Source: Ruegeria sp. YS9 (GTDB taxonomy: Bacteria; Pseudomonadota; Alphaproteobacteria; Rhodobacterales; Rhodobacteraceae). Taken from it: 64,000 bases of DNA. This document shows, one piece after another, positions 1-64,000 of this stretch (position 1 is the first letter of the stretch; the number at the start of each line of letters is the position of its first letter). The position numbers were made by a program, and so were the translations under genes. A model generated the notes under the pieces. The model was not told the origin of the DNA, ran no database searches, and saw only the letters and a program-made list of their open reading frames with translations. The stretch is from contig NZ_CP102409.1 of assembly GCF_024628725.1 (NCBI RefSeq), positions 1,831,001-1,895,000 of the forward strand. The letters are read 5' to 3'.

Positions 1-1201
1 CAACTGGCGAGGATGTTGGATACAGCGCCGACATTGTGCCGGTTTCGTCCACTGGAATCGAAGCCCGCTGTGTCGTTCGATACAAAGCGTAGAGTGCCAT
101 TGCGAGTAACAGTGCCGCAATAAAGAGAAAAAAGCCCGGTGGCCCGAATATGGCATCCCCCATCAACCAGCCGGTGATCACCGGCCCGGCAATTGCGCCC
201 AGACCGTTGATAAACACCAGTCCGCCAGATGCCGCCGCCATATCCTCGTATTCAAGAAAGTCATTCGCATGCGCGATCAGCAATGAGTAGAGCGGGTTGG
301 AGGTGCCGCCGATCAGGAAAGCCGAGGCAAGCAGAATTGGAAACGATCCCCCCATCATCATCGCGATCGTTGCGCCACCGGCACCGGCGAGCGCCACAAG
401 CAGGATCAGAAAGCGGCGATCCATACGGTCAGAGAACCAGCCCAACGGATATTGCAGAACCACTGCGCCGATATAAAACGCCGCAACGAAGGTTGAAATT
501 TCAACAAGCGACAGCCCTGCCCGGGCGCCATACACCGCCGCCATGCCGAACTGCGCCGAAAACACGCCCCCCAGAAGAAACATGCCCACGCAGCCCAGCG
601 GAGAGGTCTTCAGCAATTCCTTCAGGGTCATCGGTTTGGTGGTGTCAAAGGCCGGTGTCGGCGAGATCGACAGCAAAATGGGTGCGAAGGATACCGAAAC
701 CAGGATCGAGGCGATCACAAAGGTCTCATAACCGGCCGGGTCGCCGACCAGAACAAGCGCCTGCGCACTGATGATCCCCGTCATCTGGACGATCATATAG
801 AGCGACAGCGCCTGCCCGCGATTTTCATTGCTGGCCGCATTGTTGAGCCAGCTTTCGGCGGTGACATAGACGCCAGAAAAACAGAACCCGATCACCACCC
901 GGCCCAATGCCCACGCGATCGGGTCTGCCAGCATCGGATACATGATCATCACGGCCGAGATGAACGACGCAAGGGCCGCAAAGACCCGCACATGGCCAAC
1001 GCGCCGGATCATCTCGGGCGCAAGGCGTGAACCGCCCAGAAAACCCAGGAAATAGGCCGACATGACAAATGACATCTCAAGGGTCGAAAACCCTTCGATC
1101 TCACCCCGCACACCCAGAATCGTGCCCTGAAGGCCGTTTCCGACCATCAGCAACCCCATGCCGAGCAGCAGCGCCCATGCGCTGGAAAGGACCTGAATCA
1201 T
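1..1201 (-). CDS. MFS transporter, 3' end beyond window
   Basis: About 400 codons are visible, from an ATG at 1201 (upstream GGAGG, 5-nt spacing) to the left edge; the C-terminal end is missing. The product is a polytopic membrane protein with repeated hydrophobic helices from residue 5 onward and a loop motif GWFSDRMDRR near residue 245, which matches the MFS inter-helix signature GxxxDRxxRR. It resembles small YcaD-like MFS permeases. The substrate cannot be inferred. It lies on the same strand 111 bp downstream of queA and could be the last gene of that operon. Confidence 0.85.
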   Translation of the reverse strand, partial: MIQVLSSAWALLLGMGLLMVGNGLQGTILGVRGEIEGFSTLEMSFVMSAYFLGFLGGSRLAPEMIRRVGHVRVFAALASFISAVMIMYPMLADPIAWALGRVVIGFCFSGVYVTAESWLNNAASNENRGQALSLYMIVQMTGIISAQALVLVGDPAGYETFVIASILVSVSFAPILLSISPTPAFDTTKPMTLKELLKTSPLGCVGMFLLGGVFSAQFGMAAVYGARAGLSLVEISTFVAAFYIGAVVLQYPLGWFSDRMDRRFLILLVALAGAGGATIAMMMGGSFPILLASAFLIGGTSNPLYSLLIAHANDFLEYEDMAAASGGLVFINGLGAIAGPVITGWLMGDAIFGPPGFFLFIAALLLAMALYALYRTTQRASIPVDETGTMSALYPTSSPV

Positions 1202-1312
1202 TGGGGCCTCCGACTAATGCCAACCTGATTTTAGTGTCGTTCTGCGATCAAAGACCGCCTACGTCGCGCTTGTCTACGACATTCCCGATCCGTGATGCCG
1301 TATACGCGCCCT

Positions 1313-2359
1313 TCAGGGGATCAAAAGCGACGCGTCGCCATAAGAAAAGAACCGATATTTTCGTGCTATGGCATGCGTGTAGATATCGCGCATCCGATCC
1401 TGCCCCATCAATGCCGATACCAGCATGAGCAAAGTGGACTTCGGCAAATGAAAATTGGTCATCAATGCGTCTGTTACATGGAATTCGAAACCGGGATAGA
1501 TGAAGATATCCGTGTCGCCTTCCCAGGGTTCGATCTTTCCTGACCTTGCCGCGCTTTCGATCAGGCGCAGAGCGGTTGTCCCCACCGGGATCACACGCCC
1601 GCCAGCCGCCTTGGTTGCCTGTATCTGGGCCGCGGCCTCGGGGCTTACCTGCCCCCATTCAGCATGCATCTTATGGGTTGTGACATCCTCAAACTTGACC
1701 GGAAGAAAAGTGCCTGCCCCCACATGAAGCGTCACATGCGTGAAGCTTACACCTCGCTCGGCCAACGCCTTCATCAGCGCCTCATCGAAATGCAACGATG
1801 CGGTCGGGGCGGCCACGGCGCCGGAACGGTTTGCCCAGATGGTCTGATAGTCCGTTTTGTCACGTTCATCGGCCGGGCGCTTGGCTGCGATGTAGGGCGG
1901 CAGAGGCATCGCTCCGGCCTGATCCAGCGCCGCGTCGAAATCCTCGCCGCTGAGATTGAAGCGCAGATAAGCCTGACCGTCGGCAACCCTGTCCAGGGTG
2001 GCGCTGAGATCATCCGAGAAGACAATCTCTTCCCCAAGTTTCACCTTTTTGAGCGGCTTGATCAACGCGGACCAGGTACCGTCGGCCTGCGGGTCCAGCA
2101 AGGTGGCCTCGATCCCGGCGGAAACCGGCCCCTGCGCGCTGTCGCGATGGCGCCGACCGTTCAGACGCGCCGGAATGACGCGGGTGTCATTCAACACCAG
2201 CCGGTCACCGGGCCGCAGGAAATCGGGCAGGTTGAAGACATGGCTGTCCGTGATTGCATCCCCCTGCGCCACCAGCAGACGCGCAGAGGAACGCGGGCTG
2301 GCAGGCCGCGTGGCAATCAGGTCTTCAGGCAAGTGGAAGTCAAAATCGCTGAGTTTCAT
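1313..2359 (-). CDS. queA: S-adenosylmethionine:tRNA ribosyltransferase-isomerase QueA
   Basis: QueA transfers and isomerises the ribosyl moiety of SAM onto 7-aminomethyl-7-deazaguanine in tRNA, giving epoxyqueuosine at wobble position 34 of GUN-anticodon tRNAs. The 348-residue protein has the usual family length. Recognisable blocks are [12 protein letters not shown] at the N-terminus, [10 protein letters not shown] near residue 57, LHVGAGTF near 213 and [16 protein letters not shown] near 303. TAAGG lies 7 nt before the ATG. It starts 42 bp after the stop of the large AsmA-like gene, so the two are probably cotranscribed. Confidence 0.97.
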
Positions 2360-2401
2360 GCCCGCGCCTTACAACCCTGCATCAGATTCGGCCATATCCT
2401 G

Positions 2402-5400
2402 TCAGCGGTCACTTGGGGATGATCCAAATGTGCGTTTGGGTTCATCCGGTTTCTGAGGCACCGCGTTCGGGCCATCCTGAACCTTGGGTGCCGGGGCACG
2501 CATCAGGTCGCGCAGGAACAGAGGTGCAAGACCGGACAACGGATTTACCGACACTTTGGGCGAGGCAAGCGGGCCGGTCAGCGTGTAGTTGAAGCCGAAG
2601 ACGCCTTCGCCCTTGCGCGTGAAAACGCTGCCGACCGCGTTGAGGAGGTAAATTGGCGAGATCGCACCGCGCAGGTTCAGCATTCCGTTCACCGTATCGA
2701 TGGTGCCGTCAAAAGACAGGCCCATGGATGGCCCGACGGCACTGCCGCTGAGCACCTTGATATCCGTCGGCGTGATCCGCATCCGGCTGTCGATTGCCGC
2801 AAAAAAGATACCCTGCCCCGCCATTTCATCCAACAGGCCCACAAGGCTGATGGCATTCAGCAAGGCCGCCATGGCCGGGGCGTCGGTGATCCGCGTGTTG
2901 GTGATTTTCAGCATCACGTCATAGCTGCCCGGTGCCGTCACAGGTTCGAGCTTGAGGTTCATTTCTCCGCCCCGCGCCTGTGTCAGAACCCCGGCCGATC
3001 GCAGCACGGCCCCTGCTTCTTGCGACGTCAGGTCAACGGCACTTCGGTTCCCTCTGGGGCTCACCTGCCCTCTGACCGGCGCACCGCCATTGACCCGCGC
3101 AGTGAAGTTCCCTTGTATGCCGCCGGTCGTCTGGAAAGCACCCCGGAACCCGGTCAGCGCGACGGTTTCCGTAACCTGAAGGCGATCCAGCGTCACGTCC
3201 AGTTTCGGCCCGGCACTGCCCCCGCCGCCCGATCCGCCGCTTTCGCCGAAACTCGCGCGGCCCATATCAAGGACGCCGCCAAGGACACGGATATCCGGCA
3301 TGGCGCTCCCGCGCCCGATCAGCTCTGCCGGGACCGCCAGCCAGTCGCCCAGGTCAAAAGAAGTGAACCGAACCCGGTCAAATTCGCCGTTTTCACGAAA
3401 CGTAATCGAGGCAGATGTGCGCAAACCCGCCGCATTCAAGCGCAGGCTATCCACCTTCAACTGCGATCCCAAAGTCGCTTCGGCCGTCAGAGAGCCGGTC
3501 GCGTCGGCCCCCTTTCTCCAACCAAGTTCGGGTATGGCCAGCGCGACACCCTGCAAATCGGACGTCACGGACAGCTTCGGGGCAACCCCGGCACCGAGCC
3601 CCAGGGTGATATCCGCAACCCCCTTGCCGGTCAGCATCCCCGGAGGCAGACCGGCGCCGATCTCGTCCATCAATCGCGGCGACAGTTCGATCTGACCGGT
3701 CAGGGTGCTTCGCTGTTCCGACTTGCCGTCTATCGGCTGCCGCCAGAGCGCCGTCAGCGGCACGTCCCCGAACTGCCCCTGCCCCTGAATCTGAACGCCG
3801 GACTGATCACCCGAAATATCCAGAAGATCAGCGCTGACATCAAAACCGGGCACCAAGCGGTCACTGAACAGGTTGGCCAGCCTGCCGTTGAAATGGAACT
3901 CGGTCTCGTCAAACTTGAGACCCTTTTTCAAGGGCAGGGAAAGGGTTCCCGCCAACGACACGGATCCCTTCGCCACATCAACGGGCAACCCTGCCTTGCT
4001 GAGCAATTCCAGCGGAGGCCGGTCCAGCAATGACAACGCGGCCGTCACGCTGCCTTTGGCCTGGATGCGCGCAATCGCCGGCGCGGATTTCTTGATGTCC
4101 GTGTCGGGTATGATGAAGGACGTTCCCGATGCATCCACCGCACCACCGTCCTCCGCGATCACGACGCCCTGCTGCGCAGTGACCGTGAACCTGCGGTTGA
4201 TCAGGCTGGCCTGACCCTGCGCCCTTTCGATCGGCGGCAGCGTTTTGACAAATCGGACCTTCGCCTTCTCAAACCCGAAATCCAGATAGAGATCCGGTTT
4301 CGACCCGGGCAACAGGCGCAGGGCAAAGTCCATATCCGACAGAACCCCTTCGTACAGGTTTTTGGTCACCCACTCTCGCGGTTTCGGGGCCAGACGTTCG
4401 GGCCAGTACCCCAGAACCTTGTCCGACGTCATTTGGTCCAGATGTGCGTCCAGCTTGACGGCCCAGCCATCCGGCCGCCCGGTCAGGACACCAAAGGCAC
4501 GCACCGTATGGCCCGGATCTTCGATGGTCATCTGACCCAGATGCAGCTGGAACGGGTTGAGGACCATCTTGAAATCCAGGCTGGCCCGCGAAAGCTGAAT
4601 AGGTTGCGGGAACAGGTTTGCCGGGTTTACGTTGATTCCGGACAACTGCAACTGCGCAGACAGGCTGTCCAGCACGCCATCTTCCGCACCTTCCAGAAAC
4701 GCCTTCCCGTCAGCCTGCACCTCGCCCCAGGCCGAGACAACTGAAACTTCGTTGAAGTCCAGCACCTGCCCTTTGGGGTCATAAGTGAAATACGTGCGGG
4801 CAGATTCGAAGGGGACCGGGCGTGTTTCGGGGTTTGGCTGAACGGCCCCCGCCCCCAGATTCAGAGTTGCGTATACGGTTTCGATCGATCCTTGTTCATC
4901 GATTCCACCCCGCAAGGCACCCGAAATCGGGGCCCGCAGAACCTGCAACCAGGCAAGGGCGGGCGTTTGGCCCGCGATGTCCTCGGCTGGCAGGTCAGTG
5001 ACCGAGATCCCGAATTGTGCGGCAGGTGTACCCAGAACGCTTGTGTAATTGGCCTCGATGGCACTGACATAGTCTCGCCCCGCCAGAACCGAAAACCCGG
5101 TCGCCAAGCGCACTTCGTTGCCGCTTCGGTTGGCTTGAATATGCCCGCCATCCAGAATCCAGGACCGCCCTTGCCGAAGATCGCGATAATCCAGCGTGAT
5201 CGCATCAAACTCGACCGAGGTCAGTGCAGACAGGGCCGGAGACAGGAAGACCTGATCCGAAGCTGCGATAAGCTGCGCCAGGTTCGGGGCCTCCTGCACC
5301 GGTGCGCTGCCGGACCCGACCGTAAGACTCAGCGCCCCGTCCTTGTCCCGGGTCACGGCGATCTGCGCACCGCTCAGAATAATTCTTTTCGGGCGGACGT

Positions 5401-5797
5401 GCCCCCGCAACAAGGGGCGCATGGCCAGACTGGCGCGCATGTCGGACACCTGCGCAATTTGCCGACCCGCCGCATCGCTGATGGCCACATCGGTCAGACG
5501 CAGGCGCGGCCGCCAACCCTCGTGAATGATGAAACTGACATCGCCAAACCGGATTTGCAGCCCGCCCAAAGCCTGCTCAAGCCGCGCCTCGACCCTGTCC
5601 CGCAGCCAGACGGGTGCGTGCATTCTTTGCCCGACAACCATGAAACCGGTGAACAACGCCAGCAGCACCAGCACAAAAGCGCCGCGCATGGCCCACAGGC
5701 CAGCGGCCCGACGGCGAGACCGACGGCGCACGGGCTTGTCCGCCTGTGCTCCGTCACCGTCTTCGTGCTGCTTCAAATTGCTGTCCACGCCTTCCAA
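2402..5797 (-). CDS. AsmA/YhdP-like (DUF3971-type) envelope protein
   Basis: A 1131-residue protein with a basic cytoplasmic N-terminus (RRRSRRR near residues 25-30), one membrane anchor at about 35-57, then a very long periplasmic, beta-rich region without cysteines. The C-terminus (about 1000-1110) resembles the AsmA-like C-terminal module. Proteins of the AsmA/TamB/YhdP group are thought to form lipid-conducting bridges between inner and outer membrane; that role here is inference from size and architecture. The start is unsure: TTG at 5797 or GTG at 5788. It is transcribed divergently from bcp across about 60 bp and leads into queA. Confidence 0.85.
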   Translation of the reverse strand: MEGVDSNLKQHEDGDGAQADKPVRRRSRRRAAGLWAMRGAFVLVLLALFTGFMVVGQRMHAPVWLRDRVEARLEQALGGLQIRFGDVSFIIHEGWRPRLRLTDVAISDAAGRQIAQVSDMRASLAMRPLLRGHVRPKRIILSGAQIAVTRDKDGALSLTVGSGSAPVQEAPNLAQLIAASDQVFLSPALSALTSVEFDAITLDYRDLRQGRSWILDGGHIQANRSGNEVRLATGFSVLAGRDYVSAIEANYTSVLGTPAAQFGISVTDLPAEDIAGQTPALAWLQVLRAPISGALRGGIDEQGSIETVYATLNLGAGAVQPNPETRPVPFESARTYFTYDPKGQVLDFNEVSVVSAWGEVQADGKAFLEGAEDGVLDSLSAQLQLSGINVNPANLFPQPIQLSRASLDFKMVLNPFQLHLGQMTIEDPGHTVRAFGVLTGRPDGWAVKLDAHLDQMTSDKVLGYWPERLAPKPREWVTKNLYEGVLSDMDFALRLLPGSKPDLYLDFGFEKAKVRFVKTLPPIERAQGQASLINRRFTVTAQQGVVIAEDGGAVDASGTSFIIPDTDIKKSAPAIARIQAKGSVTAALSLLDRPPLELLSKAGLPVDVAKGSVSLAGTLSLPLKKGLKFDETEFHFNGRLANLFSDRLVPGFDVSADLLDISGDQSGVQIQGQGQFGDVPLTALWRQPIDGKSEQRSTLTGQIELSPRLMDEIGAGLPPGMLTGKGVADITLGLGAGVAPKLSVTSDLQGVALAIPELGWRKGADATGSLTAEATLGSQLKVDSLRLNAAGLRTSASITFRENGEFDRVRFTSFDLGDWLAVPAELIGRGSAMPDIRVLGGVLDMGRASFGESGGSGGGGSAGPKLDVTLDRLQVTETVALTGFRGAFQTTGGIQGNFTARVNGGAPVRGQVSPRGNRSAVDLTSQEAGAVLRSAGVLTQARGGEMNLKLEPVTAPGSYDVMLKITNTRITDAPAMAALLNAISLVGLLDEMAGQGIFFAAIDSRMRITPTDIKVLSGSAVGPSMGLSFDGTIDTVNGMLNLRGAISPIYLLNAVGSVFTRKGEGVFGFNYTLTGPLASPKVSVNPLSGLAPLFLRDLMRAPAPKVQDGPNAVPQKPDEPKRTFGSSPSDR

Positions 5798-5856
5798 CCC
5801 GCACGCGTTGCTCTATGATACCAGGCAGCCTTTAAAAACCTTCAGCGGAGTTTCCA

Positions 5857-6318
5857 ATGCCCGACGTTTCAGACATCGCCCCTGACTTCACTTTGCCGCG
5901 CGACGGCGGCGGCGAGGTGACGCTTTCGGCGTTGCGCGGTAGCACCGTGGTTCTGTTCTTCTACCCCCGTGATGATACGCCGGGCTGCACCAAGGAATCC
6001 ATCGGTTTCTCGGAACAACTTCAGGCCTTTGCGGATGCGGGTGCTCAAGTTTTCGGCATCTCGCGCGACAGCGTCGCCAAACATGACAAATTCGTCGCCA
6101 AGCATGGGCTGACAACACCGCTGTTGTCGGATGAGAACGCGACCGTCTGCGAGGATTACGGTGTGTGGGTCGAAAAGAACATGTACGGGCGCAAGTCGAT
6201 GGGGATCGAGCGTTCCACCTTCATCATCGACCCGGAAGGCAAAATTGCCCGCGTTTGGCGCAAGGTCAAGGTTCCCGGTCACGTGGACGAGGTGCTGGAG
6301 GCCGTGCGGGCGCTGTAA
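5857..6318 (+). CDS. bcp: Thioredoxin-dependent peroxiredoxin, Bcp/PrxQ type
   Basis: Reduces hydrogen peroxide and organic hydroperoxides in the cytoplasm using thioredoxin. The protein has 153 residues, with the peroxidatic cysteine C44 in PRDDTPGC. The canonical Bcp resolving cysteine, five residues later in the same helix, is isoleucine here (CTKESIGF). The only other cysteine is C98 in NATVCEDYG. The enzyme may therefore act as a 1-Cys type or use C98. GCGGAG precedes the ATG. It is the first gene of a plus-strand run and diverges from the AsmA-like gene. Confidence 0.93.
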   Translation: MPDVSDIAPDFTLPRDGGGEVTLSALRGSTVVLFFYPRDDTPGCTKESIGFSEQLQAFADAGAQVFGISRDSVAKHDKFVAKHGLTTPLLSDENATVCEDYGVWVEKNMYGRKSMGIERSTFIIDPEGKIARVWRKVKVPGHVDEVLEAVRAL

Positions 6319-6378
6319 CGCCCTCGACCACGGTCGCCATCCGGTTTAAGAGCCACAGGATCAACCAGGCGGAGAATA

Positions 6379-7221
6379 ATGGTGTCCAAATCGCTGACTC
6401 AGATGGCGACCGAAGTTCTTGCAACGGCGGAAGGTCGGGAAAAGACCGCCCTGTCCAAACAGCACGCCGCCGCGTGGTTTGCGTCGCGCAAGGGCGACGC
6501 ACCGCCGATCGAGATCGGAACCGCGTCACCGCCGCTGCGACCCGCGCGCCCGGACCGGCCCGAACTCCTGTCTCCGCGCGAGGTGCCAAAGCGGAAGCCG
6601 GGCACCGAAGCGGGTCGCATCGCCCTGTTGCATGCCGTCGCGCATATCGAACTGAACGCCGTCGATCTGCATTGGGACATCATCGCCCGCTTTGGCCATG
6701 TGCCGATGCCGATCGGGTTTTATGACGATTGGGTGAAATGCGCCGAAGAGGAATCGCGCCATTTCGAGATGGTCTGCGATTGCCTTGAACAGATGGGCAG
6801 CCACTATGGTGCCTTGCCGGCCCATGCCGGAATGTGGCGTGCGGCCGAGGACACCGCAGACGACCTGATGGGACGGCTGGCGGTCGTGCCGATGGTGCTT
6901 GAAGCGCGCGGTCTGGACGTGACCCCCGGCATGATCGAGATCTTTCGCAAGGCCAGGGCCGAGCAGGCCATTGCCGCACTTGAGGTGATCTATGCCGAAG
7001 AAGTCGGCCATGTCGCCTATGGGTCCAAGTGGTTCCATTTCCTGTGCGGCCGGGAAAACGCCGACCCGAAGGATGTGTTTCACACTCTGGTGCGCCGGTA
7101 TTTCCACGGCGTCCTGAAACCACCCTTCAACGAGGAAAAGCGGGCAGAGGCCGGGTTGCCACCGGACTTTTACTGGCCGCTGACCGAAGACCTGCCCGCG
7201 CCCGGCGAAATCACAAACTGA
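6379..7221 (+). CDS. DUF455 ferritin-like protein
   Basis: 280 residues. The helical ferritin-like core carries candidate di-iron ligands in HAVAHIELNAVDLHWD (residues about 85-100), EEESRHFEM (about 123-131) and EEVGHVAYG (about 215). This E/ExxH pattern is typical of DUF455 proteins, which resemble the di-iron tRNA hydroxylase MiaE; whether this one modifies tRNA is unknown. GGAG lies just before the ATG. It follows bcp by 60 bp on the same strand, so cotranscription is possible. Confidence 0.88.
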   Translation: MVSKSLTQMATEVLATAEGREKTALSKQHAAAWFASRKGDAPPIEIGTASPPLRPARPDRPELLSPREVPKRKPGTEAGRIALLHAVAHIELNAVDLHWDIIARFGHVPMPIGFYDDWVKCAEEESRHFEMVCDCLEQMGSHYGALPAHAGMWRAAEDTADDLMGRLAVVPMVLEARGLDVTPGMIEIFRKARAEQAIAALEVIYAEEVGHVAYGSKWFHFLCGRENADPKDVFHTLVRRYFHGVLKPPFNEEKRAEAGLPPDFYWPLTEDLPAPGEITN

Positions 7222-7395
7222 CACCTCAGCATTGTTTTCGGCAATTTCCCGCCGATCTTTGGGGGGATTTCCACGCTGTTGGCGCCAGACTGATCAACAA
7301 ACTTGCCCGAACGCTGCCTGCCCTTTATGCAATCGGCCCAAGGAGCGGCCGGCACTCACGACCGGGCCCGATCTTGGGGATGAGAGGTAGGACGC

Positions 7396-8727
7396 GTGCG
7401 AACACGTCTGGCAATAAAAATACACTCTGCACTTGAACGGTTCTTTCCGGAACGCCGGGTTTTTCTGAAGTCTGACAAAGATACACGCTTTATCCGTCTC
7501 AGTTCGGAAACACAGGTGGTCGCGGTGGCCGGTGTTGCTGTCATGGTCGGATGGACTGCGGTGGCAACCGCCATTCTGCTGATGGACAGCATCGGTTCGG
7601 GCAATTTCCGGGAACAGGCGAAACGCGACCAGGCCACCTATCAGGAACGTTTGAATATCCTGTCCGCTGAACGCGACGCGCGTGCGAAGGAGGCCCTGGC
7701 CGCTCAGGATCGTTTCAACGCCGCGCTGGAACAGATTTCGGCCATGCAGTCCGAACTGCTGGCCTCGGAAAACCGCCGTCGCGAACTTGAGACGGGGATC
7801 GAAGTCATCCAGACCACGCTGCGCACGACCATGAAACAGCGGGAAGATGCGCGGGCGGAACTGGCGGCGCTGAAGCAGGAAACCAGCAACGCTGACATGT
7901 ACGTTGCTGCCTCCACCGCCCCGGTGCAGATGGCGTTCATGACGGACGCCCTGGCGCGCACGGCCGAGGAACGCGACCAGATCGCCGCCAACGCCCGAGA
8001 GGCACTGGACCAGCGCGATGATCTTGAGCTGGAAATCCGCCTTATGCAGGAACGCAGTGACGAGATTTTCCGCCAGCTGGAAGAAGCCATGGTGATCTCG
8101 GTCGAGCCTCTGGACAAGATGTTCCGTCAGGCGGGAATGCCAACAGACCGCATCATCGAAGAAGTCCGGCGCGGATATAGCGGTATGGGCGGTCCGCTGA
8201 CCCCTTTATCCGTTAGCACGCGCGGTGAGGTGGACGAGTTGTCCGCCGAGGAAGCCCGCGCGAACACATTGCTGCAACAGATGGATCAGCTGAACCTTTA
8301 CCGACTTGCGGCGGAAAAGGCCCCCTTTGCCAATCCCGTGCATTCGGCCGTGCGTTTCACCAGCGGCTATGGCAGCCGGCGCGACCCCAAAACCGGTGGT
8401 CGCCGGATGCATAACGGGGTCGATTTTGCGGGGCCGCAAGGCACGGACATCTTTGCGACCGCAGACGGCGTCGTTACCCATGCAGGCTGGCAATCCGGTT
8501 TCGGGCGGCTTGTGAAAATCAAGCACGCATTCGGAATTGAGACTCTTTACGCTCATAACACCAAGATCAACGTGAAGGTTGGTCAAAGGGTCTCGCGCGG
8601 GGATCATATTGCTGATATGGGTAGCACCGGACGGTCGACCGGCACGCATCTGCACTATGAGGTGCGCGTGAACGGAAAACCCGTAAACCCAATGACTTAC
8701 ATCAAGGCTGCGAGAAATGTTTTCTAA
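7396..8727 (+). CDS. Membrane-anchored M23 peptidoglycan endopeptidase with coiled coil
   Basis: 443 residues from a GTG start preceded by AGGTAGGA. There is one transmembrane segment at about 41-63, a long coiled coil rich in E, R, Q and A at about 70-240, and a C-terminal peptidase M23 (LytM) domain at about 320-440. The zinc ligands are in MHNGVDFAG (near 339) and THLHYEV (near 418), so the enzyme looks catalytically intact. It probably cleaves peptide crosslinks in the periplasm. The stop overlaps the next gene, a bactofilin, by 11 bp. M23 peptidase/bactofilin pairs are known to act in cell-shape control in other bacteria. Confidence 0.93.
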   Translation: MRTRLAIKIHSALERFFPERRVFLKSDKDTRFIRLSSETQVVAVAGVAVMVGWTAVATAILLMDSIGSGNFREQAKRDQATYQERLNILSAERDARAKEALAAQDRFNAALEQISAMQSELLASENRRRELETGIEVIQTTLRTTMKQREDARAELAALKQETSNADMYVAASTAPVQMAFMTDALARTAEERDQIAANAREALDQRDDLELEIRLMQERSDEIFRQLEEAMVISVEPLDKMFRQAGMPTDRIIEEVRRGYSGMGGPLTPLSVSTRGEVDELSAEEARANTLLQQMDQLNLYRLAAEKAPFANPVHSAVRFTSGYGSRRDPKTGGRRMHNGVDFAGPQGTDIFATADGVVTHAGWQSGFGRLVKIKHAFGIETLYAHNTKINVKVGQRVSRGDHIADMGSTGRSTGTHLHYEVRVNGKPVNPMTYIKAARNVF

Positions 8728-9217
8728 AAGCAAAATCAACGAGCCCGCATCCAAGGCACCCGAGGCGGCCAAACCAGCCGCTCCGGCGACCCCAGCGGCC
8801 CCTGCACCGACCGAGTCGAAACCTGCCACCGCACCCAAGCCCAAGCCGCCTGCGTCGGTTCTGTCTTCGGATCTGCACATCACCGGCAATATCAAGACCT
8901 CCGGTGACATTCAGGTGGAAGGCACGGTTGAAGGCGACATCCGCGCCCACCTGCTGACCATTGGTGAATCGGCGACGATCAAGGGTGAAGTCACCGCAGA
9001 TGACGTCGTGATCAACGGCCGCATCGTGGGTCGCGTGCGAGGCCTCAAGGTACGCCTGACGTCGACCGCACGCGTTGAAGGCGACATCATCCACAAGACC
9101 ATCGCCATCGAAAGCGGTGCGCATTTCGAAGGGTCGGTACAGCGCCAGGACGATCCGCTGAACCCGGGCCGCAGCGCCAAAGCCGGATCGAACCCGGCAG
9201 CAGACGTCAAACAATAA
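8717..9217 (+). CDS. Bactofilin (polymer-forming cytoskeletal protein)
   Basis: 166 residues. A flexible proline/alanine/lysine-rich N-terminus (1-50) precedes a bactofilin beta-helix at about 52-145, seen as regular turns such as IQVEGTVEGDIRAHLLTIGE and VINGRIVGRVRGLKV, then a short unstructured tail. Bactofilins polymerise without nucleotides at the membrane and position cell-wall enzymes. The start overlaps the end of the M23 endopeptidase gene, implying translational coupling and a joint function. A strong terminator follows. Confidence 0.95.
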   Translation: MFSKSKINEPASKAPEAAKPAAPATPAAPAPTESKPATAPKPKPPASVLSSDLHITGNIKTSGDIQVEGTVEGDIRAHLLTIGESATIKGEVTADDVVINGRIVGRVRGLKVRLTSTARVEGDIIHKTIAIESGAHFEGSVQRQDDPLNPGRSAKAGSNPAADVKQ

Positions 9218-9239
9218 TTCGACCCTTGAGGTCAGACCG

Positions 9240-9276
9240 GAGACGCCGCGGGGAGACCCGCGGTGTCTCTTTTTTT
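9240..9276 (+). terminator. Rho-independent terminator after bactofilin gene
   Basis: A 12-bp GC-rich stem (9240-9251 with 9258-9269, one G-U pair) is followed by seven T residues. It closes the M23-bactofilin transcript. Confidence 0.9.
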
Positions 9277-9340
9277 GGGACCGCAGCCGTTGTCCGGGAA
9301 ACTTGTTTTGATCCCGCCGGGATCACGTTAGGGTCGGGTC

Positions 9341-10150
9341 ATGTTGATTTTCCTGACACTTGTTGCAGTGATCGCGGCAGGTCTGACCCTTTTCTTTTGG
9401 TCCAAACGACAGGCGCGTCATGCCCTGTTGGCCGCGCCGTTGACGGACAGTCAACGGCACCTTGTTGACGCTCAGGTCCCGATCTTGCGAAAGTTGCCGC
9501 AGGGCCTGCGCGCAAAGCTGGAAGGCAAGATCAACCTGTTCCTTGATCAGGTTGAATTCATCGGGTGCGACGGACTGGACGTTACCGAAGACATGCAACT
9601 GTCCATCGCCGCGCAGGCCTGCCTGCTGGTAGTGAATACCGAGCTTTGGTACGACAACCTGACCACCATCCTGATCTATCCCAGCGCTTTCAAATCCAGG
9701 CAGAGCCGGCACAGCGGCTATGTCGTCACCGAGAAGGAAATCGTGCGCACCGGGGAAAGCTGGAACCGCGGCCCGGTGATCCTGTCCTGGGCCCACAGCC
9801 AGCGCGGGGCCATGAACGATCATGATGGCCAGAATGTTGTGTTTCACGAATTTGCCCATCAGATCGACGACCTGACCGGGTCGGCCAACGGGGTGCCCGT
9901 ACTTAGCGACGACCAAAGCTTTTCGGAATGGGAAGCCGCGTTCCTGACAGCCTATGACACGCATGTACGCGCCGTTGAATCCGGGCAGCCAACCGTAATC
10001 GACCCCTATGGCGCGGAAGGGCACGAGGAGTTTTTCGCCGTTTCGGTCGAAGTGTTCTTTGAGCGGCCAAAGGCCCTGCGCAGGTCGGACCCGGAGGTTT
10101 ACAAGCAACTGTCCAAGCTGTTTCACCTGGATCCTTCTCAATGGCACTAA
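9341..10150 (+). CDS. MtfA-like zinc metallopeptidase (M90)
   Basis: 269 residues with an N-terminal hydrophobic segment (about 1-20) that probably anchors it to the membrane. The zinc site HEFAHQIDDLTG is at about 169-180, with a downstream glutamate in EGHEEFFAVSVEVFF near 227, as in the M90/MtfA family. E. coli MtfA inactivates the repressor Mlc and so relieves ptsG repression; the substrate here is unknown because roseobacters lack that circuit. It stands alone, preceded by the bactofilin terminator. Confidence 0.88.
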   Translation: MLIFLTLVAVIAAGLTLFFWSKRQARHALLAAPLTDSQRHLVDAQVPILRKLPQGLRAKLEGKINLFLDQVEFIGCDGLDVTEDMQLSIAAQACLLVVNTELWYDNLTTILIYPSAFKSRQSRHSGYVVTEKEIVRTGESWNRGPVILSWAHSQRGAMNDHDGQNVVFHEFAHQIDDLTGSANGVPVLSDDQSFSEWEAAFLTAYDTHVRAVESGQPTVIDPYGAEGHEEFFAVSVEVFFERPKALRRSDPEVYKQLSKLFHLDPSQWH

Positions 10151-10263
10151 AGGTTTTTCGCCCCCTGTTGCGCGGGCGTCGGGAAAATTCCCCGTTCGGC
10201 TCAATTTAACAAAAGTTAATTTATGAATTACACTTAAGCGCATTGCATTGTGGAGGAAATTTC

Positions 10264-10953
10264 ATGTCATCAAAACTACTGGCCGAGTTCTTCGGCACCT
10301 TCTGGCTGGTTCTCGGAGGTTGCGGCAGTGCCGTATTGGCAGCGGGCGTTGCGGATGTCGGCATAGGGTGGCTTGGCGTGTCCTTCGCCTTCGGCCTGAC
10401 GGTTCTGACAATGGCCTACACGGTTGGCCATATCTCGGGCGGGCACTTCAATCCGGCGGTCAGCCTGGGTTTGATGATCGGCGGACGGTTTCCGGCAAAG
10501 GATCTGCTGCCCTACTGGATCGCTCAGGTCATCGGCGCCATCGCCGCCGCTGTGGTTTTGTACCTGATCGTCAGCGGCGCGCCCGAGTTCACCGGCGTCG
10601 GAGGATTTGCGTCAAACGGATATGGCGAGGCCTCACCCGGCGGGTATTCCCTTATGTCCGCTCTGGTGATCGAGATCGTGATGACCGCTTTCTTCATCCT
10701 GATCATTCTGGGCGCAACCTCGGACAAGGCACCGGCGGGTTTCGCCCCCATCGCGATTGGTCTGGGATTGACCTTGATCCACCTGGTATCAATTCCGGTC
10801 ACCAACACTTCGGTCAACCCGGCCCGGTCCACAGGCGTCGCCCTGTTTGCCGACGGACCTGCCCTGTCGCAGCTGTGGCTGTTCTGGGTGGCCCCGCTGA
10901 TTGGCGGCGCGATCGGAGCGCTCATCTGGAAAGCGATGTCACCGGACGATTGA
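10264..10953 (+). CDS. aqpZ: Aquaporin Z
   Basis: A 229-residue six-helix MIP channel in the inner membrane that conducts water. Both NPA boxes are present (N63-P64-A65 and N185-P186-A187). The selectivity filter includes H173 and R188, the pair that marks orthodox water-selective aquaporins; the filter is seen in the sequence, the selectivity is inferred from the family. The ATG at 10264 has TGGAGG upstream; a start seven codons earlier would lack one. A bidirectional terminator follows. Confidence 0.96.
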
Positions 10954-10972
10954 TACGCTTGCAACCAACCAT

Positions 10973-11010
10973 AAAAAAGCCCGGCGTTTTGAGGAGCGCC
11001 GGGCTTTTTC
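10973..11010. terminator. Bidirectional terminator between aqpZ and the cyclophilin genes
   Basis: AGCCCGGCG (10978-10986) pairs with CGCCGGGCT (10997-11005). There is an A run on the left and a T run on the right, so it can end the plus-strand aqpZ transcript and the minus-strand cyclophilin transcript. Confidence 0.92.
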
Positions 11011-11013
11011 ATT

Positions 11014-11571
11014 TCACTCGGTAACGGTGACTTTTTTCATCACGTCGGGCTGGCCCGTAACTTCTCCGTTCTGGCCTGCGCCCCGCTTGATCGCATCCAC
11101 CACGTCCATACCGTCGGTCACCTGACCGACCACGGTATATTCACCGTCAAGAAACGGGCCGGGTTCGAACATGATGAAGAACTGCGAATTGGCTGAATCC
11201 GGGTTCTGCGACCGGGCCATGCCGACCACGCCACGATCAAAGGTCACGTCAGAGAACTCTGCCGGCAGATCCGGGCGGTCTGATCCGCCACGCCCGGCAT
11301 ACCGCATGTCAAAGCCGTCCGCGGTGGAATTGCCGTATTGAACATCGCCGGTCTGCGCCATGAAGCCTTCGATCACGCGGTGGAACACCACGCCATCATA
11401 CTTGCCATCCGCAGCCAGCGCCGTGATCTGTTCCACATGCTTGGGCGCGACATCCTCGAACAGGTCGATGGTGATCGTGCCATTGGCCCCTTCCCCTTCG
11501 ACCTCGATCTGCAAACCGCTGGCCAGCGCCGGGCTTGCCAGCAAAGCAAAGGCGGCGGCGAACCTATACAT
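11014..11571 (-). CDS. Periplasmic peptidyl-prolyl cis-trans isomerase, cyclophilin type
   Basis: 185 residues. An N-terminal signal peptide (about 1-17, ending SPALA) indicates export. The cyclophilin fold follows, with VVFHRVIEGFMAQTGD near 70 and SANSQFFIMF near 120 as in bacterial PpiA/PpiB. It catalyses proline isomerisation and assists periplasmic folding. The start overlaps the end of the cytoplasmic cyclophilin gene by 8 bp, so a cytoplasmic/periplasmic pair is made from one message. The two proteins share most core motifs, suggesting tandem duplication. Confidence 0.95.
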   Translation of the reverse strand: MYRFAAAFALLASPALASGLQIEVEGEGANGTITIDLFEDVAPKHVEQITALAADGKYDGVVFHRVIEGFMAQTGDVQYGNSTADGFDMRYAGRGGSDRPDLPAEFSDVTFDRGVVGMARSQNPDSANSQFFIMFEPGPFLDGEYTVVGQVTDGMDVVDAIKRGAGQNGEVTGQPDVMKKVTVTE

Positions 11572-12070
11572 CTGCGGCCACCTTGACGCTGATCATGCGG
11601 TCCGGGTTTGCAGGCGGTTCGCCACGTACGATCGCGTCCACATGCTCCATGCCTTCGATGACGCGGCCATAAACGGTGTACTGGCCGTTCAGGAAATGGT
11701 TGTCCTTGAAGTTGATGAAGAACTGCGAGTTGGCCGAATCCGGGTTCTGCGACCGGGCGGCGCCCAAAGTGCCGCGATCATGGGGCAGCTTGGAAAACTC
11801 TGCCGGAACGTTCGGCAGTGACGAACCGCCGGTTCCTGCCATACGCAGGTTGAACCCATCTTCCATATCGCCATGATGCACGTCGCCGGTTTGCGCCATG
11901 AAACCGTCGATCACACGGTGGAAGGCCACGTTGTCGTACTGTCCGTCGCGGGCCAGTTCTTTCATCCGCGCGCTGTGCAATGGCGCCACATCCGGCAGCA
12001 GCTCGATGACGACATTGCCGTCTTTCAGCTCGATGATGATAGTGTTTTCGGGATCCTTGATCTCGGCCAT
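11564..12070 (-). CDS. ppiB: Cytoplasmic peptidyl-prolyl cis-trans isomerase, cyclophilin type
   Basis: 168 residues with no signal peptide. The cyclophilin core has NVAFHRVIDGFMAQTGD near 50 and NSQFFINFKDNHFLNGQYTV near 110, which are the substrate-binding and catalytic strands (R in HRV, Q in AQTG, F in QFF). It is the first gene of a two-gene minus-strand unit with the exported paralogue. GGAGGG lies just before the ATG. Confidence 0.95.
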   Translation of the reverse strand: MAEIKDPENTIIIELKDGNVVIELLPDVAPLHSARMKELARDGQYDNVAFHRVIDGFMAQTGDVHHGDMEDGFNLRMAGTGGSSLPNVPAEFSKLPHDRGTLGAARSQNPDSANSQFFINFKDNHFLNGQYTVYGRVIEGMEHVDAIVRGEPPANPDRMISVKVAADV

Positions 12071-12176
12071 GAGGCCCTCCTGTCGTTTATCTTGCGCAAA
12101 TACCTATGACGCACGCGTACGAATGCCAAGTGACGCATTGACCTGAGGGCAAATTGCAGGAAAAGAACCGCCTAAA

Positions 12177-12190
12177 TCATTTGCAAATGA
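12177..12190. promoter_or_regulatory. Perfect 14-bp palindrome upstream of pgk
   Basis: TCATTTGCAAATGA is a perfect palindrome ending 13 bp before the pgk start codon. Its position in the 5' leader suggests an operator or a small hairpin near the ribosome-binding site (GACGAGG). No regulator can be named from the sequence. Confidence 0.45.
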
Positions 12191-12203
12191 CGAGGATCGC
12201 ACA

Positions 12204-13394
12204 ATGGGCTGGAAAACGCTGGACGATATGGACCTGAACGGCAAACGCGTTCTGGTGCGTGTGGATATCAATGTGCCGGTCGTGGATGGCGTAGTTACCG
12301 ACGCCACCCGCATCCAGAGAATCGTGCCCACTGTGCGCGACATTCTGGCCGCAGGCGGCAAGCCGATCCTTCTGGCCCATTTCGGTCGCCCCGGAGGCGA
12401 GCGGCGCGAAAACCTGTCGCTCAAGCAACTGGTTCCGACCCTCGAAAGCGCTTTTGGCACCAAAGTCCTGTTTGCTGCCGACTGTGTCGGAACCGAGGCC
12501 GAACTGGCGGCACAGGCGTTGCAGCCCGGCCAGGTGCTGTTGCTCGAGAACACGCGTTTTCACGCGGCGGAAACCAAGAACGATGCCGATCTGGCCGCAG
12601 GTATGGCCAGGCTGGGTGACGTGTATTGCAACGACGCGTTTTCAGCGGCGCACCGGGCCCACAGCTCGACCGAGGCCATCGCGTGCCTGCTGCCCGCTTG
12701 TGCCGGTCGTTTGATGCAGGCCGAGTTGCAGGCACTGGAAAGCGCGTTGGGCGCGCCCAAACGCCCGGTAACCGCAGTTGTGGGCGGTGCCAAGGTCTCG
12801 ACCAAGCTGGAACTGCTGGGCAACTTGATCGACAAGGTCGATTATCTGGTGATCGGTGGAGGCATGGCGAATACATTCCTCGTCGCACAGGGCATCAGTG
12901 TTGGTAAATCACTGGCCGAAACTGCGATGAAAGACACTGCCGCCGAAATCCTCGCCAAAGCCAAAGGCACCGGCTGTCAGATCGTTCTGCCGCGTGACGT
13001 CGTGGTGGCCGAAACGTTTGAAGCCAACGCCCCTCATCAGGTCCTGCCCGCAGATCAATGCCCCGAGGATGGCATGATCCTGGACGCTGGCCCCGAAAGC
13101 GTGGCCGCGATCATCGAGATATTCGACAAAAGCAAAACCCTGATCTGGAACGGTCCGCTGGGTGCGTTCGAACTGGAACCGTTTGACGCCGCCACCAACG
13201 CCGCCGCCTTGAAGGCGGCCGCGCTCAGCCGTTCGGGCCAGCTGATCTCGGTCGCCGGGGGTGGAGACACGGTCGCGGCCCTGAATGCGTCGGGTGCCGC
13301 CAAGGACTTCACCTACATCTCGACCGCAGGTGGTGCATTCCTGGAATGGATGGAAGGCAAGACGCTGCCCGGTGTCTCGGCGCTGGATCAATAG
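12204..13394 (+). CDS. pgk: Phosphoglycerate kinase
   Basis: Interconverts 1,3-bisphosphoglycerate plus ADP and 3-phosphoglycerate plus ATP in central carbon metabolism. The length, 396 residues, is standard. Signatures are [11 protein letters not shown] near 15, [10 protein letters not shown] near 57, an ATP-site [12 protein letters not shown] near 195 and the glycine-rich [10 protein letters not shown] near 350. It stands alone, divergent from the cyclophilin pair, with a small palindrome in the leader. Confidence 0.98.
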
Positions 13395-13438
13395 GCGTCA
13401 CTTACCGTTTTTGATCGCCTGATAGGGTTCATGGTATT

Positions 13439-13460
13439 ATCCCCTTTTGAACGGGGGATT
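13439..13460 (+). promoter_or_regulatory. Hairpin occluding the ribosome-binding site of the LprI-like gene
   Basis: ATCCCC (13439-13444) can pair with GGGGAT (13454-13459), which is also the Shine-Dalgarno sequence for the GTG start at 13466. It may be a weak terminator for pgk or a translation-limiting hairpin. Confidence 0.4.
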
Positions 13461-13465
13461 TTACC

Positions 13466-13810
13466 GTGAAGCCAATTTACCTTCTTGTCCTTTCCATCCT
13501 GCCCTGCTCTGCCGCAGCTCAAACCAGTTGCGGCGGTCAGACCCAACTTGACGCCAATTTCTGCGCCAAAGAACAATGGGAAATCGCTGATCGTGAACTC
13601 AACCAGCTGTGGGCACAGATCAAACCCGCAGCCGATGCGCGCGGCGACGGTGATGCTCTTTTGACCGAACAACGCGCCTGGCTGAAAGCCCGAGACGCAA
13701 CCTGCGAAAAAGAACTGTCGGGCGGCGGCAGCGCTGCCCCGATGTTCTACTGGACCTGCATGAAAGAGCAGACCGAGGCACGAAACCAGGCGCTGCAAGC
13801 GTGGCGCTGA
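13466..13810 (+). CDS. LprI-like (DUF1311) secreted protein
   Basis: 114 residues from a GTG start. A signal peptide covers about 1-19 (ends SAAA). The mature part carries four conserved cysteines and the LprI-type core WEIADRELNQLW followed by LLTEQRAWLKARDATCEKE. Members of this family are periplasmic or lipoprotein-linked; mycobacterial LprI inhibits lysozyme, but most proteobacterial members are uncharacterised, so the function here is open. It lies 71 bp after pgk. Confidence 0.85.
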   Translation: MKPIYLLVLSILPCSAAAQTSCGGQTQLDANFCAKEQWEIADRELNQLWAQIKPAADARGDGDALLTEQRAWLKARDATCEKELSGGGSAAPMFYWTCMKEQTEARNQALQAWR

Positions 13811-13950
13811 CCTGCACCAGAGCGCGCATAAAATACTGATGAAAAAATCGAATCAGGGGATTCACAACCCGAATCACCTGTGACATAGTGCGTTCAGATG
13901 TCCGCAAAGGGCACGTTTTTGAGGCAAGTTTTCATACGGCGGTAAACAGA

Positions 13951-14250
13951 GTGTCCCGTTCCCATCGGCCCGGTTTGGGCTCAATCGTCTTCTTCTCGGT
14001 GGCTTTCATGCTTGGTGTGTATTTCACCTTTGCCGCCGTGCAGGGTGACTATGGCCTGTTTCGGCGGGTCGAAATCGCTGCGGAACGGGACGCCCTGTCA
14101 CACGACCTGGAAAAACTGAATGCCCAAATCGCCGAATTGGAAAACCTGACCCGCCGCCTGTCTGATACCTATCTGGATCTCGACCTGCTCGATCAGCAGG
14201 CGCGTTCGGTTCTTGGCATGATCCGGGCGGATGAAATCGTGATCCGCTGA
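13951..14250 (+). CDS. FtsB/DivIC-like septum formation initiator
   Basis: 99 residues from GTG 13951. A start at 13888 would add 21 residues that look unlike the family. One transmembrane helix (about 10-30, IVFFSVAFMLGVYFTFAAV) is followed by a leucine-heptad coiled coil (about 45-75), the architecture of FtsB, which joins FtsL and FtsQ in the divisome. Position upstream of the pyruvate dehydrogenase operon is common in alphaproteobacteria. The start choice is uncertain because neither start has a strong Shine-Dalgarno sequence. Confidence 0.83.
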   Translation: MSRSHRPGLGSIVFFSVAFMLGVYFTFAAVQGDYGLFRRVEIAAERDALSHDLEKLNAQIAELENLTRRLSDTYLDLDLLDQQARSVLGMIRADEIVIR

Positions 14251-14372
14251 TCCTTTTCGGGCCGCCGTAATTCTTCGATACATCGCTGCACCGCTTTGCA
14301 TTTCAGCACCGCCGCGCCCGCGCGGACGCTGCGTCACATTTCCCCTCGCCAGAAAGCCCCAAATGCTTTATG

Positions 14373-14396
14373 AGATAGTTTAACGCTAAACTATCT
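14373..14396. promoter_or_regulatory. Perfect inverted repeat upstream of pdhA, probable operator
   Basis: AGATAGTTTA (14373-14382) and TAAACTATCT (14387-14396) are perfect complements around a 4-bp centre, 25 bp upstream of the pdhA start. The AT-rich dyad in GC-rich surroundings looks like a repressor operator near the pdh promoter. I cannot name the regulator. Confidence 0.65.
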
Positions 14397-14420
14397 TGCC
14401 GAAAGGGGGAGATCGCCACT

Positions 14421-15410
14421 ATGGCTGCGCGAAAAACCACAAAGAAACCAAATGTTTCTGCGGAAGAACTCAAGACATACTACCGCGAAATGCTTCTGAT
14501 CCGTCGATTCGAGGAAAAGGCGGGCCAACTATACGGCATGGGTCTGATCGGCGGGTTCTGCCACCTTTACATCGGACAAGAGGCGGTTGTTGTTGGGCTC
14601 GAAGCGGCAGCTCAGGACGGCGACAAGCGGATCACCTCTTATCGGGACCACGGCCATATGCTGGCCTGTGGCATGGACCCGGGCGGCGTGATGGCCGAAC
14701 TGACCGGCCGCGAAGGCGGCCTGTCCAAGGGCAAGGGCGGTTCGATGCACATGTTCTCGAAAGAGAAGCATTTCTATGGTGGCCATGGCATCGTTGGCGC
14801 GCAGGTTCCGCTGGGTGCCGGTCTGGCCTTCGCCGACAAGTACAAGGAAACCGGCGGCGTGACCTTTACCTATTTCGGCGACGGTGCCGCAAACCAGGGT
14901 CAGGTCTATGAGACCTTCAACATGGCCGCCCTGTGGGATCTTCCCGTGGTTTTCGTGATCGAGAACAACCAATACGCCATGGGCACAGCGCAGGCGCGTT
15001 CGACCTCGTCACCTGACATATACGTGCGCGGCGAAGCGTTCGGCATTCCCGGCGAGATCGTCAACGGTATGGATGTGCTGGCCGTCAAAGCTGCTGGTGA
15101 AAAGGCCGTTGCCCACTGCCGCGCCGGCAAGGGCCCTTACATTCTTGAGGTCAAGACCTACCGCTATCGCGGCCACTCGATGTCTGACCCGGCCAAATAC
15201 CGCACCCGCGAAGAGGTTCAGAAAGTCCGCGAACAAAGCGACCCGATCGAACATGTGCGCGAGCTGCTTCTGACCGGCAAACACGCGACCGAGGATGACC
15301 TGAAGGCGATCGACAAGGAAATCAAAGAGATCGTCAATCAGGCCGCCGAATTCTCGAAAGAAAGCCCCGAGCCCGCCGTTGAAGAGCTCTGGACCGACAT
15401 TTACGCCTGA
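14421..15410 (+). CDS. pdhA: Pyruvate dehydrogenase E1 component, alpha subunit
   Basis: Thiamine-diphosphate-dependent decarboxylation of pyruvate, as an alpha2beta2 E1 with PdhB. 329 residues. The TPP-binding motif runs from GDGAANQG (about 153) to the ENNQYAMGT segment (about 178), and the phosphorylation-loop-like region is YRYRGHSMSDPAKYR near 245. An operator-like dyad lies upstream and AAGGGGGAG precedes the ATG. It is the first gene of pdhA-pdhB-pdhC. Confidence 0.98.
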   Translation: MAARKTTKKPNVSAEELKTYYREMLLIRRFEEKAGQLYGMGLIGGFCHLYIGQEAVVVGLEAAAQDGDKRITSYRDHGHMLACGMDPGGVMAELTGREGGLSKGKGGSMHMFSKEKHFYGGHGIVGAQVPLGAGLAFADKYKETGGVTFTYFGDGAANQGQVYETFNMAALWDLPVVFVIENNQYAMGTAQARSTSSPDIYVRGEAFGIPGEIVNGMDVLAVKAAGEKAVAHCRAGKGPYILEVKTYRYRGHSMSDPAKYRTREEVQKVREQSDPIEHVRELLLTGKHATEDDLKAIDKEIKEIVNQAAEFSKESPEPAVEELWTDIYA

Positions 15411-15425
15411 GAGGACGAATAAGAC

Positions 15426-16799
15426 ATGGCAACCGAAATTCTCATGCCCGCCCTTTCACCCACGATGGAAGAGGGCACGCTGGCCAAATGGCTGGTCAAG
15501 GAAGGCGACACCGTCTCCAGCGGTGACATCCTGGCCGAAATCGAGACCGACAAGGCGACAATGGAATTTGAAGCTGTCGACGAGGGTATCGTCGGCAAGA
15601 TCCTGATCGCCGAAGGCACCGAAGGGGTCAAAGTGAACACCCCGATTGCGGTTCTGGTCGAAGAAGGCGAAGACGCCTCAGCCCTGCCCACGGCTGCACC
15701 CGCAGCCGCAGCGGTAGCCGAAGCCGCCCCTGCGGCGGTCGAGGCCCCCGCTCCTGCCGCTGCGGCCCCGGCCGCTCCGGTGGTGGATCTTTCGCCCGAC
15801 TGGCCCGCAGATGCCGAGATGAAATCCGAAACCGTTCGCGAAGCGCTGCGTGACGCGATGGCCGAAGAAATGCGCAACGACGAAGACGTCTATCTGATGG
15901 GCGAGGAAGTCGCCGAGTATCAGGGCGCCTACAAGATTTCCCAGGGCCTTCTGGACGAGTTCGGGCCCAAGCGCGTGATCGATACACCGATCACCGAGCA
16001 TGGTTTCGCCGGTATCGCCGTGGGGTCGGCCTTTGGCGGGCTGAAGCCGATCGTCGAGTTCATGACGTTCAACTTCGCCATGCAGGCGATCGACCAGATC
16101 ATCAACTCGGCCGCCAAGACGCTTTATATGTCCGGTGGCCAGATGGGCTGCCCCATCGTGTTCCGCGGTCCCAACGGCGCCGCCGCCCGCGTCGCGGCCC
16201 AGCACAGCCAGGACTATGCCGCCTGGTACATGCAGATCCCCGGCCTGAAAGTCGTCATGCCCTATTCGGCGGCTGACGCCAAAGGATTGCTGAAATCAGC
16301 TATCCGCGACCCAAACCCGGTGATCTTCCTGGAAAATGAGATCCTCTACGGTCGCTCCTTCGACATGCCACAGGTGGACGACCTGACCATCCCGCTGGGC
16401 AAGGCGCGTATCTGGCGCGAAGGCTCGGACGTGACCATCGTCAGCTTTGGCATCGGAATGCAATACGCGCTGGAAGCCGCAGACAAGCTGGCCGAAGAGG
16501 GCATCAGCGCCGAGGTCATCGACCTGCGCACCATCCGCCCGATGGATACCGGCGCGATCATCAACTCGGTGATGAAGACCAACCGTCTGGTGACTGTGGA
16601 AGAAGGTTGGCCGCAAGGCTCGGTCGGCAGCTACATCTCATCCGTCGTGATGCAGGAAGCGTTCGACTATCTCGACGCGCCGGTCATCAACTGCACCGGC
16701 AAGGACGTTCCGATGCCCTACGCCGCAAACCTCGAAAAGCTGGCGCTGATCACTACGGACGAGGTGATCGAAGCCGTCAAACAAGTGACCTACCGGTAA
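15426..16799 (+). CDS. pdhB: Pyruvate dehydrogenase E1 component, beta subunit with N-terminal lipoyl domain
   Basis: 457 residues. Residues 1-80 form a lipoyl domain with the acceptor lysine K43 in [12 protein letters not shown]. An alanine/proline linker (about 88-120) leads to the transketolase-like E1-beta domain (about 130-457). A lipoylated E1-beta is a known alphaproteobacterial arrangement. The lipoyl domain is almost identical to that of the following E2. Spacing to pdhA is 15 bp, and to pdhC 14 bp. Confidence 0.98.
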
Positions 16800-16813
16800 G
16801 GAGCGACAGACAG

Positions 16814-18127
16814 ATGCCCACCGAAATTCTGATGCCCGCCCTTTCACCGACCATGGAGGAAGGCACGCTTGCAAAATGGCTGGTCAAGGAAGGCGACACC
16901 GTCTCCTCCGGCGACCTGCTGGCCGAGATCGAAACCGACAAGGCCACGATGGAGTTCGAAGCCGTCGATGAAGGCATCGTCGGCAAGATCCTGGTTCCTG
17001 AAGGCACCGAAGGGGTCAAGGTGAACACCCCCATCGCCGTGCTGCTGGAAGATGGCGAAAGCGCCGATGACATCGCCGCGGCCCCGGCCAAGGCACCCGA
17101 GGCTGCCTCCGCAGCCGACGCGGGCAACGAGGCCGCCGCCCCTGCGGCGTCCGAGGCGCCCGCCCCTGCCCCCGCGCCGGCCGCTCCGGTCAAGGCGGAT
17201 GGCGGTCGTATCTTTGCGTCCCCTCTGGCACGACGGATCGCCGCTCAGAAAGGTCTCGATCTGGCACAGATCACAGGCTCTGGCCCGCATGGCCGCATCG
17301 TCAAGGCGGATGTCGAAGGCGCGACGGCCACTGCGACGCCCCCTGCCCCGGCAGCCACCGCAGCCGCACCTGCGACTGCGCCGGCGGCGGCCTCAGGACC
17401 GTCCGCGGATATGGTCGCGCGGATGTATGAGGGCCGCGAATACGAAGAGATTCAGCTCGACGGTATGCGCAAAACCATCGCTGCGCGTCTGGGCGAGGCC
17501 AAACAGACCATCCCGCATTTCTACCTGCGCCGCGACATCAAGCTGGATGCACTGCTGAAGTTCCGCAGCCAGTTGAACAAGCAGTTGGAAGGCCGTGGCG
17601 TGAAACTGAGCGTCAACGACTTCATCATCAAGGCCGTCGCCAACGCGTTGCAGCAGGTTCCGGCCTGCAACGCCGTCTGGGCGGGCGACCGCGTGCTGCA
17701 ACTGAAACCATCGGACGTGGCCGTCGCGGTCGCGATCGAGGGCGGGTTGTTCACCCCGGTTCTTCAGGACGCCGACATGAAATCTCTGTCTGCTCTGTCG
17801 ACCGAGATGAAGGACCTCGCCGCCCGGGCCCGCGAGCGCAAGCTGGCACCGCATGAATACCAGGGGGGCACGTTTGCCATCTCGAACCTGGGTATGTTCG
17901 GCATCGACAATTTCGACGCCATCGTGAACCCGCCTCACGCCGGTATTCTGGCGGTGGGTACAGGCGTGAAAAAGCCGGTTGTCGGGGACGATGGAGAACT
18001 GACGGTGGCGACCGTAATGTCTGTTACCATGTCCGTCGATCACCGCGTAATCGACGGCGCGTTGGGGGCAGAACTGCTCAAGGCTATTGTCGACAACCTG
18101 GAAAACCCGATGGTCATGCTGGCCTGA
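16814..18127 (+). CDS. pdhC: Dihydrolipoamide acetyltransferase, pyruvate dehydrogenase E2
   Basis: 437 residues. Transfers the acetyl group from lipoamide to CoA and forms the core of the complex. Domains: lipoyl (1-80, K43), alanine/proline linker, peripheral-subunit-binding domain (about 132-168, [16 protein letters not shown]), second linker and catalytic domain (about 205-437) with the active-site block VDHRVIDGA near 410. The ATG at 16814 starts the lipoyl domain directly; earlier in-frame starts lie inside pdhB. No E3 gene is present in the window. Confidence 0.97.
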
Positions 18128-18140
18128 CGACCCGAATAAC

Positions 18141-18170
18141 GCCCGTGCCCCGGACAGCCGGAGCGCGGGC
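18141..18170 (+). terminator. Weak hairpin after the pdh operon
   Basis: GCCCGTGC (18141-18148) pairs with GCGCGGGC (18163-18170) with one G-U pair, shortly after the pdhC stop. There is no T run, so this may be a partial or Rho-assisted terminator. The rest of the gap to cysE (18171-18328) shows no supported gene. Confidence 0.35.
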
Positions 18171-18328
18171 AGCCTCAAGTGTTTGCACTGAGTTGAACTT
18201 GCGTGATCGGGGCACCGATTGCCCAGCAGAAAGCCGCACAGGCCAGACGGCAAGAGCTTCGCAAACAAACACGGGAAGAACGGCGGCGAAGCGGCTGGAC
18301 AAACGCGCCAACCGCTCCCACTAAGCTG

Positions 18329-19138
18329 TTACTGATCCTTGCCCAGCATATGATCCATCGAGATCGAAGGCTGGTCGCACCCGGCTTCACCAACGATCTT
18401 GGCGGGGATACCGGCGACCGTCTTGCAGGGCGGCACCTCTTGCAGCACCACCGAACCGGCCGCGATGCGGCTGCAATGGCCAATGGTGATATTGCCCAGC
18501 ACCTTGGCCCCGGCGCCGATCAGAACACCGTCTCCGATTTTCGGGTGACGGTCTTCTTCTTCCTTGCCGGTTCCGCCCAGTGTCACCGAGTGCAGCATCG
18601 ACACGTTGTCGCCAACCACTGCCGTCTCGCCAATCACGATGGAATGGGCATGGTCGATCATGATGCCCTTGCCGATCTTCGCTGCCGGGTGAATGTCGAT
18701 CCCGAAAATCTCGGATGAGCGCATCTGGAAGAAATAGGCCAGATCATAGCGCCCCTTGCGCCACAACCAATGGGCCACGCGATATGCCTGCATGGCCTGA
18801 TACCCTTTGAAATAAAGGATCGGCTGCAACAACCGATGACAGGCCGGGTCACGTTCGTAAACGGCCATAAGGTCCGCGCGGGCGGCTTCGAGCAAACCCG
18901 GATCGTCGGCATATGCCTCATCCACGACTTCACGCAGGACCATCATCGACATTTCGTTCGAGCACAGCTTGGCCGCCACCCGATATGAAAGCGCGCGTTC
19001 AAGGCTGCGGTGATGCAGGATACAGGCGTGCACGAGTCCCCCCATGAGGGGTTCTTTCTCGACGGCCGCATGGGCCTCGGATGTGATACGGTTCCAGACC
19101 GGATCAACCGGTGTCACATGGCTGCGCTTTTCGAACAT
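18329..19138 (-). CDS. cysE: Serine O-acetyltransferase
   Basis: Acetylates L-serine with acetyl-CoA, the first committed step of cysteine biosynthesis, in the cytoplasm. 269 residues. The N-terminal helical domain (about 10-130) precedes a left-handed beta-helix of hexapeptide repeats (about 145-235) with DHAHSIVIGETAVVGD, whose histidine/aspartate pair is catalytic. The C-terminal tail that normally inserts into the active site for cysteine feedback is present. AAAGGA lies upstream of the ATG. It diverges from the DksA-type gene. Confidence 0.96.
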   Translation of the reverse strand: MFEKRSHVTPVDPVWNRITSEAHAAVEKEPLMGGLVHACILHHRSLERALSYRVAAKLCSNEMSMMVLREVVDEAYADDPGLLEAARADLMAVYERDPACHRLLQPILYFKGYQAMQAYRVAHWLWRKGRYDLAYFFQMRSSEIFGIDIHPAAKIGKGIMIDHAHSIVIGETAVVGDNVSMLHSVTLGGTGKEEEDRHPKIGDGVLIGAGAKVLGNITIGHCSRIAAGSVVLQEVPPCKTVAGIPAKIVGEAGCDQPSISMDHMLGKDQ

Positions 19139-19165
19139 GGCTTTGATCCTTTGCTGCGCCTAGAA

Positions 19166-19180
19166 TGCCATTTAGTGGCA
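19166..19180. promoter_or_regulatory. Inverted repeat in the cysE/dksA-like divergent region
   Basis: TGCCA-N5-TGGCA (19166-19180) lies between the two divergent genes, 28 bp upstream of cysE. It may be an operator; no regulator is assignable. Confidence 0.3.
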
Positions 19181-19221
19181 AAAAGACCAAACGCAAACCC
19201 ATGATCGGTCATGTAACGAAA

Positions 19222-19560
19222 ATGAATGAGTCAGAACGCACCCATTTCGAAACACGAATTCGCGAACGATTGGCGGAATTGCAAGAGGTGTCAGCCTCGG
19301 GACAGCAGGCTCAGGCCATAGTCGAACTGGATCAACAGGCCGTTGGACGGCTGAGCCGCATGGATGCGCTGCAAAACCAGGCCATGGCCAAGGCACAGCA
19401 GGCCAATCGCGATGTGGAAACACGCCGGCTTCTGGCCGCGTTGGAACGGCTTGAAAGGGGCGAGTTCGGATATTGCGAGGACTGCGGCGAGCGTATTCCG
19501 GATGGGCGGCTGACTCTGGATCTGGCCGCCAGCAAATGCGTCAGCTGCGCGTCCGGCTAG
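19222..19560 (+). CDS. DksA/TraR-family C4 zinc-finger protein
   Basis: 112 residues from ATG 19222; in-frame ATGs at 19201 and 19165 are possible and none has a clear Shine-Dalgarno sequence. A helical region (about 1-75) precedes a C-terminal C4 zinc finger, CEDCG ... CVSC (about 84-108), as in DksA/TraR proteins that enter the RNA polymerase secondary channel. The coiled-coil tip acidic motif of true DksA is not obvious, so this is probably a short paralogue of unknown role. It converges with the last GTA gene, overlapping it by about 20 bp. Confidence 0.85.
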   Translation: MNESERTHFETRIRERLAELQEVSASGQQAQAIVELDQQAVGRLSRMDALQNQAMAKAQQANRDVETRRLLAALERLERGEFGYCEDCGERIPDGRLTLDLAASKCVSCASG

Positions 19561-19837
19561 CCTGAAATCTGGCAAGCTGGTACAGAACCATCTCAAAACA
19601 CTGACAATATTGCAGATCGTCAAACCCGGGTTCATCTGCCAGTGTCCTGTTTCGCGCAACGGCCATGAGTGAACCATTACCGTAAACCGGGTGGAGCTTG
19701 CCGGTGCGCTCCAAATGCCTGTCCGCCATTTCCGCCTCGTGGATCATCCGCACACACAAAGTCCCCCTGTCCGGCTGCGGCACGGCCAGCAAGGCGCGCG
19801 CCGCAGCACTGACATCCCCATGCAGAACCGGCCGCAT
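19541..19837 (-). CDS. Conserved GTA-linked protein, last gene of the cluster
   Basis: 98 residues from the ATG at 19837, which overlaps the megatron stop as TGATG. Key segments are VRMIHEAEMADRHLERTGK near 30 and HPVYGNGSLMAVA near 48. A protein of this type is conserved directly downstream of the megatron in Rhodobacteraceae GTA clusters; I believe it carries a DUF7742 label. Translational coupling implies coexpression with the particle. No catalytic motif or membrane segment is visible, and the function is unknown. Confidence 0.75.
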   Translation of the reverse strand: MRPVLHGDVSAAARALLAVPQPDRGTLCVRMIHEAEMADRHLERTGKLHPVYGNGSLMAVARNRTLADEPGFDDLQYCQCFEMVLYQLARFQASRTRS

Positions 19838-22800
19838 CAGGCAGCTTGCCCAACCGCAAGACGCGACCAAGCACCCGGTCCGAATACAGCAGATATCTGG
19901 GCCACTGCGACCTCATAGCCCCCGGACAGACCATCCGCCGCTTTCATGGCTGTCGAATAGGTCCACCTTGGTTCGGATGTCAGTTCTTCACGCAGAACGG
20001 TTCCACCCGCAATGACACGGACCAGATAGGATTCGCTTTCTTCGCCCAGGGGGATCTCCAGCCCCGACCAGTCATCCGCATCCGTTCGGGCACGTCGAAT
20101 CCACGTAAGCTCATCCCCGACGGCACCAGACCGAACCCGCATGTGCACAGGCGCGTAGGGGCGCAATCCGTTGCCTGCAAACGAGGCAATCAGGTGTTGA
20201 TAGGACGGATCATCATAGCCGCGGGTCGCAGGCCCAATGCGATAATGTTTGGCAAGACGTCTTTCGTTTCGCAACAGGCTGATCTGTTGCACCCTGTCAT
20301 TGAGCAGAACGAATACTGATCCATCCGGCCATACATCAGGCATCAAAGCGTCTGTTCCCAGTTGACCCCTGAGCCGCCCGGACAATGCGTATACATCCGT
20401 GGCCTCGAGCGCCGCGTCAGAGAACTGAAAAACTTCCCAGTTACCGGGTGTTCCGTCACCGATTGCAGCCAGATTGACGCCATTCATCACCGAGCTGCGC
20501 GGGCGGGATTCCAACTGACCTGCAAGCAGTTTGACCTTCAAGGCAGGGCCCTCATCCCAGACACCGATACTGGCGCGTCTCAGCGGTGTTTCGGTCACGC
20601 CGACCACGGCCCGCTGGGCAATGACGTCGCTCAGGCGATAGCTATCGTCGCTGGACGAAGAATAGACCGCTGCCGCCCCGGGCCATGGGTCTCCGGTAAC
20701 GGCCAGATAGGGCGCGTGAGGGGCCTCGGCCCCCGTGATCAAGGGCAGATCCAGAAAGACCGGCAGAACGGGGACCGGCGCGGCATAGGGTTTGACCGTT
20801 TCCGGGTCGTCATTCAATTCGGACGCCTTGTACACGCCCTGTTCGATCCGGACCGCTTCAACCAGTTGCAGGTCAGCGGATTCCAACCGGTCAATCCGGT
20901 AAACCGGCCCGGTTTCAGCGTCTGTCAAACGAACCAGATCCCCTGCCCCCAGGTGCATTTGAGACGGCGGAAGCGCAAACCGAACCGTATCGCGCGAAAC
21001 TCTGGCTTCGCTCAACCAGCGTTCGGCTGTTTGCCGCCCCTCGGTGCGGGTCATGGACAGGGGCATCTCATTCACCGATACGGAATGGGTGCGATCATCG
21101 GGCAAAACCGCCTCTTCCGCGACGACATCATGATCCGCATCCGACTGAACAAAGCGCAGACGAACGCGCCCGGTCATTTCGGCCTCGGCCTCACGCCGGT
21201 GTTCGACCGTCCCTTCAAGATCGCTGCTGATCGCCAGATGATCTGGGTTCAAGGCAACTGCGCCATACCCGTCGCGCATCTGGAACCTCAACACTCCGTC
21301 CCTTTCGATCGCATCAAACCCATAGCGCAGCATCAGCGGCTGCAAAGCGGAACGGGCGTTCGTCACGTCTTCGATGACATACCCGCGGACCACACCGTAC
21401 AGACCAGAAACGTCTATATCCGTGACACCTGCGCCGTGGCAGATTTCGGTCACCACGGAGGCCAACGTACGAGACCCGGACCGACCGTTCAGCCAGTGCC
21501 CTCTGGGATAGTTCTCGCCATCGTCCCACTGGCTTTTCAGGTTAGGAAAGGTCGGAAACGGACGGGTATCCCATGCCCAGACATACGCGTTTGCCATGTC
21601 CAGCATCGGCGCACCGTAGATGTCCGAGGTCGGATTGACCTTCGGATCGTTCCAATAGCCAAGCATCGCCGTCAGATACTGAACCTGAATGAAGTCGTCG
21701 CGCAGCCCGTTTGAATACGCGGGCAACAGCGATTCCGATGATTTCGGGTCCAGGAATTTGTTTGGCTGGTTCGTGCCTTTGTCGATTGCCGCGCAACCCA
21801 ACTCGGTGAACCAGATCGGTTTCGAGCCGGGCACCCAATCGGTCGGGTTGGGTTGACGCACGCCTCCGACCCGTTCGTGATGCGGATTCGACCACCAGTT
21901 TCGCAGGTCCTTGTATCGCCAGATCCACGGCTCGTCATGCCCCTGATCCTCGATCGGAGTCCTGATCTGCGCTTCCGCCTCTTCCGGAGAGGCGTAATAC
22001 CAGTCATACCCTTCACCGCCTTCGATATTGCTGCGAAGATACCCCAGGTCGTATATCGAAGGCGCGCCGGCCTCGGCGTCCAGATGGTGTTCACCGTCGC
22101 GCCAATCGGACAACGGCATGTAGTTGTCGATGCCGATGAAATCGATGTTGTCGTCCGCCCAAAGAGGGTCGAGGTGAAAATACCTGTCGCTGGTGCCCTG
22201 TGGCTGGTATCCGAAATACTCGCTCCAGTCCGCTGCATAGCCGATTTTCGTGTCCGGCCCCAGAATCTGACGGACCTCGGCCGCCAAGGCGCGAAGCTGC
22301 GCAACGGCTGGAAAGCCCGAAGCCCCCCTGATCTGGGTCAGGCCACGCATCTCGGACGAGATGCAGAATGACGAAACTCCGCCAGCAGCCTTGCACAGCA
22401 TGGCATAGTGCAGAATGAAACGCCGCAGGCCCCATTCCTGAGGGCCGGAATATGTGATGATTTCTTTGGCCGTGACTCCGCTGTCCCCCAGCAGCCCGCC
22501 AAAGGTACCGCCCCCGGAGACCCAGGTTAAACCGGTATCCCCTCTGTCGTCGGGCCGACCACCCGGTCTGGGCCTGACCAGACCACCCGAGCCACCGCCG
22601 GAGCCGCCCGATCCGTTCGTATCCTGGTTGATCGCAAAATCCTGCGCTCGAGCTGTTCCGAAGAACGCGGCGACCTGTGCATCGGCCGCGGCCGTCTGGT
22701 CCACAGAACCCGGACGCCCCGGCGCCACATCCAGGGTGATCCGCCCACGCCACGGCAGGTGAGGCTGACTTGACGCATCCGACCAGGGATCGGGCAGCCC

Positions 22801-23952
22801 ATTCCCCGGCAATTGCTCCATCAGGATGAATGGGTAAAACATCACCCGCTTGCCGGATTGGTTCAGATGCCGGATCGCCTCGACCACGGCCGCATCCGCC
22901 GGAGTTCCCCCATAGACCGGGCGGCCGTTCTGTCGCACCACAAGCCCGGCGCCGCTTCGGGCCTGATCAGATACGATCCAGGGCATATCGCTGCTGTCGA
23001 TCTCACGCTGTTCGATCTTGGGCCGAATTTCGCATTGCCCGCATCTCAGATCATTGCCGAACCACGACACCACCAATGATGCGGCATCACAATTGGGCAA
23101 CTCGCTTTCCAGCGCTCGGGTCGAGGAGACAAGATCCGAGGTGCCGGACGCGGAATGTGCGTTGGCAGGCCAGCTTTTACCAGATTGTGAATAATTCACC
23201 TGAGAGCTGGCCAGAGCATATTCTCCGGTCCCCGGTATCATGGCGACCCCGCGCACGACCTGAGGCAATGCACTGTCATGATCCGGCATGTCCCGCTGCG
23301 TGGGGCGAACAACTTCGAATGAAAACTGCGGCACCCGGTTGCCGAAAGCGCCGAGCGGGAAGTCCTCGATCACGACATAGGCGGTTCCGCGATACGCTGG
23401 AACTGTTCCCGCGCCTTCAATCGCCTCGATCAGCGGGTCCGGTAACTGATCCCACGTACCATGGTAAACCCGCATGTTGAGGCTGGATCGATCTTGTTCT
23501 TCTCCATCCGCCCAGATGCGCGCGACATCAGCAATCTCACCAGCGCCGACCGCAATCGCCAGCGAAATCGAGTAACTGTACGTGACGGTAGTCACCTCAG
23601 GGGTCTTGGGTTTCCCCTTGCCACCCCCGCCACCACCCTCTGTGGTGGTCGTCTGGGTCTCGAGAAAATCCGAAGCCCAAATGACCTGACCACCCACACG
23701 CATACGGCCAAACACGGTGGTCACCGGCGCACCTTCGCCGGTTTCCGTCAACCGAAACCGATCCATGCGGCCGGTTTCGACGACTTCACTGCCACTGCCC
23801 ATTACGGACTGGCTAAAGAACTTCTGGTCAAGGACCCGCCCGACCGTCGCACCGACGGCCCGACCGATAACTGCGGTTGAAAGGCCCGCGACCGTGCCCC
23901 CTATCGAACCGCCCAGCGCGGCCCCGGCTGCAGAAAGAAGAATAGTGGCCAT
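19837..23952 (-). CDS. GTA megatron tail protein (gp15) with TIM-barrel-like domain
   Basis: 1371 residues from ATG 23952, which follows the peptidase stop in a TGATG overlap; longer upstream starts would run through that gene. A glycine-zipper hydrophobic N-terminus (about 1-40) resembles a membrane-inserting element. A glycoside-hydrolase TIM-barrel-like domain (about 440-790) contains SSEMRGLTQIRG and WFTELGCAAIDKGTNQP. Phage-tail-type beta domains and a C-terminal region follow. In RcGTA gp15 forms the tip of the tail that contacts and penetrates the recipient; the same role is inferred here. It is the largest protein encoded in the window. Confidence 0.93.
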   Translation of the reverse strand: MATILLSAAGAALGGSIGGTVAGLSTAVIGRAVGATVGRVLDQKFFSQSVMGSGSEVVETGRMDRFRLTETGEGAPVTTVFGRMRVGGQVIWASDFLETQTTTTEGGGGGGKGKPKTPEVTTVTYSYSISLAIAVGAGEIADVARIWADGEEQDRSSLNMRVYHGTWDQLPDPLIEAIEGAGTVPAYRGTAYVVIEDFPLGAFGNRVPQFSFEVVRPTQRDMPDHDSALPQVVRGVAMIPGTGEYALASSQVNYSQSGKSWPANAHSASGTSDLVSSTRALESELPNCDAASLVVSWFGNDLRCGQCEIRPKIEQREIDSSDMPWIVSDQARSGAGLVVRQNGRPVYGGTPADAAVVEAIRHLNQSGKRVMFYPFILMEQLPGNGLPDPWSDASSQPHLPWRGRITLDVAPGRPGSVDQTAAADAQVAAFFGTARAQDFAINQDTNGSGGSGGGSGGLVRPRPGGRPDDRGDTGLTWVSGGGTFGGLLGDSGVTAKEIITYSGPQEWGLRRFILHYAMLCKAAGGVSSFCISSEMRGLTQIRGASGFPAVAQLRALAAEVRQILGPDTKIGYAADWSEYFGYQPQGTSDRYFHLDPLWADDNIDFIGIDNYMPLSDWRDGEHHLDAEAGAPSIYDLGYLRSNIEGGEGYDWYYASPEEAEAQIRTPIEDQGHDEPWIWRYKDLRNWWSNPHHERVGGVRQPNPTDWVPGSKPIWFTELGCAAIDKGTNQPNKFLDPKSSESLLPAYSNGLRDDFIQVQYLTAMLGYWNDPKVNPTSDIYGAPMLDMANAYVWAWDTRPFPTFPNLKSQWDDGENYPRGHWLNGRSGSRTLASVVTEICHGAGVTDIDVSGLYGVVRGYVIEDVTNARSALQPLMLRYGFDAIERDGVLRFQMRDGYGAVALNPDHLAISSDLEGTVEHRREAEAEMTGRVRLRFVQSDADHDVVAEEAVLPDDRTHSVSVNEMPLSMTRTEGRQTAERWLSEARVSRDTVRFALPPSQMHLGAGDLVRLTDAETGPVYRIDRLESADLQLVEAVRIEQGVYKASELNDDPETVKPYAAPVPVLPVFLDLPLITGAEAPHAPYLAVTGDPWPGAAAVYSSSSDDSYRLSDVIAQRAVVGVTETPLRRASIGVWDEGPALKVKLLAGQLESRPRSSVMNGVNLAAIGDGTPGNWEVFQFSDAALEATDVYALSGRLRGQLGTDALMPDVWPDGSVFVLLNDRVQQISLLRNERRLAKHYRIGPATRGYDDPSYQHLIASFAGNGLRPYAPVHMRVRSGAVGDELTWIRRARTDADDWSGLEIPLGEESESYLVRVIAGGTVLREELTSEPRWTYSTAMKAADGLSGGYEVAVAQISAVFGPGAWSRLAVGQAA

Positions 23953-24398
23953 CAATGCATCTCCATCGGGAATTCGAAACAGGAAACGATACGGCGGTAC
24001 CACGGCCTGCTCAGTGCGTTTTCCACCACGCCGTGGCCGGAATACGCGTGAATAAAGCGCGGCTCGGGTTGCGTGGTACTGACGATGCCCAGGTGTTTGG
24101 CGACGCTTGTGTCGCGCATCCGAAACAGCAGAACGTCCCCCGATGCCATCTTGCCTATTGGTTTTTCGACCAGATGCCGCCTGGCCGCCACCCACATCCG
24201 TTCCTCACCCTGCGGTTCGGACCAGTCCATGCTGTAGGCCGGAACAGATTCAGGTTCCCGCCCGATCACGGCGCGCCAAACGCCCCGCAACAGGCCCAGA
24301 CAATCCGCACCGGCACCTTTGACCGAGGCCTGATGCACATAAGGCGTTCCAAGCCATTCGCGCGCCTCTGTCACGATATCCTCTCTACGTATTGTCAC
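23952..24398 (-). CDS. GTA NlpC/P60 peptidase (gp14)
   Basis: 148 residues from a GTG start overlapping the previous stop by 4 bp. The NlpC/P60 catalytic triad is readable: C33 in GADCLGLLRG, H102 in AKHLGIVST and H117 in IHAYSGHG. It should cleave peptidoglycan stem peptides during DNA delivery through the recipient wall, acting with the megatron whose gene it overlaps by one base. Confidence 0.94.
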   Translation of the reverse strand: MTIRREDIVTEAREWLGTPYVHQASVKGAGADCLGLLRGVWRAVIGREPESVPAYSMDWSEPQGEERMWVAARRHLVEKPIGKMASGDVLLFRMRDTSVAKHLGIVSTTQPEPRFIHAYSGHGVVENALSRPWYRRIVSCFEFPMEMH

Positions 24399-25282
24399 CG
24401 TAAGCTGCCTCCGCTATTGGCTTTGCTTTTCTTGGGAACAGCCATGACCCAGTCTTCGCCCGGAAGATCTGGAAACCCTTGAAAATTCAAAAAGTTGTTG
24501 AACTTGAACTGGCAGGTTTCCATGCGCTTGTCGCATCCTGCCCGCAGCTTCACACTGTCGCCGATCGCCAGGCTTGCCCCGAAGCCGGACCAAAGCGTGA
24601 TCTCGCGCCCGGTTGCCGTCTGCCTGTCGTTCTTGATCGAAGACCACAACCCCTTGGCAGAACCGGACAAAACATCCACGCGCCCCCGTTCGAACCAGCC
24701 TTCTTCAATGGTCTGGCCTCCTGCGACATGCAGAAGGCTGCCGCCATCGAAACCCGAGATCACACCGTCGAACCAATACCCCGGCGTGTCGGTGTTGAAC
24801 CGGCAGGCCCGATCCCCCAACACAGCCGTGCAAGGCTTTTGGTAAACGCGCCCCAAAGGGCGGTTCAGCAAGTCGGTCAGGCCACGCAATTCCGCATGGA
24901 ACGCGCCGCCAGAGCGGCGCAACTCACCAATTGAACCCCGGAACTGAAGGACGCGTTGATCCAGATCTGTCCAGTTGACCAACCAGGCGCGCACCTCGGC
25001 CCCGTCAAAACGCCCCGCTTCGATATCCTCGTCGCGAATGGCCGCATCAGACAGGGCGCCCATCGCTTCCGTGTTGTCGATTGACAGACCCGTAGCCTGC
25101 TCGATGGCAGCGGCCGTCAGACCGGTACTGGCCTTGAAGGTCAACCCGTAAAAACTCAGCTCCATGTCGTGGTCGGTGAAACCGTATTCCTGACCGTCCG
25201 TGCGTTTGATCGCCCAACAGCGGCAGACCGTTGTCAACCCGCTTTGCAGATGCGCGTGCAGGCCCTGTATATCTTCAGCCAT
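24395..25282 (-). CDS. GTA baseplate hub protein (gp13), DUF2163
   Basis: 295 residues. DUF2163 N-terminal part (about 1-165), then a C-terminal phage BR0599-type region with cysteines (AGCDKRMETCQFKFNNFLNFQG near 265-285, quoted cysteines 20 or fewer residues apart). In RcGTA this is the hub that joins the distal tail protein to the megatron. One-base overlap with the DUF2460 gene upstream and four-base overlap with the peptidase downstream. Confidence 0.92.
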   Translation of the reverse strand: MAEDIQGLHAHLQSGLTTVCRCWAIKRTDGQEYGFTDHDMELSFYGLTFKASTGLTAAAIEQATGLSIDNTEAMGALSDAAIRDEDIEAGRFDGAEVRAWLVNWTDLDQRVLQFRGSIGELRRSGGAFHAELRGLTDLLNRPLGRVYQKPCTAVLGDRACRFNTDTPGYWFDGVISGFDGGSLLHVAGGQTIEEGWFERGRVDVLSGSAKGLWSSIKNDRQTATGREITLWSGFGASLAIGDSVKLRAGCDKRMETCQFKFNNFLNFQGFPDLPGEDWVMAVPKKSKANSGGSLR

Positions 25283-25914
25283 CAGATGCGCACCTCGACC
25301 ACTGGAACGTTCGGTACGTCGCCGGCCTGGAAACTTGCCACACTGGTCTGGATTTTGTCGGTGTCAAAACGCACCGGCACATCAAACTCAAAACCCGCGG
25401 TGATATCGACTTCTTCCGGCGGCGGGTCCGCAAACGTGACCTTACCCGTCGTCAGATCAACGTCAAAATCCACGCCCTCGCGGACCTCATCCTGATCCAG
25501 CCCCAGACGCACCGTCCCCAATACCGGTTTCACGATGGGGCGCGCATAGCTTACTCCGCCCGATTGGTAGGTCTTGATCAACTGGAATTCGGTGCGTGTT
25601 CCGTCGCCTTTGGCGATCACCTGATCTCCGAAACTGGTGTCCGCCGAGGCCTTGCCGGATTTGAAATCCGACCAGTCTTTCCAGCGAAAGCCGAACATCT
25701 GGCCCTGCCGTGCTTCGAAGAAGGAAATCAATGTCTCGATATCGTCCAGCGAACGCATCCCCAACCCCGCATCATATCGGCGGCGCGAATGGGCCCAGGG
25801 CGTGTTGCGCTCTTCAAAACCATTGGCCAGCGTCACGATGTCCGTGCGCCGTTCCGGGCCGCCGACCGAGCCAAAGCTCAGGCTGGCGGGAAATCTCACC
25901 TCGTGGAAATTCAT
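25282..25914 (-). CDS. GTA distal tail protein (gp12), DUF2460
   Basis: 210 residues, the usual DUF2460 size. Typical segments are NFHEVRFPASLSFGS at the N-terminus, EARQGQMFGFRWKDWSD near 70-86 and a C-terminal beta-rich part ending FEFDVPVRFDTDKI. It should form the ring at the lower end of the tail tube. ATG preceded by GGAG; it overlaps the hub gene by one base. Confidence 0.93.
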   Translation of the reverse strand: MNFHEVRFPASLSFGSVGGPERRTDIVTLANGFEERNTPWAHSRRRYDAGLGMRSLDDIETLISFFEARQGQMFGFRWKDWSDFKSGKASADTSFGDQVIAKGDGTRTEFQLIKTYQSGGVSYARPIVKPVLGTVRLGLDQDEVREGVDFDVDLTTGKVTFADPPPEEVDITAGFEFDVPVRFDTDKIQTSVASFQAGDVPNVPVVEVRI

Positions 25915-25929
25915 CAGCTGCTCCCTGAT

Positions 25930-26592
25930 TTATCTGTTGCGATTGCCGCGCCCTAACGCGCGGCTCATCTGGGCCGCTATCTGCCCCTGAGACCGGCGGA
26001 ACCCTTGCACGTCCGGTGTTGAAATGTTCATCACCACATTCACGGCACGCCCAGCGCCCTGCGTGCGCACACCCAGCTTGCCATCGGCCCCGCGCGCAAG
26101 CGGCATGATCGCCTCGGGCCCGGCTTCTCCCATCAGCCCGGTGCCTCCGCGCATGGGAAACGTTGTCGGGCCGCTGACCACACCGCCATTGGCGAAGGGC
26201 ATCACCCGGCCCTGGCTGAAGCTGCCGCCATCAGCAAAAGGCAGAATTCCCTTCACCAACCCGCCGACCGTGTTGGCCAGCATTCCTCCAAAGTGGTCCG
26301 TCACCGGCTTGATCGCGGCCGCATAAGCCGTTTGGATCAAGGAGTTCTTCAGGACATCCAGGGCACCGGAAAGACTCATCCCATCCAGAACGACACCATC
26401 GAAGGCCTTGCGCAATCCGCTGGACATGCCGCGCTCCAGCGTGGCGACATCCTTGCCGGTTTCTTCAAATGCGGCGCTGATGCGCTTCATCTGGCTGTCA
26501 AACGCCGCCGCCATCGTCGCAGCATCGCCGAGGGAATCGCCCAGCGCTTCGCCTCGTTCTTGCAGGTCATCAAACCCGTCACGATCTGTCAT
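25930..26592 (-). CDS. GTA tape measure protein (gp11)
   Basis: 220 residues from ATG 26592 (MTDRDGFDD), chosen because the 15 residues before it are encoded by the overlapping upstream gene. Helical N-terminus (about 10-80), then a glycine-rich C-terminal part with GGTGLMGEAGPEAIMPLARG near 155, a hallmark of lambda-like tape measure proteins. Tape measure length sets tail length, so so short a protein predicts a very short siphovirus-like tail, as in RcGTA. Confidence 0.93.
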   Translation of the reverse strand: MTDRDGFDDLQERGEALGDSLGDAATMAAAFDSQMKRISAAFEETGKDVATLERGMSSGLRKAFDGVVLDGMSLSGALDVLKNSLIQTAYAAAIKPVTDHFGGMLANTVGGLVKGILPFADGGSFSQGRVMPFANGGVVSGPTTFPMRGGTGLMGEAGPEAIMPLARGADGKLGVRTQGAGRAVNVVMNISTPDVQGFRRSQGQIAAQMSRALGRGNRNR

Positions 26593-26788
26593 CACGCTCT
26601 CCTTGTGTCTTGTCCGGATAAGCCGCCAGCAAGGCATCCAACCCCGCCCGGTTCATTGCAGACGCTCCGGACCCCTGCCCCAGCATCAGCCGCAGCTCTG
26701 CCGGGGTCAGACGCCAGAATTGATCCGGCGTCAGTCGCAGCCCCAGAAACCCGGCCCGCATAAGGGCAGGCCAGTCGAACCCGCTCAT
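26579..26788 (-). CDS. GTA tail assembly chaperone-like protein (gp10.1, rcc01693 type)
   Basis: 69 residues. The core GLRLTPDQFWRLTPAELRLM (about 15-34) is the typical block of this small family, found between gp10 and the tape measure gene in GTA clusters. It overlaps both neighbours (4 bp and 14 bp). By position it should act like the phage G/GT chaperones during tail tube assembly. Confidence 0.9.
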   Translation of the reverse strand: MSGFDWPALMRAGFLGLRLTPDQFWRLTPAELRLMLGQGSGASAMNRAGLDALLAAYPDKTQGERDDRS

Positions 26789-27105
26789 GTGCCCTCCGGC
26801 ACCATGAAGGCGCGCGCCAACAATTCGGCTGCGGTTCTGGCGGCAGCCATGGGGCCGCCTTCAATCTCGGCATGCATCAGGTCGGCCCGGGCAATGTTCC
26901 AGCCACCGCCCCGCAAACCGGCAACGATCAGCGCCAGAACATCCGCACTGGAATACGCACCGCCCTCGAACCGCTGCACCAGCTCAACCAGCGACCCAGC
27001 ATTCAGCTCCTGCTCCAGCTCCGCCAAAGCACCCAGCGTCAGTTTGAGCACCCGCTGCTCGCCATCGATGGTCAGCGCCACCTCGCCTGTCCACGGATTG
27101 GCCAT
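26785..27105 (-). CDS. GTA tail protein gp10, chaperone-like
   Basis: 106 residues. Typical gp10 features are GEVALTIDGEQRVLKLTLGA at the N-terminus and LVELVQRFEGGAYSSADVLA near 40-60. It resembles GTA gp10 proteins, thought to be the tail assembly chaperone that works with gp10.1. It starts 4 bp after the major tail protein gene. Confidence 0.9.
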   Translation of the reverse strand: MANPWTGEVALTIDGEQRVLKLTLGALAELEQELNAGSLVELVQRFEGGAYSSADVLALIVAGLRGGGWNIARADLMHAEIEGGPMAAARTAAELLARAFMVPEGT

Positions 27106-27109
27106 CGGA

Positions 27110-27523
27110 TCAAAGCGCCGTAAAGGTCAGAGCACCGGCACTGGCCATGCTCATCTCATAGGTCGCCTCACCGTTGTGCGAGCCCGCATATTCGATGCTG
27201 GTCACCTGGAACGGACCTTCAACAATCCCGAAATCAGGGATGATGACCTGAAAAGCCGGAGTTTCGCCATCAAAGAACAACTGCCGCGCACGCTCATCCG
27301 TGCCGGCATCCTTGAACACGCCAGAGCCAGAGATCGAAGCCGATTTGACCCCCGCCCCGGACAAAAGCTCGCGCCATCCACCCTGGCTTTCCAGACTGGT
27401 GACATCCACACTTTCAGCATTGAAACTTATGCGCGTGGCCCGCAGCCCCGCGATGGTCTGGAACAGGCCGGTTCCGTTCATATCCATTTTGACCAACAGG
27501 TCTTTTCCGTTCTGGGCAGCCAT
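27110..27523 (-). CDS. GTA major tail protein (gp9), TP901-1 family
   Basis: 137 residues, the usual size. Starts MAAQNGKDLLVKMD, with VDVTSLESQGGWRELL near 40-55 and GPFQVTSIEYAGSHNGEATY near 105-125, typical of the TP901-1-type tail tube protein. Its subunits stack to form the tail tube. GGAGAGA precedes the ATG. The spacing from gp8 (20 bp) allows independent, strong initiation, consistent with a high-copy structural protein. Confidence 0.94.
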   Translation of the reverse strand: MAAQNGKDLLVKMDMNGTGLFQTIAGLRATRISFNAESVDVTSLESQGGWRELLSGAGVKSASISGSGVFKDAGTDERARQLFFDGETPAFQVIIPDFGIVEGPFQVTSIEYAGSHNGEATYEMSMASAGALTFTAL

Positions 27524-27543
27524 GTGCTCTCTCCGTTGATTGC

Positions 27544-27957
27544 TTAGTCATCTTCCACGCGAGCGCGGAACTTCAGGTCGATCTGGCGGATGGTGCCGCC
27601 GGTCCCGGTGCGTCGGGCCGAGGCCCGCTCGAACCACAGCCCCACCAAACGCCCGCGAAGCAGGTTGAGTGGCGCGTTTTCCAGCGCGTCACACACCGCG
27701 CCGGCCAGTGTTTTGGCAGCACCGAACCCTGCCTCCTGGGACACCACCGAAACGGTGAAGCGGTGTATCGCGCCCGTGCCTGTTCGGTCCGACGCGTCAC
27801 GCACCTCTTCGGGGCCCAGCGTCACATAGGTCTGCGGCACGGTTCCCGCGGGTACGGCATCATAGATCGCGCCCCCCGATTGGCTGCTGACTGCTGCGTC
27901 CGCTGCAAGCTGTTGATACACGGCCGCCTGCAATGCGGCGGAAACGCCATAGCTCAT
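27544..27957 (-). CDS. GTA tail terminator (gp8), DUF3168
   Basis: 137 residues matching DUF3168: AVYQQLAADAAVSSQSGGAI near 10-30 and HRFTVSVVSQEAGFGAAKTL near 65-85. In RcGTA it closes the tail tube at the head interface. It overlaps the head closure gene by ATGA. Confidence 0.92.
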   Translation of the reverse strand: MSYGVSAALQAAVYQQLAADAAVSSQSGGAIYDAVPAGTVPQTYVTLGPEEVRDASDRTGTGAIHRFTVSVVSQEAGFGAAKTLAGAVCDALENAPLNLLRGRLVGLWFERASARRTGTGGTIRQIDLKFRARVEDD

Positions 27958-28292
27958 GCCGCCACCTCTTCATCTGCGAAACAGGTCAGGAACTTGCCGC
28001 GCGGGTCACGCTCGGCCACGGCGCGGATTACGAAACAGCGATTTCCCTCGCGAAACCGCTGATCCGGCGCGGGGCGCATCGAAGAACCCATGGGCGCACC
28101 GCGTACCACGATGCGGTACCCGACACGCGACACGGACGCTCCGGCGATCTGCCGTTCCGCCCCACTGCGCGCCGTCACCTCGGCCCACAGTGTCCCCATC
28201 GCAGCCCATGTTTGAGTATAGCCCCCCGCCCCATCAGCAGTTCGCGTTGGCGCCTCCAGCACCAATTTACGGTTCAGATGCGGCGTGTTCAT
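27954..28292 (-). CDS. GTA head closure / adaptor protein (gp7)
   Basis: 112 residues from ATG 28292 (MNTPHLNRKLVLE), which overlaps the upstream stop by 4 bp. Segments DGAGGYTQTWAAMGTLWAEV (about 20-39) and a C-terminal strand pattern match phage head closure (SPP1 gp16-like) proteins. It should sit between the connector and tail terminator rings. Confidence 0.9.
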   Translation of the reverse strand: MNTPHLNRKLVLEAPTRTADGAGGYTQTWAAMGTLWAEVTARSGAERQIAGASVSRVGYRIVVRGAPMGSSMRPAPDQRFREGNRCFVIRAVAERDPRGKFLTCFADEEVAA

Positions 28293-28888
28293 TGCGATAC
28301 CCCCGCCCCGAAACGCACCATGCGATGGCGCTGGATCAGGCTGGTGACACCAAAGGGCATACAACCCGCGCCCAACGAGGTTTCATCCCGGTATTCATAG
28401 TAATGCGCCGCCAGCAGCAGCACGGCTTGCCCAAGATCGGCAGGCAGCCCGCCCCAATCCTGCGCCATCCCCGCGACAAACGAGATCTTTACGGAACCAC
28501 CCGTTTCGATGGCAGGCAGGCTGGATCCCAATGGGCGTATCCGGGGCCGCTGGCTGTCATGCTCCAGCCGATAGGTCGCAGCGTCTGCAACTGTTTCGGC
28601 TCCTTGCTTGTCAGTCAGCGTCACAGCCTGAACTGAAACCACCGGGGCCACAGGCAGCACTTCGCCCGACGGGTCGCGCCACCTGTTCAAACTCCACGAG
28701 AAATCCCGTGTGTTCAGAACCGTGCCAGTGCGCGCCTCGATCGCCGCAATGGCGGCCCGCAGGAACCCCTTCAACACTTCATTCTGCACATCATCCTCGG
28801 CAAAGCCCGTGCCCAACCTCAGATGCGCCTTGAACTGATCCACCGGCAGCGCCGCATCCGCGATGGCGGTCTCTTCGATCAACATCAT
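28289..28888 (-). CDS. GTA head-tail connector protein (gp6)
   Basis: 199 residues from ATG 28888, which has GGAG at 7-nt spacing; a second ATG follows immediately. Helical core ALPVDQFKAHLRLGTGFAED near 13-32 and AAIAAIEARTGTVL near 50 are typical of phiE125 gp8-like connectors. It forms the adaptor ring below the portal. It is the first gene after the 170-bp structured gap behind the capsid gene. Confidence 0.92.
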   Translation of the reverse strand: MMLIEETAIADAALPVDQFKAHLRLGTGFAEDDVQNEVLKGFLRAAIAAIEARTGTVLNTRDFSWSLNRWRDPSGEVLPVAPVVSVQAVTLTDKQGAETVADAATYRLEHDSQRPRIRPLGSSLPAIETGGSVKISFVAGMAQDWGGLPADLGQAVLLLAAHYYEYRDETSLGAGCMPFGVTSLIQRHRMVRFGAGVSQ

Positions 28889-29058
28889 CCACTCACTCCG
28901 CAATCTCGGACCCCTCCAGGGCCCCATCTTTGGAAATTGGCGGGCACGCGCCGCCCCACGTTGCTCGGACGGAGGGGAGCAGCTAGACAACGCAGAGGAT
29001 CTCACTCCGGCCCGCGCCCGCCGTCCGAGGGGCCAGGGCCCCCCGGATTCAGCCCGCG
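28889..29058 (-). repeat. GC-rich inverted-repeat region between capsid and connector genes
   Basis: A 170-bp non-coding gap in an otherwise tightly packed GTA operon. It contains the inverted repeat CTCGGACGG / CCGTCCGAG about 50 bp apart, the near-inverted pair GGCGGGCGCG / CGCGTGCCCGCC, and two copies of GGGCCCTGG. It can fold into one or more strong hairpins on the minus-strand transcript just after the capsid stop. There is no T run, so partial termination or RNA processing is more likely than full termination. Confidence 0.7.
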
Positions 29059-30237
29059 TTAAGCGGTGCCGAATTTCAACAGCTTGATCGCAGCAAAATC
29101 GCTGACATCGCCGCCGACGCGTTTGGTCGCATAGAACAGGACATGTGGCTTGGCGCTGAACGGATCGCGCAGCACGCGCAAATCAGGACGCTCGGCAATG
29201 GTGTAACCGGCCTGGAAGTCACCAAAGGCAATCGAGAAACTGTCGGTTGCCACATCCGGCATGTCCTCGGCGATCAGAACCGGATAGCCCATCAGACGCG
29301 CCGGCTCACCTGCGGCCAGACCATCGGACCACAGGAAGCGGCCATCACTGTCCTTCAACTTGCGGATCACACCTGCGGTCTTCGAATTCATCACGAAGGT
29401 CCCGTTGACCCGGTATTGCGCGCCCAGCGCATAGACCACATCGACAATCGCATCCGCATCAATACCCGCATCAATACCGGTCGCGACATAACCAAGGCTG
29501 CCCCAGGACCAGCCATCATTCGGAACCGCGCGGTGGATCATCAACCCCTTGGGCTTGTCGACGCCATCGCCGTTGATGAAAGCCGCCGCCTCGGCGCGTG
29601 CAAACTTGTCGGCAATGCGCCCGGCCAGCCAGCCCTCGACATCGAAGGCGCTGTCATCCAGCAGACGCTGCGACGCTTTGGGCAGCGCGCTCAGCTCGTG
29701 CAGCGGGATCGAGATGCGATCGATCGACGGCGTTCCGGTTTCCGCCGTGGCCGAGTTTTCGTCCGCCCAGCCCGCACCTACATCGGTGTGATCGATCAGC
29801 ACGTCGAACGAATTTGCCTCGACATTCACGACCGATGCAATCGAACGGATCGAGGCGGTCGAGTTCAAAACCGACTTGATCGTCTCGGCAGTCTGCGGAT
29901 CAACCAGATAGCCACCATCGCTGTTGACCGCTGTTGACAGGGACTTGGCCTCCATCTCGAGTCCACGCAGCCCGTCATCTTCGCCGGACCGCACATAGGC
30001 GTCAAATGCCTTCTGATGCGGGGCTCCGTCTTCGATCGAAGCGGCAAGATGCGGGCGTGCCGCGATTGTTGATTTACGATCCAGCATGGTCAGTCGCTCT
30101 TCTGTCTGTTGCAGTTTGGTGTTAACTTCGGCTTTCAGGCCCTTGAATTCATTCACGAAGCCAGCCATCGCCTGCTTCACCTCCTGAACCAGGGGCGCAC
30201 CCTCTCCGGTCAAGGCCGGGGTTTCGGTCTTGCTCAT
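29059..30237 (-). CDS. GTA major capsid protein (gp5), HK97 fold
   Basis: 392 residues from ATG 30237 (MSKTETPALTGE), which has AGGAC at good spacing; an ATG two codons earlier sits too close to it. A helical delta/scaffold region (about 10-60, coiled coil) is probably removed by the protease. The HK97-type capsid domain (about 100-390) includes NSDGGYLVDPQTAETI near 105 and EGWLAGRIADKFARAEAAAF near 190. It forms the small GTA head. Confidence 0.96.
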   Translation of the reverse strand: MSKTETPALTGEGAPLVQEVKQAMAGFVNEFKGLKAEVNTKLQQTEERLTMLDRKSTIAARPHLAASIEDGAPHQKAFDAYVRSGEDDGLRGLEMEAKSLSTAVNSDGGYLVDPQTAETIKSVLNSTASIRSIASVVNVEANSFDVLIDHTDVGAGWADENSATAETGTPSIDRISIPLHELSALPKASQRLLDDSAFDVEGWLAGRIADKFARAEAAAFINGDGVDKPKGLMIHRAVPNDGWSWGSLGYVATGIDAGIDADAIVDVVYALGAQYRVNGTFVMNSKTAGVIRKLKDSDGRFLWSDGLAAGEPARLMGYPVLIAEDMPDVATDSFSIAFGDFQAGYTIAERPDLRVLRDPFSAKPHVLFYATKRVGGDVSDFAAIKLLKFGTA

Positions 30238-30271
30238 CAGCATGTCCTGTTCTGAGTGGTTTTGAGGCGCG

Positions 30272-30817
30272 CTAGTTCCGCGCCAGCTCCTGCCGGGCAT
30301 CGTTGAATACGTCGGCAATACAGCGCAGGGCTTCCTCGGCGTCAGGTGTCCTTCCCTTCGCCGCCACCCGCGCACTGGGCAGCATTGGGAAGGTCACCAA
30401 TGACACCTCCCACAGCTCCAGTTCGGTCAGGACCCGCTGGCCCTTGTCATTCTTCACGGCCCGCTTGGTGCGATAACCGATCGACAGACCATCCATCGCA
30501 CCCGCCCGGATCAATTCTGCCGCTTCGCGGCCCTTCTGCGTGCTCTCCAGCAGACGCCCCTTGACCCACAGCCCCTTGTCGTCCTCGCGTACTTCGTCCC
30601 ACACGCCGATGGGCTGGGTCGGATCGTGCTGCCACAGCATCTTGACCCGCTGACCGGCCGCCTTCAGCCCGTCAAGCGAGCTTTGATACGCCCCACGCTG
30701 GACCACGTCACTGCCCTGATCGACCTGCCCAAACAGGCTCGCATAGCCCTCGATTACCGCATCGTCCGTAACCGACAAACTGTCGCCGAACCGTGCGAAC
30801 TTATGTTCCAAATCCAT
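30272..30817 (-). CDS. GTA prohead protease (gp4), HK97 family
   Basis: 181 residues from ATG 30817 (MDLEHKFARFGD), supported by GGAG at 6-nt spacing. An ATG at 30847 would overlap the previous stop as ATGA and add 10 residues. The catalytic residues of HK97 U35 proteases are readable: H64 in WQHDPTQPIG and S112 in MDGLSIGYR. It trims the capsid N-terminus during maturation. Confidence 0.94.
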   Translation of the reverse strand: MDLEHKFARFGDSLSVTDDAVIEGYASLFGQVDQGSDVVQRGAYQSSLDGLKAAGQRVKMLWQHDPTQPIGVWDEVREDDKGLWVKGRLLESTQKGREAAELIRAGAMDGLSIGYRTKRAVKNDKGQRVLTELELWEVSLVTFPMLPSARVAAKGRTPDAEEALRCIADVFNDARQELARN

Positions 30818-30843
30818 GAACTTCTCCATGCAACCCATTGAAC

Positions 30844-31062
30844 TCATGGCGCCACCACCAAGAGAGATTGAAACGCCTGCGCCAGGATCACCGCCGCCAC
30901 GCCATAGACTGTCAGCCACAGCCGGCGCTCCAGCCGCTCCATCATCTCTTCGATCTGATCCAGACGCCGGCACAGATGTGCATGCTGGATCTCGGCCACC
31001 CGCTCATGCGCGGCCAGACGCAGACCTGGCGCGCACTCGAACGAGGGATACCCCTCACCCAT
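30844..31062 (-). CDS. GTA head formation protein (rcc01685 type, gp3.5)
   Basis: 72 residues from ATG 31062, overlapping the portal gene end by 8 bp. The N-terminus MGEGYPSFECAPG is followed by a helix-rich part and one C-terminal transmembrane-like segment (about 50-68, YGVAAVILAQAFQSLLVV). It matches, by position and size, the small protein between portal and protease in RcGTA that is needed for heads. The mechanism is unknown. Confidence 0.85.
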   Translation of the reverse strand: MGEGYPSFECAPGLRLAAHERVAEIQHAHLCRRLDQIEEMMERLERRLWLTVYGVAAVILAQAFQSLLVVAP

Positions 31063-32215
31063 CCGCGCGCTCCGGCAGGCCCAGCAAGGCACGCTTCTCG
31101 GCATCGGTCAGGAAGTCGGCCCCATTGACCCGCGCCCATTGCGCATCCCGTTCTGCGGACAGCGCAGGCACCTGATCCAGGTCAGGCTTCAACACCAGCT
31201 CCTCGCCGGTAAAGCCCGCCAGCCAGTCCGACACCGCCGCCGCCACCCGCGTCACCAGAGGCAGAACAGTCAGGCGATAGAACGCCCGGTTGGCCTCCTG
31301 ATAGTTCGAATAGGTCGCGTCGCCTTGTATCCCCAGCAGCATCGGCGGGACGCCGAAGGCCAGCGCGATCTCGCGGGCGGCGGCTTCCTTGGTCTTTTGA
31401 AACTCCATATCGGACGGAGAGAACCCCATCGGCTTCCAATCCAGCCCCCCTTCCAGAACCATCGGACGGCCTGCATTGCGCGCCCCGCGATAGTTCTGCT
31501 CGATCTCGTCTGACAGACGCCGGAACTGATCTTCGGCCATCACCCCATTGCCATCACCTTTCCAGACCAGCGCCCCCGAAGGCCGCGCCGCATTGTCCAG
31601 CAGCGACTTCGACCAGCGCGACGCGCTGTTATGCACATCAATCGCCATTGCCGCCGCCTGCATCGGCGAGAACCCGTAATGGTCATCCTGAGGGTGGAAC
31701 GATTTGATATGGCAGATGTTTTCCGCCGCAAACCGATGCTTCTTGCCGCCAACCGCATAGTCATACGCCTTGGGCCACCCATCCGCCCCCGGCACCACGC
31801 TCATCCGATCAGATCGCAGCACGTGCAGCTCGACCGGCAGGCCTTCCTCGGCCTGAACCGCCTCGACATAGGCATTGCCCGACAGCAGCAATTGCCCGAA
31901 CAAGGCCTCCATCAACTCCGCTTGCCCCTGCGCCGCATTCGGACGGCGCATCAGGGACAGGATCGGATGGGTCTCATAGCGCTGCGCCTGATCCTGCAAC
32001 ACCAACGGCAAAGCCGCCGCCGCCTCGGCAATCAGCTTGACGGAACGAAACCCCACCGGGTTCCCCGAAAACCCCGTCCGCGTCAGCGATACTGCATCCC
32101 TGGGGCTCCAGGCCACGCGCCCGCCCGTCTGCCACGCCACCACCGGCCCCGCCGCGCTTGCTTTTGCCTCGGGCGCCGCTTCAGCCGATCCACGACGCAA
32201 GAAATCGAATACCAT
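31055..32215 (-). CDS. GTA portal protein (gp3)
   Basis: 386 residues. HK97-type portal: SLTRTGFSGNPVGFRSVKLI (about 44-63), CHIKSFHPQDDHYGFSPMQA (about 170) and EIALAFGVPPMLLG (about 288) are diagnostic. A dodecameric ring at one capsid vertex is expected. AAGGAG precedes the ATG, one of the best ribosome-binding sites in the cluster. Unusually, the gene upstream on this strand (large terminase) is more than 1.1 kb away because a transporter gene lies between them. Confidence 0.96.
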   Translation of the reverse strand: MVFDFLRRGSAEAAPEAKASAAGPVVAWQTGGRVAWSPRDAVSLTRTGFSGNPVGFRSVKLIAEAAAALPLVLQDQAQRYETHPILSLMRRPNAAQGQAELMEALFGQLLLSGNAYVEAVQAEEGLPVELHVLRSDRMSVVPGADGWPKAYDYAVGGKKHRFAAENICHIKSFHPQDDHYGFSPMQAAAMAIDVHNSASRWSKSLLDNAARPSGALVWKGDGNGVMAEDQFRRLSDEIEQNYRGARNAGRPMVLEGGLDWKPMGFSPSDMEFQKTKEAAAREIALAFGVPPMLLGIQGDATYSNYQEANRAFYRLTVLPLVTRVAAAVSDWLAGFTGEELVLKPDLDQVPALSAERDAQWARVNGADFLTDAEKRALLGLPERADG

Positions 32216-32394
32216 CTGTGCTCCTTTCTGCCGCCGCTCTGCCCGGCTTGTTGAAAGGAGTTATGACGGAAAGAAGTTTAGGGCTTTGGAATAGGGCGTA
32301 CGGGGGTTGGGCAACACGGACAACCAAAGTGGGTGGCCAATTCCGAATGGATGGCTATTGGTAAAAGTACTGAAAGCAAAGCGGGACCGATCGA

Positions 32395-33363
32395 ATGACC
32401 CAGCCAGAATTGGCCATCAGAAAACGACTGGAAAGCCGCGCACTCGTGGTAGCAATGGGAGGAAATCTCTTCATGGGTGCCGCTGGAATCCTGGCCAGCA
32501 TTCTGTCGAATTCGAACGCGATCATGATGGACGGACTGTTCTCACTGATCGGTTTTACTTCAGCCGTTCTCGGCCGAAGGATCAGCCAACGAATTGATGC
32601 CGGACCCGACAAGTTAAGACCGTTCGGCTATGCCGCAGACGAAGCCATCTTTTCAACACTCCGCTCTCTATCCTTGTTGGGTCTTGTATTGTTCGCGATC
32701 ACCAGCGCCCTCAAAAGCATCTACAACTATCTGAACGGCCTGCCCCCCGAACCATTGAGCTTTGCGCCAATGATCCTCTATTTCTCAGGGATCGGGCTGA
32801 CCTGCACCTTGCTCTGGGCCTTTCATCATTTCACCTGGCGTCGCATCGGTCGAAACAGCTCAATCCTGCGACTGGAGGCCAAAGCGGCGCTTTTTGACGG
32901 GATGATCACTGCGGCGGCAGGCATCGGCCTGGCTGCCATCTACTTTTTCAGGGAAGGACCACTTGCTTTGATCGCTCCGATCGGGGACTCCGTGATTGTC
33001 CTACTGCTTTGCCTGCTGGCCCTCGGGGCTTATATCCGTGAATTCAAAGGCGGATTGGGCGAGCTTGCAGGGTTAAGCGCCAGCCCTGCCACTATCGCGA
33101 CCGCGCGCCGCGCAGTACGTGCAACTCTCATTGAATATGGCGGGCGGATCCGGGATCTGTCTGTTACCAAACTGGGCCGTTCCCATTTAGTGACTGTTTA
33201 CTACGACCCATGTCGTTCCGTTCTCGCGCACGAAATCGACCGCCTCAACCTGGATTTGATACGCGATGTTCGAACCGTATTGGCCGGGGCTGACGTTCTG
33301 CTGATTGTCTCTGAACATCCCAGACGATGGCCAGATGAACTCGCCCCTGTCCAAAGCGCTTGA
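32395..33363 (+). CDS. Cation diffusion facilitator-like membrane protein inserted in the GTA cluster
   Basis: 322 residues with about six transmembrane helices (roughly 17-40, 44-60, 85-110, 123-145, 162-185, 195-215) and a C-terminal cytoplasmic domain (about 230-322), the CDF architecture. The canonical zinc-site pairs are degraded. The helix II motif is MMDGLFS, with the first aspartate kept and the second replaced. Helix V AALFD keeps the aspartate but has alanine where histidine is expected. The transported ion is therefore uncertain. It is on the strand opposite to the GTA genes, ending 19 bp from the large terminase stop. Base composition is slightly less GC-rich than the flanks. Confidence 0.85.
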   Translation: MTQPELAIRKRLESRALVVAMGGNLFMGAAGILASILSNSNAIMMDGLFSLIGFTSAVLGRRISQRIDAGPDKLRPFGYAADEAIFSTLRSLSLLGLVLFAITSALKSIYNYLNGLPPEPLSFAPMILYFSGIGLTCTLLWAFHHFTWRRIGRNSSILRLEAKAALFDGMITAAAGIGLAAIYFFREGPLALIAPIGDSVIVLLLCLLALGAYIREFKGGLGELAGLSASPATIATARRAVRATLIEYGGRIRDLSVTKLGRSHLVTVYYDPCRSVLAHEIDRLNLDLIRDVRTVLAGADVLLIVSEHPRRWPDELAPVQSA

Positions 33364-33382
33364 TGTGTTTGCCGCAATGGGC

Positions 33383-34798
33383 TCACAAAGCCCGCACCCT
33401 CGGCCTTCTAAACACCCCAGCAGGCCCCACAACCAACTCATGCAGCGCCCAGACCAGCGCGTCGACCCGGTCGGGCGAGCCCTGCCCCTCGAACCCCGTC
33501 GCGGTCATCTGGCACATCTGCTCCTCCAGAGCGTCCAGCCCGGAGACATGCGCCACCCGCCCCTGCTCGTACAACGCTGCCACAGGCTCGGCCCGCGCCA
33601 CCTTACCGCGTGACGCCCGCACCGCCCGATAAGGGACCAGAGGGTCTACCTGCCGCACGACCTCTTCCACCAGTTGCCCGCCCTGATTGACCTCGGCCAC
33701 CAGCCGCTCGGCCCCGAACTCATCCATCGCGTCAATCGCCGCCTGCGCCCAGCCCGCAGGACCCACGCCCTGCACCGTGCGGTCGGCCAGCACATAGGCC
33801 CGCCACGCCTCGGGCGGCCCCTGCACCTGCGCGCCAACCACCACGATCCCGCAAGCATCCGCGCCTGAACCGGACGTCACCGCCGGGTCCAGCGCCACAA
33901 CGACCCGATCAAGATCGGGCACCTGCGCACAGCGCGCCGCTTCCAGCATGGACCCCGTCCACAGCGCCCCCTCGGCATCCGACAGCAGCACCCCGTCCAA
34001 CTCCTGCCGCCCCAGCCGCGTGCCCGCATAACGCGCGCGCACCTCTTCCAGAAACGAGTCCGCCAGATTGGCCCGGTTCGCCTCGGTCGGCGCATGGGTC
34101 TGCACCGTGGAGGGCGACGCCAGCAAATCCTTCAAAACCTTCACGTTACGCGGTGTCGTGGTCACACAGACCCGAGGCCGCTCGCCCAGCCGCAACGCAA
34201 ATTGCAGCATGTCCCAGGTCTCACCCGCTTTCTTCCACTTGGCCAGCTCATCCACCCAGGCCGCATCGAATTGCGGGCCGCGCAGCCCCTCGGGGTCATG
34301 CGCGGAAAAGGCCTGCGCCTCAGCCCCGTTGGGCCAGACCAGCTTGCGCTCTGATGCCTTCCACTGCGGCCGACGATCCGGAGGCGAGCATTGCAATATC
34401 CCGCTGTCGCCAAAGATCATCACATCGCGCACCTGATCGAATGTCTCACCCACCAAGGCCACCCGACAGGCCTGGCCCTTATCCAACGGCAAAGACCCCT
34501 CGACCATCTGTCGCACCCACTCGGCCCCGGCGCGCGTCTTGCCCGCACCGCGCCCCCCCATGATCACCCAGGACCGCCAGTCGCCCTCTGGCGGCAACTG
34601 ATGCGGCAGCGCCCAGAATTCGAACAGGAAAGGGAGGGCACACAGCCCTCCCTCCCCGATCTCACTCAGAAATCTGTTCTGCACCGCAACAGGCGCGGAG
34701 GCGAGCCAGCCTGCACCCGACTTCAAACCGAGCTCGGTCAAGGTCGAGCGCGTACCCACCTTGTGCAATTCCGGCTTGTCTGTGATGTTGTTCGACAA
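33383..34798 (-). CDS. GTA large terminase subunit (gp2)
   Basis: 471 residues if translation starts at TTG 34798; GTG 34759 is an alternative. Walker A GGRGAGKT at 81-88, Walker B-like FDAAWVDELAKW near 175 and the RNase H-like nuclease motif VVALDPAVTSGS near 297. It packages host DNA headfuls into GTA heads and cuts it. The reading frame overlaps the small terminase gene by 137 bp in another frame. The gene that should follow, portal, is separated from it by the inserted transporter gene. Confidence 0.94.
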   Translation of the reverse strand: MSNNITDKPELHKVGTRSTLTELGLKSGAGWLASAPVAVQNRFLSEIGEGGLCALPFLFEFWALPHQLPPEGDWRSWVIMGGRGAGKTRAGAEWVRQMVEGSLPLDKGQACRVALVGETFDQVRDVMIFGDSGILQCSPPDRRPQWKASERKLVWPNGAEAQAFSAHDPEGLRGPQFDAAWVDELAKWKKAGETWDMLQFALRLGERPRVCVTTTPRNVKVLKDLLASPSTVQTHAPTEANRANLADSFLEEVRARYAGTRLGRQELDGVLLSDAEGALWTGSMLEAARCAQVPDLDRVVVALDPAVTSGSGADACGIVVVGAQVQGPPEAWRAYVLADRTVQGVGPAGWAQAAIDAMDEFGAERLVAEVNQGGQLVEEVVRQVDPLVPYRAVRASRGKVARAEPVAALYEQGRVAHVSGLDALEEQMCQMTATGFEGQGSPDRVDALVWALHELVVGPAGVFRRPRVRAL

Positions 34799-35024
34799 AG
34801 CTTGTCTCCACTTTCTGACAACTTCGGATCAGCCCCTCTAACTGCCCGAGTTGCTTGGCTGAACCAGCAAGATCTGCATCCTCCCCGGCTCCGATCTGTT
34901 TGCGCAGGTCTTCCGCCGCTTGCCGCAGATCGCGAATGGACCTCTCAAGCGACTGCAACAATTCAGCCGTCTGGGAAATCCGCTCTTCCGGGGTAATCAA
35001 AGTCATGTTTGCCTGTGACCTCAT
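34662..35024 (-). CDS. GTA small terminase subunit (gp1, TerS-like)
   Basis: 120 residues from ATG 35024; ATG 35006 is also possible. A helical N-terminal part with EERISQTAELLQSLERSIRD and a C-terminal block YALDLDRARFEVGCRLARLR fit GTA gp1, the small terminase that activates the packaging ATPase; RcGTA gp1 has lost sequence-specific recognition. It is the first gene of the cluster, 80-100 bp downstream of the proposed promoter, and its 3' end overlaps gp2. Confidence 0.85.
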   Translation of the reverse strand: MRSQANMTLITPEERISQTAELLQSLERSIRDLRQAAEDLRKQIGAGEDADLAGSAKQLGQLEGLIRSCQKVETSFVEQHHRQAGIAQGGYALDLDRARFEVGCRLARLRACCGAEQISE

Positions 35025-35056
35025 GCGTGAGTTTTCTCCGCACGAGAGAAGCAAGA

Positions 35057-35085
35057 AACGGCCACCGGGTCGCCCCGGGGCCGTT
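35057..35085 (-). promoter_or_regulatory. Strong hairpin in the GTA leader
   Basis: AACGGCC (35057-35063) pairs with GGCCGTT (35079-35085), and CCGGG (35065-35069) with CCCGG (35074-35078), with one bulged base and a 4-nt loop. On the minus-strand RNA it lies between the proposed start of transcription and gp1, followed by TTTCTTGC. It could attenuate transcription or stabilise the 5' end. Confidence 0.65.
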
Positions 35086-35109
35086 GCCCACTTCTTCTAG
35101 CATGGCATA

Positions 35110-35152
35110 ATTAGTACGGAATTACGCACGTAATGTCAATAAGTTACGCAAC
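35110..35152 (-). promoter_or_regulatory. Probable GTA promoter with operator-like palindromes
   Basis: On the minus strand a consensus -35 TTGACA (35139-35134) and a -10-like ACTAAT (35115-35110) are 18 bp apart. Between them lies the inverted repeat ATTACG-N2-CGTAAT (35121-35134). A second near-palindrome GTTACGCAAC (35143-35152) lies just upstream of the -35. TTACGCA occurs at 35122 and 35144, 22 bp apart, two helical turns. Binding at these sites would block polymerase. The nearest downstream gene is gp1. The regulator is unknown. Confidence 0.65.
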
Positions 35153-35205
35153 ACGAGCGCAACGCAGGGCGACCGCTGTGTTGAGTATTCCTTTACCTGA
35201 TGCTC

Positions 35206-35583
35206 TCAGCCCTGGCTTGTCAAATCCTGCGCCAACATTAGCGCATTCCTGTCCGGATCATAGAACGTGGCCGTGCTGACCATCCCCTCAATCGTGTCCG
35301 TTTCGCCGTCAAATTCCACTCCAGCCGCCTCCAACTTTCTGCGCGCATCCACGATATCCGCGACTTCGAAGACAGGCACGCAATTCCCCGGAGAGGCTTC
35401 GGCCTGTTCGCCCAGCCCCAAAGTGACTCCGTCGACATTCGTCAGCATTTCGCTCCATCCTGCTTCATCAATGTGGTGGATAAGCTCAAATCCCAGCTTG
35501 GCAGCGTACCATTCCGCGCTGGCATGTCGATCCCGCACCGACATCGCAAGTGTGATAGTGTTTTTCAATGAAACGAGCGGCAT
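35206..35583 (-). CDS. VOC-superfamily (glyoxalase-like) protein
   Basis: 125 residues, one glyoxalase/bleomycin-resistance fold. Start AMSVRDRHASAEWYAAKLGF (about 13-32), core VFEVADIVDARRKLEAAGV near 71-89 and end ATFYDPDRNALMLAQ. The final metal-ligand glutamate is not obvious, so a metal-independent binding role is possible. AAGGAAG precedes the ATG. It diverges from a winged-helix regulator across only 39 bp, the usual layout of a regulated detoxification gene. Substrate unknown. Confidence 0.85.
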   Translation of the reverse strand: MPLVSLKNTITLAMSVRDRHASAEWYAAKLGFELIHHIDEAGWSEMLTNVDGVTLGLGEQAEASPGNCVPVFEVADIVDARRKLEAAGVEFDGETDTIEGMVSTATFYDPDRNALMLAQDLTSQG

Positions 35584-35599
35584 GAGGCTTCCTTTTTAT

Positions 35600-35610
35600 C
35601 TAAAATTTAG
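35600..35610. promoter_or_regulatory. AT-rich palindrome between VOC gene and its divergent regulator
   Basis: CTAAA-A-TTTAG is centred in the 39-bp divergent gap, with TATACT just beyond it towards the regulator gene. It is the natural candidate operator for the adjacent winged-helix protein. Confidence 0.5.
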
Positions 35611-35622
35611 CTACTATACTTT

Positions 35623-36159
35623 ATGGACATCAATACACTTGTCAAGCTGACATCGCGGGCTTGGTCCCTGAAAATTCTTGCCCTGCTGCACGCCAAAGTT
35701 CCGGGCCGGCAAGCCCCGCTTTTGGCAGCGACCGACGCTAGCCGAACGGCCTTTGCAGCCAGCCTTTCTCATCTTATTGAACTTGGAATGATCGAAAGAA
35801 ATCCCGGCCATGGGCACCCTTTACGTCCAGAATTTCGACTTACGCCATTCGGAACCCAGGCCGCCACGGTCGCCAGCAAGATAATTAATACCGCCCGCTC
35901 TGAGGATGAAATCAAACTTCTACGAAAATCATGGACTGTGCCAGTTCTGGCGTTGGCAGGCACCCCGCATCGTTTCTCGGCCATCAAATCAGGTCTTGCG
36001 GTTATTACAGATCGGGCGCTGTCCTCATCCCTTCACCAGTTGGAAGCACAAAACTGGATCCGACGCGACATTTACACAGCCGAGAGGATGCCATTTCCAA
36101 CCTATCAAGCCGTGAATACTGGAATGGCGATCAACAGGGCCGTTGGTTTAACGCACTAA
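35623..36159 (+). CDS. Tandem winged-helix (HxlR/MarR-like) transcriptional regulator
   Basis: 178 residues that appear to hold two winged-helix halves. Half 1 (about 1-85): WSLKILALLHAKVPGRQAP ... SLSHLIELGMIERNPG ... FRLTPFG. Half 2 (about 95-170): SWTVPVLALAGTPHRFSAI ... SSLHQLEAQNWIRRD ... YQAV. Each half has the helix-turn-helix plus beta wing layout of HxlR proteins, which are normally single-domain dimers. It diverges from the VOC gene and probably represses it. There is no strong Shine-Dalgarno sequence before the ATG. Confidence 0.75.
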   Translation: MDINTLVKLTSRAWSLKILALLHAKVPGRQAPLLAATDASRTAFAASLSHLIELGMIERNPGHGHPLRPEFRLTPFGTQAATVASKIINTARSEDEIKLLRKSWTVPVLALAGTPHRFSAIKSGLAVITDRALSSSLHQLEAQNWIRRDIYTAERMPFPTYQAVNTGMAINRAVGLTH

Positions 36160-36485
36160 TTCAATGGCAGTCCGGTGCCGCGAACAGTGCCTCTTTCAAC
36201 TCAGAAGACCACCAGAAGACTTACCAGTGCTTGACATTCCATTGCGAAACCCTCATGTGCCCCACATCACAGCGCTGATGCGTGAGCCCGAGCGGACCTC
36301 GTCCGCCCCACAGCGCCAACTCATCATTCCAGTTCCCCATCACGCAGGGTTCTTGACGCGACGGCCGGATGGCGCAGGATGCACCTGCTCGTTCCGAGGT
36401 CTCGCACAACCCCTGCCGGTCGCCAACGCGCGACCCTTCATGACCTGTCCGCGGGCCAACGCTCCGGGCTGTAAAGGATAGTTAT
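36160..36485 (+). other. Long intergenic region upstream of the DEAD-box helicase gene
   Basis: 326 bp without a supported gene. It includes a short hairpin GCGGA-N5-TCCGC (about 36293-36307) and a good ribosome-binding site AAAGGA close to the helicase start. A long structured 5' leader is common for cold-regulated DEAD-box genes. I see no terminator and no repeat. Confidence 0.5.
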
Positions 36486-37751
36486 TTGTTCGACTTTGAT
36501 ATGCTGGGCCTTGCCCCGGCACTGAACGAGGCACTCAAACGCGCCAATTTCACTCAACCCACACCGATCCAGAACCAGGCGATTCCGCTTGCTCTGAATG
36601 GTCACGACATTCTGGGACTGGCGCAAACCGGCACCGGAAAGACATTGGCTTTCGGCCTGCCTCTGATCGATCACCTTCTGGCCCAACCCGGCAAGCCCGA
36701 CCCGAAAACCGCCAAGGCACTGATCCTGGCGCCCACCCGCGAACTCGTGAACCAGATCGCCGACAGCCTGCGCACCCTGACGAAGGGCACCAAGCTGCGC
36801 GTGGCCACCGTTGTAGGCGGCCAGTCGATCAACAAGCAGATAATGTTCCTCTCTCGTGGCACTGATATTCTGGTCGCCACACCGGGTCGCCTGATAGACT
36901 TGATGGAACGTGGTGCAGTAAATCTCGGAGCGGTCCGCCATCTGGTGCTGGACGAAGCTGACCAGATGCTCGACCTTGGCTTTATCCATGCGTTGCGTAA
37001 AATCGCGCCGGCACTGGGCACTCCACGCCAAACCATGCTGTTTTCGGCCACCATGCCGAAGCAGATGGAAGAGCTCAGCCGCGCTTACCTGACCAACCCG
37101 CAGCGGGTGCAGGTCTCGCCTCCGGGCAAAGCGGCCGACAAGATTACGCAGTCGTTGCACTTCGTTTCCAAACCCGGAAAACCAATCAAGCTGCGTGAAA
37201 TCCTTTCGAAAGATGTGGATGCCCTGACACTGGTCTTTACGCGCACCAAACATGGTGCAGAACGGCTGATGAAGGGCCTAGTAGCTGACGGCTACAACGC
37301 CGCATCCATCCACGGCAACAAAAGCCAGGGTCAGCGCGATCGCGCGATCAAGGCGTTCCGCGCGGGTGAAATCAACATTCTGGTGGCCACCGACGTTGCG
37401 GCCCGAGGCATCGACATTCCGGGCGTCGCCTACGTGATCAACTTCGATCTGCCCGAGGTGCCTGACAACTACGTCCACCGTATCGGGCGCACCGCCCGCG
37501 CAGGGCGCGAAGGCGAAGCCATCGCCTTCTGTTCCGCGGAAGAAGTTGATCTGCTGCGCCAGATCCAAAAGCTGATGAAGATCGAAATCCCAGTTGCCAG
37601 TGGCTCGATGCCCGAAGCTGTGCAACCTGAAAAACCGGCGCGCCGCCCGAACAACCGCCGCCGGGGGTTCAAACCCAAACCCGCCTACGGGGAAGGAAAA
37701 CCCGCGGCAAACAAGCGGCGACGCCCACGCGGCAAACGTCCGGCGGCGTAA
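36486..37751 (+). CDS. DEAD-box ATP-dependent RNA helicase, RhlE-like
   Basis: 421 residues from TTG 36486 (AAAGGA at 7-nt spacing); ATG 36501 is possible. Motifs in order: Q motif FTQPTPIQNQAIPLAL (about 22-37), I AQTGTGKT (about 49), Ia PTRELV, II DEAD near 156, III SAT near 187, V ARGID near 305 and VI HRIGRTARAG near 332. The C-terminus is a basic R/K/P-rich tail typical of RhlE. It unwinds RNA duplexes in ribosome assembly or mRNA turnover. Convergent with mltG. Confidence 0.95.
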   Translation: MFDFDMLGLAPALNEALKRANFTQPTPIQNQAIPLALNGHDILGLAQTGTGKTLAFGLPLIDHLLAQPGKPDPKTAKALILAPTRELVNQIADSLRTLTKGTKLRVATVVGGQSINKQIMFLSRGTDILVATPGRLIDLMERGAVNLGAVRHLVLDEADQMLDLGFIHALRKIAPALGTPRQTMLFSATMPKQMEELSRAYLTNPQRVQVSPPGKAADKITQSLHFVSKPGKPIKLREILSKDVDALTLVFTRTKHGAERLMKGLVADGYNAASIHGNKSQGQRDRAIKAFRAGEINILVATDVAARGIDIPGVAYVINFDLPEVPDNYVHRIGRTARAGREGEAIAFCSAEEVDLLRQIQKLMKIEIPVASGSMPEAVQPEKPARRPNNRRRGFKPKPAYGEGKPAANKRRRPRGKRPAA

Positions 37752-37765
37752 GGTCGGAACGGCAC

Positions 37766-37801
37766 AAAAAAGCCAACGCCGGTTCAATGACCGGCGTTGG
37801 C
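37766..37801 (-). terminator. Rho-independent terminator for mltG
   Basis: GCCAACGCCGGT (37772-37783) pairs perfectly with ACCGGCGTTGGC (37790-37801); on the minus strand a run of six T follows. It ends the mltG transcript and may slow the convergent helicase transcript. Confidence 0.9.
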
Positions 37802-37835
37802 GCAACACGATGAACGGAACCAGATTTCGTTCAGA

Positions 37836-38993
37836 TCAATTTCCCGAATTCCGCTCTGCCTCAATCTGGCGCCACTTGGCGACATTGCGATTGTGTTCCT
37901 GCAAGGTTTCGGCAAATGCATGACCGCCCGTGCCATCGGCAACAAAGAACACGAAATCCGTGTCATCCGGCGCAACAGCAGCTTTTAGGCTGGCCAGGCC
38001 CGGATTGGCAATCGGCGTCGGCGGCAAACCATCTATCTGATAGGTATTCCACGGCGTTGGTCGGTTCAGCTCGCTGCGGCGCAGCCCGCGCCCCAACGTG
38101 CCTTGCCCTTTGGTAACGCCATAGATGACGGTCGGGTCCGTCTGCAACCGCATCCCCTGTTTCAGCCGGTTCACAAAAACACTGGCCACTTGCCCGCGTT
38201 CTTCCGGAACTCCGGTTTCCTTTTCGATGATCGACGCAAGGATCAGCATTTCTTCGGGACTTTGCAGCGGCAACCCGTCCTGACGGCTTTCCCAAACGGC
38301 ATTGATCCGCAATTGTTGCTTGTCCTGCATCGCCTGCAAAATGTCGTTACGGTCCTGGCCCGCCACAACATCGTAACTGTCCGGCGCCAGCATCCCTTCG
38401 GCCGGGATCTCGGTCACCTCACCTGTCAAAGCGTCGAACGCCTTCAACGCCTCGACCACCTGCCACGAGGTCACACCTTCGGCCAGTGATACGCGGTAAC
38501 GGGTGTCCGCCTCGTTGCGTTTCTCGGTATAGGCCTCAGGCACCTCTTCTTCCGAGGGATCAAACGACGCGATTTCTATGAAATCCAGGGTCGCCGGGTT
38601 CAACTCGCGCACACGGGTCTGAGCACGCGTCACACCGATACGATACTCAATCTCGGATCCACAGGTGCTGGCACCGCTGCTGGTGATCTCGTCGATGATC
38701 TGCTCCATCGACGCACCTTCCCGTACCAGAAAGCTGCCTGCTTTCAACTGCTGCGCCCGATCCGTGTAGTCCGCGGCCATCCGAAAGATCGTGGCACTGC
38801 TGATCGCGCCCTGCTCTTGCAGCTGCTGACTGACACGTGTCATGTTCGATCCGCTTCTGACCTGAAGGCAGATTGCGGTTTCAAGCGGGCCCTCGGCCTT
38901 GTACTGGCTCTGCCCCCAAAGGATCAGTCCGCCCATCAGGAACAGGCCGACCACCAGAATGGTCAGCGCGTTCGAAGCAATGGCCCGCCACAT
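37836..38993 (-). CDS. mltG: Endolytic peptidoglycan transglycosylase MltG
   Basis: 385 residues with one N-terminal transmembrane helix (about 7-27) and a periplasmic YceG domain (about 150-375). Catalytic region LILASIIEKETGVPEERGQV (E of EKET) near 245 and the typical TYQIDGLPPTPIANPGLASL near 325. It cuts nascent glycan strands and limits their length. Its ATG directly follows the fabF stop with no gap, an arrangement that is conserved in many alphaproteobacteria. Confidence 0.96.
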   Translation of the reverse strand: MWRAIASNALTILVVGLFLMGGLILWGQSQYKAEGPLETAICLQVRSGSNMTRVSQQLQEQGAISSATIFRMAADYTDRAQQLKAGSFLVREGASMEQIIDEITSSGASTCGSEIEYRIGVTRAQTRVRELNPATLDFIEIASFDPSEEEVPEAYTEKRNEADTRYRVSLAEGVTSWQVVEALKAFDALTGEVTEIPAEGMLAPDSYDVVAGQDRNDILQAMQDKQQLRINAVWESRQDGLPLQSPEEMLILASIIEKETGVPEERGQVASVFVNRLKQGMRLQTDPTVIYGVTKGQGTLGRGLRRSELNRPTPWNTYQIDGLPPTPIANPGLASLKAAVAPDDTDFVFFVADGTGGHAFAETLQEHNRNVAKWRQIEAERNSGN

Positions 38994-40259
38994 TTAGCTG
39001 GCCTTTCCGAAGATCACGCTGGCATTGGTGCCGCCAAACCCGAACGAATTCGACAAGGCCACATTGATCTCACGCTCGCGTTTTGCGTTCGGGGCCAGAT
39101 CAATCGGTGTCTCTACCGCAGGGTTGTCCAGGTTGATCGTCGGCGGGGCTACCTGATCACGGATCGCCAGAATCGAGAAGATTGCCTCGATCGCGCCCGC
39201 AGCACCAAGCAAGTGACCGGTTGCCGATTTGGTCGACGTCATGGTGGCGTTCGCGGCGTGGTCCCCCAGCAAACGCTCAACCGCGCCCAGCTCGATCGTA
39301 TCCGCCATGGTCGAGGTGCCATGGGCGTTGATATAGTCCAGATCTTTCGGCTCCAGCCCCGCACTGCGCAGCGCCGCCCGCATCGAGCGTTCTGCCCCGT
39401 CACCATCCTCGGACGGTGCCGTGATGTGATACGCGTCACCCGACATGCCATAGCCCAGCACCTCGGCGTAGATCTTCGCACCGCGGGCCTTGGCGTGCTC
39501 ATAGTCTTCCAGAATGACGATGCCCGCACCTTCGCCCATGACGAACCCGTCGCGGTCCACGTCATAGGGTCGGCTGGCCGCTTTGGGGTTATCGGCATAT
39601 TTGGTCGACAACGCCTTGCATGCGTTGAACCCGGCGATGCCGATCTCGCAGATGCAGCCTTCACCGCCACCTGCGACCATGACGTCTGCGTCACCTGCGC
39701 GAATGATGCGGCTGGCGTCGCCGATGGCATGGGCACCGGTCGAACACGCCGTCACGACCGAATGGTTCGGCCCCTTGAAGCCGTGCCGGATCGACACCTG
39801 ACCTGATGCAAGGTTGATCAGAGCACCCGGAATAAAGAACGGTGAAACCCGACGCGGGCCCTTGTCGCGGATCAGATTGGCGGTATTCGCGATCGAACCC
39901 AACCCCCCGATGCCGGAACCGATCAGAACCCCTGTTCGCAGCCGGTCCTCTTCATCTTCCGGCAACCAGTTCGCATCTTTGCAGGCCATTTCCGCAGCCG
40001 CGATGGAATACAGGATAAAGTCCTCAATCTTGCGCTGCTCTTTCGGCGGCATCCAGTCATCGGGATTGAAGGTCCCGTTGGTTCCGTCCCCGCGGGGGAC
40101 CTCGCAGGCATAGGTCGTGGTGACACCACTGCCTTCCGCATCAAAATGCGTGATGGGACCAGCGCCGGACTCTCCGTCCAGCAGCCGCGACCAGGTTTCC
40201 TCGACCCCGCTGGCCAAAGGAGTGACCAATCCAAGACCGGTTACAACGACTCTGCGCAT
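38994..40259 (-). CDS. fabF: Beta-ketoacyl-ACP synthase II
   Basis: 421 residues. Condenses malonyl-ACP with acyl-ACP in fatty-acid elongation. The Cys-His-His triad is present: cysteine in VTACSTGAHAIG (about 170), histidine in NAHGTSTMADT (about 311) and histidine in SATGHLLGAAGA (about 348). AGAGGC precedes the ATG. It belongs to the fabD-fabG-acpP-fabF cluster but is separated from acpP by a GNAT gene and a HisA-like gene. Confidence 0.97.
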   Translation of the reverse strand: MRRVVVTGLGLVTPLASGVEETWSRLLDGESGAGPITHFDAEGSGVTTTYACEVPRGDGTNGTFNPDDWMPPKEQRKIEDFILYSIAAAEMACKDANWLPEDEEDRLRTGVLIGSGIGGLGSIANTANLIRDKGPRRVSPFFIPGALINLASGQVSIRHGFKGPNHSVVTACSTGAHAIGDASRIIRAGDADVMVAGGGEGCICEIGIAGFNACKALSTKYADNPKAASRPYDVDRDGFVMGEGAGIVILEDYEHAKARGAKIYAEVLGYGMSGDAYHITAPSEDGDGAERSMRAALRSAGLEPKDLDYINAHGTSTMADTIELGAVERLLGDHAANATMTSTKSATGHLLGAAGAIEAIFSILAIRDQVAPPTINLDNPAVETPIDLAPNAKREREINVALSNSFGFGGTNASVIFGKAS

Positions 40260-40442
40260 GAAGTGCCTCTTGCCTGCTTCCTGTTATGAGAACCGCTCTT
40301 ACCCCGGCCCGGGGTGCGGGGGCAAGAGCAACGGCGATTTCAGGCGGGCTTCCCGCCGCCGGGCAACCGAAGCAGTACCGCTTTGGGTTACGGAAACAGG
40401 TGCCCGCCCTTTCTCGGATCCGATTGAAAGGGCGAAGCGTGT

Positions 40443-41186
40443 TTATTGGAACTGTGCCACCGGCTCATGCGCCGTTTTCGCCATTTCCAGTGCATCGGTC
40501 AGGTCAAGTGTCTTTCGAAACAGTGCACGTCCCACGATCGCACCCGAGATATTGGGAATATAGGCCAGCCGCGAGATGTCATCCGCAGTACGCACAACAC
40601 CGCTTGCTATCACCGGGGTGCGCGAATGGCTGGCAAGCCCCGAGATCAAGCCAAGCTGAGCCTCGACGTCCTCCATATCGCTGTCGATATCCGTCACCAC
40701 GATAGCAGCAAACGGCGCCCCTTCGAATGCGTCGATAAACGCTTCGGGCGTGAATACGCTTTGGCTGCGCCAGCCATCCGTCATTACAAAACCTTGCCAG
40801 ACATCGACCGAAAGCACGATTTGATCCGGGTAGAGCGTGGCCAACTCCTTGACCAGTTTCGGCTCGCGCGCTGCCAGCGTCCCGATCACAACGCGACCGA
40901 CGCCCTTGTCGATCCAGCGTTCGACCTGTTCGCGGGTCCGCATACCACCTGCCAACTGAACCGGGATTTCGGCCGCGCGGATAATCTCTTCAATCAATTC
41001 GACGTTGGTATCTTTGCCCTCGATCGCGTCGAAATCGGTCAGGTGCATCCATTCGGCGCCCGCTTCGGCCCAGCTTCGCGCCGTTTCGACCGGGTTTACA
41101 TGCCAAATCATGGCGTTGTCCAAACGACCTTTGTCCAAAGTGACACACCGGCCGTTCTGCAATTCCATAGTGGGGTATATCCTCAT
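40443..41186 (-). CDS. HisA/HisF-like TIM-barrel protein, altered catalytic acid
   Basis: 247 residues from ATG 41186 (GGAGG upstream). It is a (beta/alpha)8 barrel of the HisA family: phosphate loop AGGMRTREQ near 79-87, VVIGTLAAREP near 99-109 and a second loop IASGVVRTADD near 195. In HisA the general acid/base residues are two aspartates near positions 8 and 130. Here position 8 is glutamate (MRIYPTMELQNG), while D128 in LSVDVWQG is kept. A true HisA would be expected in a his cluster; this gene sits inside the fatty-acid cluster. It is probably a paralogue with changed activity. No function can be assigned. Confidence 0.82.
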   Translation of the reverse strand: MRIYPTMELQNGRCVTLDKGRLDNAMIWHVNPVETARSWAEAGAEWMHLTDFDAIEGKDTNVELIEEIIRAAEIPVQLAGGMRTREQVERWIDKGVGRVVIGTLAAREPKLVKELATLYPDQIVLSVDVWQGFVMTDGWRSQSVFTPEAFIDAFEGAPFAAIVVTDIDSDMEDVEAQLGLISGLASHSRTPVIASGVVRTADDISRLAYIPNISGAIVGRALFRKTLDLTDALEMAKTAHEPVAQFQ

Positions 41187-41309
41187 GAGCTCGGTCCTCC
41201 GCTCAATCGCTCTGAAAATCCCCGGAAGCATACACCTGGAATGCCCTCCCAATATCACTGGGATCGGCACAGTTTGGCCATTTTGCGGCATAGTGTCGAG
41301 GTGGCGGAT

Positions 41310-41849
41310 TCACGCCAGCGCTGGTGGCCCATTGCGCCGAAGCAAATGCACCGGGGTTTCATTATACACCCCTTCCCGCATCAATACATAGCCCAGCTTT
41401 TTGGCAAGTTTCTGCGACGAGGCGTTGGACGCATTCACCATCGCAACCAATGGCCCGGGAATCACCCGGTCAAACCAGTCATGCGCTGCCTTGGCCGCCT
41501 CATACCCCAGGCCCTGCCCCTGCGCCTCGGGCGCCAGAACCCAGCCCGCCTCGGGAAAGCCGTCGAAATCCTCGCCCATCTGACGGTTTCCGTAAAAGAA
41601 ACCGGCCTGTCCGATCAGCTTTCGATTCGATTGTTGCAGCACACCCCATTGTCCAAACCCGGCCATCTGCCAATGCCCGGCATTGCGCAAAAAGGAATCC
41701 CATGCTTCTCCGCGCGATCGGGGTGAGCCGCCAACATGCTGAACGACGCACGGATCTCTCCAGATCTCGGCGAACCGGTCAAAGTCCTCCGGGCGCATGG
41801 CACACAGCGTCAAACGCGCGGTATTTATCATGGGAGTGGATCTTATCAT
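41310..41849 (-). CDS. GNAT-family N-acetyltransferase, RimJ-like
   Basis: 179 residues from ATG 41849 (GGACAGG upstream; M7 lacks one). Layout of RimJ/RimL-type acetyltransferases: TARLTLCAMRPEDFDRFAEI near 10-29, acetyl-CoA loop PEAQGQGLGYEAAKAAHDWF near 108-127 and VNASNASSQKLAKKLGYVLM near 138-157. Substrate unknown. Between acpP and the HisA-like gene on the same strand. Confidence 0.9.
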   Translation of the reverse strand: MIRSTPMINTARLTLCAMRPEDFDRFAEIWRDPCVVQHVGGSPRSRGEAWDSFLRNAGHWQMAGFGQWGVLQQSNRKLIGQAGFFYGNRQMGEDFDGFPEAGWVLAPEAQGQGLGYEAAKAAHDWFDRVIPGPLVAMVNASNASSQKLAKKLGYVLMREGVYNETPVHLLRRNGPPALA

Positions 41850-41932
41850 GCCCTGTCCACTTTGAATTTTGCCTCAATGGAAACAGTGCGTATCCGAATA
41901 TAAACGCGCAAGCATGAATTTTGAGCGGGCAC

Positions 41933-41972
41933 AAAAAAACGGCGCCTCCGTTGCCCGGAAGCGCCGCTTTTG
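41933..41972 (-). terminator. Rho-independent terminator after acpP
   Basis: On the minus strand CGGCGCTTCCG (41967-41957) pairs with CGGAGGCGCCG (41951-41941), followed by seven T. It lies just after the acpP stop, so the GNAT, HisA-like and fabF genes probably have their own promoter(s). Confidence 0.9.
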
Positions 41973-41987
41973 ATCAGAAGGAAACGC

Positions 41988-42221
41988 TTAGGACGCTTCG
42001 CTGATGAATTTGACCGCGTCGCCGAAGGTCTGGATGGTCTCGGCTGCGTCATCGGGGATTTCGATGCCGAACTCTTCTTCGAAGGCCATGACCAGTTCAA
42101 CGGTGTCCAGGCTGTCTGCGCCCAGATCATCGATGAAGGACGCGTTTTCCGCGACTTTATCTTCTTCAACACCCAGGTGCTCAACAACGATCTTCTTAAC
42201 GCGATCTGCGACGTCGCTCAT
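41988..42221 (-). CDS. acpP: Acyl carrier protein
   Basis: 77 residues, acidic. S37 in [13 protein letters not shown] is the 4'-phosphopantetheine attachment site. It carries acyl intermediates in type II fatty-acid synthesis and also donates acyl chains to AHL synthases such as the LuxI encoded at 50.0 kb. It is followed by a strong terminator. Confidence 0.98.
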
Positions 42222-42427
42222 GTCTATTCCTCATTCCTTTACAGGGCGGTCTGCCCGATTCTGCCCTTGCCCGCACGGGTTGGCTTTGATTTGCCCGTTT
42301 CGGGCGGTTTGGGTCCCGGCGAACCGGGAAGTCGAAGGCCGACCTGAACAACCGGCCCCGCATAGATGCGCCGCCTATAGCATAGTCGACGCAAGAGGCA
42401 AACGCTTTCGCGCTGCCCCTGTGGCGA

Positions 42428-43165
42428 TCACAACATGGCCATACCACCGTTCACATGCAAGGTGCTTCCGGTAACATAGCCCGCTTCGGGACTGGCAAGG
42501 TACAGAACAGCCGCTGCAATTTCTTCGGGATCACCCATGCGGCCCGCCGGAACCTTCAACAACAGACCCTTTTTCTGTTCCTCGGTCAGCTTTTCGGTCA
42601 TTGCAGTCGTGATGAAACCCGGCGCCACGGCATTCACGGTAATTCCGCGCGTTGCCACTTCGTGCGCCAAAGCCTTGGAAAACCCTATCATTCCGGCTTT
42701 TGACGCCGCATAGTTCGCCTGCCCCGGATTACCGATTACGGCCACCACGGACGAGACATTCACGATCCGGCCCCAGCGTGACTTCATCATGCCCCGGATC
42801 ACGCCTTTGCACAGTTTCATGGTCGAGGTCATGTTCACGTCTATCACGCTCTGCCATTCCTCATCAGACATGCGCATGAACAGGTTATCGCGCGTGATAC
42901 CGGCGTTGTTCACGAGGATGTCCACCGATCCCATCGCTTCGATCGCTTGCTTTGGCAACGCTTCGACGGCCTCCGGATCGCTCAGATTGCAAGGCAACAC
43001 ATGCGCGCGTTCGCCCAGTTCATCTGCCAAAGCCTGCAATGGCTCGACCCGTGTACCGGACAATCCGACTGCTGCGCCAGCACCGTGCAACGCACGTGCA
43101 ATGTCGCCTCCGATACCGCCCGAAGCACCGGTGATCAGCGCATTCTTACCTGTCAAATCAAACAT
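42428..43165 (-). CDS. fabG: 3-oxoacyl-ACP reductase
   Basis: 245 residues. NADPH-dependent reduction of beta-ketoacyl-ACP. The Rossmann motif TGASGGIGGDIA is near 12-23; the catalytic tetrad includes S139, Y152 and K156 (YAASK). It lies 42 bp downstream of fabD and about 200 bp upstream of acpP, the classic fabD-fabG-acpP order. Confidence 0.97.
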   Translation of the reverse strand: MFDLTGKNALITGASGGIGGDIARALHGAGAAVGLSGTRVEPLQALADELGERAHVLPCNLSDPEAVEALPKQAIEAMGSVDILVNNAGITRDNLFMRMSDEEWQSVIDVNMTSTMKLCKGVIRGMMKSRWGRIVNVSSVVAVIGNPGQANYAASKAGMIGFSKALAHEVATRGITVNAVAPGFITTAMTEKLTEEQKKGLLLKVPAGRMGDPEEIAAAVLYLASPEAGYVTGSTLHVNGGMAML

Positions 43166-43207
43166 TCGGTTTTCCTCTTGGTGCGTCGGCCACGACGCGT
43201 TTTGAGC

Positions 43208-44146
43208 TTACGATTCGGCCTGAACGGCCTTTTGAACATCTTCCGGGGTGCCCACGGCCTTGCCCGAAATGGCACGATCGATCTTGCGGATCATGCCGGA
43301 AAGCGCTTTGCCAGCACCGATTTCCCATGTCTCGGTCACGCCTTGCGCCGCCATGAACTGCACGCTTTCACGCCAGCGAACCGACCCCGTCACCTGTTCC
43401 ACCAGCAACTGGCGGATCAGATCCGGATCACTGACGGCTTCGGCGCGCACATTGGCTACCAAAGGCACGGAAGGCGCCTTTATCTCGACGGCAGCAAGCG
43501 CTTCCGCCATGACATCTGCCGCAGGTTGCATCAGCGCACAGTGAAATGGAGCACTTACAGGCAACATGACGGCACGTTTTGCACCTTTTTCCTTGGCAAT
43601 CTCGGCGGCACGCTCGACAGCAGCCTTGGAACCGGACACAACGACCTGGGTTGGATCGTTGTCATTGGCAGCCTGACAGACCTGCCCCTGCGCGGCTTCT
43701 TCAGCAACGGCGCGTACCGCCTCCAGATCCAATCCAAGAATGGCCGCCATTGCGCCCTCGCCGACCGGTACGGCACTTTGCATCGCCAGACCGCGGGTGC
43801 GCAGCAGGCGCGCGGTGTCCGCAACCGACAAAGCCCCCGCAGCTGCAAGGGCCGAGTATTCACCCAAGGAATGACCTGCCACGAAAGCCGCCTGACCAAC
43901 CGAAACGCCTTCGGCTTCCAGCGCACGCATTGCCGCCATGGATGTCGCCATTAGAGCCGGCTGGGCATTCTGAGTCAGCGTCAAGTCGGCGATGTCGCCT
44001 TCCCAGATCACGTGGCTCAGCTTCTCTCCCAGCGCCTCGTCCACCTCATCGAAGACGGCCTGCGCCGCCGGATAGGCATCGGCCAGTGCTTTGCCCATAC
44101 CGATGGTCTGGGCGCCCTGCCCCGGAAAAACGAACGCGAGTGTCAT
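43208..44146 (-). CDS. fabD: Malonyl-CoA:ACP transacylase
   Basis: 312 residues from ATG 44146 (MTLAFVFPGQGAQ); the in-frame extension upstream lacks family similarity. The nucleophile S93 is in GHSLGEYSAL, and SAPFHCALM near 200 holds the catalytic histidine. It loads malonyl groups onto ACP. First gene of the fab cluster, divergent from the cytochrome b561-YceI gene. Confidence 0.97.
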   Translation of the reverse strand: MTLAFVFPGQGAQTIGMGKALADAYPAAQAVFDEVDEALGEKLSHVIWEGDIADLTLTQNAQPALMATSMAAMRALEAEGVSVGQAAFVAGHSLGEYSALAAAGALSVADTARLLRTRGLAMQSAVPVGEGAMAAILGLDLEAVRAVAEEAAQGQVCQAANDNDPTQVVVSGSKAAVERAAEIAKEKGAKRAVMLPVSAPFHCALMQPAADVMAEALAAVEIKAPSVPLVANVRAEAVSDPDLIRQLLVEQVTGSVRWRESVQFMAAQGVTETWEIGAGKALSGMIRKIDRAISGKAVGTPEDVQKAVQAES

Positions 44147-44320
44147 TGCAACCTCATGGATGATGTCAGGTTGCGGCGGGGTGTAAACTGACTGATCGTC
44201 TGGCACAAGCTCTGCCTGTGTTCTGCATTCTGGCACCTTGGCTGTGCACAAGCGCTTACTTGTGTCGACCTCCGATAACCTTAACTTGGGCGCAGCACAG
44301 AATCCCGGAGCGTTGCACCC

Positions 44321-45547
44321 ATGGCCTCGACCAATTCCTTCTCAAGCTACGGAAGTGTCGCAAAGACGTTTCACTGGCTCACCGCGTTGTTGATCTTCAC
44401 GGCCCTGCCGCTCGGCTGGATTGCGGACAACCTGGCCCACGCCGTATTGCATGCCCCCACAGCCCCAAGCGAGGCCGAAATCGCACGCGCGGCGCGCATG
44501 TTCTCATTGCACAAGACCGTGGGCGTCACCGTGTTCTTCGTTGCTTTGGCTCGGATAGTTTGGGCTTTCACGCAAACCAAGCCCGGATTGTTGAATGCCG
44601 ACAACAAGCCCGAGGCTTTCGCCGCCGAAACTGTCCACTGGCTTCTCTACGGGTCACTGGTGCTTGTGCCACTGACCGGTTGGGTGCACCACGCCGCAAC
44701 CGAAGGCTTTGCTCCGATCCTCTGGCCCTTCGGCCAAAACCTGCCTTTCGTACCAAAATCGACCATTGTGGCCGAGGTGACAGGTGTCCTGCATTGGCTG
44801 TTCATGTGGACGCTCGTCGGAGCGCTGGTCCTGCATGTTGCCGGGGCATTGAAGCATCATGTCATAGACAAGGACAGCACGTTGCGCAGGATGTTGCCGG
44901 GTGGGGCGGACGCACCGGAACCTCTACGCCAGCATCATTCCCTGGTCCCCGCCGTCGCAGCGGTGGCCGTTTGGGCGCTTGTCCTCACCGGCGGCTGGGT
45001 CTCCGGCGAATTTGCGCGTGAGGCCGACGATGATGACGCCGACGTCCAACTGGCCGAGGTGCAATCAGACTGGCAGGTTCAGAACGGCACCTTGTCCATT
45101 ACGATCTCGCAATTGGGCAGCCCGGTCACCGGCTCGTTCTCCGACTGGACGGCAGCAATTGCTTTTGACGAACCTACTGACCCCGGCCCGGCCGGGGCCG
45201 TCGACGTCACGATTGCAATAGGATCTCTCAGCCTCGGAACCGTAACTGAACAGGCCATGGGGGCGGATTTCTTCGACAACGCCCAGTTTCCGACGGCCCA
45301 ATTCACGGCTGACCTTTTCAAAACCGAAAGCGGATATGAGGCACGCGGGCCGCTGACAATCCGCGACAAGACGATCGATATCATACTCCCGTTTTCACTG
45401 GAGCTTCAGGACAACACCGCGACCATGACAGGCGCGGTTGATCTTAACAGGTTGGATTTCGGCATAGGCGCATCGCAACCCACCGAAGATTCGCTCGGCT
45501 TCACCGTCACAGTCGCTGTGGAACTCGCTGCGTCCCGCGGTCAGTAG
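44321..45547 (+). CDS. Cytochrome b561-YceI fusion protein
   Basis: 408 residues. The N-terminal half (about 10-190) is a four-helix cytochrome b561: H18 in KTFHWLTALL, MFSLHKTVG, VHHAATEG, and VLHVAGALKHH supply candidate heme-ligand histidines. A fifth hydrophobic segment near 208-225 leads to a periplasmic YceI lipocalin-like domain (about 235-408, ending GFTVTVAVEL). YceI proteins bind isoprenoid lipids such as quinones, so the fusion may couple quinone binding to heme b electron transfer. This role is inferred. It converges with a free YceI gene. Confidence 0.92.
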   Translation: MASTNSFSSYGSVAKTFHWLTALLIFTALPLGWIADNLAHAVLHAPTAPSEAEIARAARMFSLHKTVGVTVFFVALARIVWAFTQTKPGLLNADNKPEAFAAETVHWLLYGSLVLVPLTGWVHHAATEGFAPILWPFGQNLPFVPKSTIVAEVTGVLHWLFMWTLVGALVLHVAGALKHHVIDKDSTLRRMLPGGADAPEPLRQHHSLVPAVAAVAVWALVLTGGWVSGEFAREADDDDADVQLAEVQSDWQVQNGTLSITISQLGSPVTGSFSDWTAAIAFDEPTDPGPAGAVDVTIAIGSLSLGTVTEQAMGADFFDNAQFPTAQFTADLFKTESGYEARGPLTIRDKTIDIILPFSLELQDNTATMTGAVDLNRLDFGIGASQPTEDSLGFTVTVAVELAASRGQ

Positions 45548-45551
45548 TGCC

Positions 45552-45587
45552 AAAAAAACCGCCGGAGATCCTGTCACCGGCGGTTTT
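45552..45587. terminator. Bidirectional terminator between the two YceI genes
   Basis: AACCGCCGG (from 45557) pairs with CCGGCGGTT (45577-45585), with an A run on the left and TTTT on the right, so it can serve both convergent transcripts. Confidence 0.9.
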
Positions 45588-45606
45588 CCTGTTCGTCGCC
45601 TCGCGC

Positions 45607-46179
45607 TTATTCGGCTTTTTGCGCTTCGACCGAGATCTGCACCTGCACTTCGTCACTTACAAACGGTGCGAACTGGCCCAGATCAAATTCACTACGGACA
45701 AGGGTCGTGGTGGCGTTGAAACCGGCCCATGGCTTGTTTGCCATCGGGTGGGTGTCAACCTTGTTCAGTTTGGCGTCCAGAACAACAGATTTGGTCACGC
45801 CGTTCATGGTCAGGTCGCCAGTGATATTGGCAGTGTTTTCACCGGTCACTTCGATACCAGTCGAGGTAAAGGTAATCAGATCGCCCTCGGTCGCACCAAA
45901 GAAATCTTCGGTCATGAAGTGATCTTCACGCGGCTTCCAGCCGGTGAACATTTCCAGTACCGGCATCGATACGCTCACGCTGGAGGCGGCGGGATTTTCC
46001 TGGTCAAACATGATCTCGCCCTCAAAGCCCGAGAACATGCCGGTTGTGGTTGAAAAGCCCAGGTGGTCATAGCTGAAGACAACCTGGCTGTGGCTCGGGT
46101 CCAGCACGTATTTCTCGGCGCTGGCGAATGCCGTGGTCGCCGATACGGCCAGTGCAGCAGCAAGAAGGGTGGATTTCAT
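45607..46179 (-). CDS. YceI-family periplasmic lipid-binding protein
   Basis: 190 residues with a signal peptide (about 1-20, ending FASA). The whole mature protein is one YceI domain: YVLDPSHSQVVFSYDHLG near 24-41, FDQENPAASSVSVSMPVLEM near 58-77, DVGDLTMNGVTKSVVLDAKL-like core near 140-160. It should bind a polyisoprenoid such as ubiquinone in the periplasm. CGGAGA precedes the ATG. Paralogue of the C-terminal half of the neighbouring fusion. Confidence 0.94.
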   Translation of the reverse strand: MKSTLLAAALAVSATTAFASAEKYVLDPSHSQVVFSYDHLGFSTTTGMFSGFEGEIMFDQENPAASSVSVSMPVLEMFTGWKPREDHFMTEDFFGATEGDLITFTSTGIEVTGENTANITGDLTMNGVTKSVVLDAKLNKVDTHPMANKPWAGFNATTTLVRSEFDLGQFAPFVSDEVQVQISVEAQKAE

Positions 46180-46233
46180 AACAATCTCCGCGTTTTTGTG
46201 AATGCAAACCGTCTGGGTTGCTCACAAACAAAA

Positions 46234-46255
46234 TGTGCCGCCTATCGGCGGCACA
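46234..46255 (-). terminator. Hairpin terminator between the two-TM protein gene and yceI
   Basis: TGTGCCGCC (46234-46242) pairs perfectly with GGCGGCACA (46247-46255); on the minus strand ATTTTGTTTG follows. It separates the two minus-strand genes. Confidence 0.75.
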
Positions 46256-46304
46256 CAACCTTTTTCGAGTCACAACATCTGTTCCTTTTTGAACAGAATA
46301 AAGT

Positions 46305-46823
46305 TCAGCCGAAAATTGTTACGCTCTTGCTCAATTGTCCCTTCAACGCTCGGCTGACATCCGCCGATTCAAGGGGCAGCTTCATCAAAAGGCTTCCATC
46401 CACATCGAACAGGTGAACTTCGTTTTCTTCAAAACGCGCACCACCCAGCGATTCATAGCTGCGGCGCAGCACTGTCTGAGGGCGCCCGTCTTCGTTCTTT
46501 TGCAGAACACGGACTTCGCGGCGGATCGGATCAAAATAGGCATCCGGGCGCTGATCAAGAACTTCGATCGTCAGCAAACTGACACCGACGATCAGAAACA
46601 GCATCGAGGCCACCATCTTGATCGGCCAGACATCTGCACCCACAATCGAACCCGGCATCAGCCACATCGAAAACGCGGAAAAGATCAGGAACGCTCCGAC
46701 CAACCGCGCCAGGATCAAACGGGCCTTCCAGTTTGGCGCGAAGGCAATCATTACCGGCACCGAATGCTCAAAGCGCGAGCTTGCCGCCTCTTCCCGGTAT
46801 GTGTTTGTATTTGTCGCGGTCAT
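46305..46823 (-). CDS. Conserved hypothetical two-transmembrane protein
   Basis: 172 residues with two hydrophobic helices (about 38-57 and 70-88) and a cytoplasmic or periplasmic C-terminal beta-rich domain (about 90-172) containing RREVRVLQKNEDGRPQTVLR and VHLFDVDGSLLMKLPLESAD. I recognise no characterised family. AAGGGTG precedes the ATG. It stands alone, divergent from the rpsF operon and closed by a hairpin. Confidence 0.8.
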   Translation of the reverse strand: MTATNTNTYREEAASSRFEHSVPVMIAFAPNWKARLILARLVGAFLIFSAFSMWLMPGSIVGADVWPIKMVASMLFLIVGVSLLTIEVLDQRPDAYFDPIRREVRVLQKNEDGRPQTVLRRSYESLGGARFEENEVHLFDVDGSLLMKLPLESADVSRALKGQLSKSVTIFG

Positions 46824-46999
46824 AACACTTCACCCTTTATCAGGTTACTGTCGAATTTCTGTTTGGTCCGGGTAACGTCCGGTATGCAAAACAACTTTGA
46901 GCCGAAAAGCGTCAGCATTTGGGCACCCCAAAGGAAATTGGGCGGCGTCTCAAAGGCATATGTGGCGGGGCTTGCTCCTGCGGTTCAAACGTGTATATC

Positions 47000-47068
47000 G
47001 GGCCATCCTTCGCAATCAAATGAATCGCGCAGCCTCTCGTGGCAGGGTCGCGAAGGACCGGATGGCCC
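47000..47068 (+). promoter_or_regulatory. Probable S6:S18 autoregulatory leader hairpin upstream of rpsF
   Basis: GGGCCATCC (47000-47008) pairs perfectly with GGATGGCCC (47060-47068), and TTCGC (47009-47013) with GCGAA (47050-47054). The 3' side carries a five-base bulge GGACC (47055-47059) that forms a CCG at its junction with the stem. The S6:S18 protein complex is known to bind a stem with a CCG-containing bulge in rpsF leaders. The hairpin ends 38 nt before the rpsF start. The structure is read directly; the function is inferred. Confidence 0.7.
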
Positions 47069-47106
47069 CGCCTATGAAATGCGCCTTGACATAAACAGGA
47101 GTGCAC

Positions 47107-47460
47107 ATGCCACTGTATGAGCATGTAATGATCGCGCGTCAGGATCTGTCCAACGCGCAGGCGGAAAGCCTCGTCGAACATTTCGGCACCGTACTGGCTG
47201 ACAACGGCGGCAAGCTTGTCGACAGCGAGTATTGGGGCGTCAAGACGATGGCCTACAAGATCAACAAGAACCGCAAGGGCCACTATGCCTTTATGAAGAC
47301 CGATGCGCCCTCGGGTGCGGTTCAGGAAATGGAACGCCTGATGCGCCTGCATGATGACGTCATGCGCGTTCTGACCATCAAGGTTGACGGTCACGAAGAC
47401 GGCCCGTCGGTTCAGATGCAGAAGCGTGACGAACGTGGCGACCGCCGCGAGCGTCGTTGA
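47107..47460 (+). CDS. rpsF: Ribosomal protein bS6
   Basis: 117 residues from ATG 47107 (AGGAG upstream; an earlier GTG two codons upstream is unlikely). N-terminal MPLYEHVMIARQDLSNAQAE and YWGVKTMAYKINKNRKGHYA near 40-60 are diagnostic. Binds the central domain of 16S rRNA together with S18. First gene of rpsF-rpsR-rplI. Confidence 0.98.
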   Translation: MPLYEHVMIARQDLSNAQAESLVEHFGTVLADNGGKLVDSEYWGVKTMAYKINKNRKGHYAFMKTDAPSGAVQEMERLMRLHDDVMRVLTIKVDGHEDGPSVQMQKRDERGDRRERR

Positions 47461-47488
47461 TCACCGCCTGAGGAAAGGACACTAAACC

Positions 47489-47716
47489 ATGGCCGCAAAA
47501 CCATTTTTCCGCCGCCGCAAGGTCTGCCCGTTCTCGGGTGAGAACGCGCCGAAAATCGACTACAAGGACACCCGTCTGCTACAGCGCTACATCTCTGAGC
47601 GCGGCAAGATCGTGCCCTCGCGCATCACCGCCGTTTCGGCGAAAAAGCAGCGTGAACTGGCCCGTGCTATCAAGCGCGCCCGCTTCCTCGCCCTGCTGCC
47701 CTACGCCGTGAAGTAA
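47489..47716 (+). CDS. rpsR: Ribosomal protein bS18
   Basis: 75 residues. [20 protein letters not shown] near 6-25 and the C-terminal [18 protein letters not shown] block are typical. One cysteine remains, so it is the zinc-free type. 28 bp after rpsF and 12 bp before rplI. Confidence 0.98.
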
Positions 47717-47728
47717 GGAGAGACTGAC

Positions 47729-48349
47729 ATGCAAGTTATCCTTCTGGAACGCGTTGCGAAACTGGGTCAGATGGGCGACGTCGTTGACGTCAAACCCGGC
47801 TACGCCCGCAACTTCCTGCTGCCGCAAGGCAAAGCCCTGAGCGCGTCCGAGGCCAATATCGCCTCGTTCGAAGCCCAGAAAGCGCAGCTTGAGGCACGCA
47901 ACCTGGAAACCAAGAAAGAAGCTGAAGCACTGGCTGAAAAGCTGGACGGACAGCAGTTCATCGTGATTCGCTCGGCATCGGATGCTGGCGCTCTGTACGG
48001 CTCGGTCACCCCGCGTGACGCCGCAGACGCTGCAACCGAAGCCGGATTCACCGTCGACAAAAAGCAGGTTATCCTGATCAATCCGATCAAGGAACTGGGC
48101 CTGCACTCGGTTGCAGTCAAGCTGCACCCCGAAGTCGAAGTTGAAATCAAGATGAACGTGGCGCGTTCGGAAGAAGAAGCCGAACTTCAGGCCTCGGGCA
48201 AATCGATCCAGGAACTGGCCGCAGAAGAAGAAGCAGCCGCTGAATTCGAGATCGCTGAACTGTTCGACGACATCGGCTCGGCCGCGTCCGAGGACGAAGA
48301 ACTGTCCTCGGAAGCCGCTCCTGCCGAGGAAGACGAAGCCAAAGCCTGA
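47729..48349 (+). CDS. rplI: Ribosomal protein bL9 with long acidic tail
   Basis: 206 residues, against about 150 in E. coli. The conserved N-terminal domain [17 protein letters not shown] and linker [15 protein letters not shown] are followed by the central helix and C-domain (to about 150). A glutamate/alanine-rich tail (about 150-206) is added. Such acidic tails are common in Rhodobacteraceae L9. Followed by a terminator. Confidence 0.97.
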
Positions 48350-48372
48350 TCCGGCAAGGTTTCGAACAAAAC

Positions 48373-48401
48373 AAAGGCCGTGCTTCAGCGCGGCCTTTTT
48401 T
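48373..48401 (+). terminator. Rho-independent terminator after rplI
   Basis: AAGGCCG (48374-48380) pairs with CGGCCTT (48391-48397), followed by a T run. Ends the rpsF operon. Confidence 0.9.
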
Positions 48402-48505
48402 CTTGTCTCCGAGCCAAACCAGCAAATTTCAGCCCAACTCCATCCACAATCTTGCAGCCAAATACCCAGACCATATCATTGCCACTCGAAACTCCGGAGA
48501 AACCA

Positions 48506-48991
48506 ATGCCCCTGTTCAACCGTCGCAATCTCTTGGCACTCTTACTGACAGCCCCGTTGGTTGCCTGCGGTGCAGGAGAAGTATCCAAGGCGGGGACACA
48601 ACAATTCAATCCTCCGCTCTATCCGAACGAAACGCCGGAACTTCGCGCGTCGATCAACAAATGGGCCGACCACTACCAGCTTCCGCGAGAGCTTGTTCAC
48701 AAGCTTGCTATTCGCGAAAGCACACATCGCCCCTGGGCGGTCAACCGACCTTATTATGGGCTGCTGCAAATCCTTCCGGCCACCGCGCGATCCATGGGAT
48801 ACACCGGAAACGCCGAAGGCCTGTTGGACGCCGACACCAATCTTGAATTTGCCGGGAAATACCTTCGCGGTGCCTGGCTTCTGTCTGATGGCAACCAGGA
48901 TCGGGCCATATTTCTTTATGCCAAGGGCTTTTACCCCGAAGCCAAAGCGCGCGGATTGCTGGTGGAAACTGGGTTGAAACCCGCCAAATGA
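48506..48991 (+). CDS. SLT-domain lytic transglycosylase lipoprotein
   Basis: 161 residues from ATG 48506 (GGAG upstream). Lipoprotein signal peptide with lipobox LVAC at about 17-20. A minimal lysozyme-like SLT domain (about 45-150): catalytic glutamate in LAIRESTHRPW near 71, then YYGLLQILPATARSMGYTG near 85-103 and LEFAGKYLRGAW near 112. It should cleave glycan strands from the outer or inner membrane face of the periplasm. Confidence 0.92.
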   Translation: MPLFNRRNLLALLLTAPLVACGAGEVSKAGTQQFNPPLYPNETPELRASINKWADHYQLPRELVHKLAIRESTHRPWAVNRPYYGLLQILPATARSMGYTGNAEGLLDADTNLEFAGKYLRGAWLLSDGNQDRAIFLYAKGFYPEAKARGLLVETGLKPAK

Positions 48992-49227
48992 CGGTGATTA
49001 GCGTCAGAAAACCGCGTGAAATTAGCACTTTTTGCCGAATAGTGACAAAAATGTTCTATTGAGTGTCTCAATGAATGGAATTGCGCAGACAATTAGTACC
49101 TCGCCTTGTCATGTTTAGGAAAGTGTGGTGTTCTGACCCGGTGAGGTAAACGGGTTCCACTCTGTGTTATATGCATGCTCGACGACACCATCGGGCTGTA
49201 AGATGGGCCGCAGCTAGTAGGCGCCAC

Positions 49228-49929
49228 ATGGAAATTGTCGATCTGAGCACTCTGCCGGATTCAGAAGTTCGATACACCGAATTTCTAAGGCAAATCTGTG
49301 AGAAGCATGATATGGATCATGCTGCATATGCTGGCATGAACCCTGCGGCCGGTACGGTAGCAGGATTCGTGACATATGACGACGCCTGGAATGAACACTA
49401 CACAAACCAGGGTCTGATCATGATCGACCCCACTATACATATGGCCCGCCGCAGCATTGCGCCAGTGGACTGGAGTCGCTTGGAGCGCAGCCCCGACTTC
49501 CAACGTGTATTCCGGGATGCCCATGATTTTGGATTGCCGAACCAAGGCGTTACAATTCCCGTGCGCGGTCCCTACGGGGATATCGGCCTGCTGAGCGCAA
49601 CGCGCGATTGCAGCAAAGAGGAATGGCGCAAGCTTTACACGCATGTCATCAGTGACTTGCAGTCCATGGCAGTGCACATCCATGACAACGTGGTTTCATC
49701 AGACGAATTGACCAGCGCGCTGTATCATCCAACGCTCTCCAGACGTGAGACAGAGATTTTGCAGTGGGTCGCGGCGGGGAAATCGCAGCAGGATATCGGC
49801 GATATTTTGTCAATTTCGCACCGAACCGTAGAAGTGCACTTGCGTTCCAGCCGAGAAAAGCTTAGTGCGCTGACCACCCCTCAGGCCGTTGGCCGGGCGA
49901 TCGCGATTGGGCTTATTACCCCAAGTTAA
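49228..49929 (+). CDS. LuxR-family AHL-responsive regulator
   Basis: 233 residues from ATG 49228; an in-frame ATG at 49171 would add a basic 19-residue extension. AHL-binding domain (about 15-160) keeps the conserved tryptophan/tyrosine in DAWNEHY, aspartate in MIDPTI, tryptophan in APVDWSR and glycine in NQGVTIPV. C-terminal LuxR helix-turn-helix (about 170-230) is LSRRETEILQWVAAGKS plus ISHRTVEVHLRSSREKL. It lies directly upstream of luxI in the same orientation and probably activates it. Confidence 0.94.
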   Translation: MEIVDLSTLPDSEVRYTEFLRQICEKHDMDHAAYAGMNPAAGTVAGFVTYDDAWNEHYTNQGLIMIDPTIHMARRSIAPVDWSRLERSPDFQRVFRDAHDFGLPNQGVTIPVRGPYGDIGLLSATRDCSKEEWRKLYTHVISDLQSMAVHIHDNVVSSDELTSALYHPTLSRRETEILQWVAAGKSQQDIGDILSISHRTVEVHLRSSREKLSALTTPQAVGRAIAIGLITPS

Positions 49930-49992
49930 ACAAAAAAATCGCCAAATTTCGCCAAAATACGGGAAACCCCCAATAGAAAAATCCCCTGTGTC

Positions 49993-50012
49993 CGGTAACG
50001 TCTAAGTTACCG
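49993..50012. promoter_or_regulatory. Lux-box-like perfect palindrome upstream of luxI
   Basis: CGGTAAC-N6-GTTACCG, 20 bp in all, the size and symmetry of a lux box. It lies 25 bp upstream of the luxI start and is therefore close to the expected promoter. Confidence 0.75.
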
Positions 50013-50036
50013 AACAACCACTCGAAGGGGGAAGAA

Positions 50037-50891
50037 ATGATCATCGTGGTAGATGGCCTGAACAGACATTTGTTCAGCGAAGTTCTTGACGAAATGTTCG
50101 AGTTGAGAGCACGTGTTTTTGGGGGACGCCTGGGATGGGACGTCAACATTCAAGACGGAAAAGAAATCGACGAGTTCGATCAACTGGACCCGGCATATGT
50201 AATCGGACTCGACGATGAGGGGAATGTCGTCGCAGCCGTGCGTGCCCTCCAGACCACCGGACCTCACATGTTGTCGGATGTCTTTTCCGCCATTCTTTGC
50301 GGCGAAGCACCTCTTCGCAGCGCAACCATGTGGGAATCCACCCGTTTCTGCGTAGACACCCAACGCCTCACGCGTGGCAAGGAAAAGAACTCGGTCTCCT
50401 ACGCCACTTGCGAGTTGATGATCGGATCTTTGGAATACGCGAAAAACGCAGGTATTCAGGACATCATCACCGTGATCGATCCGGTCATGGATCGGGTGCT
50501 GAAACGTTCGAATTGCGCGCCTTATGACTATGTCGGCAAGACGGTTCCAATGGGCAAAGTTCACGCATTGGCCGCTTTGTTGGACTGCACCGAAGAACGT
50601 ATCGCCGGTCTGCGTGAATTCGCGGACATTCACAACGACGTCTTCATGGACGACGAAGAGGCGCTGGCCCTGTTTGCCGCGAAGAATGCCGCGGCCAAGA
50701 ACCCGGCGAACCAGGATCACAAACCACTCACCGATCTAGAGAAATACTTTGTGGAACAGATGAGCGCTGCAAAAACCGAAGCTGAACGGCAGGACGTCCT
50801 CAAGCTGATCGAAGCGCTTACGGATACGTTCACGCCCGAGCAAAGAACCGCTCTTTTGGAAACCCCCCGTGCTTTTGCTCATGAGGCCTGA
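50037..50891 (+). CDS. LuxI-family acyl-homoserine lactone synthase with C-terminal extension
   Basis: 284 residues; LuxI proteins are usually 190-230. All diagnostic residues are present: R24, F28, W34, E46, D48, D51, R69, F83, E100 and R103. It joins SAM and an acyl chain from acyl-ACP to make AHL. Residues about 205-284 are an additional charged helical region (NDVFMDDEEALALFAAKNAA ... LIEALTDTFTPEQRTALLE). GGGGGAAG precedes the ATG. It is the last gene of the luxR-luxI pair and is followed by a terminator. Confidence 0.94.
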   Translation: MIIVVDGLNRHLFSEVLDEMFELRARVFGGRLGWDVNIQDGKEIDEFDQLDPAYVIGLDDEGNVVAAVRALQTTGPHMLSDVFSAILCGEAPLRSATMWESTRFCVDTQRLTRGKEKNSVSYATCELMIGSLEYAKNAGIQDIITVIDPVMDRVLKRSNCAPYDYVGKTVPMGKVHALAALLDCTEERIAGLREFADIHNDVFMDDEEALALFAAKNAAAKNPANQDHKPLTDLEKYFVEQMSAAKTEAERQDVLKLIEALTDTFTPEQRTALLETPRAFAHEA

Positions 50892-50925
50892 CCCCCTCAC
50901 CTCATAGATACAAAAGCCACCCATG

Positions 50926-50960
50926 CGGAGCCGTCTGAATGCAGGCGGCTCCGTTTTTTT
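50926..50960 (+). terminator. Rho-independent terminator after luxI
   Basis: CGGAGCCGTCTG (50926-50937) pairs with CAGGCGGCTCCG (50942-50953, one G-U pair), followed by seven T. Confidence 0.93.
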
Positions 50961-50992
50961 GTCCCTTCCTCTGAGGAAGGGAAGGAAGAGGA

Positions 50993-52324
50993 TTACTCCT
51001 CTTCCAGTGCCTCAACAGCTTTCTTAAGGTCGTCTTTGCTGACTTCCTTGTCAGTGACCTGAGCCAGCTCCAACACGTAGTCCACGACCTTGTCTTCAAA
51101 GATCGGCGCCCGCAGCTGCTGTTGCATCTGCGCGTTCTGCTGAACGAACTCAAAGAACTGACGTTCCTGACCCGGGTACTGACGTGCCTGGTTCATGATC
51201 GCCTGTGTCATCTCGGCGTCGGTGACTTCAACCTCGGCCTTCTGGCCCAGTTCAGCCAGCAACAGACCCAGACGCACGCGGCGCTCGGCCAGTTTGGTGT
51301 GCTCGTCCGTGGGCTCGATCGGATCGTGGTCGTGGCCTTCGACTTCAGGGTTTTCTTCGTGCCACAGTTGATGTGCAATCTGCTTGGCTTCGGCTTCAAC
51401 CAGCGACGGCGGCAGGTCGAACGACACCATCTCGTCCAGCGCGTCCAGCAAGGCGCGCTTGATCACGGCGCGCGATGCACCGGCATACTCAGCTTCCAGG
51501 CGCTCGGCGATCTGCTTTTTCAGAGCTTCCAGATCTTCGGCACCGAATTTTTTGGCCAGCTCGTCGTTCACTTCCGCAGCAACCGGTTCTTTGACTTCCT
51601 TGATTGTGCAGGTGAAGACAGCGTCTTTGCCGGCCAGATGCTCGGCGCCGTACTCTTCAGGGAACGTGACGTTGACGTCTTTTACTTCTTCAGCTTTCAC
51701 GCCAACCAGTTGCTCTTCGAAGCCGGGGATGAAGCTGTTCGAGCCCAGAACCAGCGGGTAATCCTCTGCCGAACCACCTTCGAATTCCTCGCCGTCAACC
51801 TTGCCGACGAAATCGAACACGATCTGGTCGCCGTCCTTGGCTTTTGACCCCTTGCGGCGCGCTTTGAAATCCTGAGCGGTTTCCGCCAGATTGTTCAGCG
51901 CTTCCTCGACGGCGGCGTCATCGGCCTTGACGGTCAACTTCTCCAACTTGACCGATTTCAGGTCAACTTCAGGGATCGCTGGCAGCGCTTCGTAGGACAT
52001 GGCGACTTCCACGTCATCGCCTTCCTTCCAGTCCTCATTGGTCATCTTGACCTCGGGCTGAAGCGCGGGGCGATCACCGCTGTCTTCGAAATGCTTGTTC
52101 ATGGCGCCGTCGATGGTTTCCTGCATCGCCTCGCCCAACAGGCGCTGGCCAAACTGCTTTTTCAGCAGCGCCATTGGCACCTTGCCTTTACGGAAACCTT
52201 TCATTTCGATTTCCGGCTGCGCTTCGGTCAGCTTTTCATTGACCTTCTCGTCCAGCTCGGCTGCTGATACAACGATGTTGTAGCCACGTTTCAGACCTTC
52301 GTTCAGCGTCTCGGTTACCTGCAT
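50993..52324 (-). CDS. tig: Trigger factor
   Basis: 443 residues from ATG 52324 ([15 protein letters not shown]). Ribosome-binding domain with GFRKGKVP near 45-52 (the L23-binding signature), FKBP-like PPIase domain (about 155-245) and C-terminal chaperone domain with a glutamate-rich end. It is the ribosome-bound folding chaperone. It converges with luxI. Confidence 0.97.
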
Positions 52325-52455
52325 TATGGTAGTCCCCATAGGATTCGGGGCGCGCAAATAGGGCGCGCCGGGCAAATTTGAAGCCTTCTATTTGCCCAGC
52401 CGCCCACGTGCAAGGGGCAAAGGCTGAATCCAGTGGTATTTGATCACCAAAACCG

Positions 52456-52485
52456 CAAAAAAGAACGCCCCGGAAACCGGGGCGC
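52456..52485 (-). terminator. Rho-independent terminator after porin gene
   Basis: On the minus strand CGCCCCGG (52484-52477) and CCGGGGCG (52473-52466) form a stem with a 3-nt loop, followed by TTCTTTTTT. Confidence 0.9.
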
Positions 52486-52508
52486 TCGCACTTGGCCCAG
52501 CCTGACAA

Positions 52509-53633
52509 TCAGAACTTCCAGCGTGCGCCCAGAACCCATGCTTCGTTGTTGTCGAAGGACGAGCCGTCATCGAAATCGTGGTTGCGGTATTTCAGATAGA
52601 CATCCGTGTTGATCGGCTCGACTTTCTGCACGACCGCGATACCCCAGGCTTTGGTGTCTGACCCGTTGCTCTGGAAATCCGAGCCATCATAGTAATCGAT
52701 GCCGACGCCGGTCTTGCCCCAGGACACCCAGTTGCCTTCGTACGAGATCTTACCATACCAATAGTTCGGATCCGTAGAGCCGGCCTGATCGTCGTCACGT
52801 GTACCGCCCGCGATCGTAAAGCCCAGCCCGCTGGGCAGCAGAACAGACGCCGAACCAATAGTGTCTTTGCGGTCGCCCGAATTGTCATCGCGCTCGCGCA
52901 CCGAATAGGCAACGGCTGCCGCGAATTCCACTCCACCGGCAAAGGTGTTTTCATAAAACAGGCCGACGTCGTAATAATCGTCATCGTCGCTGCTGGACAA
53001 AATGTTCTGACCATAAGCGAATCCAGCGGAAAACCCGTTGAACGATGGCGTATCATACCGCACCCGCCCACGGCGCGCGCCGTCAAAGTTGCTGGAACTG
53101 TCACCAACCGTGATACCGCTCAGCATTCCGTTCGTGGCGCGGTAGAAGAAGCCCGAGTTTTCGTCATTGGTAAACGAATACAGCGCCGTTCCGACATAGG
53201 ACAGGTCCGTTTCCGCTGCACCATCAGACACCATGCTGCCCTGACCAGCCGAGAATTTGCCGTAGTTGCCCTTCATGGCAAAATCCACGTGGCGGATGTC
53301 TTCACGGGTCCAGCCACTGAAATTCGTGCCGTTCTGGTTCCACTCGGTCGAGTTCGGCAACCCCAGCGCAGATTCAAATCGGAAGGTGAACTCGTTCTGT
53401 CCGAAAGGCTGCATCAGACGCAGGCCGACACGGCTGTTCGACAGATCGTTGTCGAGAACACGGGTCTCGGTATCCTGACCGTCATCTACCGAAATCAAGG
53501 CTGGGTTCAGCTGTCCATACAGCAGCACATACCCGCCACTATTGTTTTCGTACTTCAGCTCGGCCACAGCCGGGAATGCGGTCGTCGCAGTCAGAACAGC
53601 GGCTACAGATATCGGTTTAATGTTATGGTTCAT
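52509..53633 (-). CDS. Outer-membrane porin, Rhodobacter type
   Basis: 374 residues from ATG 53633 (GGTGAG upstream; the ATG four codons earlier lacks a site). Signal peptide about 1-25 (ends FPAVA). Alternating amphipathic strands suit a 16-stranded beta barrel, ending in the C-terminal phenylalanine (WVLGARWKF) needed for outer-membrane insertion. GQLNPALIS near 45 and RVGLRLMQPFGQNEFTFRFE near 70-89 resemble Rhodobacter capsulatus porin. General diffusion channel. Confidence 0.94.
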   Translation of the reverse strand: MNHNIKPISVAAVLTATTAFPAVAELKYENNSGGYVLLYGQLNPALISVDDGQDTETRVLDNDLSNSRVGLRLMQPFGQNEFTFRFESALGLPNSTEWNQNGTNFSGWTREDIRHVDFAMKGNYGKFSAGQGSMVSDGAAETDLSYVGTALYSFTNDENSGFFYRATNGMLSGITVGDSSSNFDGARRGRVRYDTPSFNGFSAGFAYGQNILSSSDDDDYYDVGLFYENTFAGGVEFAAAVAYSVRERDDNSGDRKDTIGSASVLLPSGLGFTIAGGTRDDDQAGSTDPNYWYGKISYEGNWVSWGKTGVGIDYYDGSDFQSNGSDTKAWGIAVVQKVEPINTDVYLKYRNHDFDDGSSFDNNEAWVLGARWKF

Positions 53634-53940
53634 TTCACTCACCATGAATGGTTCGGGGTTCAGGTACTGTCCATTTGTTTACGAACTGCGAGCGTTCCAG
53701 TGGCCCGCATACACTCCCTCGCAAGCATTGCAAATTCGCAACATGGCATGTCGAAAAACGACTATTTCGTATTTTATATCATACGGTTACGAATCCATTC
53801 GAAAATCCACGGCACAGTGTGCAAATAAATTGTGACGTCCAGCTATGCATCTGGCAAACATTCGGTCTGCATTATTGCGAACCTTGACGGCGGATTTCCG
53901 CTGACTCGCCGCGAATTGAGCCGTTCCACGCCCAACGAAC
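53634..53940. other. AT-richer intergenic region upstream of the porin gene
   Basis: 307 bp without a supported gene. It holds the porin promoter and 5' leader on the minus strand, and an AT-rich stretch at about 53760-53830, unusual for this window. I see no clear palindrome or terminator. Confidence 0.5.
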
Positions 53941-55542
53941 TCAAATATTCAACTTTCTGAAAACCTCCGGCACCTGTTCCGGCAAATCTTCGGCAATCAA
54001 ACCCGGCCCGAACTGGCGCGCACATTCCACATGCAGCCACGCCGCAGTTCCCGCCGCCTGCATCGGTGCCAAGCCTCGCGCCAGCAGACCTGCGATGAAC
54101 CCCGCCAGCACATCGCCGGCCCCGGCCGTCGCCAGCCAGGGGGCCGCTCTTTCGTATACGGCCGCGTTGACCACGCATCGTCCATCCGGTGCGGCAATCA
54201 CCGTGTCCGGGCCCTTGAACAGAACCACGCACCCGGCCCGTTTTGCCGCAGCACACGTCGCGTCCACCTTGGAAAACGCCGGGCCCTTGATCGGTTGCGC
54301 CTTCATCTGCTCGGCGATGTCTGGGAATACCCGTGCAAATTCCCCGCCATGCGGCGTCAAAACGCATTGGTCGTGCAATCGCGCGATCAGACCACCGGGA
54401 TCCTCGGCAAAAGCTGACAAAGCATCCGCATCCAACACGGTCGCCCGCCGCGCAGCCAAGGCCATCGGCACCAGCGCCCGCGCCCGCTCCAATCCCAGCG
54501 CAGGCCCCAGGCAGAGCGCATTCAGGCGCGTATCTTCCAGGATTTCAGACAATCCATCGGCCCCATCAACCCTCTGCAACATGAGGGCCGTGATCTGGCT
54601 GGCCACCTCCATCTGCGCAGACGGCGGCACGCCCAGCGTCACCAGCCCCGCTCCAACCCGCAAAGCCCCCCGCGCCGCCAACCGCGCGGCCCCTGTTTTG
54701 CCCGAGCCCCCGGACAGGATCAAAGCATGGCCATGCGAGTATTTGTGGCCAACCGAAACTTTCGAAAGCTTCACCCTGTCGGCCTGGGTCGTGTGAACGA
54801 TCTGACCGTCTTCCTGTGTTTCAAGCCCGATCGACTTGGTTCGGACCGTCCCGCAGGTCGCCGGACCATCACCCAGAACATGCCCAAGCTTTTTGCTGTG
54901 AAACGTCACCGTCATGTCTGCAACAATCGCCTGACCAAGAATACGACCGCTGTCGGCGCACAAGCCGCTTGGCGCGTCAATTGAAACAACCTTTACACCT
55001 CGCTCTCGCAGCAGGGCCCTGACTGACGCATTGGCCAACATGGAAAACGCCCCTGCAAATGGCCGGGTGAGACCAGTGCCAAAAACCCCATCGACAACCA
55101 GGTCCATGTCTTCTGGAAGGCGAAGAAAATCACCTTCTAATGGGGCAGAGTCGACGGCGAATACGCGAACCTCGTTCTTTGCCCCCCATCTCTCATAATT
55201 CACCCGCGCATCCGGTGGCAGTTTTTCCGGGTTCCCGTACAGAAACACCTCAACTTCCCACCCCAGCGCCTGCAAAAGCCGCGCCACGACAAACCCGTCA
55301 CCCCCATTGTTGCCCGGTCCGCACAGCACTGTTGCGCGCAGCGGATCCTCTTCATCTGGCCCCAAATATCCCGGGGAGCGCGAGGGGCTGGCCCCTCGCC
55401 CGTCCAACATGGGCCATTCCTCGAAAATCGCGTCAACAACACCCTGCCCGGCCCGCTCCATCAGTTCCAGACCGGTCACGTCACCAGAGTTGATGGCGGC
55501 TTGCTCAATGGTCCGCATCTGTGCCGCTGTCAGCAATTCCAT
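53941..55542 (-). CDS. nnr: Bifunctional NAD(P)H-hydrate epimerase/dehydratase with in-frame repeat insertion
   Basis: 533 residues. Repairs hydrated NAD(P)H. N-terminal YjeF_N epimerase (about 1-215) with CGPGNNGGDGFVVARLL at 74-90. C-terminal ADP/ATP-dependent dehydratase (about 230-533) with GGSGKTGAARLAARGALRVG, TPHGGEFARVFPD and TAGAGDVLAGFIAGL. Residues about 47-67, just before CGPGNNGGDG, are absent from typical homologues and are encoded by a palindromic sequence resembling a roseobacter intergenic repeat. Upstream of glnB on the opposite strand. Confidence 0.95.
   Translation of the reverse strand: MELLTAAQMRTIEQAAINSGDVTGLELMERAGQGVVDAIFEEWPMLDGRGASPSRSPGYLGPDEEDPLRATVLCGPGNNGGDGFVVARLLQALGWEVEVFLYGNPEKLPPDARVNYERWGAKNEVRVFAVDSAPLEGDFLRLPEDMDLVVDGVFGTGLTRPFAGAFSMLANASVRALLRERGVKVVSIDAPSGLCADSGRILGQAIVADMTVTFHSKKLGHVLGDGPATCGTVRTKSIGLETQEDGQIVHTTQADRVKLSKVSVGHKYSHGHALILSGGSGKTGAARLAARGALRVGAGLVTLGVPPSAQMEVASQITALMLQRVDGADGLSEILEDTRLNALCLGPALGLERARALVPMALAARRATVLDADALSAFAEDPGGLIARLHDQCVLTPHGGEFARVFPDIAEQMKAQPIKGPAFSKVDATCAAAKRAGCVVLFKGPDTVIAAPDGRCVVNAAVYERAAPWLATAGAGDVLAGFIAGLLARGLAPMQAAGTAAWLHVECARQFGPGLIAEDLPEQVPEVFRKLNI
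55342..55405. repeat. Palindromic repeat element inside nnr
   Basis: A dyad CGAGGGGC-TG-GCCCCTCG (55381-55398) is adjacent to CCCCAAATATCCCGGGG (55360-55376) and CTCTTCATCTGG (55348-55359). From general knowledge, this combination looks like an element common between genes in Roseobacter-group genomes. Here it is in frame inside nnr and encodes about 21 extra residues. Confidence 0.65.
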
Positions 55543-55707
55543 CCTTCCACCCCTTGCTCGATTCAGTTCTGATTACTTTTTGTGCAAATCGCTCAAAAAT
55601 TAGCACCAAGCCGTTTTTCCAAGCATCCCGACCCGCACGATATCGCAATCACATTGCCGCCCGATCTTAGACGTGATCACTGCCCCTGAGACAACCATTC
55701 AAGGTGA

Positions 55708-56052
<345 letters not shown>

Positions 56053-56093
56053 CCCACAAGATTACTGACACATCTATCAGAAGGACCAAGGGA

Positions 56094-57500
56094 ATGAGCG
56101 TAGACGCAGTTCTCAATACAATCCGCGAAGAAGACGTCGCCTATGTCGACATCCGTTTCACTGACGTGCGCGGCAAGTTGCAGCACGTGACGGTGGATGT
56201 CGATCTGGTCGACGAAGACTTCCTGGAGGAAGGCTTCATGTTTGACGGCTCGTCCATTGCAGGCTGGAAGTCGATCGAAAACTCGGACATGAAACTGATC
56301 GCCGACACGACATCGGCTTACATCGACCCGTTCTATGCCGAGAAGACACTGTGTCTGCACTGCTCGATCGTTGAGCCCGACACCGGTGAAGCCTATGGCC
56401 GCGACCCGCGCGGAACCGCGCAGAAAGCCGAAGCCTACCTGAAGTCCAGCGGTATCGGTGACGTTGCCTACATGGGCCCCGAAGCTGAATTCTTTCTGTT
56501 TGATGACGTTCGTTTTTCAAACAGCATCAACAAAGTATCCTTCGAAGTTGATGCAACGGATGCGTCGTGGAACACCGACACCGAATACGAGATGGGCAAC
56601 ATGGGCCACCGTCCGGGCGTCAAGGGCGGCTACTTCCCGGTCAACCCCATCGACGAAGCCCAGGACCTGCGCTCGGAAATGCTGTCGACCATGAAACGTC
56701 TGGGCATGAAAGTCGACAAGCACCACCACGAAGTGGCCTCGTGCCAGCACGAGCTGGGCCTGATCTTTGACAGCCTGACCAAGCAGGCCGACGAGTTGCA
56801 GAAGTACAAATACGTCATCCACAACGTTGCGCACGCCTACGGCAAGTCGGCCACGTTCATGCCCAAGCCGATCGCAGGTGACAACGGCACCGGCATGCAT
56901 GTGAACATGTCGATCTGGAAAGATGGCAAGCCGCTGTTCGCTGGCGACAAATACGCCGACCTGTCGGACGAGGCGCTGTACTTCATCGGCGGCATCCTGA
57001 AACACGCCAAGACCCTGAACGCCTTCACCAACCCGTCGACCAACAGCTACAAGCGTTTGATCCCCGGGTTCGAAGCCCCCGTTCTGCGGGCCTATTCGGC
57101 ACGCAACCGTTCGGGTTGTGTGCGTATTCCATGGACCGAAAGCCCCAAAGCCAAACGTGTCGAGGCCCGCTTCCCCGATCCGGCAGCCAACCCCTATCTG
57201 GCATTTGCCGCCCTACTTATGGCCGGCCTTGACGGTATCAAGAACAAGATCAACCCCGGCGAGGCGATGGACAAGAACCTGTACGACTTGCCCGCCGAAG
57301 AACTGGCCGACATCCCGACCGTCTGCGGCAGCCTGCGTGAGGCGCTGGAAGCTCTGGCATCCGATCACGACTTCCTGCTTCAGGGCGATGTGTTCACCAA
57401 AGATCAGATCGACGGCTACATCGCACTGAAGATGGAAGAGGTGGAAACCTACGAGCACACGCCACACCCGGTTGAGTACGGCATGTACTACAGCTGCTGA
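56094..57500 (+). CDS. glnA: Glutamine synthetase, type I
   Basis: 468 residues. ATP-dependent amidation of glutamate. Contains [17 protein letters not shown] near 49-65, metal ligand region AEFFLFDDV near 131, NRSGCVRIP near 340 and the adenylylation tyrosine Y397 in KNLYDLP. The adenylylation site implies GlnE-dependent regulation through the neighbouring PII. Confidence 0.98.
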
Positions 57501-57522
57501 GCTGCATTCGAAAACGATTTTC

Positions 57523-57549
57523 AAGGGCGTCCATTCGGGCGCCCTTGTC
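57523..57549 (+). terminator. Hairpin after glnA
   Basis: AAGGGCG (57523-57529) pairs with CGCCCTT (57540-57546), with only a weak T run. Probable end of glnBA. Confidence 0.6.
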
Positions 57550-57872
57550 ATTTCCGCCCACAGGATTTGACGCACCGCCATTGATCCAACAGACTGATGT
57601 GGACACTCCCGGTCGGAAATAACCGCATGCGGCCTGGCTTTGTTAAGGCGCTGTCCGATACCCGGATTTTATCCCGGATCGTCCGGGGCAAAAAAGCGTG
57701 TCGACACGTTCCATAATACGCTGAAGAAGCTGCCCGTCAGTGTAATTCCCAATGTTCACGGCAAAATGGAAACGCTCAAGGAAAAGGCCGCGTTGGCTTC
57801 CACTAACCGCTTTGCCGGAGCCAAGGCTCACGCTAGGCTAATATCAGATTTCAGATCAATCGGATTACGCCC
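57550..57872 (+). other. Intergenic region between glnA and lytic transglycosylase
   Basis: About 320 bp. One open frame of 81 codons (57640-57885) has no homology I recognise, no ribosome-binding site and odd composition, so I treat it as non-coding. No repeat or RNA gene is seen. Confidence 0.45.
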
Positions 57873-58667
57873 ATGTTTCGCCTGACCGCCATTCTTGCCC
57901 TTTCTCTTTCCCTGACCTCCCCGGTTCTGGCCGCCCCCTGTGGCAACACCAGCGCAGGATTCGAGGCGTGGAAGGCCGATTTTGCCAAACAGGCACGCAA
58001 GGCGGGGGTGAAGAAGAAAGGTCTGCAAGCGCTGTCCCAGACACAATATGCCACGCGCACCATCGCTGCGGACCGCAATCAAAAGAGCTTCAAATACTCG
58101 CTGGACAAATTCATGCGAGTCCGGGGGGCCGATACGATTGTCGCTCAGGGCCGCAAACGCAAAGCCGCCAACCCGAACTACTATGCCGCCTTCGAACGGC
58201 AATACGGTGTTCCTGCCGGCGTTCTGATCGCCATTCACGGCATGGAAACCGGCTTTGGCAATTTCATGGGCGACAGTCAGGTTGTTTCCGCAATCACAAC
58301 ACTGGCCTATGATTGTCGCCGGTCCGAGTTCTTTATTCCACACGCAATCGGGGCACTGAAACTGGTCGACATGGGCAGCATCACAATGGCGACAAAAGGG
58401 GCAAAACATGGCGAACTGGGCCACACGCAATTCCTGCCCGGCAACGCCCTGGCCTATGGTGTCGATGCTACGGGCGACCGGCGCGTGGACTTCTACAACA
58501 TGACGGATGCATTGGCCTCAACCGCCAATTTTCTTCGCAAGAAGGGGTGGAAACCGGGGCGCGGCTATCAACCCGGAGAACCAAATTTTCGCGTCTTGCA
58601 GCAGTGGAATGCAGCCTCTGTCTATCAGCAATCCATCGCAATCATGGGCGCCCGAATCGACAATTAG
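57873..58667 (+). CDS. Lytic murein transglycosylase, MltB type
   Basis: 264 residues with a signal peptide (about 1-20, ending PVLAA). SLT_2/MltB domain: the catalytic glutamate is in HGMETGFGNFMGDS near 125, followed by TLAYDCRRSEFF near 144 and GAKHGELGHTQFLPGNALAY near 170-190. It is missing the C-terminal peptidoglycan-binding domain found in longer relatives. It releases anhydro-muropeptides in the periplasm. Confidence 0.93.
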   Translation: MFRLTAILALSLSLTSPVLAAPCGNTSAGFEAWKADFAKQARKAGVKKKGLQALSQTQYATRTIAADRNQKSFKYSLDKFMRVRGADTIVAQGRKRKAANPNYYAAFERQYGVPAGVLIAIHGMETGFGNFMGDSQVVSAITTLAYDCRRSEFFIPHAIGALKLVDMGSITMATKGAKHGELGHTQFLPGNALAYGVDATGDRRVDFYNMTDALASTANFLRKKGWKPGRGYQPGEPNFRVLQQWNAASVYQQSIAIMGARIDN

Positions 58668-58864
58668 CGCCGCCGCACCGGCACCACGTGCTGCGCCCGA
58701 TTTCGCCACATTTCCGCCACAGTGACAAACAAAAGCCTTTAGTTGCTTGGTTTCCAAAGCGTAACCAATCACCGGGAAATTTCACTTTTTTGCATTTTTC
58801 GCCAAATTCTCTGCAAGAAGGGGTGCTAACCTTTGGCTGACAGAACGTAAAAAAGGACGGGGCA

Positions 58865-59776
58865 GTGGCTCGGAAGCACAGCTACCATGGCGGCCTGCAA
58901 TTTGATGGCGACGCAACCGGCGCGATAGAGCGCTTTGGAACGATCGTCGCCACGACGCTGGAAGACTACGGTCATCTGGTCGAGCGCAAGACCCTGCTCA
59001 GCGCAACCGAGGCCAGCATCGTCTCGAGCCAGTATCTTGTGCGGATGACTCTGGATACAGGCAGCTCCGGGCAGCAGGACCGATACGAGCGCATGGATCG
59101 CGCCGCGGGGTTGAAAACCATAACGAAACCCCGCGTGTCGCATCCCCAAAACAGGTTGGTCGTGACGTTCACGCCGGTCTCGCCACTTTTGGACGACGCC
59201 GAGATTTCCGAACTGATGCTGGTGGTCACTCTGTATCGCATGGTCGATATCTGTTCGACCCGGCGGGTTGAATGGCTGTCGCCGCACACGGTTCTTACCG
59301 TCGAGCACTTCATGAGCGCTTTTGACACCCTGACACCAAGCCGAACAACGCGGAATCGAAAGCAGATCTTTAAATCACTGACCGGACAGTTCGCCGGGAT
59401 GCAGCAGTCTGAACAGGATGACACGATCACTGCCCTTCACGCTCCTGCCGCGCGTCCGATTCAACTGACGGATGAACAATTGCTCAGCATCGCGTTCCGA
59501 AACGACGAGCCAGACCTGCCCGCCCAGAGGGATGCAGGCGCGGCCATCGCGGATGATGATGACAAGCCAAGCGACATCCTGCGTCTCAGCAGTTGGTGCA
59601 TGACCGGAGTTTTGGCCAGCATTTCCGCGCCAATTGCCGTATCGATGGCCGCAGTCAACCTGATCCGGGGCGAGGATTTCCGCCTCAACACACAGGTGCT
59701 TGTGTTCACTTTCGCCATTGTCGCGCTGAACGCCAGCAACGCGTTCGCCGATGTAGCGGGCGCCTTGGGCATGTAA
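58865..59776 (+). CDS. Hypothetical protein with C-terminal membrane hairpin
   Basis: 303 residues from GTG 58865 (AAGGAC at good spacing). The first 200 residues look soluble and mixed alpha/beta. An acidic segment with four aspartates (AIADDDDKP near 228-236) leads to two hydrophobic helices (about 243-265 and 277-300) at the C-terminus. I recognise no family. The C-terminal membrane hairpin suggests an inner-membrane protein with a cytoplasmic domain. Stands alone. Confidence 0.75.
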   Translation: MARKHSYHGGLQFDGDATGAIERFGTIVATTLEDYGHLVERKTLLSATEASIVSSQYLVRMTLDTGSSGQQDRYERMDRAAGLKTITKPRVSHPQNRLVVTFTPVSPLLDDAEISELMLVVTLYRMVDICSTRRVEWLSPHTVLTVEHFMSAFDTLTPSRTTRNRKQIFKSLTGQFAGMQQSEQDDTITALHAPAARPIQLTDEQLLSIAFRNDEPDLPAQRDAGAAIADDDDKPSDILRLSSWCMTGVLASISAPIAVSMAAVNLIRGEDFRLNTQVLVFTFAIVALNASNAFADVAGALGM

Positions 59777-59801
59777 AAGAATTATCGAAGACCCTCCTAG
59801 G

Positions 59802-59828
59802 AGGCCCCGCCATCAGGCGGGGTTTTCC
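59802..59828 (+). terminator. Terminator containing the stop codon of the convergent DUF3445 gene
   Basis: CCCCGCC (59805-59811) pairs with GGCGGGG (59816-59822), followed by TTTT. The 4-nt loop includes the stop codon (59813-59815) of the convergent minus-strand gene. Confidence 0.88.
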
Positions 59829-60556
59829 GTTTTTGGGATCGCGTTTGCGGCCAGAACGTATGTGTGGATGGAAAACACGACCGCGTTGGTTTTCGGCAAA
59901 CGCAACAACGTCTGCCGCTCGCTTCGCAGATAAGACGCCTGACGCCGGTCCCGTATTTCGCGCGGCTCACTGGCACTGCGAGGTTGGAACAGCTCCGGGT
60001 CTTCGTACCACAGGGCGTTGAAGCGCCACAGCGGGCGACCGGGTTGAATACCGTCAAACAGCCTCTGCACCCGTTTCGCGACATTGGCGTCATAGCTTTC
60101 CACAGGCACGTGGATATCAATCAGCGGCCGCATGAATTTCTCGGACAAGCGCCAACTAGCAGGAAAACACAGAATGGCACCCGTCAGAACATGCTCATTC
60201 CCCCGTTTCTGAAGGATGCAGAAGTCCTCCTGCACCAGCCTGCACAGCGTATCAAGCGGACGGTCGCGGTCGATCGCGACGGATACGCCATCCGGCCTTG
60301 CGGCCTCTGCCACGGCCGTGGAATATGTCTGCATCAGCACCAGATCCAGCAACTCCACCGCGGCAGGTTTGGCCCCAGGATCAAGCGCAAGAACATCGTC
60401 GCGCCGCTCAGACAGAATTTCTTCGCGGCGCCGCATCTGGTCGGCAAAAGCCTCATCCTGATGCAGCCAGTTTTCCATGGTTGCCGGTTGAATACCCGGC
60501 AAAGCGCGTGGGTTTTCGACATCATACGGGATCTTGTTTTGCAGAATACGAGTCAT
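59813..60556 (-). CDS. DUF3445 heme-dependent oxidative N-demethylase-like protein
   Basis: 247 residues. DUF3445 features: LQNKIPYDVENPRALPGIQP near 5-24, LVQEDFCILQKRGNEHVLTG near 108-127, FPASWRLSEKF near 131 and RSERQTLLRLPKTNAVVFSI near 212-231. The family includes the alpha subunit of a heme-dependent oxidative N-demethylase acting on methylated amines. The substrate here is unknown. Divergent from dddP across 123 bp. Confidence 0.88.
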   Translation of the reverse strand: MTRILQNKIPYDVENPRALPGIQPATMENWLHQDEAFADQMRRREEILSERRDDVLALDPGAKPAAVELLDLVLMQTYSTAVAEAARPDGVSVAIDRDRPLDTLCRLVQEDFCILQKRGNEHVLTGAILCFPASWRLSEKFMRPLIDIHVPVESYDANVAKRVQRLFDGIQPGRPLWRFNALWYEDPELFQPRSASEPREIRDRRQASYLRSERQTLLRLPKTNAVVFSIHTYVLAANAIPKTENPA

Positions 60557-60584
60557 GTCGGGGGCTTAGCATGCGCAGCATTTC

Positions 60585-60604
60585 TTGTCGGTCGAAAACG
60601 ACAA
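60585..60604. promoter_or_regulatory. Inverted repeat between dddP and the DUF3445 gene
   Basis: TTGTCG (60585-60590) and CGACAA (60599-60604) with an 8-bp centre. It lies in the divergent promoter region and could be an operator shared by both genes. Confidence 0.45.
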
Positions 60605-60679
60605 CCTCGCCGTCGCATTTTTCTCAGACGATTGGTTGTGGCGGATGAATTGTAATTGGAACAAGCAACGAGGCCAGCC

Positions 60680-62023
60680 ATGAACCAGCACTACCGAGAC
60701 ACGCGCAAGATTGACCCCAGCCGTGGCACGACATTGGGCGACGGTACGCCAAACGAAAATGACCGGATCGAGATTGGCCCGACGCAGCTTGCGTTTGACG
60801 AGTGGGCCGCTGCGGGGCTGGAACTTCCCAATCTGGCACGGATGCGGGAACACCGCTGGAAGCGGCTGACACAGGCCATTGTGGATCGCGGCTATGGCGG
60901 CTTGCTGATTTTTGACCCGCTGAATATCCGCTATGCCACCGACAGCACGAATATGCAGCTGTGGAACACCCACAATCCGTTTCGGGCGGTTTTGCTGTGT
61001 GCAGATGGCTATATGGTGATCTGGGATTACAAGAACTCCCCCTTCCTCAGCACCTTCAACCCACTTGTGCGCGAGCAGCGCTCGGGCGCTGACCTGTTTT
61101 ACTTCGACCGGGGCGACAAGGTTGACGTTGCCGCGGATGTGTTCTCGAACGAAGTACGCGTACTGATCGAAGAACACGGCGGCGGCAATATGCGCCTGGC
61201 GGTCGACAAGATCATGCTGCACGGATTGCGCGCGCTCGAGGCGCAGGGGTTCGACATCATGGAAGGCGAAGAACTGACCGAGAAGACCCGCGCCATCAAA
61301 GGGCCTGACGAAATCCTGGCCATGCGCTGCGCCAGCCATGCCTGCGAAACTGCGGTTGCCGAAATGGAACGGTTTGCCCGTGCCAATGTCGGCGACGGCA
61401 AGACCTCGGAAGATGATATCTGGGCTGTTCTTCACGCCGAAAACATCAGGCGTGGCGGTGAGTGGATCGAAACCCGCCTGCTGGCTTCGGGCCAGCGGAC
61501 CAACCCGTGGTTTCAGGAATGCGGCCCGCGCATCACCCAGCAGAACGAGATCATCTCGTTCGACACCGACCTGATCGGTTCTTACGGGATTTGCATCGAT
61601 ATTTCCCGCAGTTGGTGGATTGGCGATCAGAAGCCACGCGAGGACATGATCTATGCCATGCAACACGCCCATGAACACATCATGACCAATATGGAGATGC
61701 TCAAGCCCGGTGTGATGATCCCCGAACTGACCGCAAATTCCCACCGGCTGGACGAGAATTTCCAGGCGCAGAAATATGGCTGCCTGATGCACGGCGTCGG
61801 CCTTTGCGATGAATGGCCGCTGGTTGCTTATCCGGACAAGGCGGTTGAAGGGGCCTACGATTATCCGCTGGAACCCGGAATGGTCTTGTGTGTCGAAGCC
61901 TGCGTGGGCGAAGTGGGTGGCGATTTCAGCATCAAGCTGGAGGATCAGGTTCTCATAACCGAAGACGGATATGAAAACCTGACGAAGTACCCCTTCGATG
62001 CCCGGTTGATGGGGCTCGAGTGA
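60680..62023 (+). CDS. dddP: DMSP lyase DddP
   Basis: 447 residues from ATG 60680 (GAGG upstream). Cleaves dimethylsulfoniopropionate to dimethyl sulfide and acrylate. It is an M24 (pita-bread) fold recruited as a lyase. The iron ligands known from roseobacter DddP are all at the same positions: D295, D297, D307, H371, E406 and E421, with the catalytic base D377 in HGVGLCDEW. N-terminal KIDPSRGTTLGDG is also diagnostic. No other ddd or dmd gene is in the window. Confidence 0.97.
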   Translation: MNQHYRDTRKIDPSRGTTLGDGTPNENDRIEIGPTQLAFDEWAAAGLELPNLARMREHRWKRLTQAIVDRGYGGLLIFDPLNIRYATDSTNMQLWNTHNPFRAVLLCADGYMVIWDYKNSPFLSTFNPLVREQRSGADLFYFDRGDKVDVAADVFSNEVRVLIEEHGGGNMRLAVDKIMLHGLRALEAQGFDIMEGEELTEKTRAIKGPDEILAMRCASHACETAVAEMERFARANVGDGKTSEDDIWAVLHAENIRRGGEWIETRLLASGQRTNPWFQECGPRITQQNEIISFDTDLIGSYGICIDISRSWWIGDQKPREDMIYAMQHAHEHIMTNMEMLKPGVMIPELTANSHRLDENFQAQKYGCLMHGVGLCDEWPLVAYPDKAVEGAYDYPLEPGMVLCVEACVGEVGGDFSIKLEDQVLITEDGYENLTKYPFDARLMGLE

Positions 62024-62033
62024 GGCCGGCACC

Positions 62034-62228
62034 TCATTCTGACCAATGTGACCGGCGCACGTTTCCGTGCCAGTCTTCGACAGCTGGACTTGCCTGAGCC
62101 TGCGGCCCGCTGAAAACTGCGGGCCGGGATTGCCCGACGGCGAAGCCCAAAAGGCCAGCCAGAACAATCGCCAGAACTTTACCTGGAAGTATCTTGGGAA
62201 GGTGTACGGCGGTGTCTGCATGTGTCAT
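62034..62228 (-). CDS. Small single-pass membrane protein
   Basis: 64 residues from ATG 62228, with AGGAG at 6-nt spacing, so translation is likely. One transmembrane helix (about 18-38, GKVLAIVLAGLLGFAVGQ) and a short C-terminal tail with a tryptophan-histidine pair (EDWHGNVRRSHWSE). No known family. It converges with dddP at 10 bp from its stop. Confidence 0.65.
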   Translation of the reverse strand: MTHADTAVHLPKILPGKVLAIVLAGLLGFAVGQSRPAVFSGPQAQASPAVEDWHGNVRRSHWSE

Positions 62229-62501
62229 CTGTGTCTCCTTTATCAATTGCTGTGGTCAGTAGATGGGCCTGACAGTGACATAAGTGAAACGAATGTTTGT
62301 TGTCGATCTCATCACAATTCTTGATTTCATCAACCTACCCCAGGGGTACGACCGCTTCTGCCCCCACCCGAGGCATCTGTCAGATTGCAAAGCGCTCGCT
62401 TCGTGCTCACCTTCCCGTGACGCGTTTGACATAAGGGTTGTGACCCGGCGGGCTTGACCACAGTATTGGGGATGTTTCCCCGAACCGCTCAAGGAGCCGA
62501 C

Positions 62502-63716
62502 ATGCCCACGGAACGCATCACTTTTGCCGGACATGACGGCAGCCAACTGGCCGCGCGGCTGGATTTACCGGATGGTCCGGTCCTGGCGACGGCCCTGTTT
62601 GCTCATTGCTTCACCTGCTCCAAGGACATACCTGCGGCCCGGCGCATTTCAGCCCGTCTGGCGGCCATGGGGATAGCGGTGCTGCGGTTCGACTTCACCG
62701 GCCTGGGTCATTCCGAGGGAGAGTTCGCCAATACCACCTTCACGTCGAATGTCGAGGATCTGATCTCGGCCGCGCACTATCTGGCCGGGCGAAACATGGC
62801 CCCTGCCCTGTTGATCGGTCACTCGCTTGGCGGCGCAGCGGTTTTGCGGGCGCGTGCGGGAATTCCGACGGTCAGGGCGGTGGTTACCTTGGGCGCACCG
62901 GCCGATCCCTCTCATGTGTCCCATCATTTCGAAGATGCCCTGCCCCAGATTGAACAGGACGGTAGCGCCGAGGTCACCTTGGGCGGACGCCCGTTTCGAA
63001 TTGGCAAGGCATTCGTGGATGACATTGCTGAAACGGCCCTGTCGGCCGCGATCGCTGATCTCAAAGCCGCTCTGCTGATCCTGCACGCCCCTCGGGACGA
63101 AACGGTCAGTATCGACAACGCGAGCGCCATCTTTCTGGCAGCAAAACACCCGAAAAGCTTCGTCACCCTCGACGATGCCGATCACCTGATCACACGAGCC
63201 TCGGATGCTGAATATGCCGCGGATGTCATCTCGGCTTGGGTCTCGCGCTATCTGAAACTTTGCCCACCCGCGCCACCTCCGGGTGCGCCGGAAGGTGTCG
63301 TTCGCGTGACCGAGGCTGATCCGAATGGCTTCATGCAGGATATTCAGGCAGGTCCGCACCATCATGCAGTTGCAGATGAGCCTGCCTCTTATGGCGGCAC
63401 GGATAAGGGCATGTCGCCTTATGGCTTTGTCTCATCCGGTCTCGGCGCCTGCACGTCCATGACGATAAGGATGTATGCGCGCCGCAAAAAATGGCCGCTG
63501 ACCAGTGTCAGCGTCGATGTCTGCCATGACAAAGTTCATGCTCAGGATGCCGGTTTGGCAAATGAGGGCAAAGTGGATCAGTTCCGCCGCAAGATCCGTC
63601 TGAGTGGCCCGCTTGATCAGGAACAAAAACAACGTCTGCTGGAAATCGCGGACAAATGCCCGGTTCACCGGACACTTGAAGGCTCGGCGCATATCACGAC
63701 CGAACTTCTTTCCTGA
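62502..63716 (+). CDS. Alpha/beta hydrolase-OsmC fusion protein
   Basis: 404 residues from ATG 62502. N-terminal alpha/beta hydrolase (about 1-255) with nucleophile S108 in GHSLGGAAVL and a C-terminal histidine in DDADHLITR. C-terminal OsmC domain (about 270-404) with the two peroxidase cysteines in GLGACTSMT and ADKCPVHRTLE. OsmC reduces organic hydroperoxides. This fusion is known in proteobacteria; the hydrolase may supply or clear ester or peroxide substrates. Confidence 0.94.
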   Translation: MPTERITFAGHDGSQLAARLDLPDGPVLATALFAHCFTCSKDIPAARRISARLAAMGIAVLRFDFTGLGHSEGEFANTTFTSNVEDLISAAHYLAGRNMAPALLIGHSLGGAAVLRARAGIPTVRAVVTLGAPADPSHVSHHFEDALPQIEQDGSAEVTLGGRPFRIGKAFVDDIAETALSAAIADLKAALLILHAPRDETVSIDNASAIFLAAKHPKSFVTLDDADHLITRASDAEYAADVISAWVSRYLKLCPPAPPPGAPEGVVRVTEADPNGFMQDIQAGPHHHAVADEPASYGGTDKGMSPYGFVSSGLGACTSMTIRMYARRKKWPLTSVSVDVCHDKVHAQDAGLANEGKVDQFRRKIRLSGPLDQEQKQRLLEIADKCPVHRTLEGSAHITTELLS

Positions 63717-63717
63717 G

Positions 63718-63744
63718 AAAAGGCCGCCCGACAGGCGGCCTTTT
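63718..63744. terminator. Terminator between the hydrolase-OsmC gene and the proline-rich gene
   Basis: GGCCGCC (63722-63728) pairs with GGCGGCC (63734-63740), with A residues on the left and TTTT on the right. Serves both convergent genes. Confidence 0.88.
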
Positions 63745-63746
63745 GA

Positions 63747-64000
63747 TTATCTGCGGCGTGGTGCCGGGCGATGGATTGGTGGCCGCGCGGCAGGTGGCCG
63801 GGCCACCGGGGGCCGCGGCCGCGCAGGAGGTTTGGCAACCGGTGGATTCGGGCGCTCGGGACGCACCGGTCGATCAGGTCGATTTGGGCGCTCCGGGCGG
63901 TTGATATCAACATCCACATCAACGTCGTGATAGTAGTCGTTCCACAGCATCGAGTCATAGAACGGGTCATACCCATATCCGACGCCAACCGTTACACCGT
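63747..64000 (-). CDS. Proline/arginine-rich protein, 5' end beyond window
   Basis: 84 C-terminal codons are visible; the start lies past the right edge. The first visible part is GVTVGVGYGYDPFYDS, then a DVDVDVDIN stretch, then a low-complexity tail of RPxRP repeats ending HRPAPRRR. Such glycine/tyrosine plus proline-rich proteins are often exported or surface-associated. No family can be assigned from the fragment. Confidence 0.7.
   Translation of the reverse strand, partial: GVTVGVGYGYDPFYDSMLWNDYYHDVDVDVDINRPERPNRPDRPVRPERPNPPVAKPPARPRPPVARPPAARPPIHRPAPRRR

Follow-up and report, generated by a model that had tools for sequence, protein, structure and literature searches.

How a GTA cluster can be read across a foreign gene lodged between its large terminase (g2) and portal (g3) is the question raised by the locus considered here. 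The DNA analysed, hereafter the window, is a 64,000 nt stretch of Ruegeria sp. YS9, for which a preliminary description reported an intact plus-strand CDF-like gene parting the minus-strand g2 and g3, two genes that we take to adjoin in RcGTA. Open reading frames and Pfam matches confirm this arrangement, and the coordinates (Table 1) bear out the 19 bp said to separate the stop of the CDF gene from that of the terminase; the stretch intervening between terminase and portal is exactly 32216..33382. Three possibilities had been raised on this basis: that the block from portal to megatron has a promoter of its own, that the transporter is silenced when GTA is made, and that the gene is inserted cargo which the cluster tolerates.

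The genes on either side follow the conserved g1–g15 head–tail order of an RcGTA-like cluster. A further hallmark of such clusters, a predicted GafA-type activator, is represented elsewhere in the genome (G000:C1:1310273) by a gene matching DUF6456 (PF20057, 210 bits), which we take to be the GafA/GafZ domain; amongst 14 control genomes this domain is matched in Caulobacter only. The system thus resembles RcGTA and other Rhodogtaviriformidae-type GTAs in its g1–g15 order, with terminase, portal, protease and capsid, and in its DUF6456 (GafA-type) gene, but differs from RcGTA in that cargo separates g2 from g3. Just upstream of the cluster (35206–36159) lie a glyoxalase-like gene on the minus strand and an HxlR-type regulator on the plus strand.

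Table 1. Features of the GTA cluster and its cargo slot, numbered from the first letter of the window
Feature	Position	Strand	Basis
Probable main GTA promoter region	35111..35163	-	GTTGC twice, TTGACA and TACTAA; putative promoter role
GTTGC boxes of main promoter region	35163-35159 and 35152-35148	-	Read directly
TTGACA of main promoter region	35139-35134	-	Read directly
TACTAA of main promoter region	35116-35111	-	Read directly
g1, small-terminase position	34662..35006	-	ORF with no Pfam match; place ahead of g2 constant in 38 genomes
g2, GTA large terminase	33383..34798	-	PF03237 and PF17289
Cargo slot, insert from terminase stop to portal leader	32316..33382		Length and sequence edges
Cargo gene, CDF-family transporter (predicted)	32395..33363	+	322 aa, ATG start; PF01545 Cation_efflux match
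Conserved portal leader, probable second promoter or regulatory element	32216..32315	-	Identity across 29 genomes
GTTGC of portal leader	32315-32311	-	Within 32216..32315
CGTACG of portal leader	32302-32297	-	Within 32216..32315
g3, GTA portal	31055..32215	-	PF04860, 317.7 bits; TIGR01537, 229.8 bits
g3.5 to g15, including protease g4, capsid g5 and megatron g15	19837..31104	-	ORFs with constant spacing in 34-37 genomes; Peptidase_S78 and Phage_capsid matches (Pfam); numbers after g5 given by order

The product of the cargo gene is assigned to the CDF family by its Cation_efflux domain, which scores 69.1 bits against a Pfam cut-off of 26.6; TIGR01297, a broader NCBIfam model, gives 55.2 bits, under its cut-off of 82.35. 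From family membership, the protein would be expected to transport metal. By eye, the residues of its metal site look atypical of what we take to be the family pattern, and no relatives were found in the PDB at E ≤ 0.001. The leader previously ascribed to this gene is real inasmuch as 179 bp precede its start, but it is shared, the portal-side 100 bp (32216..32315) being the conserved leader of the portal. The same family is present at the same junction in four other species (G035, G032, G012 and G015). Slot copies fall into two clades, though they may derive from one origin, and dN/dS values between close copies are 0.04–0.18. Across 54 Ruegeria genomes the CDF protein is matched in 24, and 24 of the 29 places listed lie outside the slot, including copies about 108–116 kb from the portal in G006, G011, G017 and G040.

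The same 54 genomes were searched with terminase, portal and CDF. The terminase is matched in 53, with 14 of these harbouring a fragment only and no portal match; the portal is matched in 39, beside the terminase in 38 and apart from it in one (G036). Every one of the 38 genomes with adjacent g2 and g3 carries an insert, measuring 554–2968 bp from terminase stop to portal ATG. This slot occupies a single position: elsewhere between g1 and g15, the 13 remaining junctions vary in length by at most 14 bp (34–38 genomes). The GC content of the insert is below that of the terminase throughout (38/38; medians of 0.49 vs 0.66). Two hallmarks of a phage moron are present in all 38 genomes, namely a foreign gene inserted where relatives have two genes adjoining, and a base composition unlike that of the host element. 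Comparison of junctions across genomes, as proposed in the preliminary description, gives a divided answer, in that the slot is conserved throughout these Ruegeria whilst the CDF gene within it is not. The view of the latter as tolerated cargo is supported, and can be widened to a genus-wide slot holding 23 cargo types in 38 genomes.

These types are a grouping of our own, with DNA similarity across types seen only amongst G014, G043 and G045. The CDF gene occupies five slots, a short-chain dehydrogenase four and an unassigned 242-aa protein three. Two genomes each carry a luciferase-domain protein, a DUF4189 protein, a SUKH protein, an unassigned 217-aa protein, a 110-aa lipoprotein-like protein or a 144-aa protein, and single cases include DUF2971, Hint plus isochorismatase, nucleotide cyclase, DUF4274 and methyltransferase-like genes. 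Twenty cargo proteins were scanned with Pfam; the labels of G016 and of one G045 gene were given by eye. No function common to the cargo of the 38 slots was found. Cargo opposes the GTA genes in 26 slots, lies only on their strand in 11 and on both strands in one, and each type keeps one orientation. Many opposed genes end 0–28 bp from the terminase stop, and in G013 the opposed frame extends antisense beyond it. The slots of G014 (L141) and G043 (L135) have a 533 bp DNA segment in common despite their different cargo, which suggests stepwise stacking. A defence island was considered and rejected, PADLOC matching one of 10 cargo proteins scanned (the DUF2971 protein, as PDC-S31). The differences in cargo between species, alongside purifying selection on the GTA genes, would accord indirectly with cargo that the GTA itself may not need.

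With regard to the wider family, 246 Rhodobacteraceae genomes were drawn, with the portal matched in 196 and the terminase in 203; junctions were taken from the matches listed, comprising at least 132 for the portal and at least 127 for the terminase. Amongst these, both genes lie on one contig and strand in 123 other genera, and are arranged otherwise in 4. Extending the junction comparison to these 123 genera gives a median g2/g3 gap of 152 bp, with an insert of at least 550 bp in four, among the matches listed; gaps are distances between match ends and possibly tens of bases too long. Four genera other than Ruegeria, represented by G080 (L172), G196 (L183), G133 (L184) and G244 (L185), have 0.7–5.9 kb at this junction. 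In IMG/VR, 80 loci were present among the matches listed, 12 of them without a usable terminase, and 63 of the other 68 fall below 90 % portal identity. The median gap of these 63 is 156 bp, with one of at least 550 bp, whereas the five Ruegeria-like loci measure 969–2968 bp and four of them repeat cargo of the genus survey, among the loci listed.

Similarity between Ruegeria genomes stops at the terminase stop and returns at a portal leader of about 100 bp. Lone same-strand cargo genes, found in 11 genomes, respect this boundary, stopping 112–197 bp before the portal ATG and outside the leader. Amongst the 29 genomes with the same leader end, pairwise identity of the leader is 93.3 %, as against 75.7 % at third positions of the portal, and the leader is recognisable in genera without an insert. 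It harbours a pattern, GTTGC-N6-10-CGnnCG, in 35 of 38 Ruegeria, in 14 of 20 outgroup junctions (5 of the 20 loci having been picked for long junctions) and in 31 of the 63 IMG/VR junctions, with fewer than one expected per set; 3, 6 and 32 junctions, respectively, are unmatched, the IMG/VR figures applying among the loci listed. The Ruegeria and outgroup leaders served to define this pattern, which leaves the IMG/VR count as the only near-independent one. Upstream of g1, 37 of 38 Ruegeria carry a double GTTGC; amongst other loci only 2 of 18 do, and the pair was therefore rejected as a general GafA box.

The explanation that we consider probable, if well short of assured, is that g2/g3 is the boundary of two transcription units, which in Ruegeria has become a moron-like slot with cargo turnover. 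The GTA would be read as g1–g2 from the main promoter and g3–g15 from the conserved leader before the portal, with a GafA-type antiterminator possibly adding read-through into the portal unit. A foreign gene would harm neither unit, because the portal unit would start from its own leader and a GafA/GafZ-type activator may carry polymerase through; foreign single genes could therefore sit between terminase stop and leader, on either strand, with GTA expression unbroken. Cargo would first have been taken up at this junction early in Ruegeria and replaced many times since, probably by way of homologous recombination within the conserved genes on either side. On this view the cargoes, about 23 in all, are alternatives to one another, and the CDF gene among them would be retained for the benefit of the cell rather than for GTA function.

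Judged from sequence, the portal leader is a probable second promoter or regulatory element. The separate promoter earlier envisaged for the portal-to-megatron block gains indirect support from the age and conservation of this leader and from genomes in which g3–g15 is detached, whilst a plain sigma-70 consensus scan of the window gave no sigma-70-like hit in either the slot or the leader. Splits were inspected in G036, G263 and G153, with G170 cut at a contig end and G213 left out. In G036 (L166, L150), g1–g2 and g3–g15 lie on two different large contigs, well inside their ends, and g3 retains a leader with GTTGC. In G263 (L268, L269), about 4.5 kb separates the starts of the two blocks, which run in opposite directions; the leader pattern is unmatched before the detached g3 at the set spacing. 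G153, with its blocks on different contigs and the leader element present, is probably a further case, albeit an ambiguous one, as only 545 bp of contig lie upstream of its portal. From the splits in G036 and G263, g3–g15 would seem to be a unit able to be expressed on its own, provided that those GTAs are functional.

These genomes also bear on an unlikely, though serious, alternative, in which the junction is an ordinary permissive hotspot where genes are gained and lost neutrally after an early insertion in Ruegeria. There would then be no second promoter, and an antiterminating polymerase starting at the promoter of g1 would transcribe the cluster from end to end. Antitermination by GafZ is described across the Caulobacter GTA cluster, with the authors suggesting the same for GafA, in the portion of that report available (PMC11150451). 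The DUF6456 gene and the leader's lack of a consensus promoter would both accord with such a scheme. It accounts poorly, however, for the strong conservation of the leader and for the detachment or inversion of g3–g15 relative to g1–g2 in G036 and G263. Moreover, cargo dN/dS is 0.04–0.25 in the 16 pairs tested; these cargo pairs are under purifying selection, as are the GTA genes (median dN/dS of 0.084 for g2, 666 pairs), which argues against neutral passengers.

Amongst Ruegeria without a portal, eight (L153–L157, L159, L160 and L161) share one in-frame junction between terminase and megatron g15. The resulting chimeric frame, open over 845–848 codons, has terminase residues 1 to ~186 followed by the C-terminal portion of g15, starting at ~795, and the two parts show median dN/dS values of 0.079 (28 pairs) and 0.080 (the 22 pairs whose dS is finite). 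It may be a conserved chimeric remnant of a GTA since deleted; alternatively, the deletion may have been retained whilst its flanks recombine. Four others (L152, L158, L164 and L165) have lost the GTA core with different breakpoints, from the terminase interior to inside or just before g14/g15, and represent separate losses of this one stretch, in each of which g1 is retained.

Turnover of the cargo is apparent from a tree of g2, g3 and g5 built for 37 of the 38 genomes (G002, with a partial portal match, was left out). Sister GTAs often differ in cargo, as in the starred pairs G043/G046, G048/G033, G022/G023 and G050/G040, and distant ones sometimes share it. G034 carries other cargo though it lies inside a CDF-bearing clade; a CDF remnant was sought in G034 without success (best E 1.1). 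Of the nine cargo types found in several genomes, eight could be assessed on the tree and the dehydrogenase type alone forms one clade. Overall, cargo labels are mildly clustered, requiring 14 changes against a mean of 16.3 when shuffled, a value as low arising in 13 of 200 shuffles. Cargo is held in common by 7 of 9 pairs with dS below 0.25, by none of 15 between 0.25 and 0.4, and by 17 of 642 above this. Two cargo families are confined to the slot (3/3 and 2/2 places in the 54 genomes searched), and a third has two of its three places there. Recent flank-borne exchange was looked for as a route for these changes and is not seen: the flanks of 11 distant pairs with the same cargo are no more alike than those of 640 other pairs (permutation p 0.97). 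The dS of shared cargo is often equal to or greater than that of the flanks.

A second alternative is that the arrangement is kept for antisense coupling, with opposed cargo silenced at GTA expression or the cargo transcript dampening the terminase. The prevalence of opposed cargo (26/38, plus the one slot with both strands) would accord with such coupling, and the ending of many of these genes so close to the terminase stop leaves little room for a terminator. Same-strand cargo alone in 11 slots, the lack of a common cargo function and the absence of the insert from other genera (at least 550 bp in 4 of 123, among the matches listed) nevertheless make this very improbable. Silencing of the transporter when GTA is made, as the preliminary description had it, accordingly does not hold as a general role, because the cargo differs between species and is not uniformly opposed; it cannot explain the slot, although a local antisense effect on the CDF gene in this strain is possible. 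Scarcely credible is a site-specific cassette system, integron-like or with an att site at the junction: both slot edges look sharp, at terminase stop and leader, but edge words match no better than chance (mean of 6.2 vs 6.1 in shuffles, with one 10 bp repeat in 1 of 38), leaving edge repeats and att sites rejected, no recombinase or transposase family is matched in the 20 cargo proteins scanned with Pfam, and each cargo type keeps one orientation.

The reading as a moron-like slot between two units has parallels in known systems. In the accessible text on accessory (moron) loci of phages, such as the P22 late region (PMC3573128, PMC7067206), single foreign genes of other base composition lie between structural genes that adjoin in relatives, and relatives carry different genes at the same place. 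The Ruegeria case differs from what is described there in that the host element is a GTA, there is one slot only, it is filled in all 38 genomes examined, and a promoter or terminator of its own is putative. RcGTA-like clusters of Agrobacterium and Rhizobium have a lysozyme between large terminase and portal (PMC11409702), a gene likewise outside the GTA structural set and at the same junction; in the available part of that account one phage-related gene recurs in several strains, whereas in Ruegeria the occupant changes from one species to the next among unrelated genes of non-phage type. P2-like phages and P4-like satellites, in so far as the excerpted source covers them (PMC9122126), also hold varying accessory genes at one fixed position of the element, but the Ruegeria cargo is, by the PADLOC scan, mostly not defence-like. 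An extra gene at g2/g3 is thus already in print; no description of a variable slot in a GTA cluster, genus-wide or otherwise, was recognised in the literature searched, in which subscription journals are thinly covered.

It is conceivable, though improbable, that GTA particles themselves spread this exchangeable slot. RcGTA particle DNA is given as ~4.4 kb in the accessible text of PMC6209664. A fragment spanning the terminase, the cargo and the portal would fit this size, coming to about 3.6 kb for a slot of median length. Were the slot spread in this manner, the conserved flanks would supply homology for swapping, the particle would set the limit on insert size, which does not exceed 3.0 kb, and linked cargo of use to the cell would favour retention of the GTA cluster. 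In the models of the same source, as far as its available text goes, gene exchange alone gave no reason for such retention (PMC6209664). Against this idea stands the lack of flank homogenisation in the 11 distant pairs with the same cargo.

A GTA cluster is commonly depicted as a single, rigid operon. The presence of one hypervariable slot, fixed in position across a genus at the seam of two apparent units, suggests instead a GTA of more than one unit, and places a predicted second promoter within a stretch of about 100 bp. The slot is also relevant to why GTAs are retained by cells, and offers a natural marker of allele exchange within particle-making genes.
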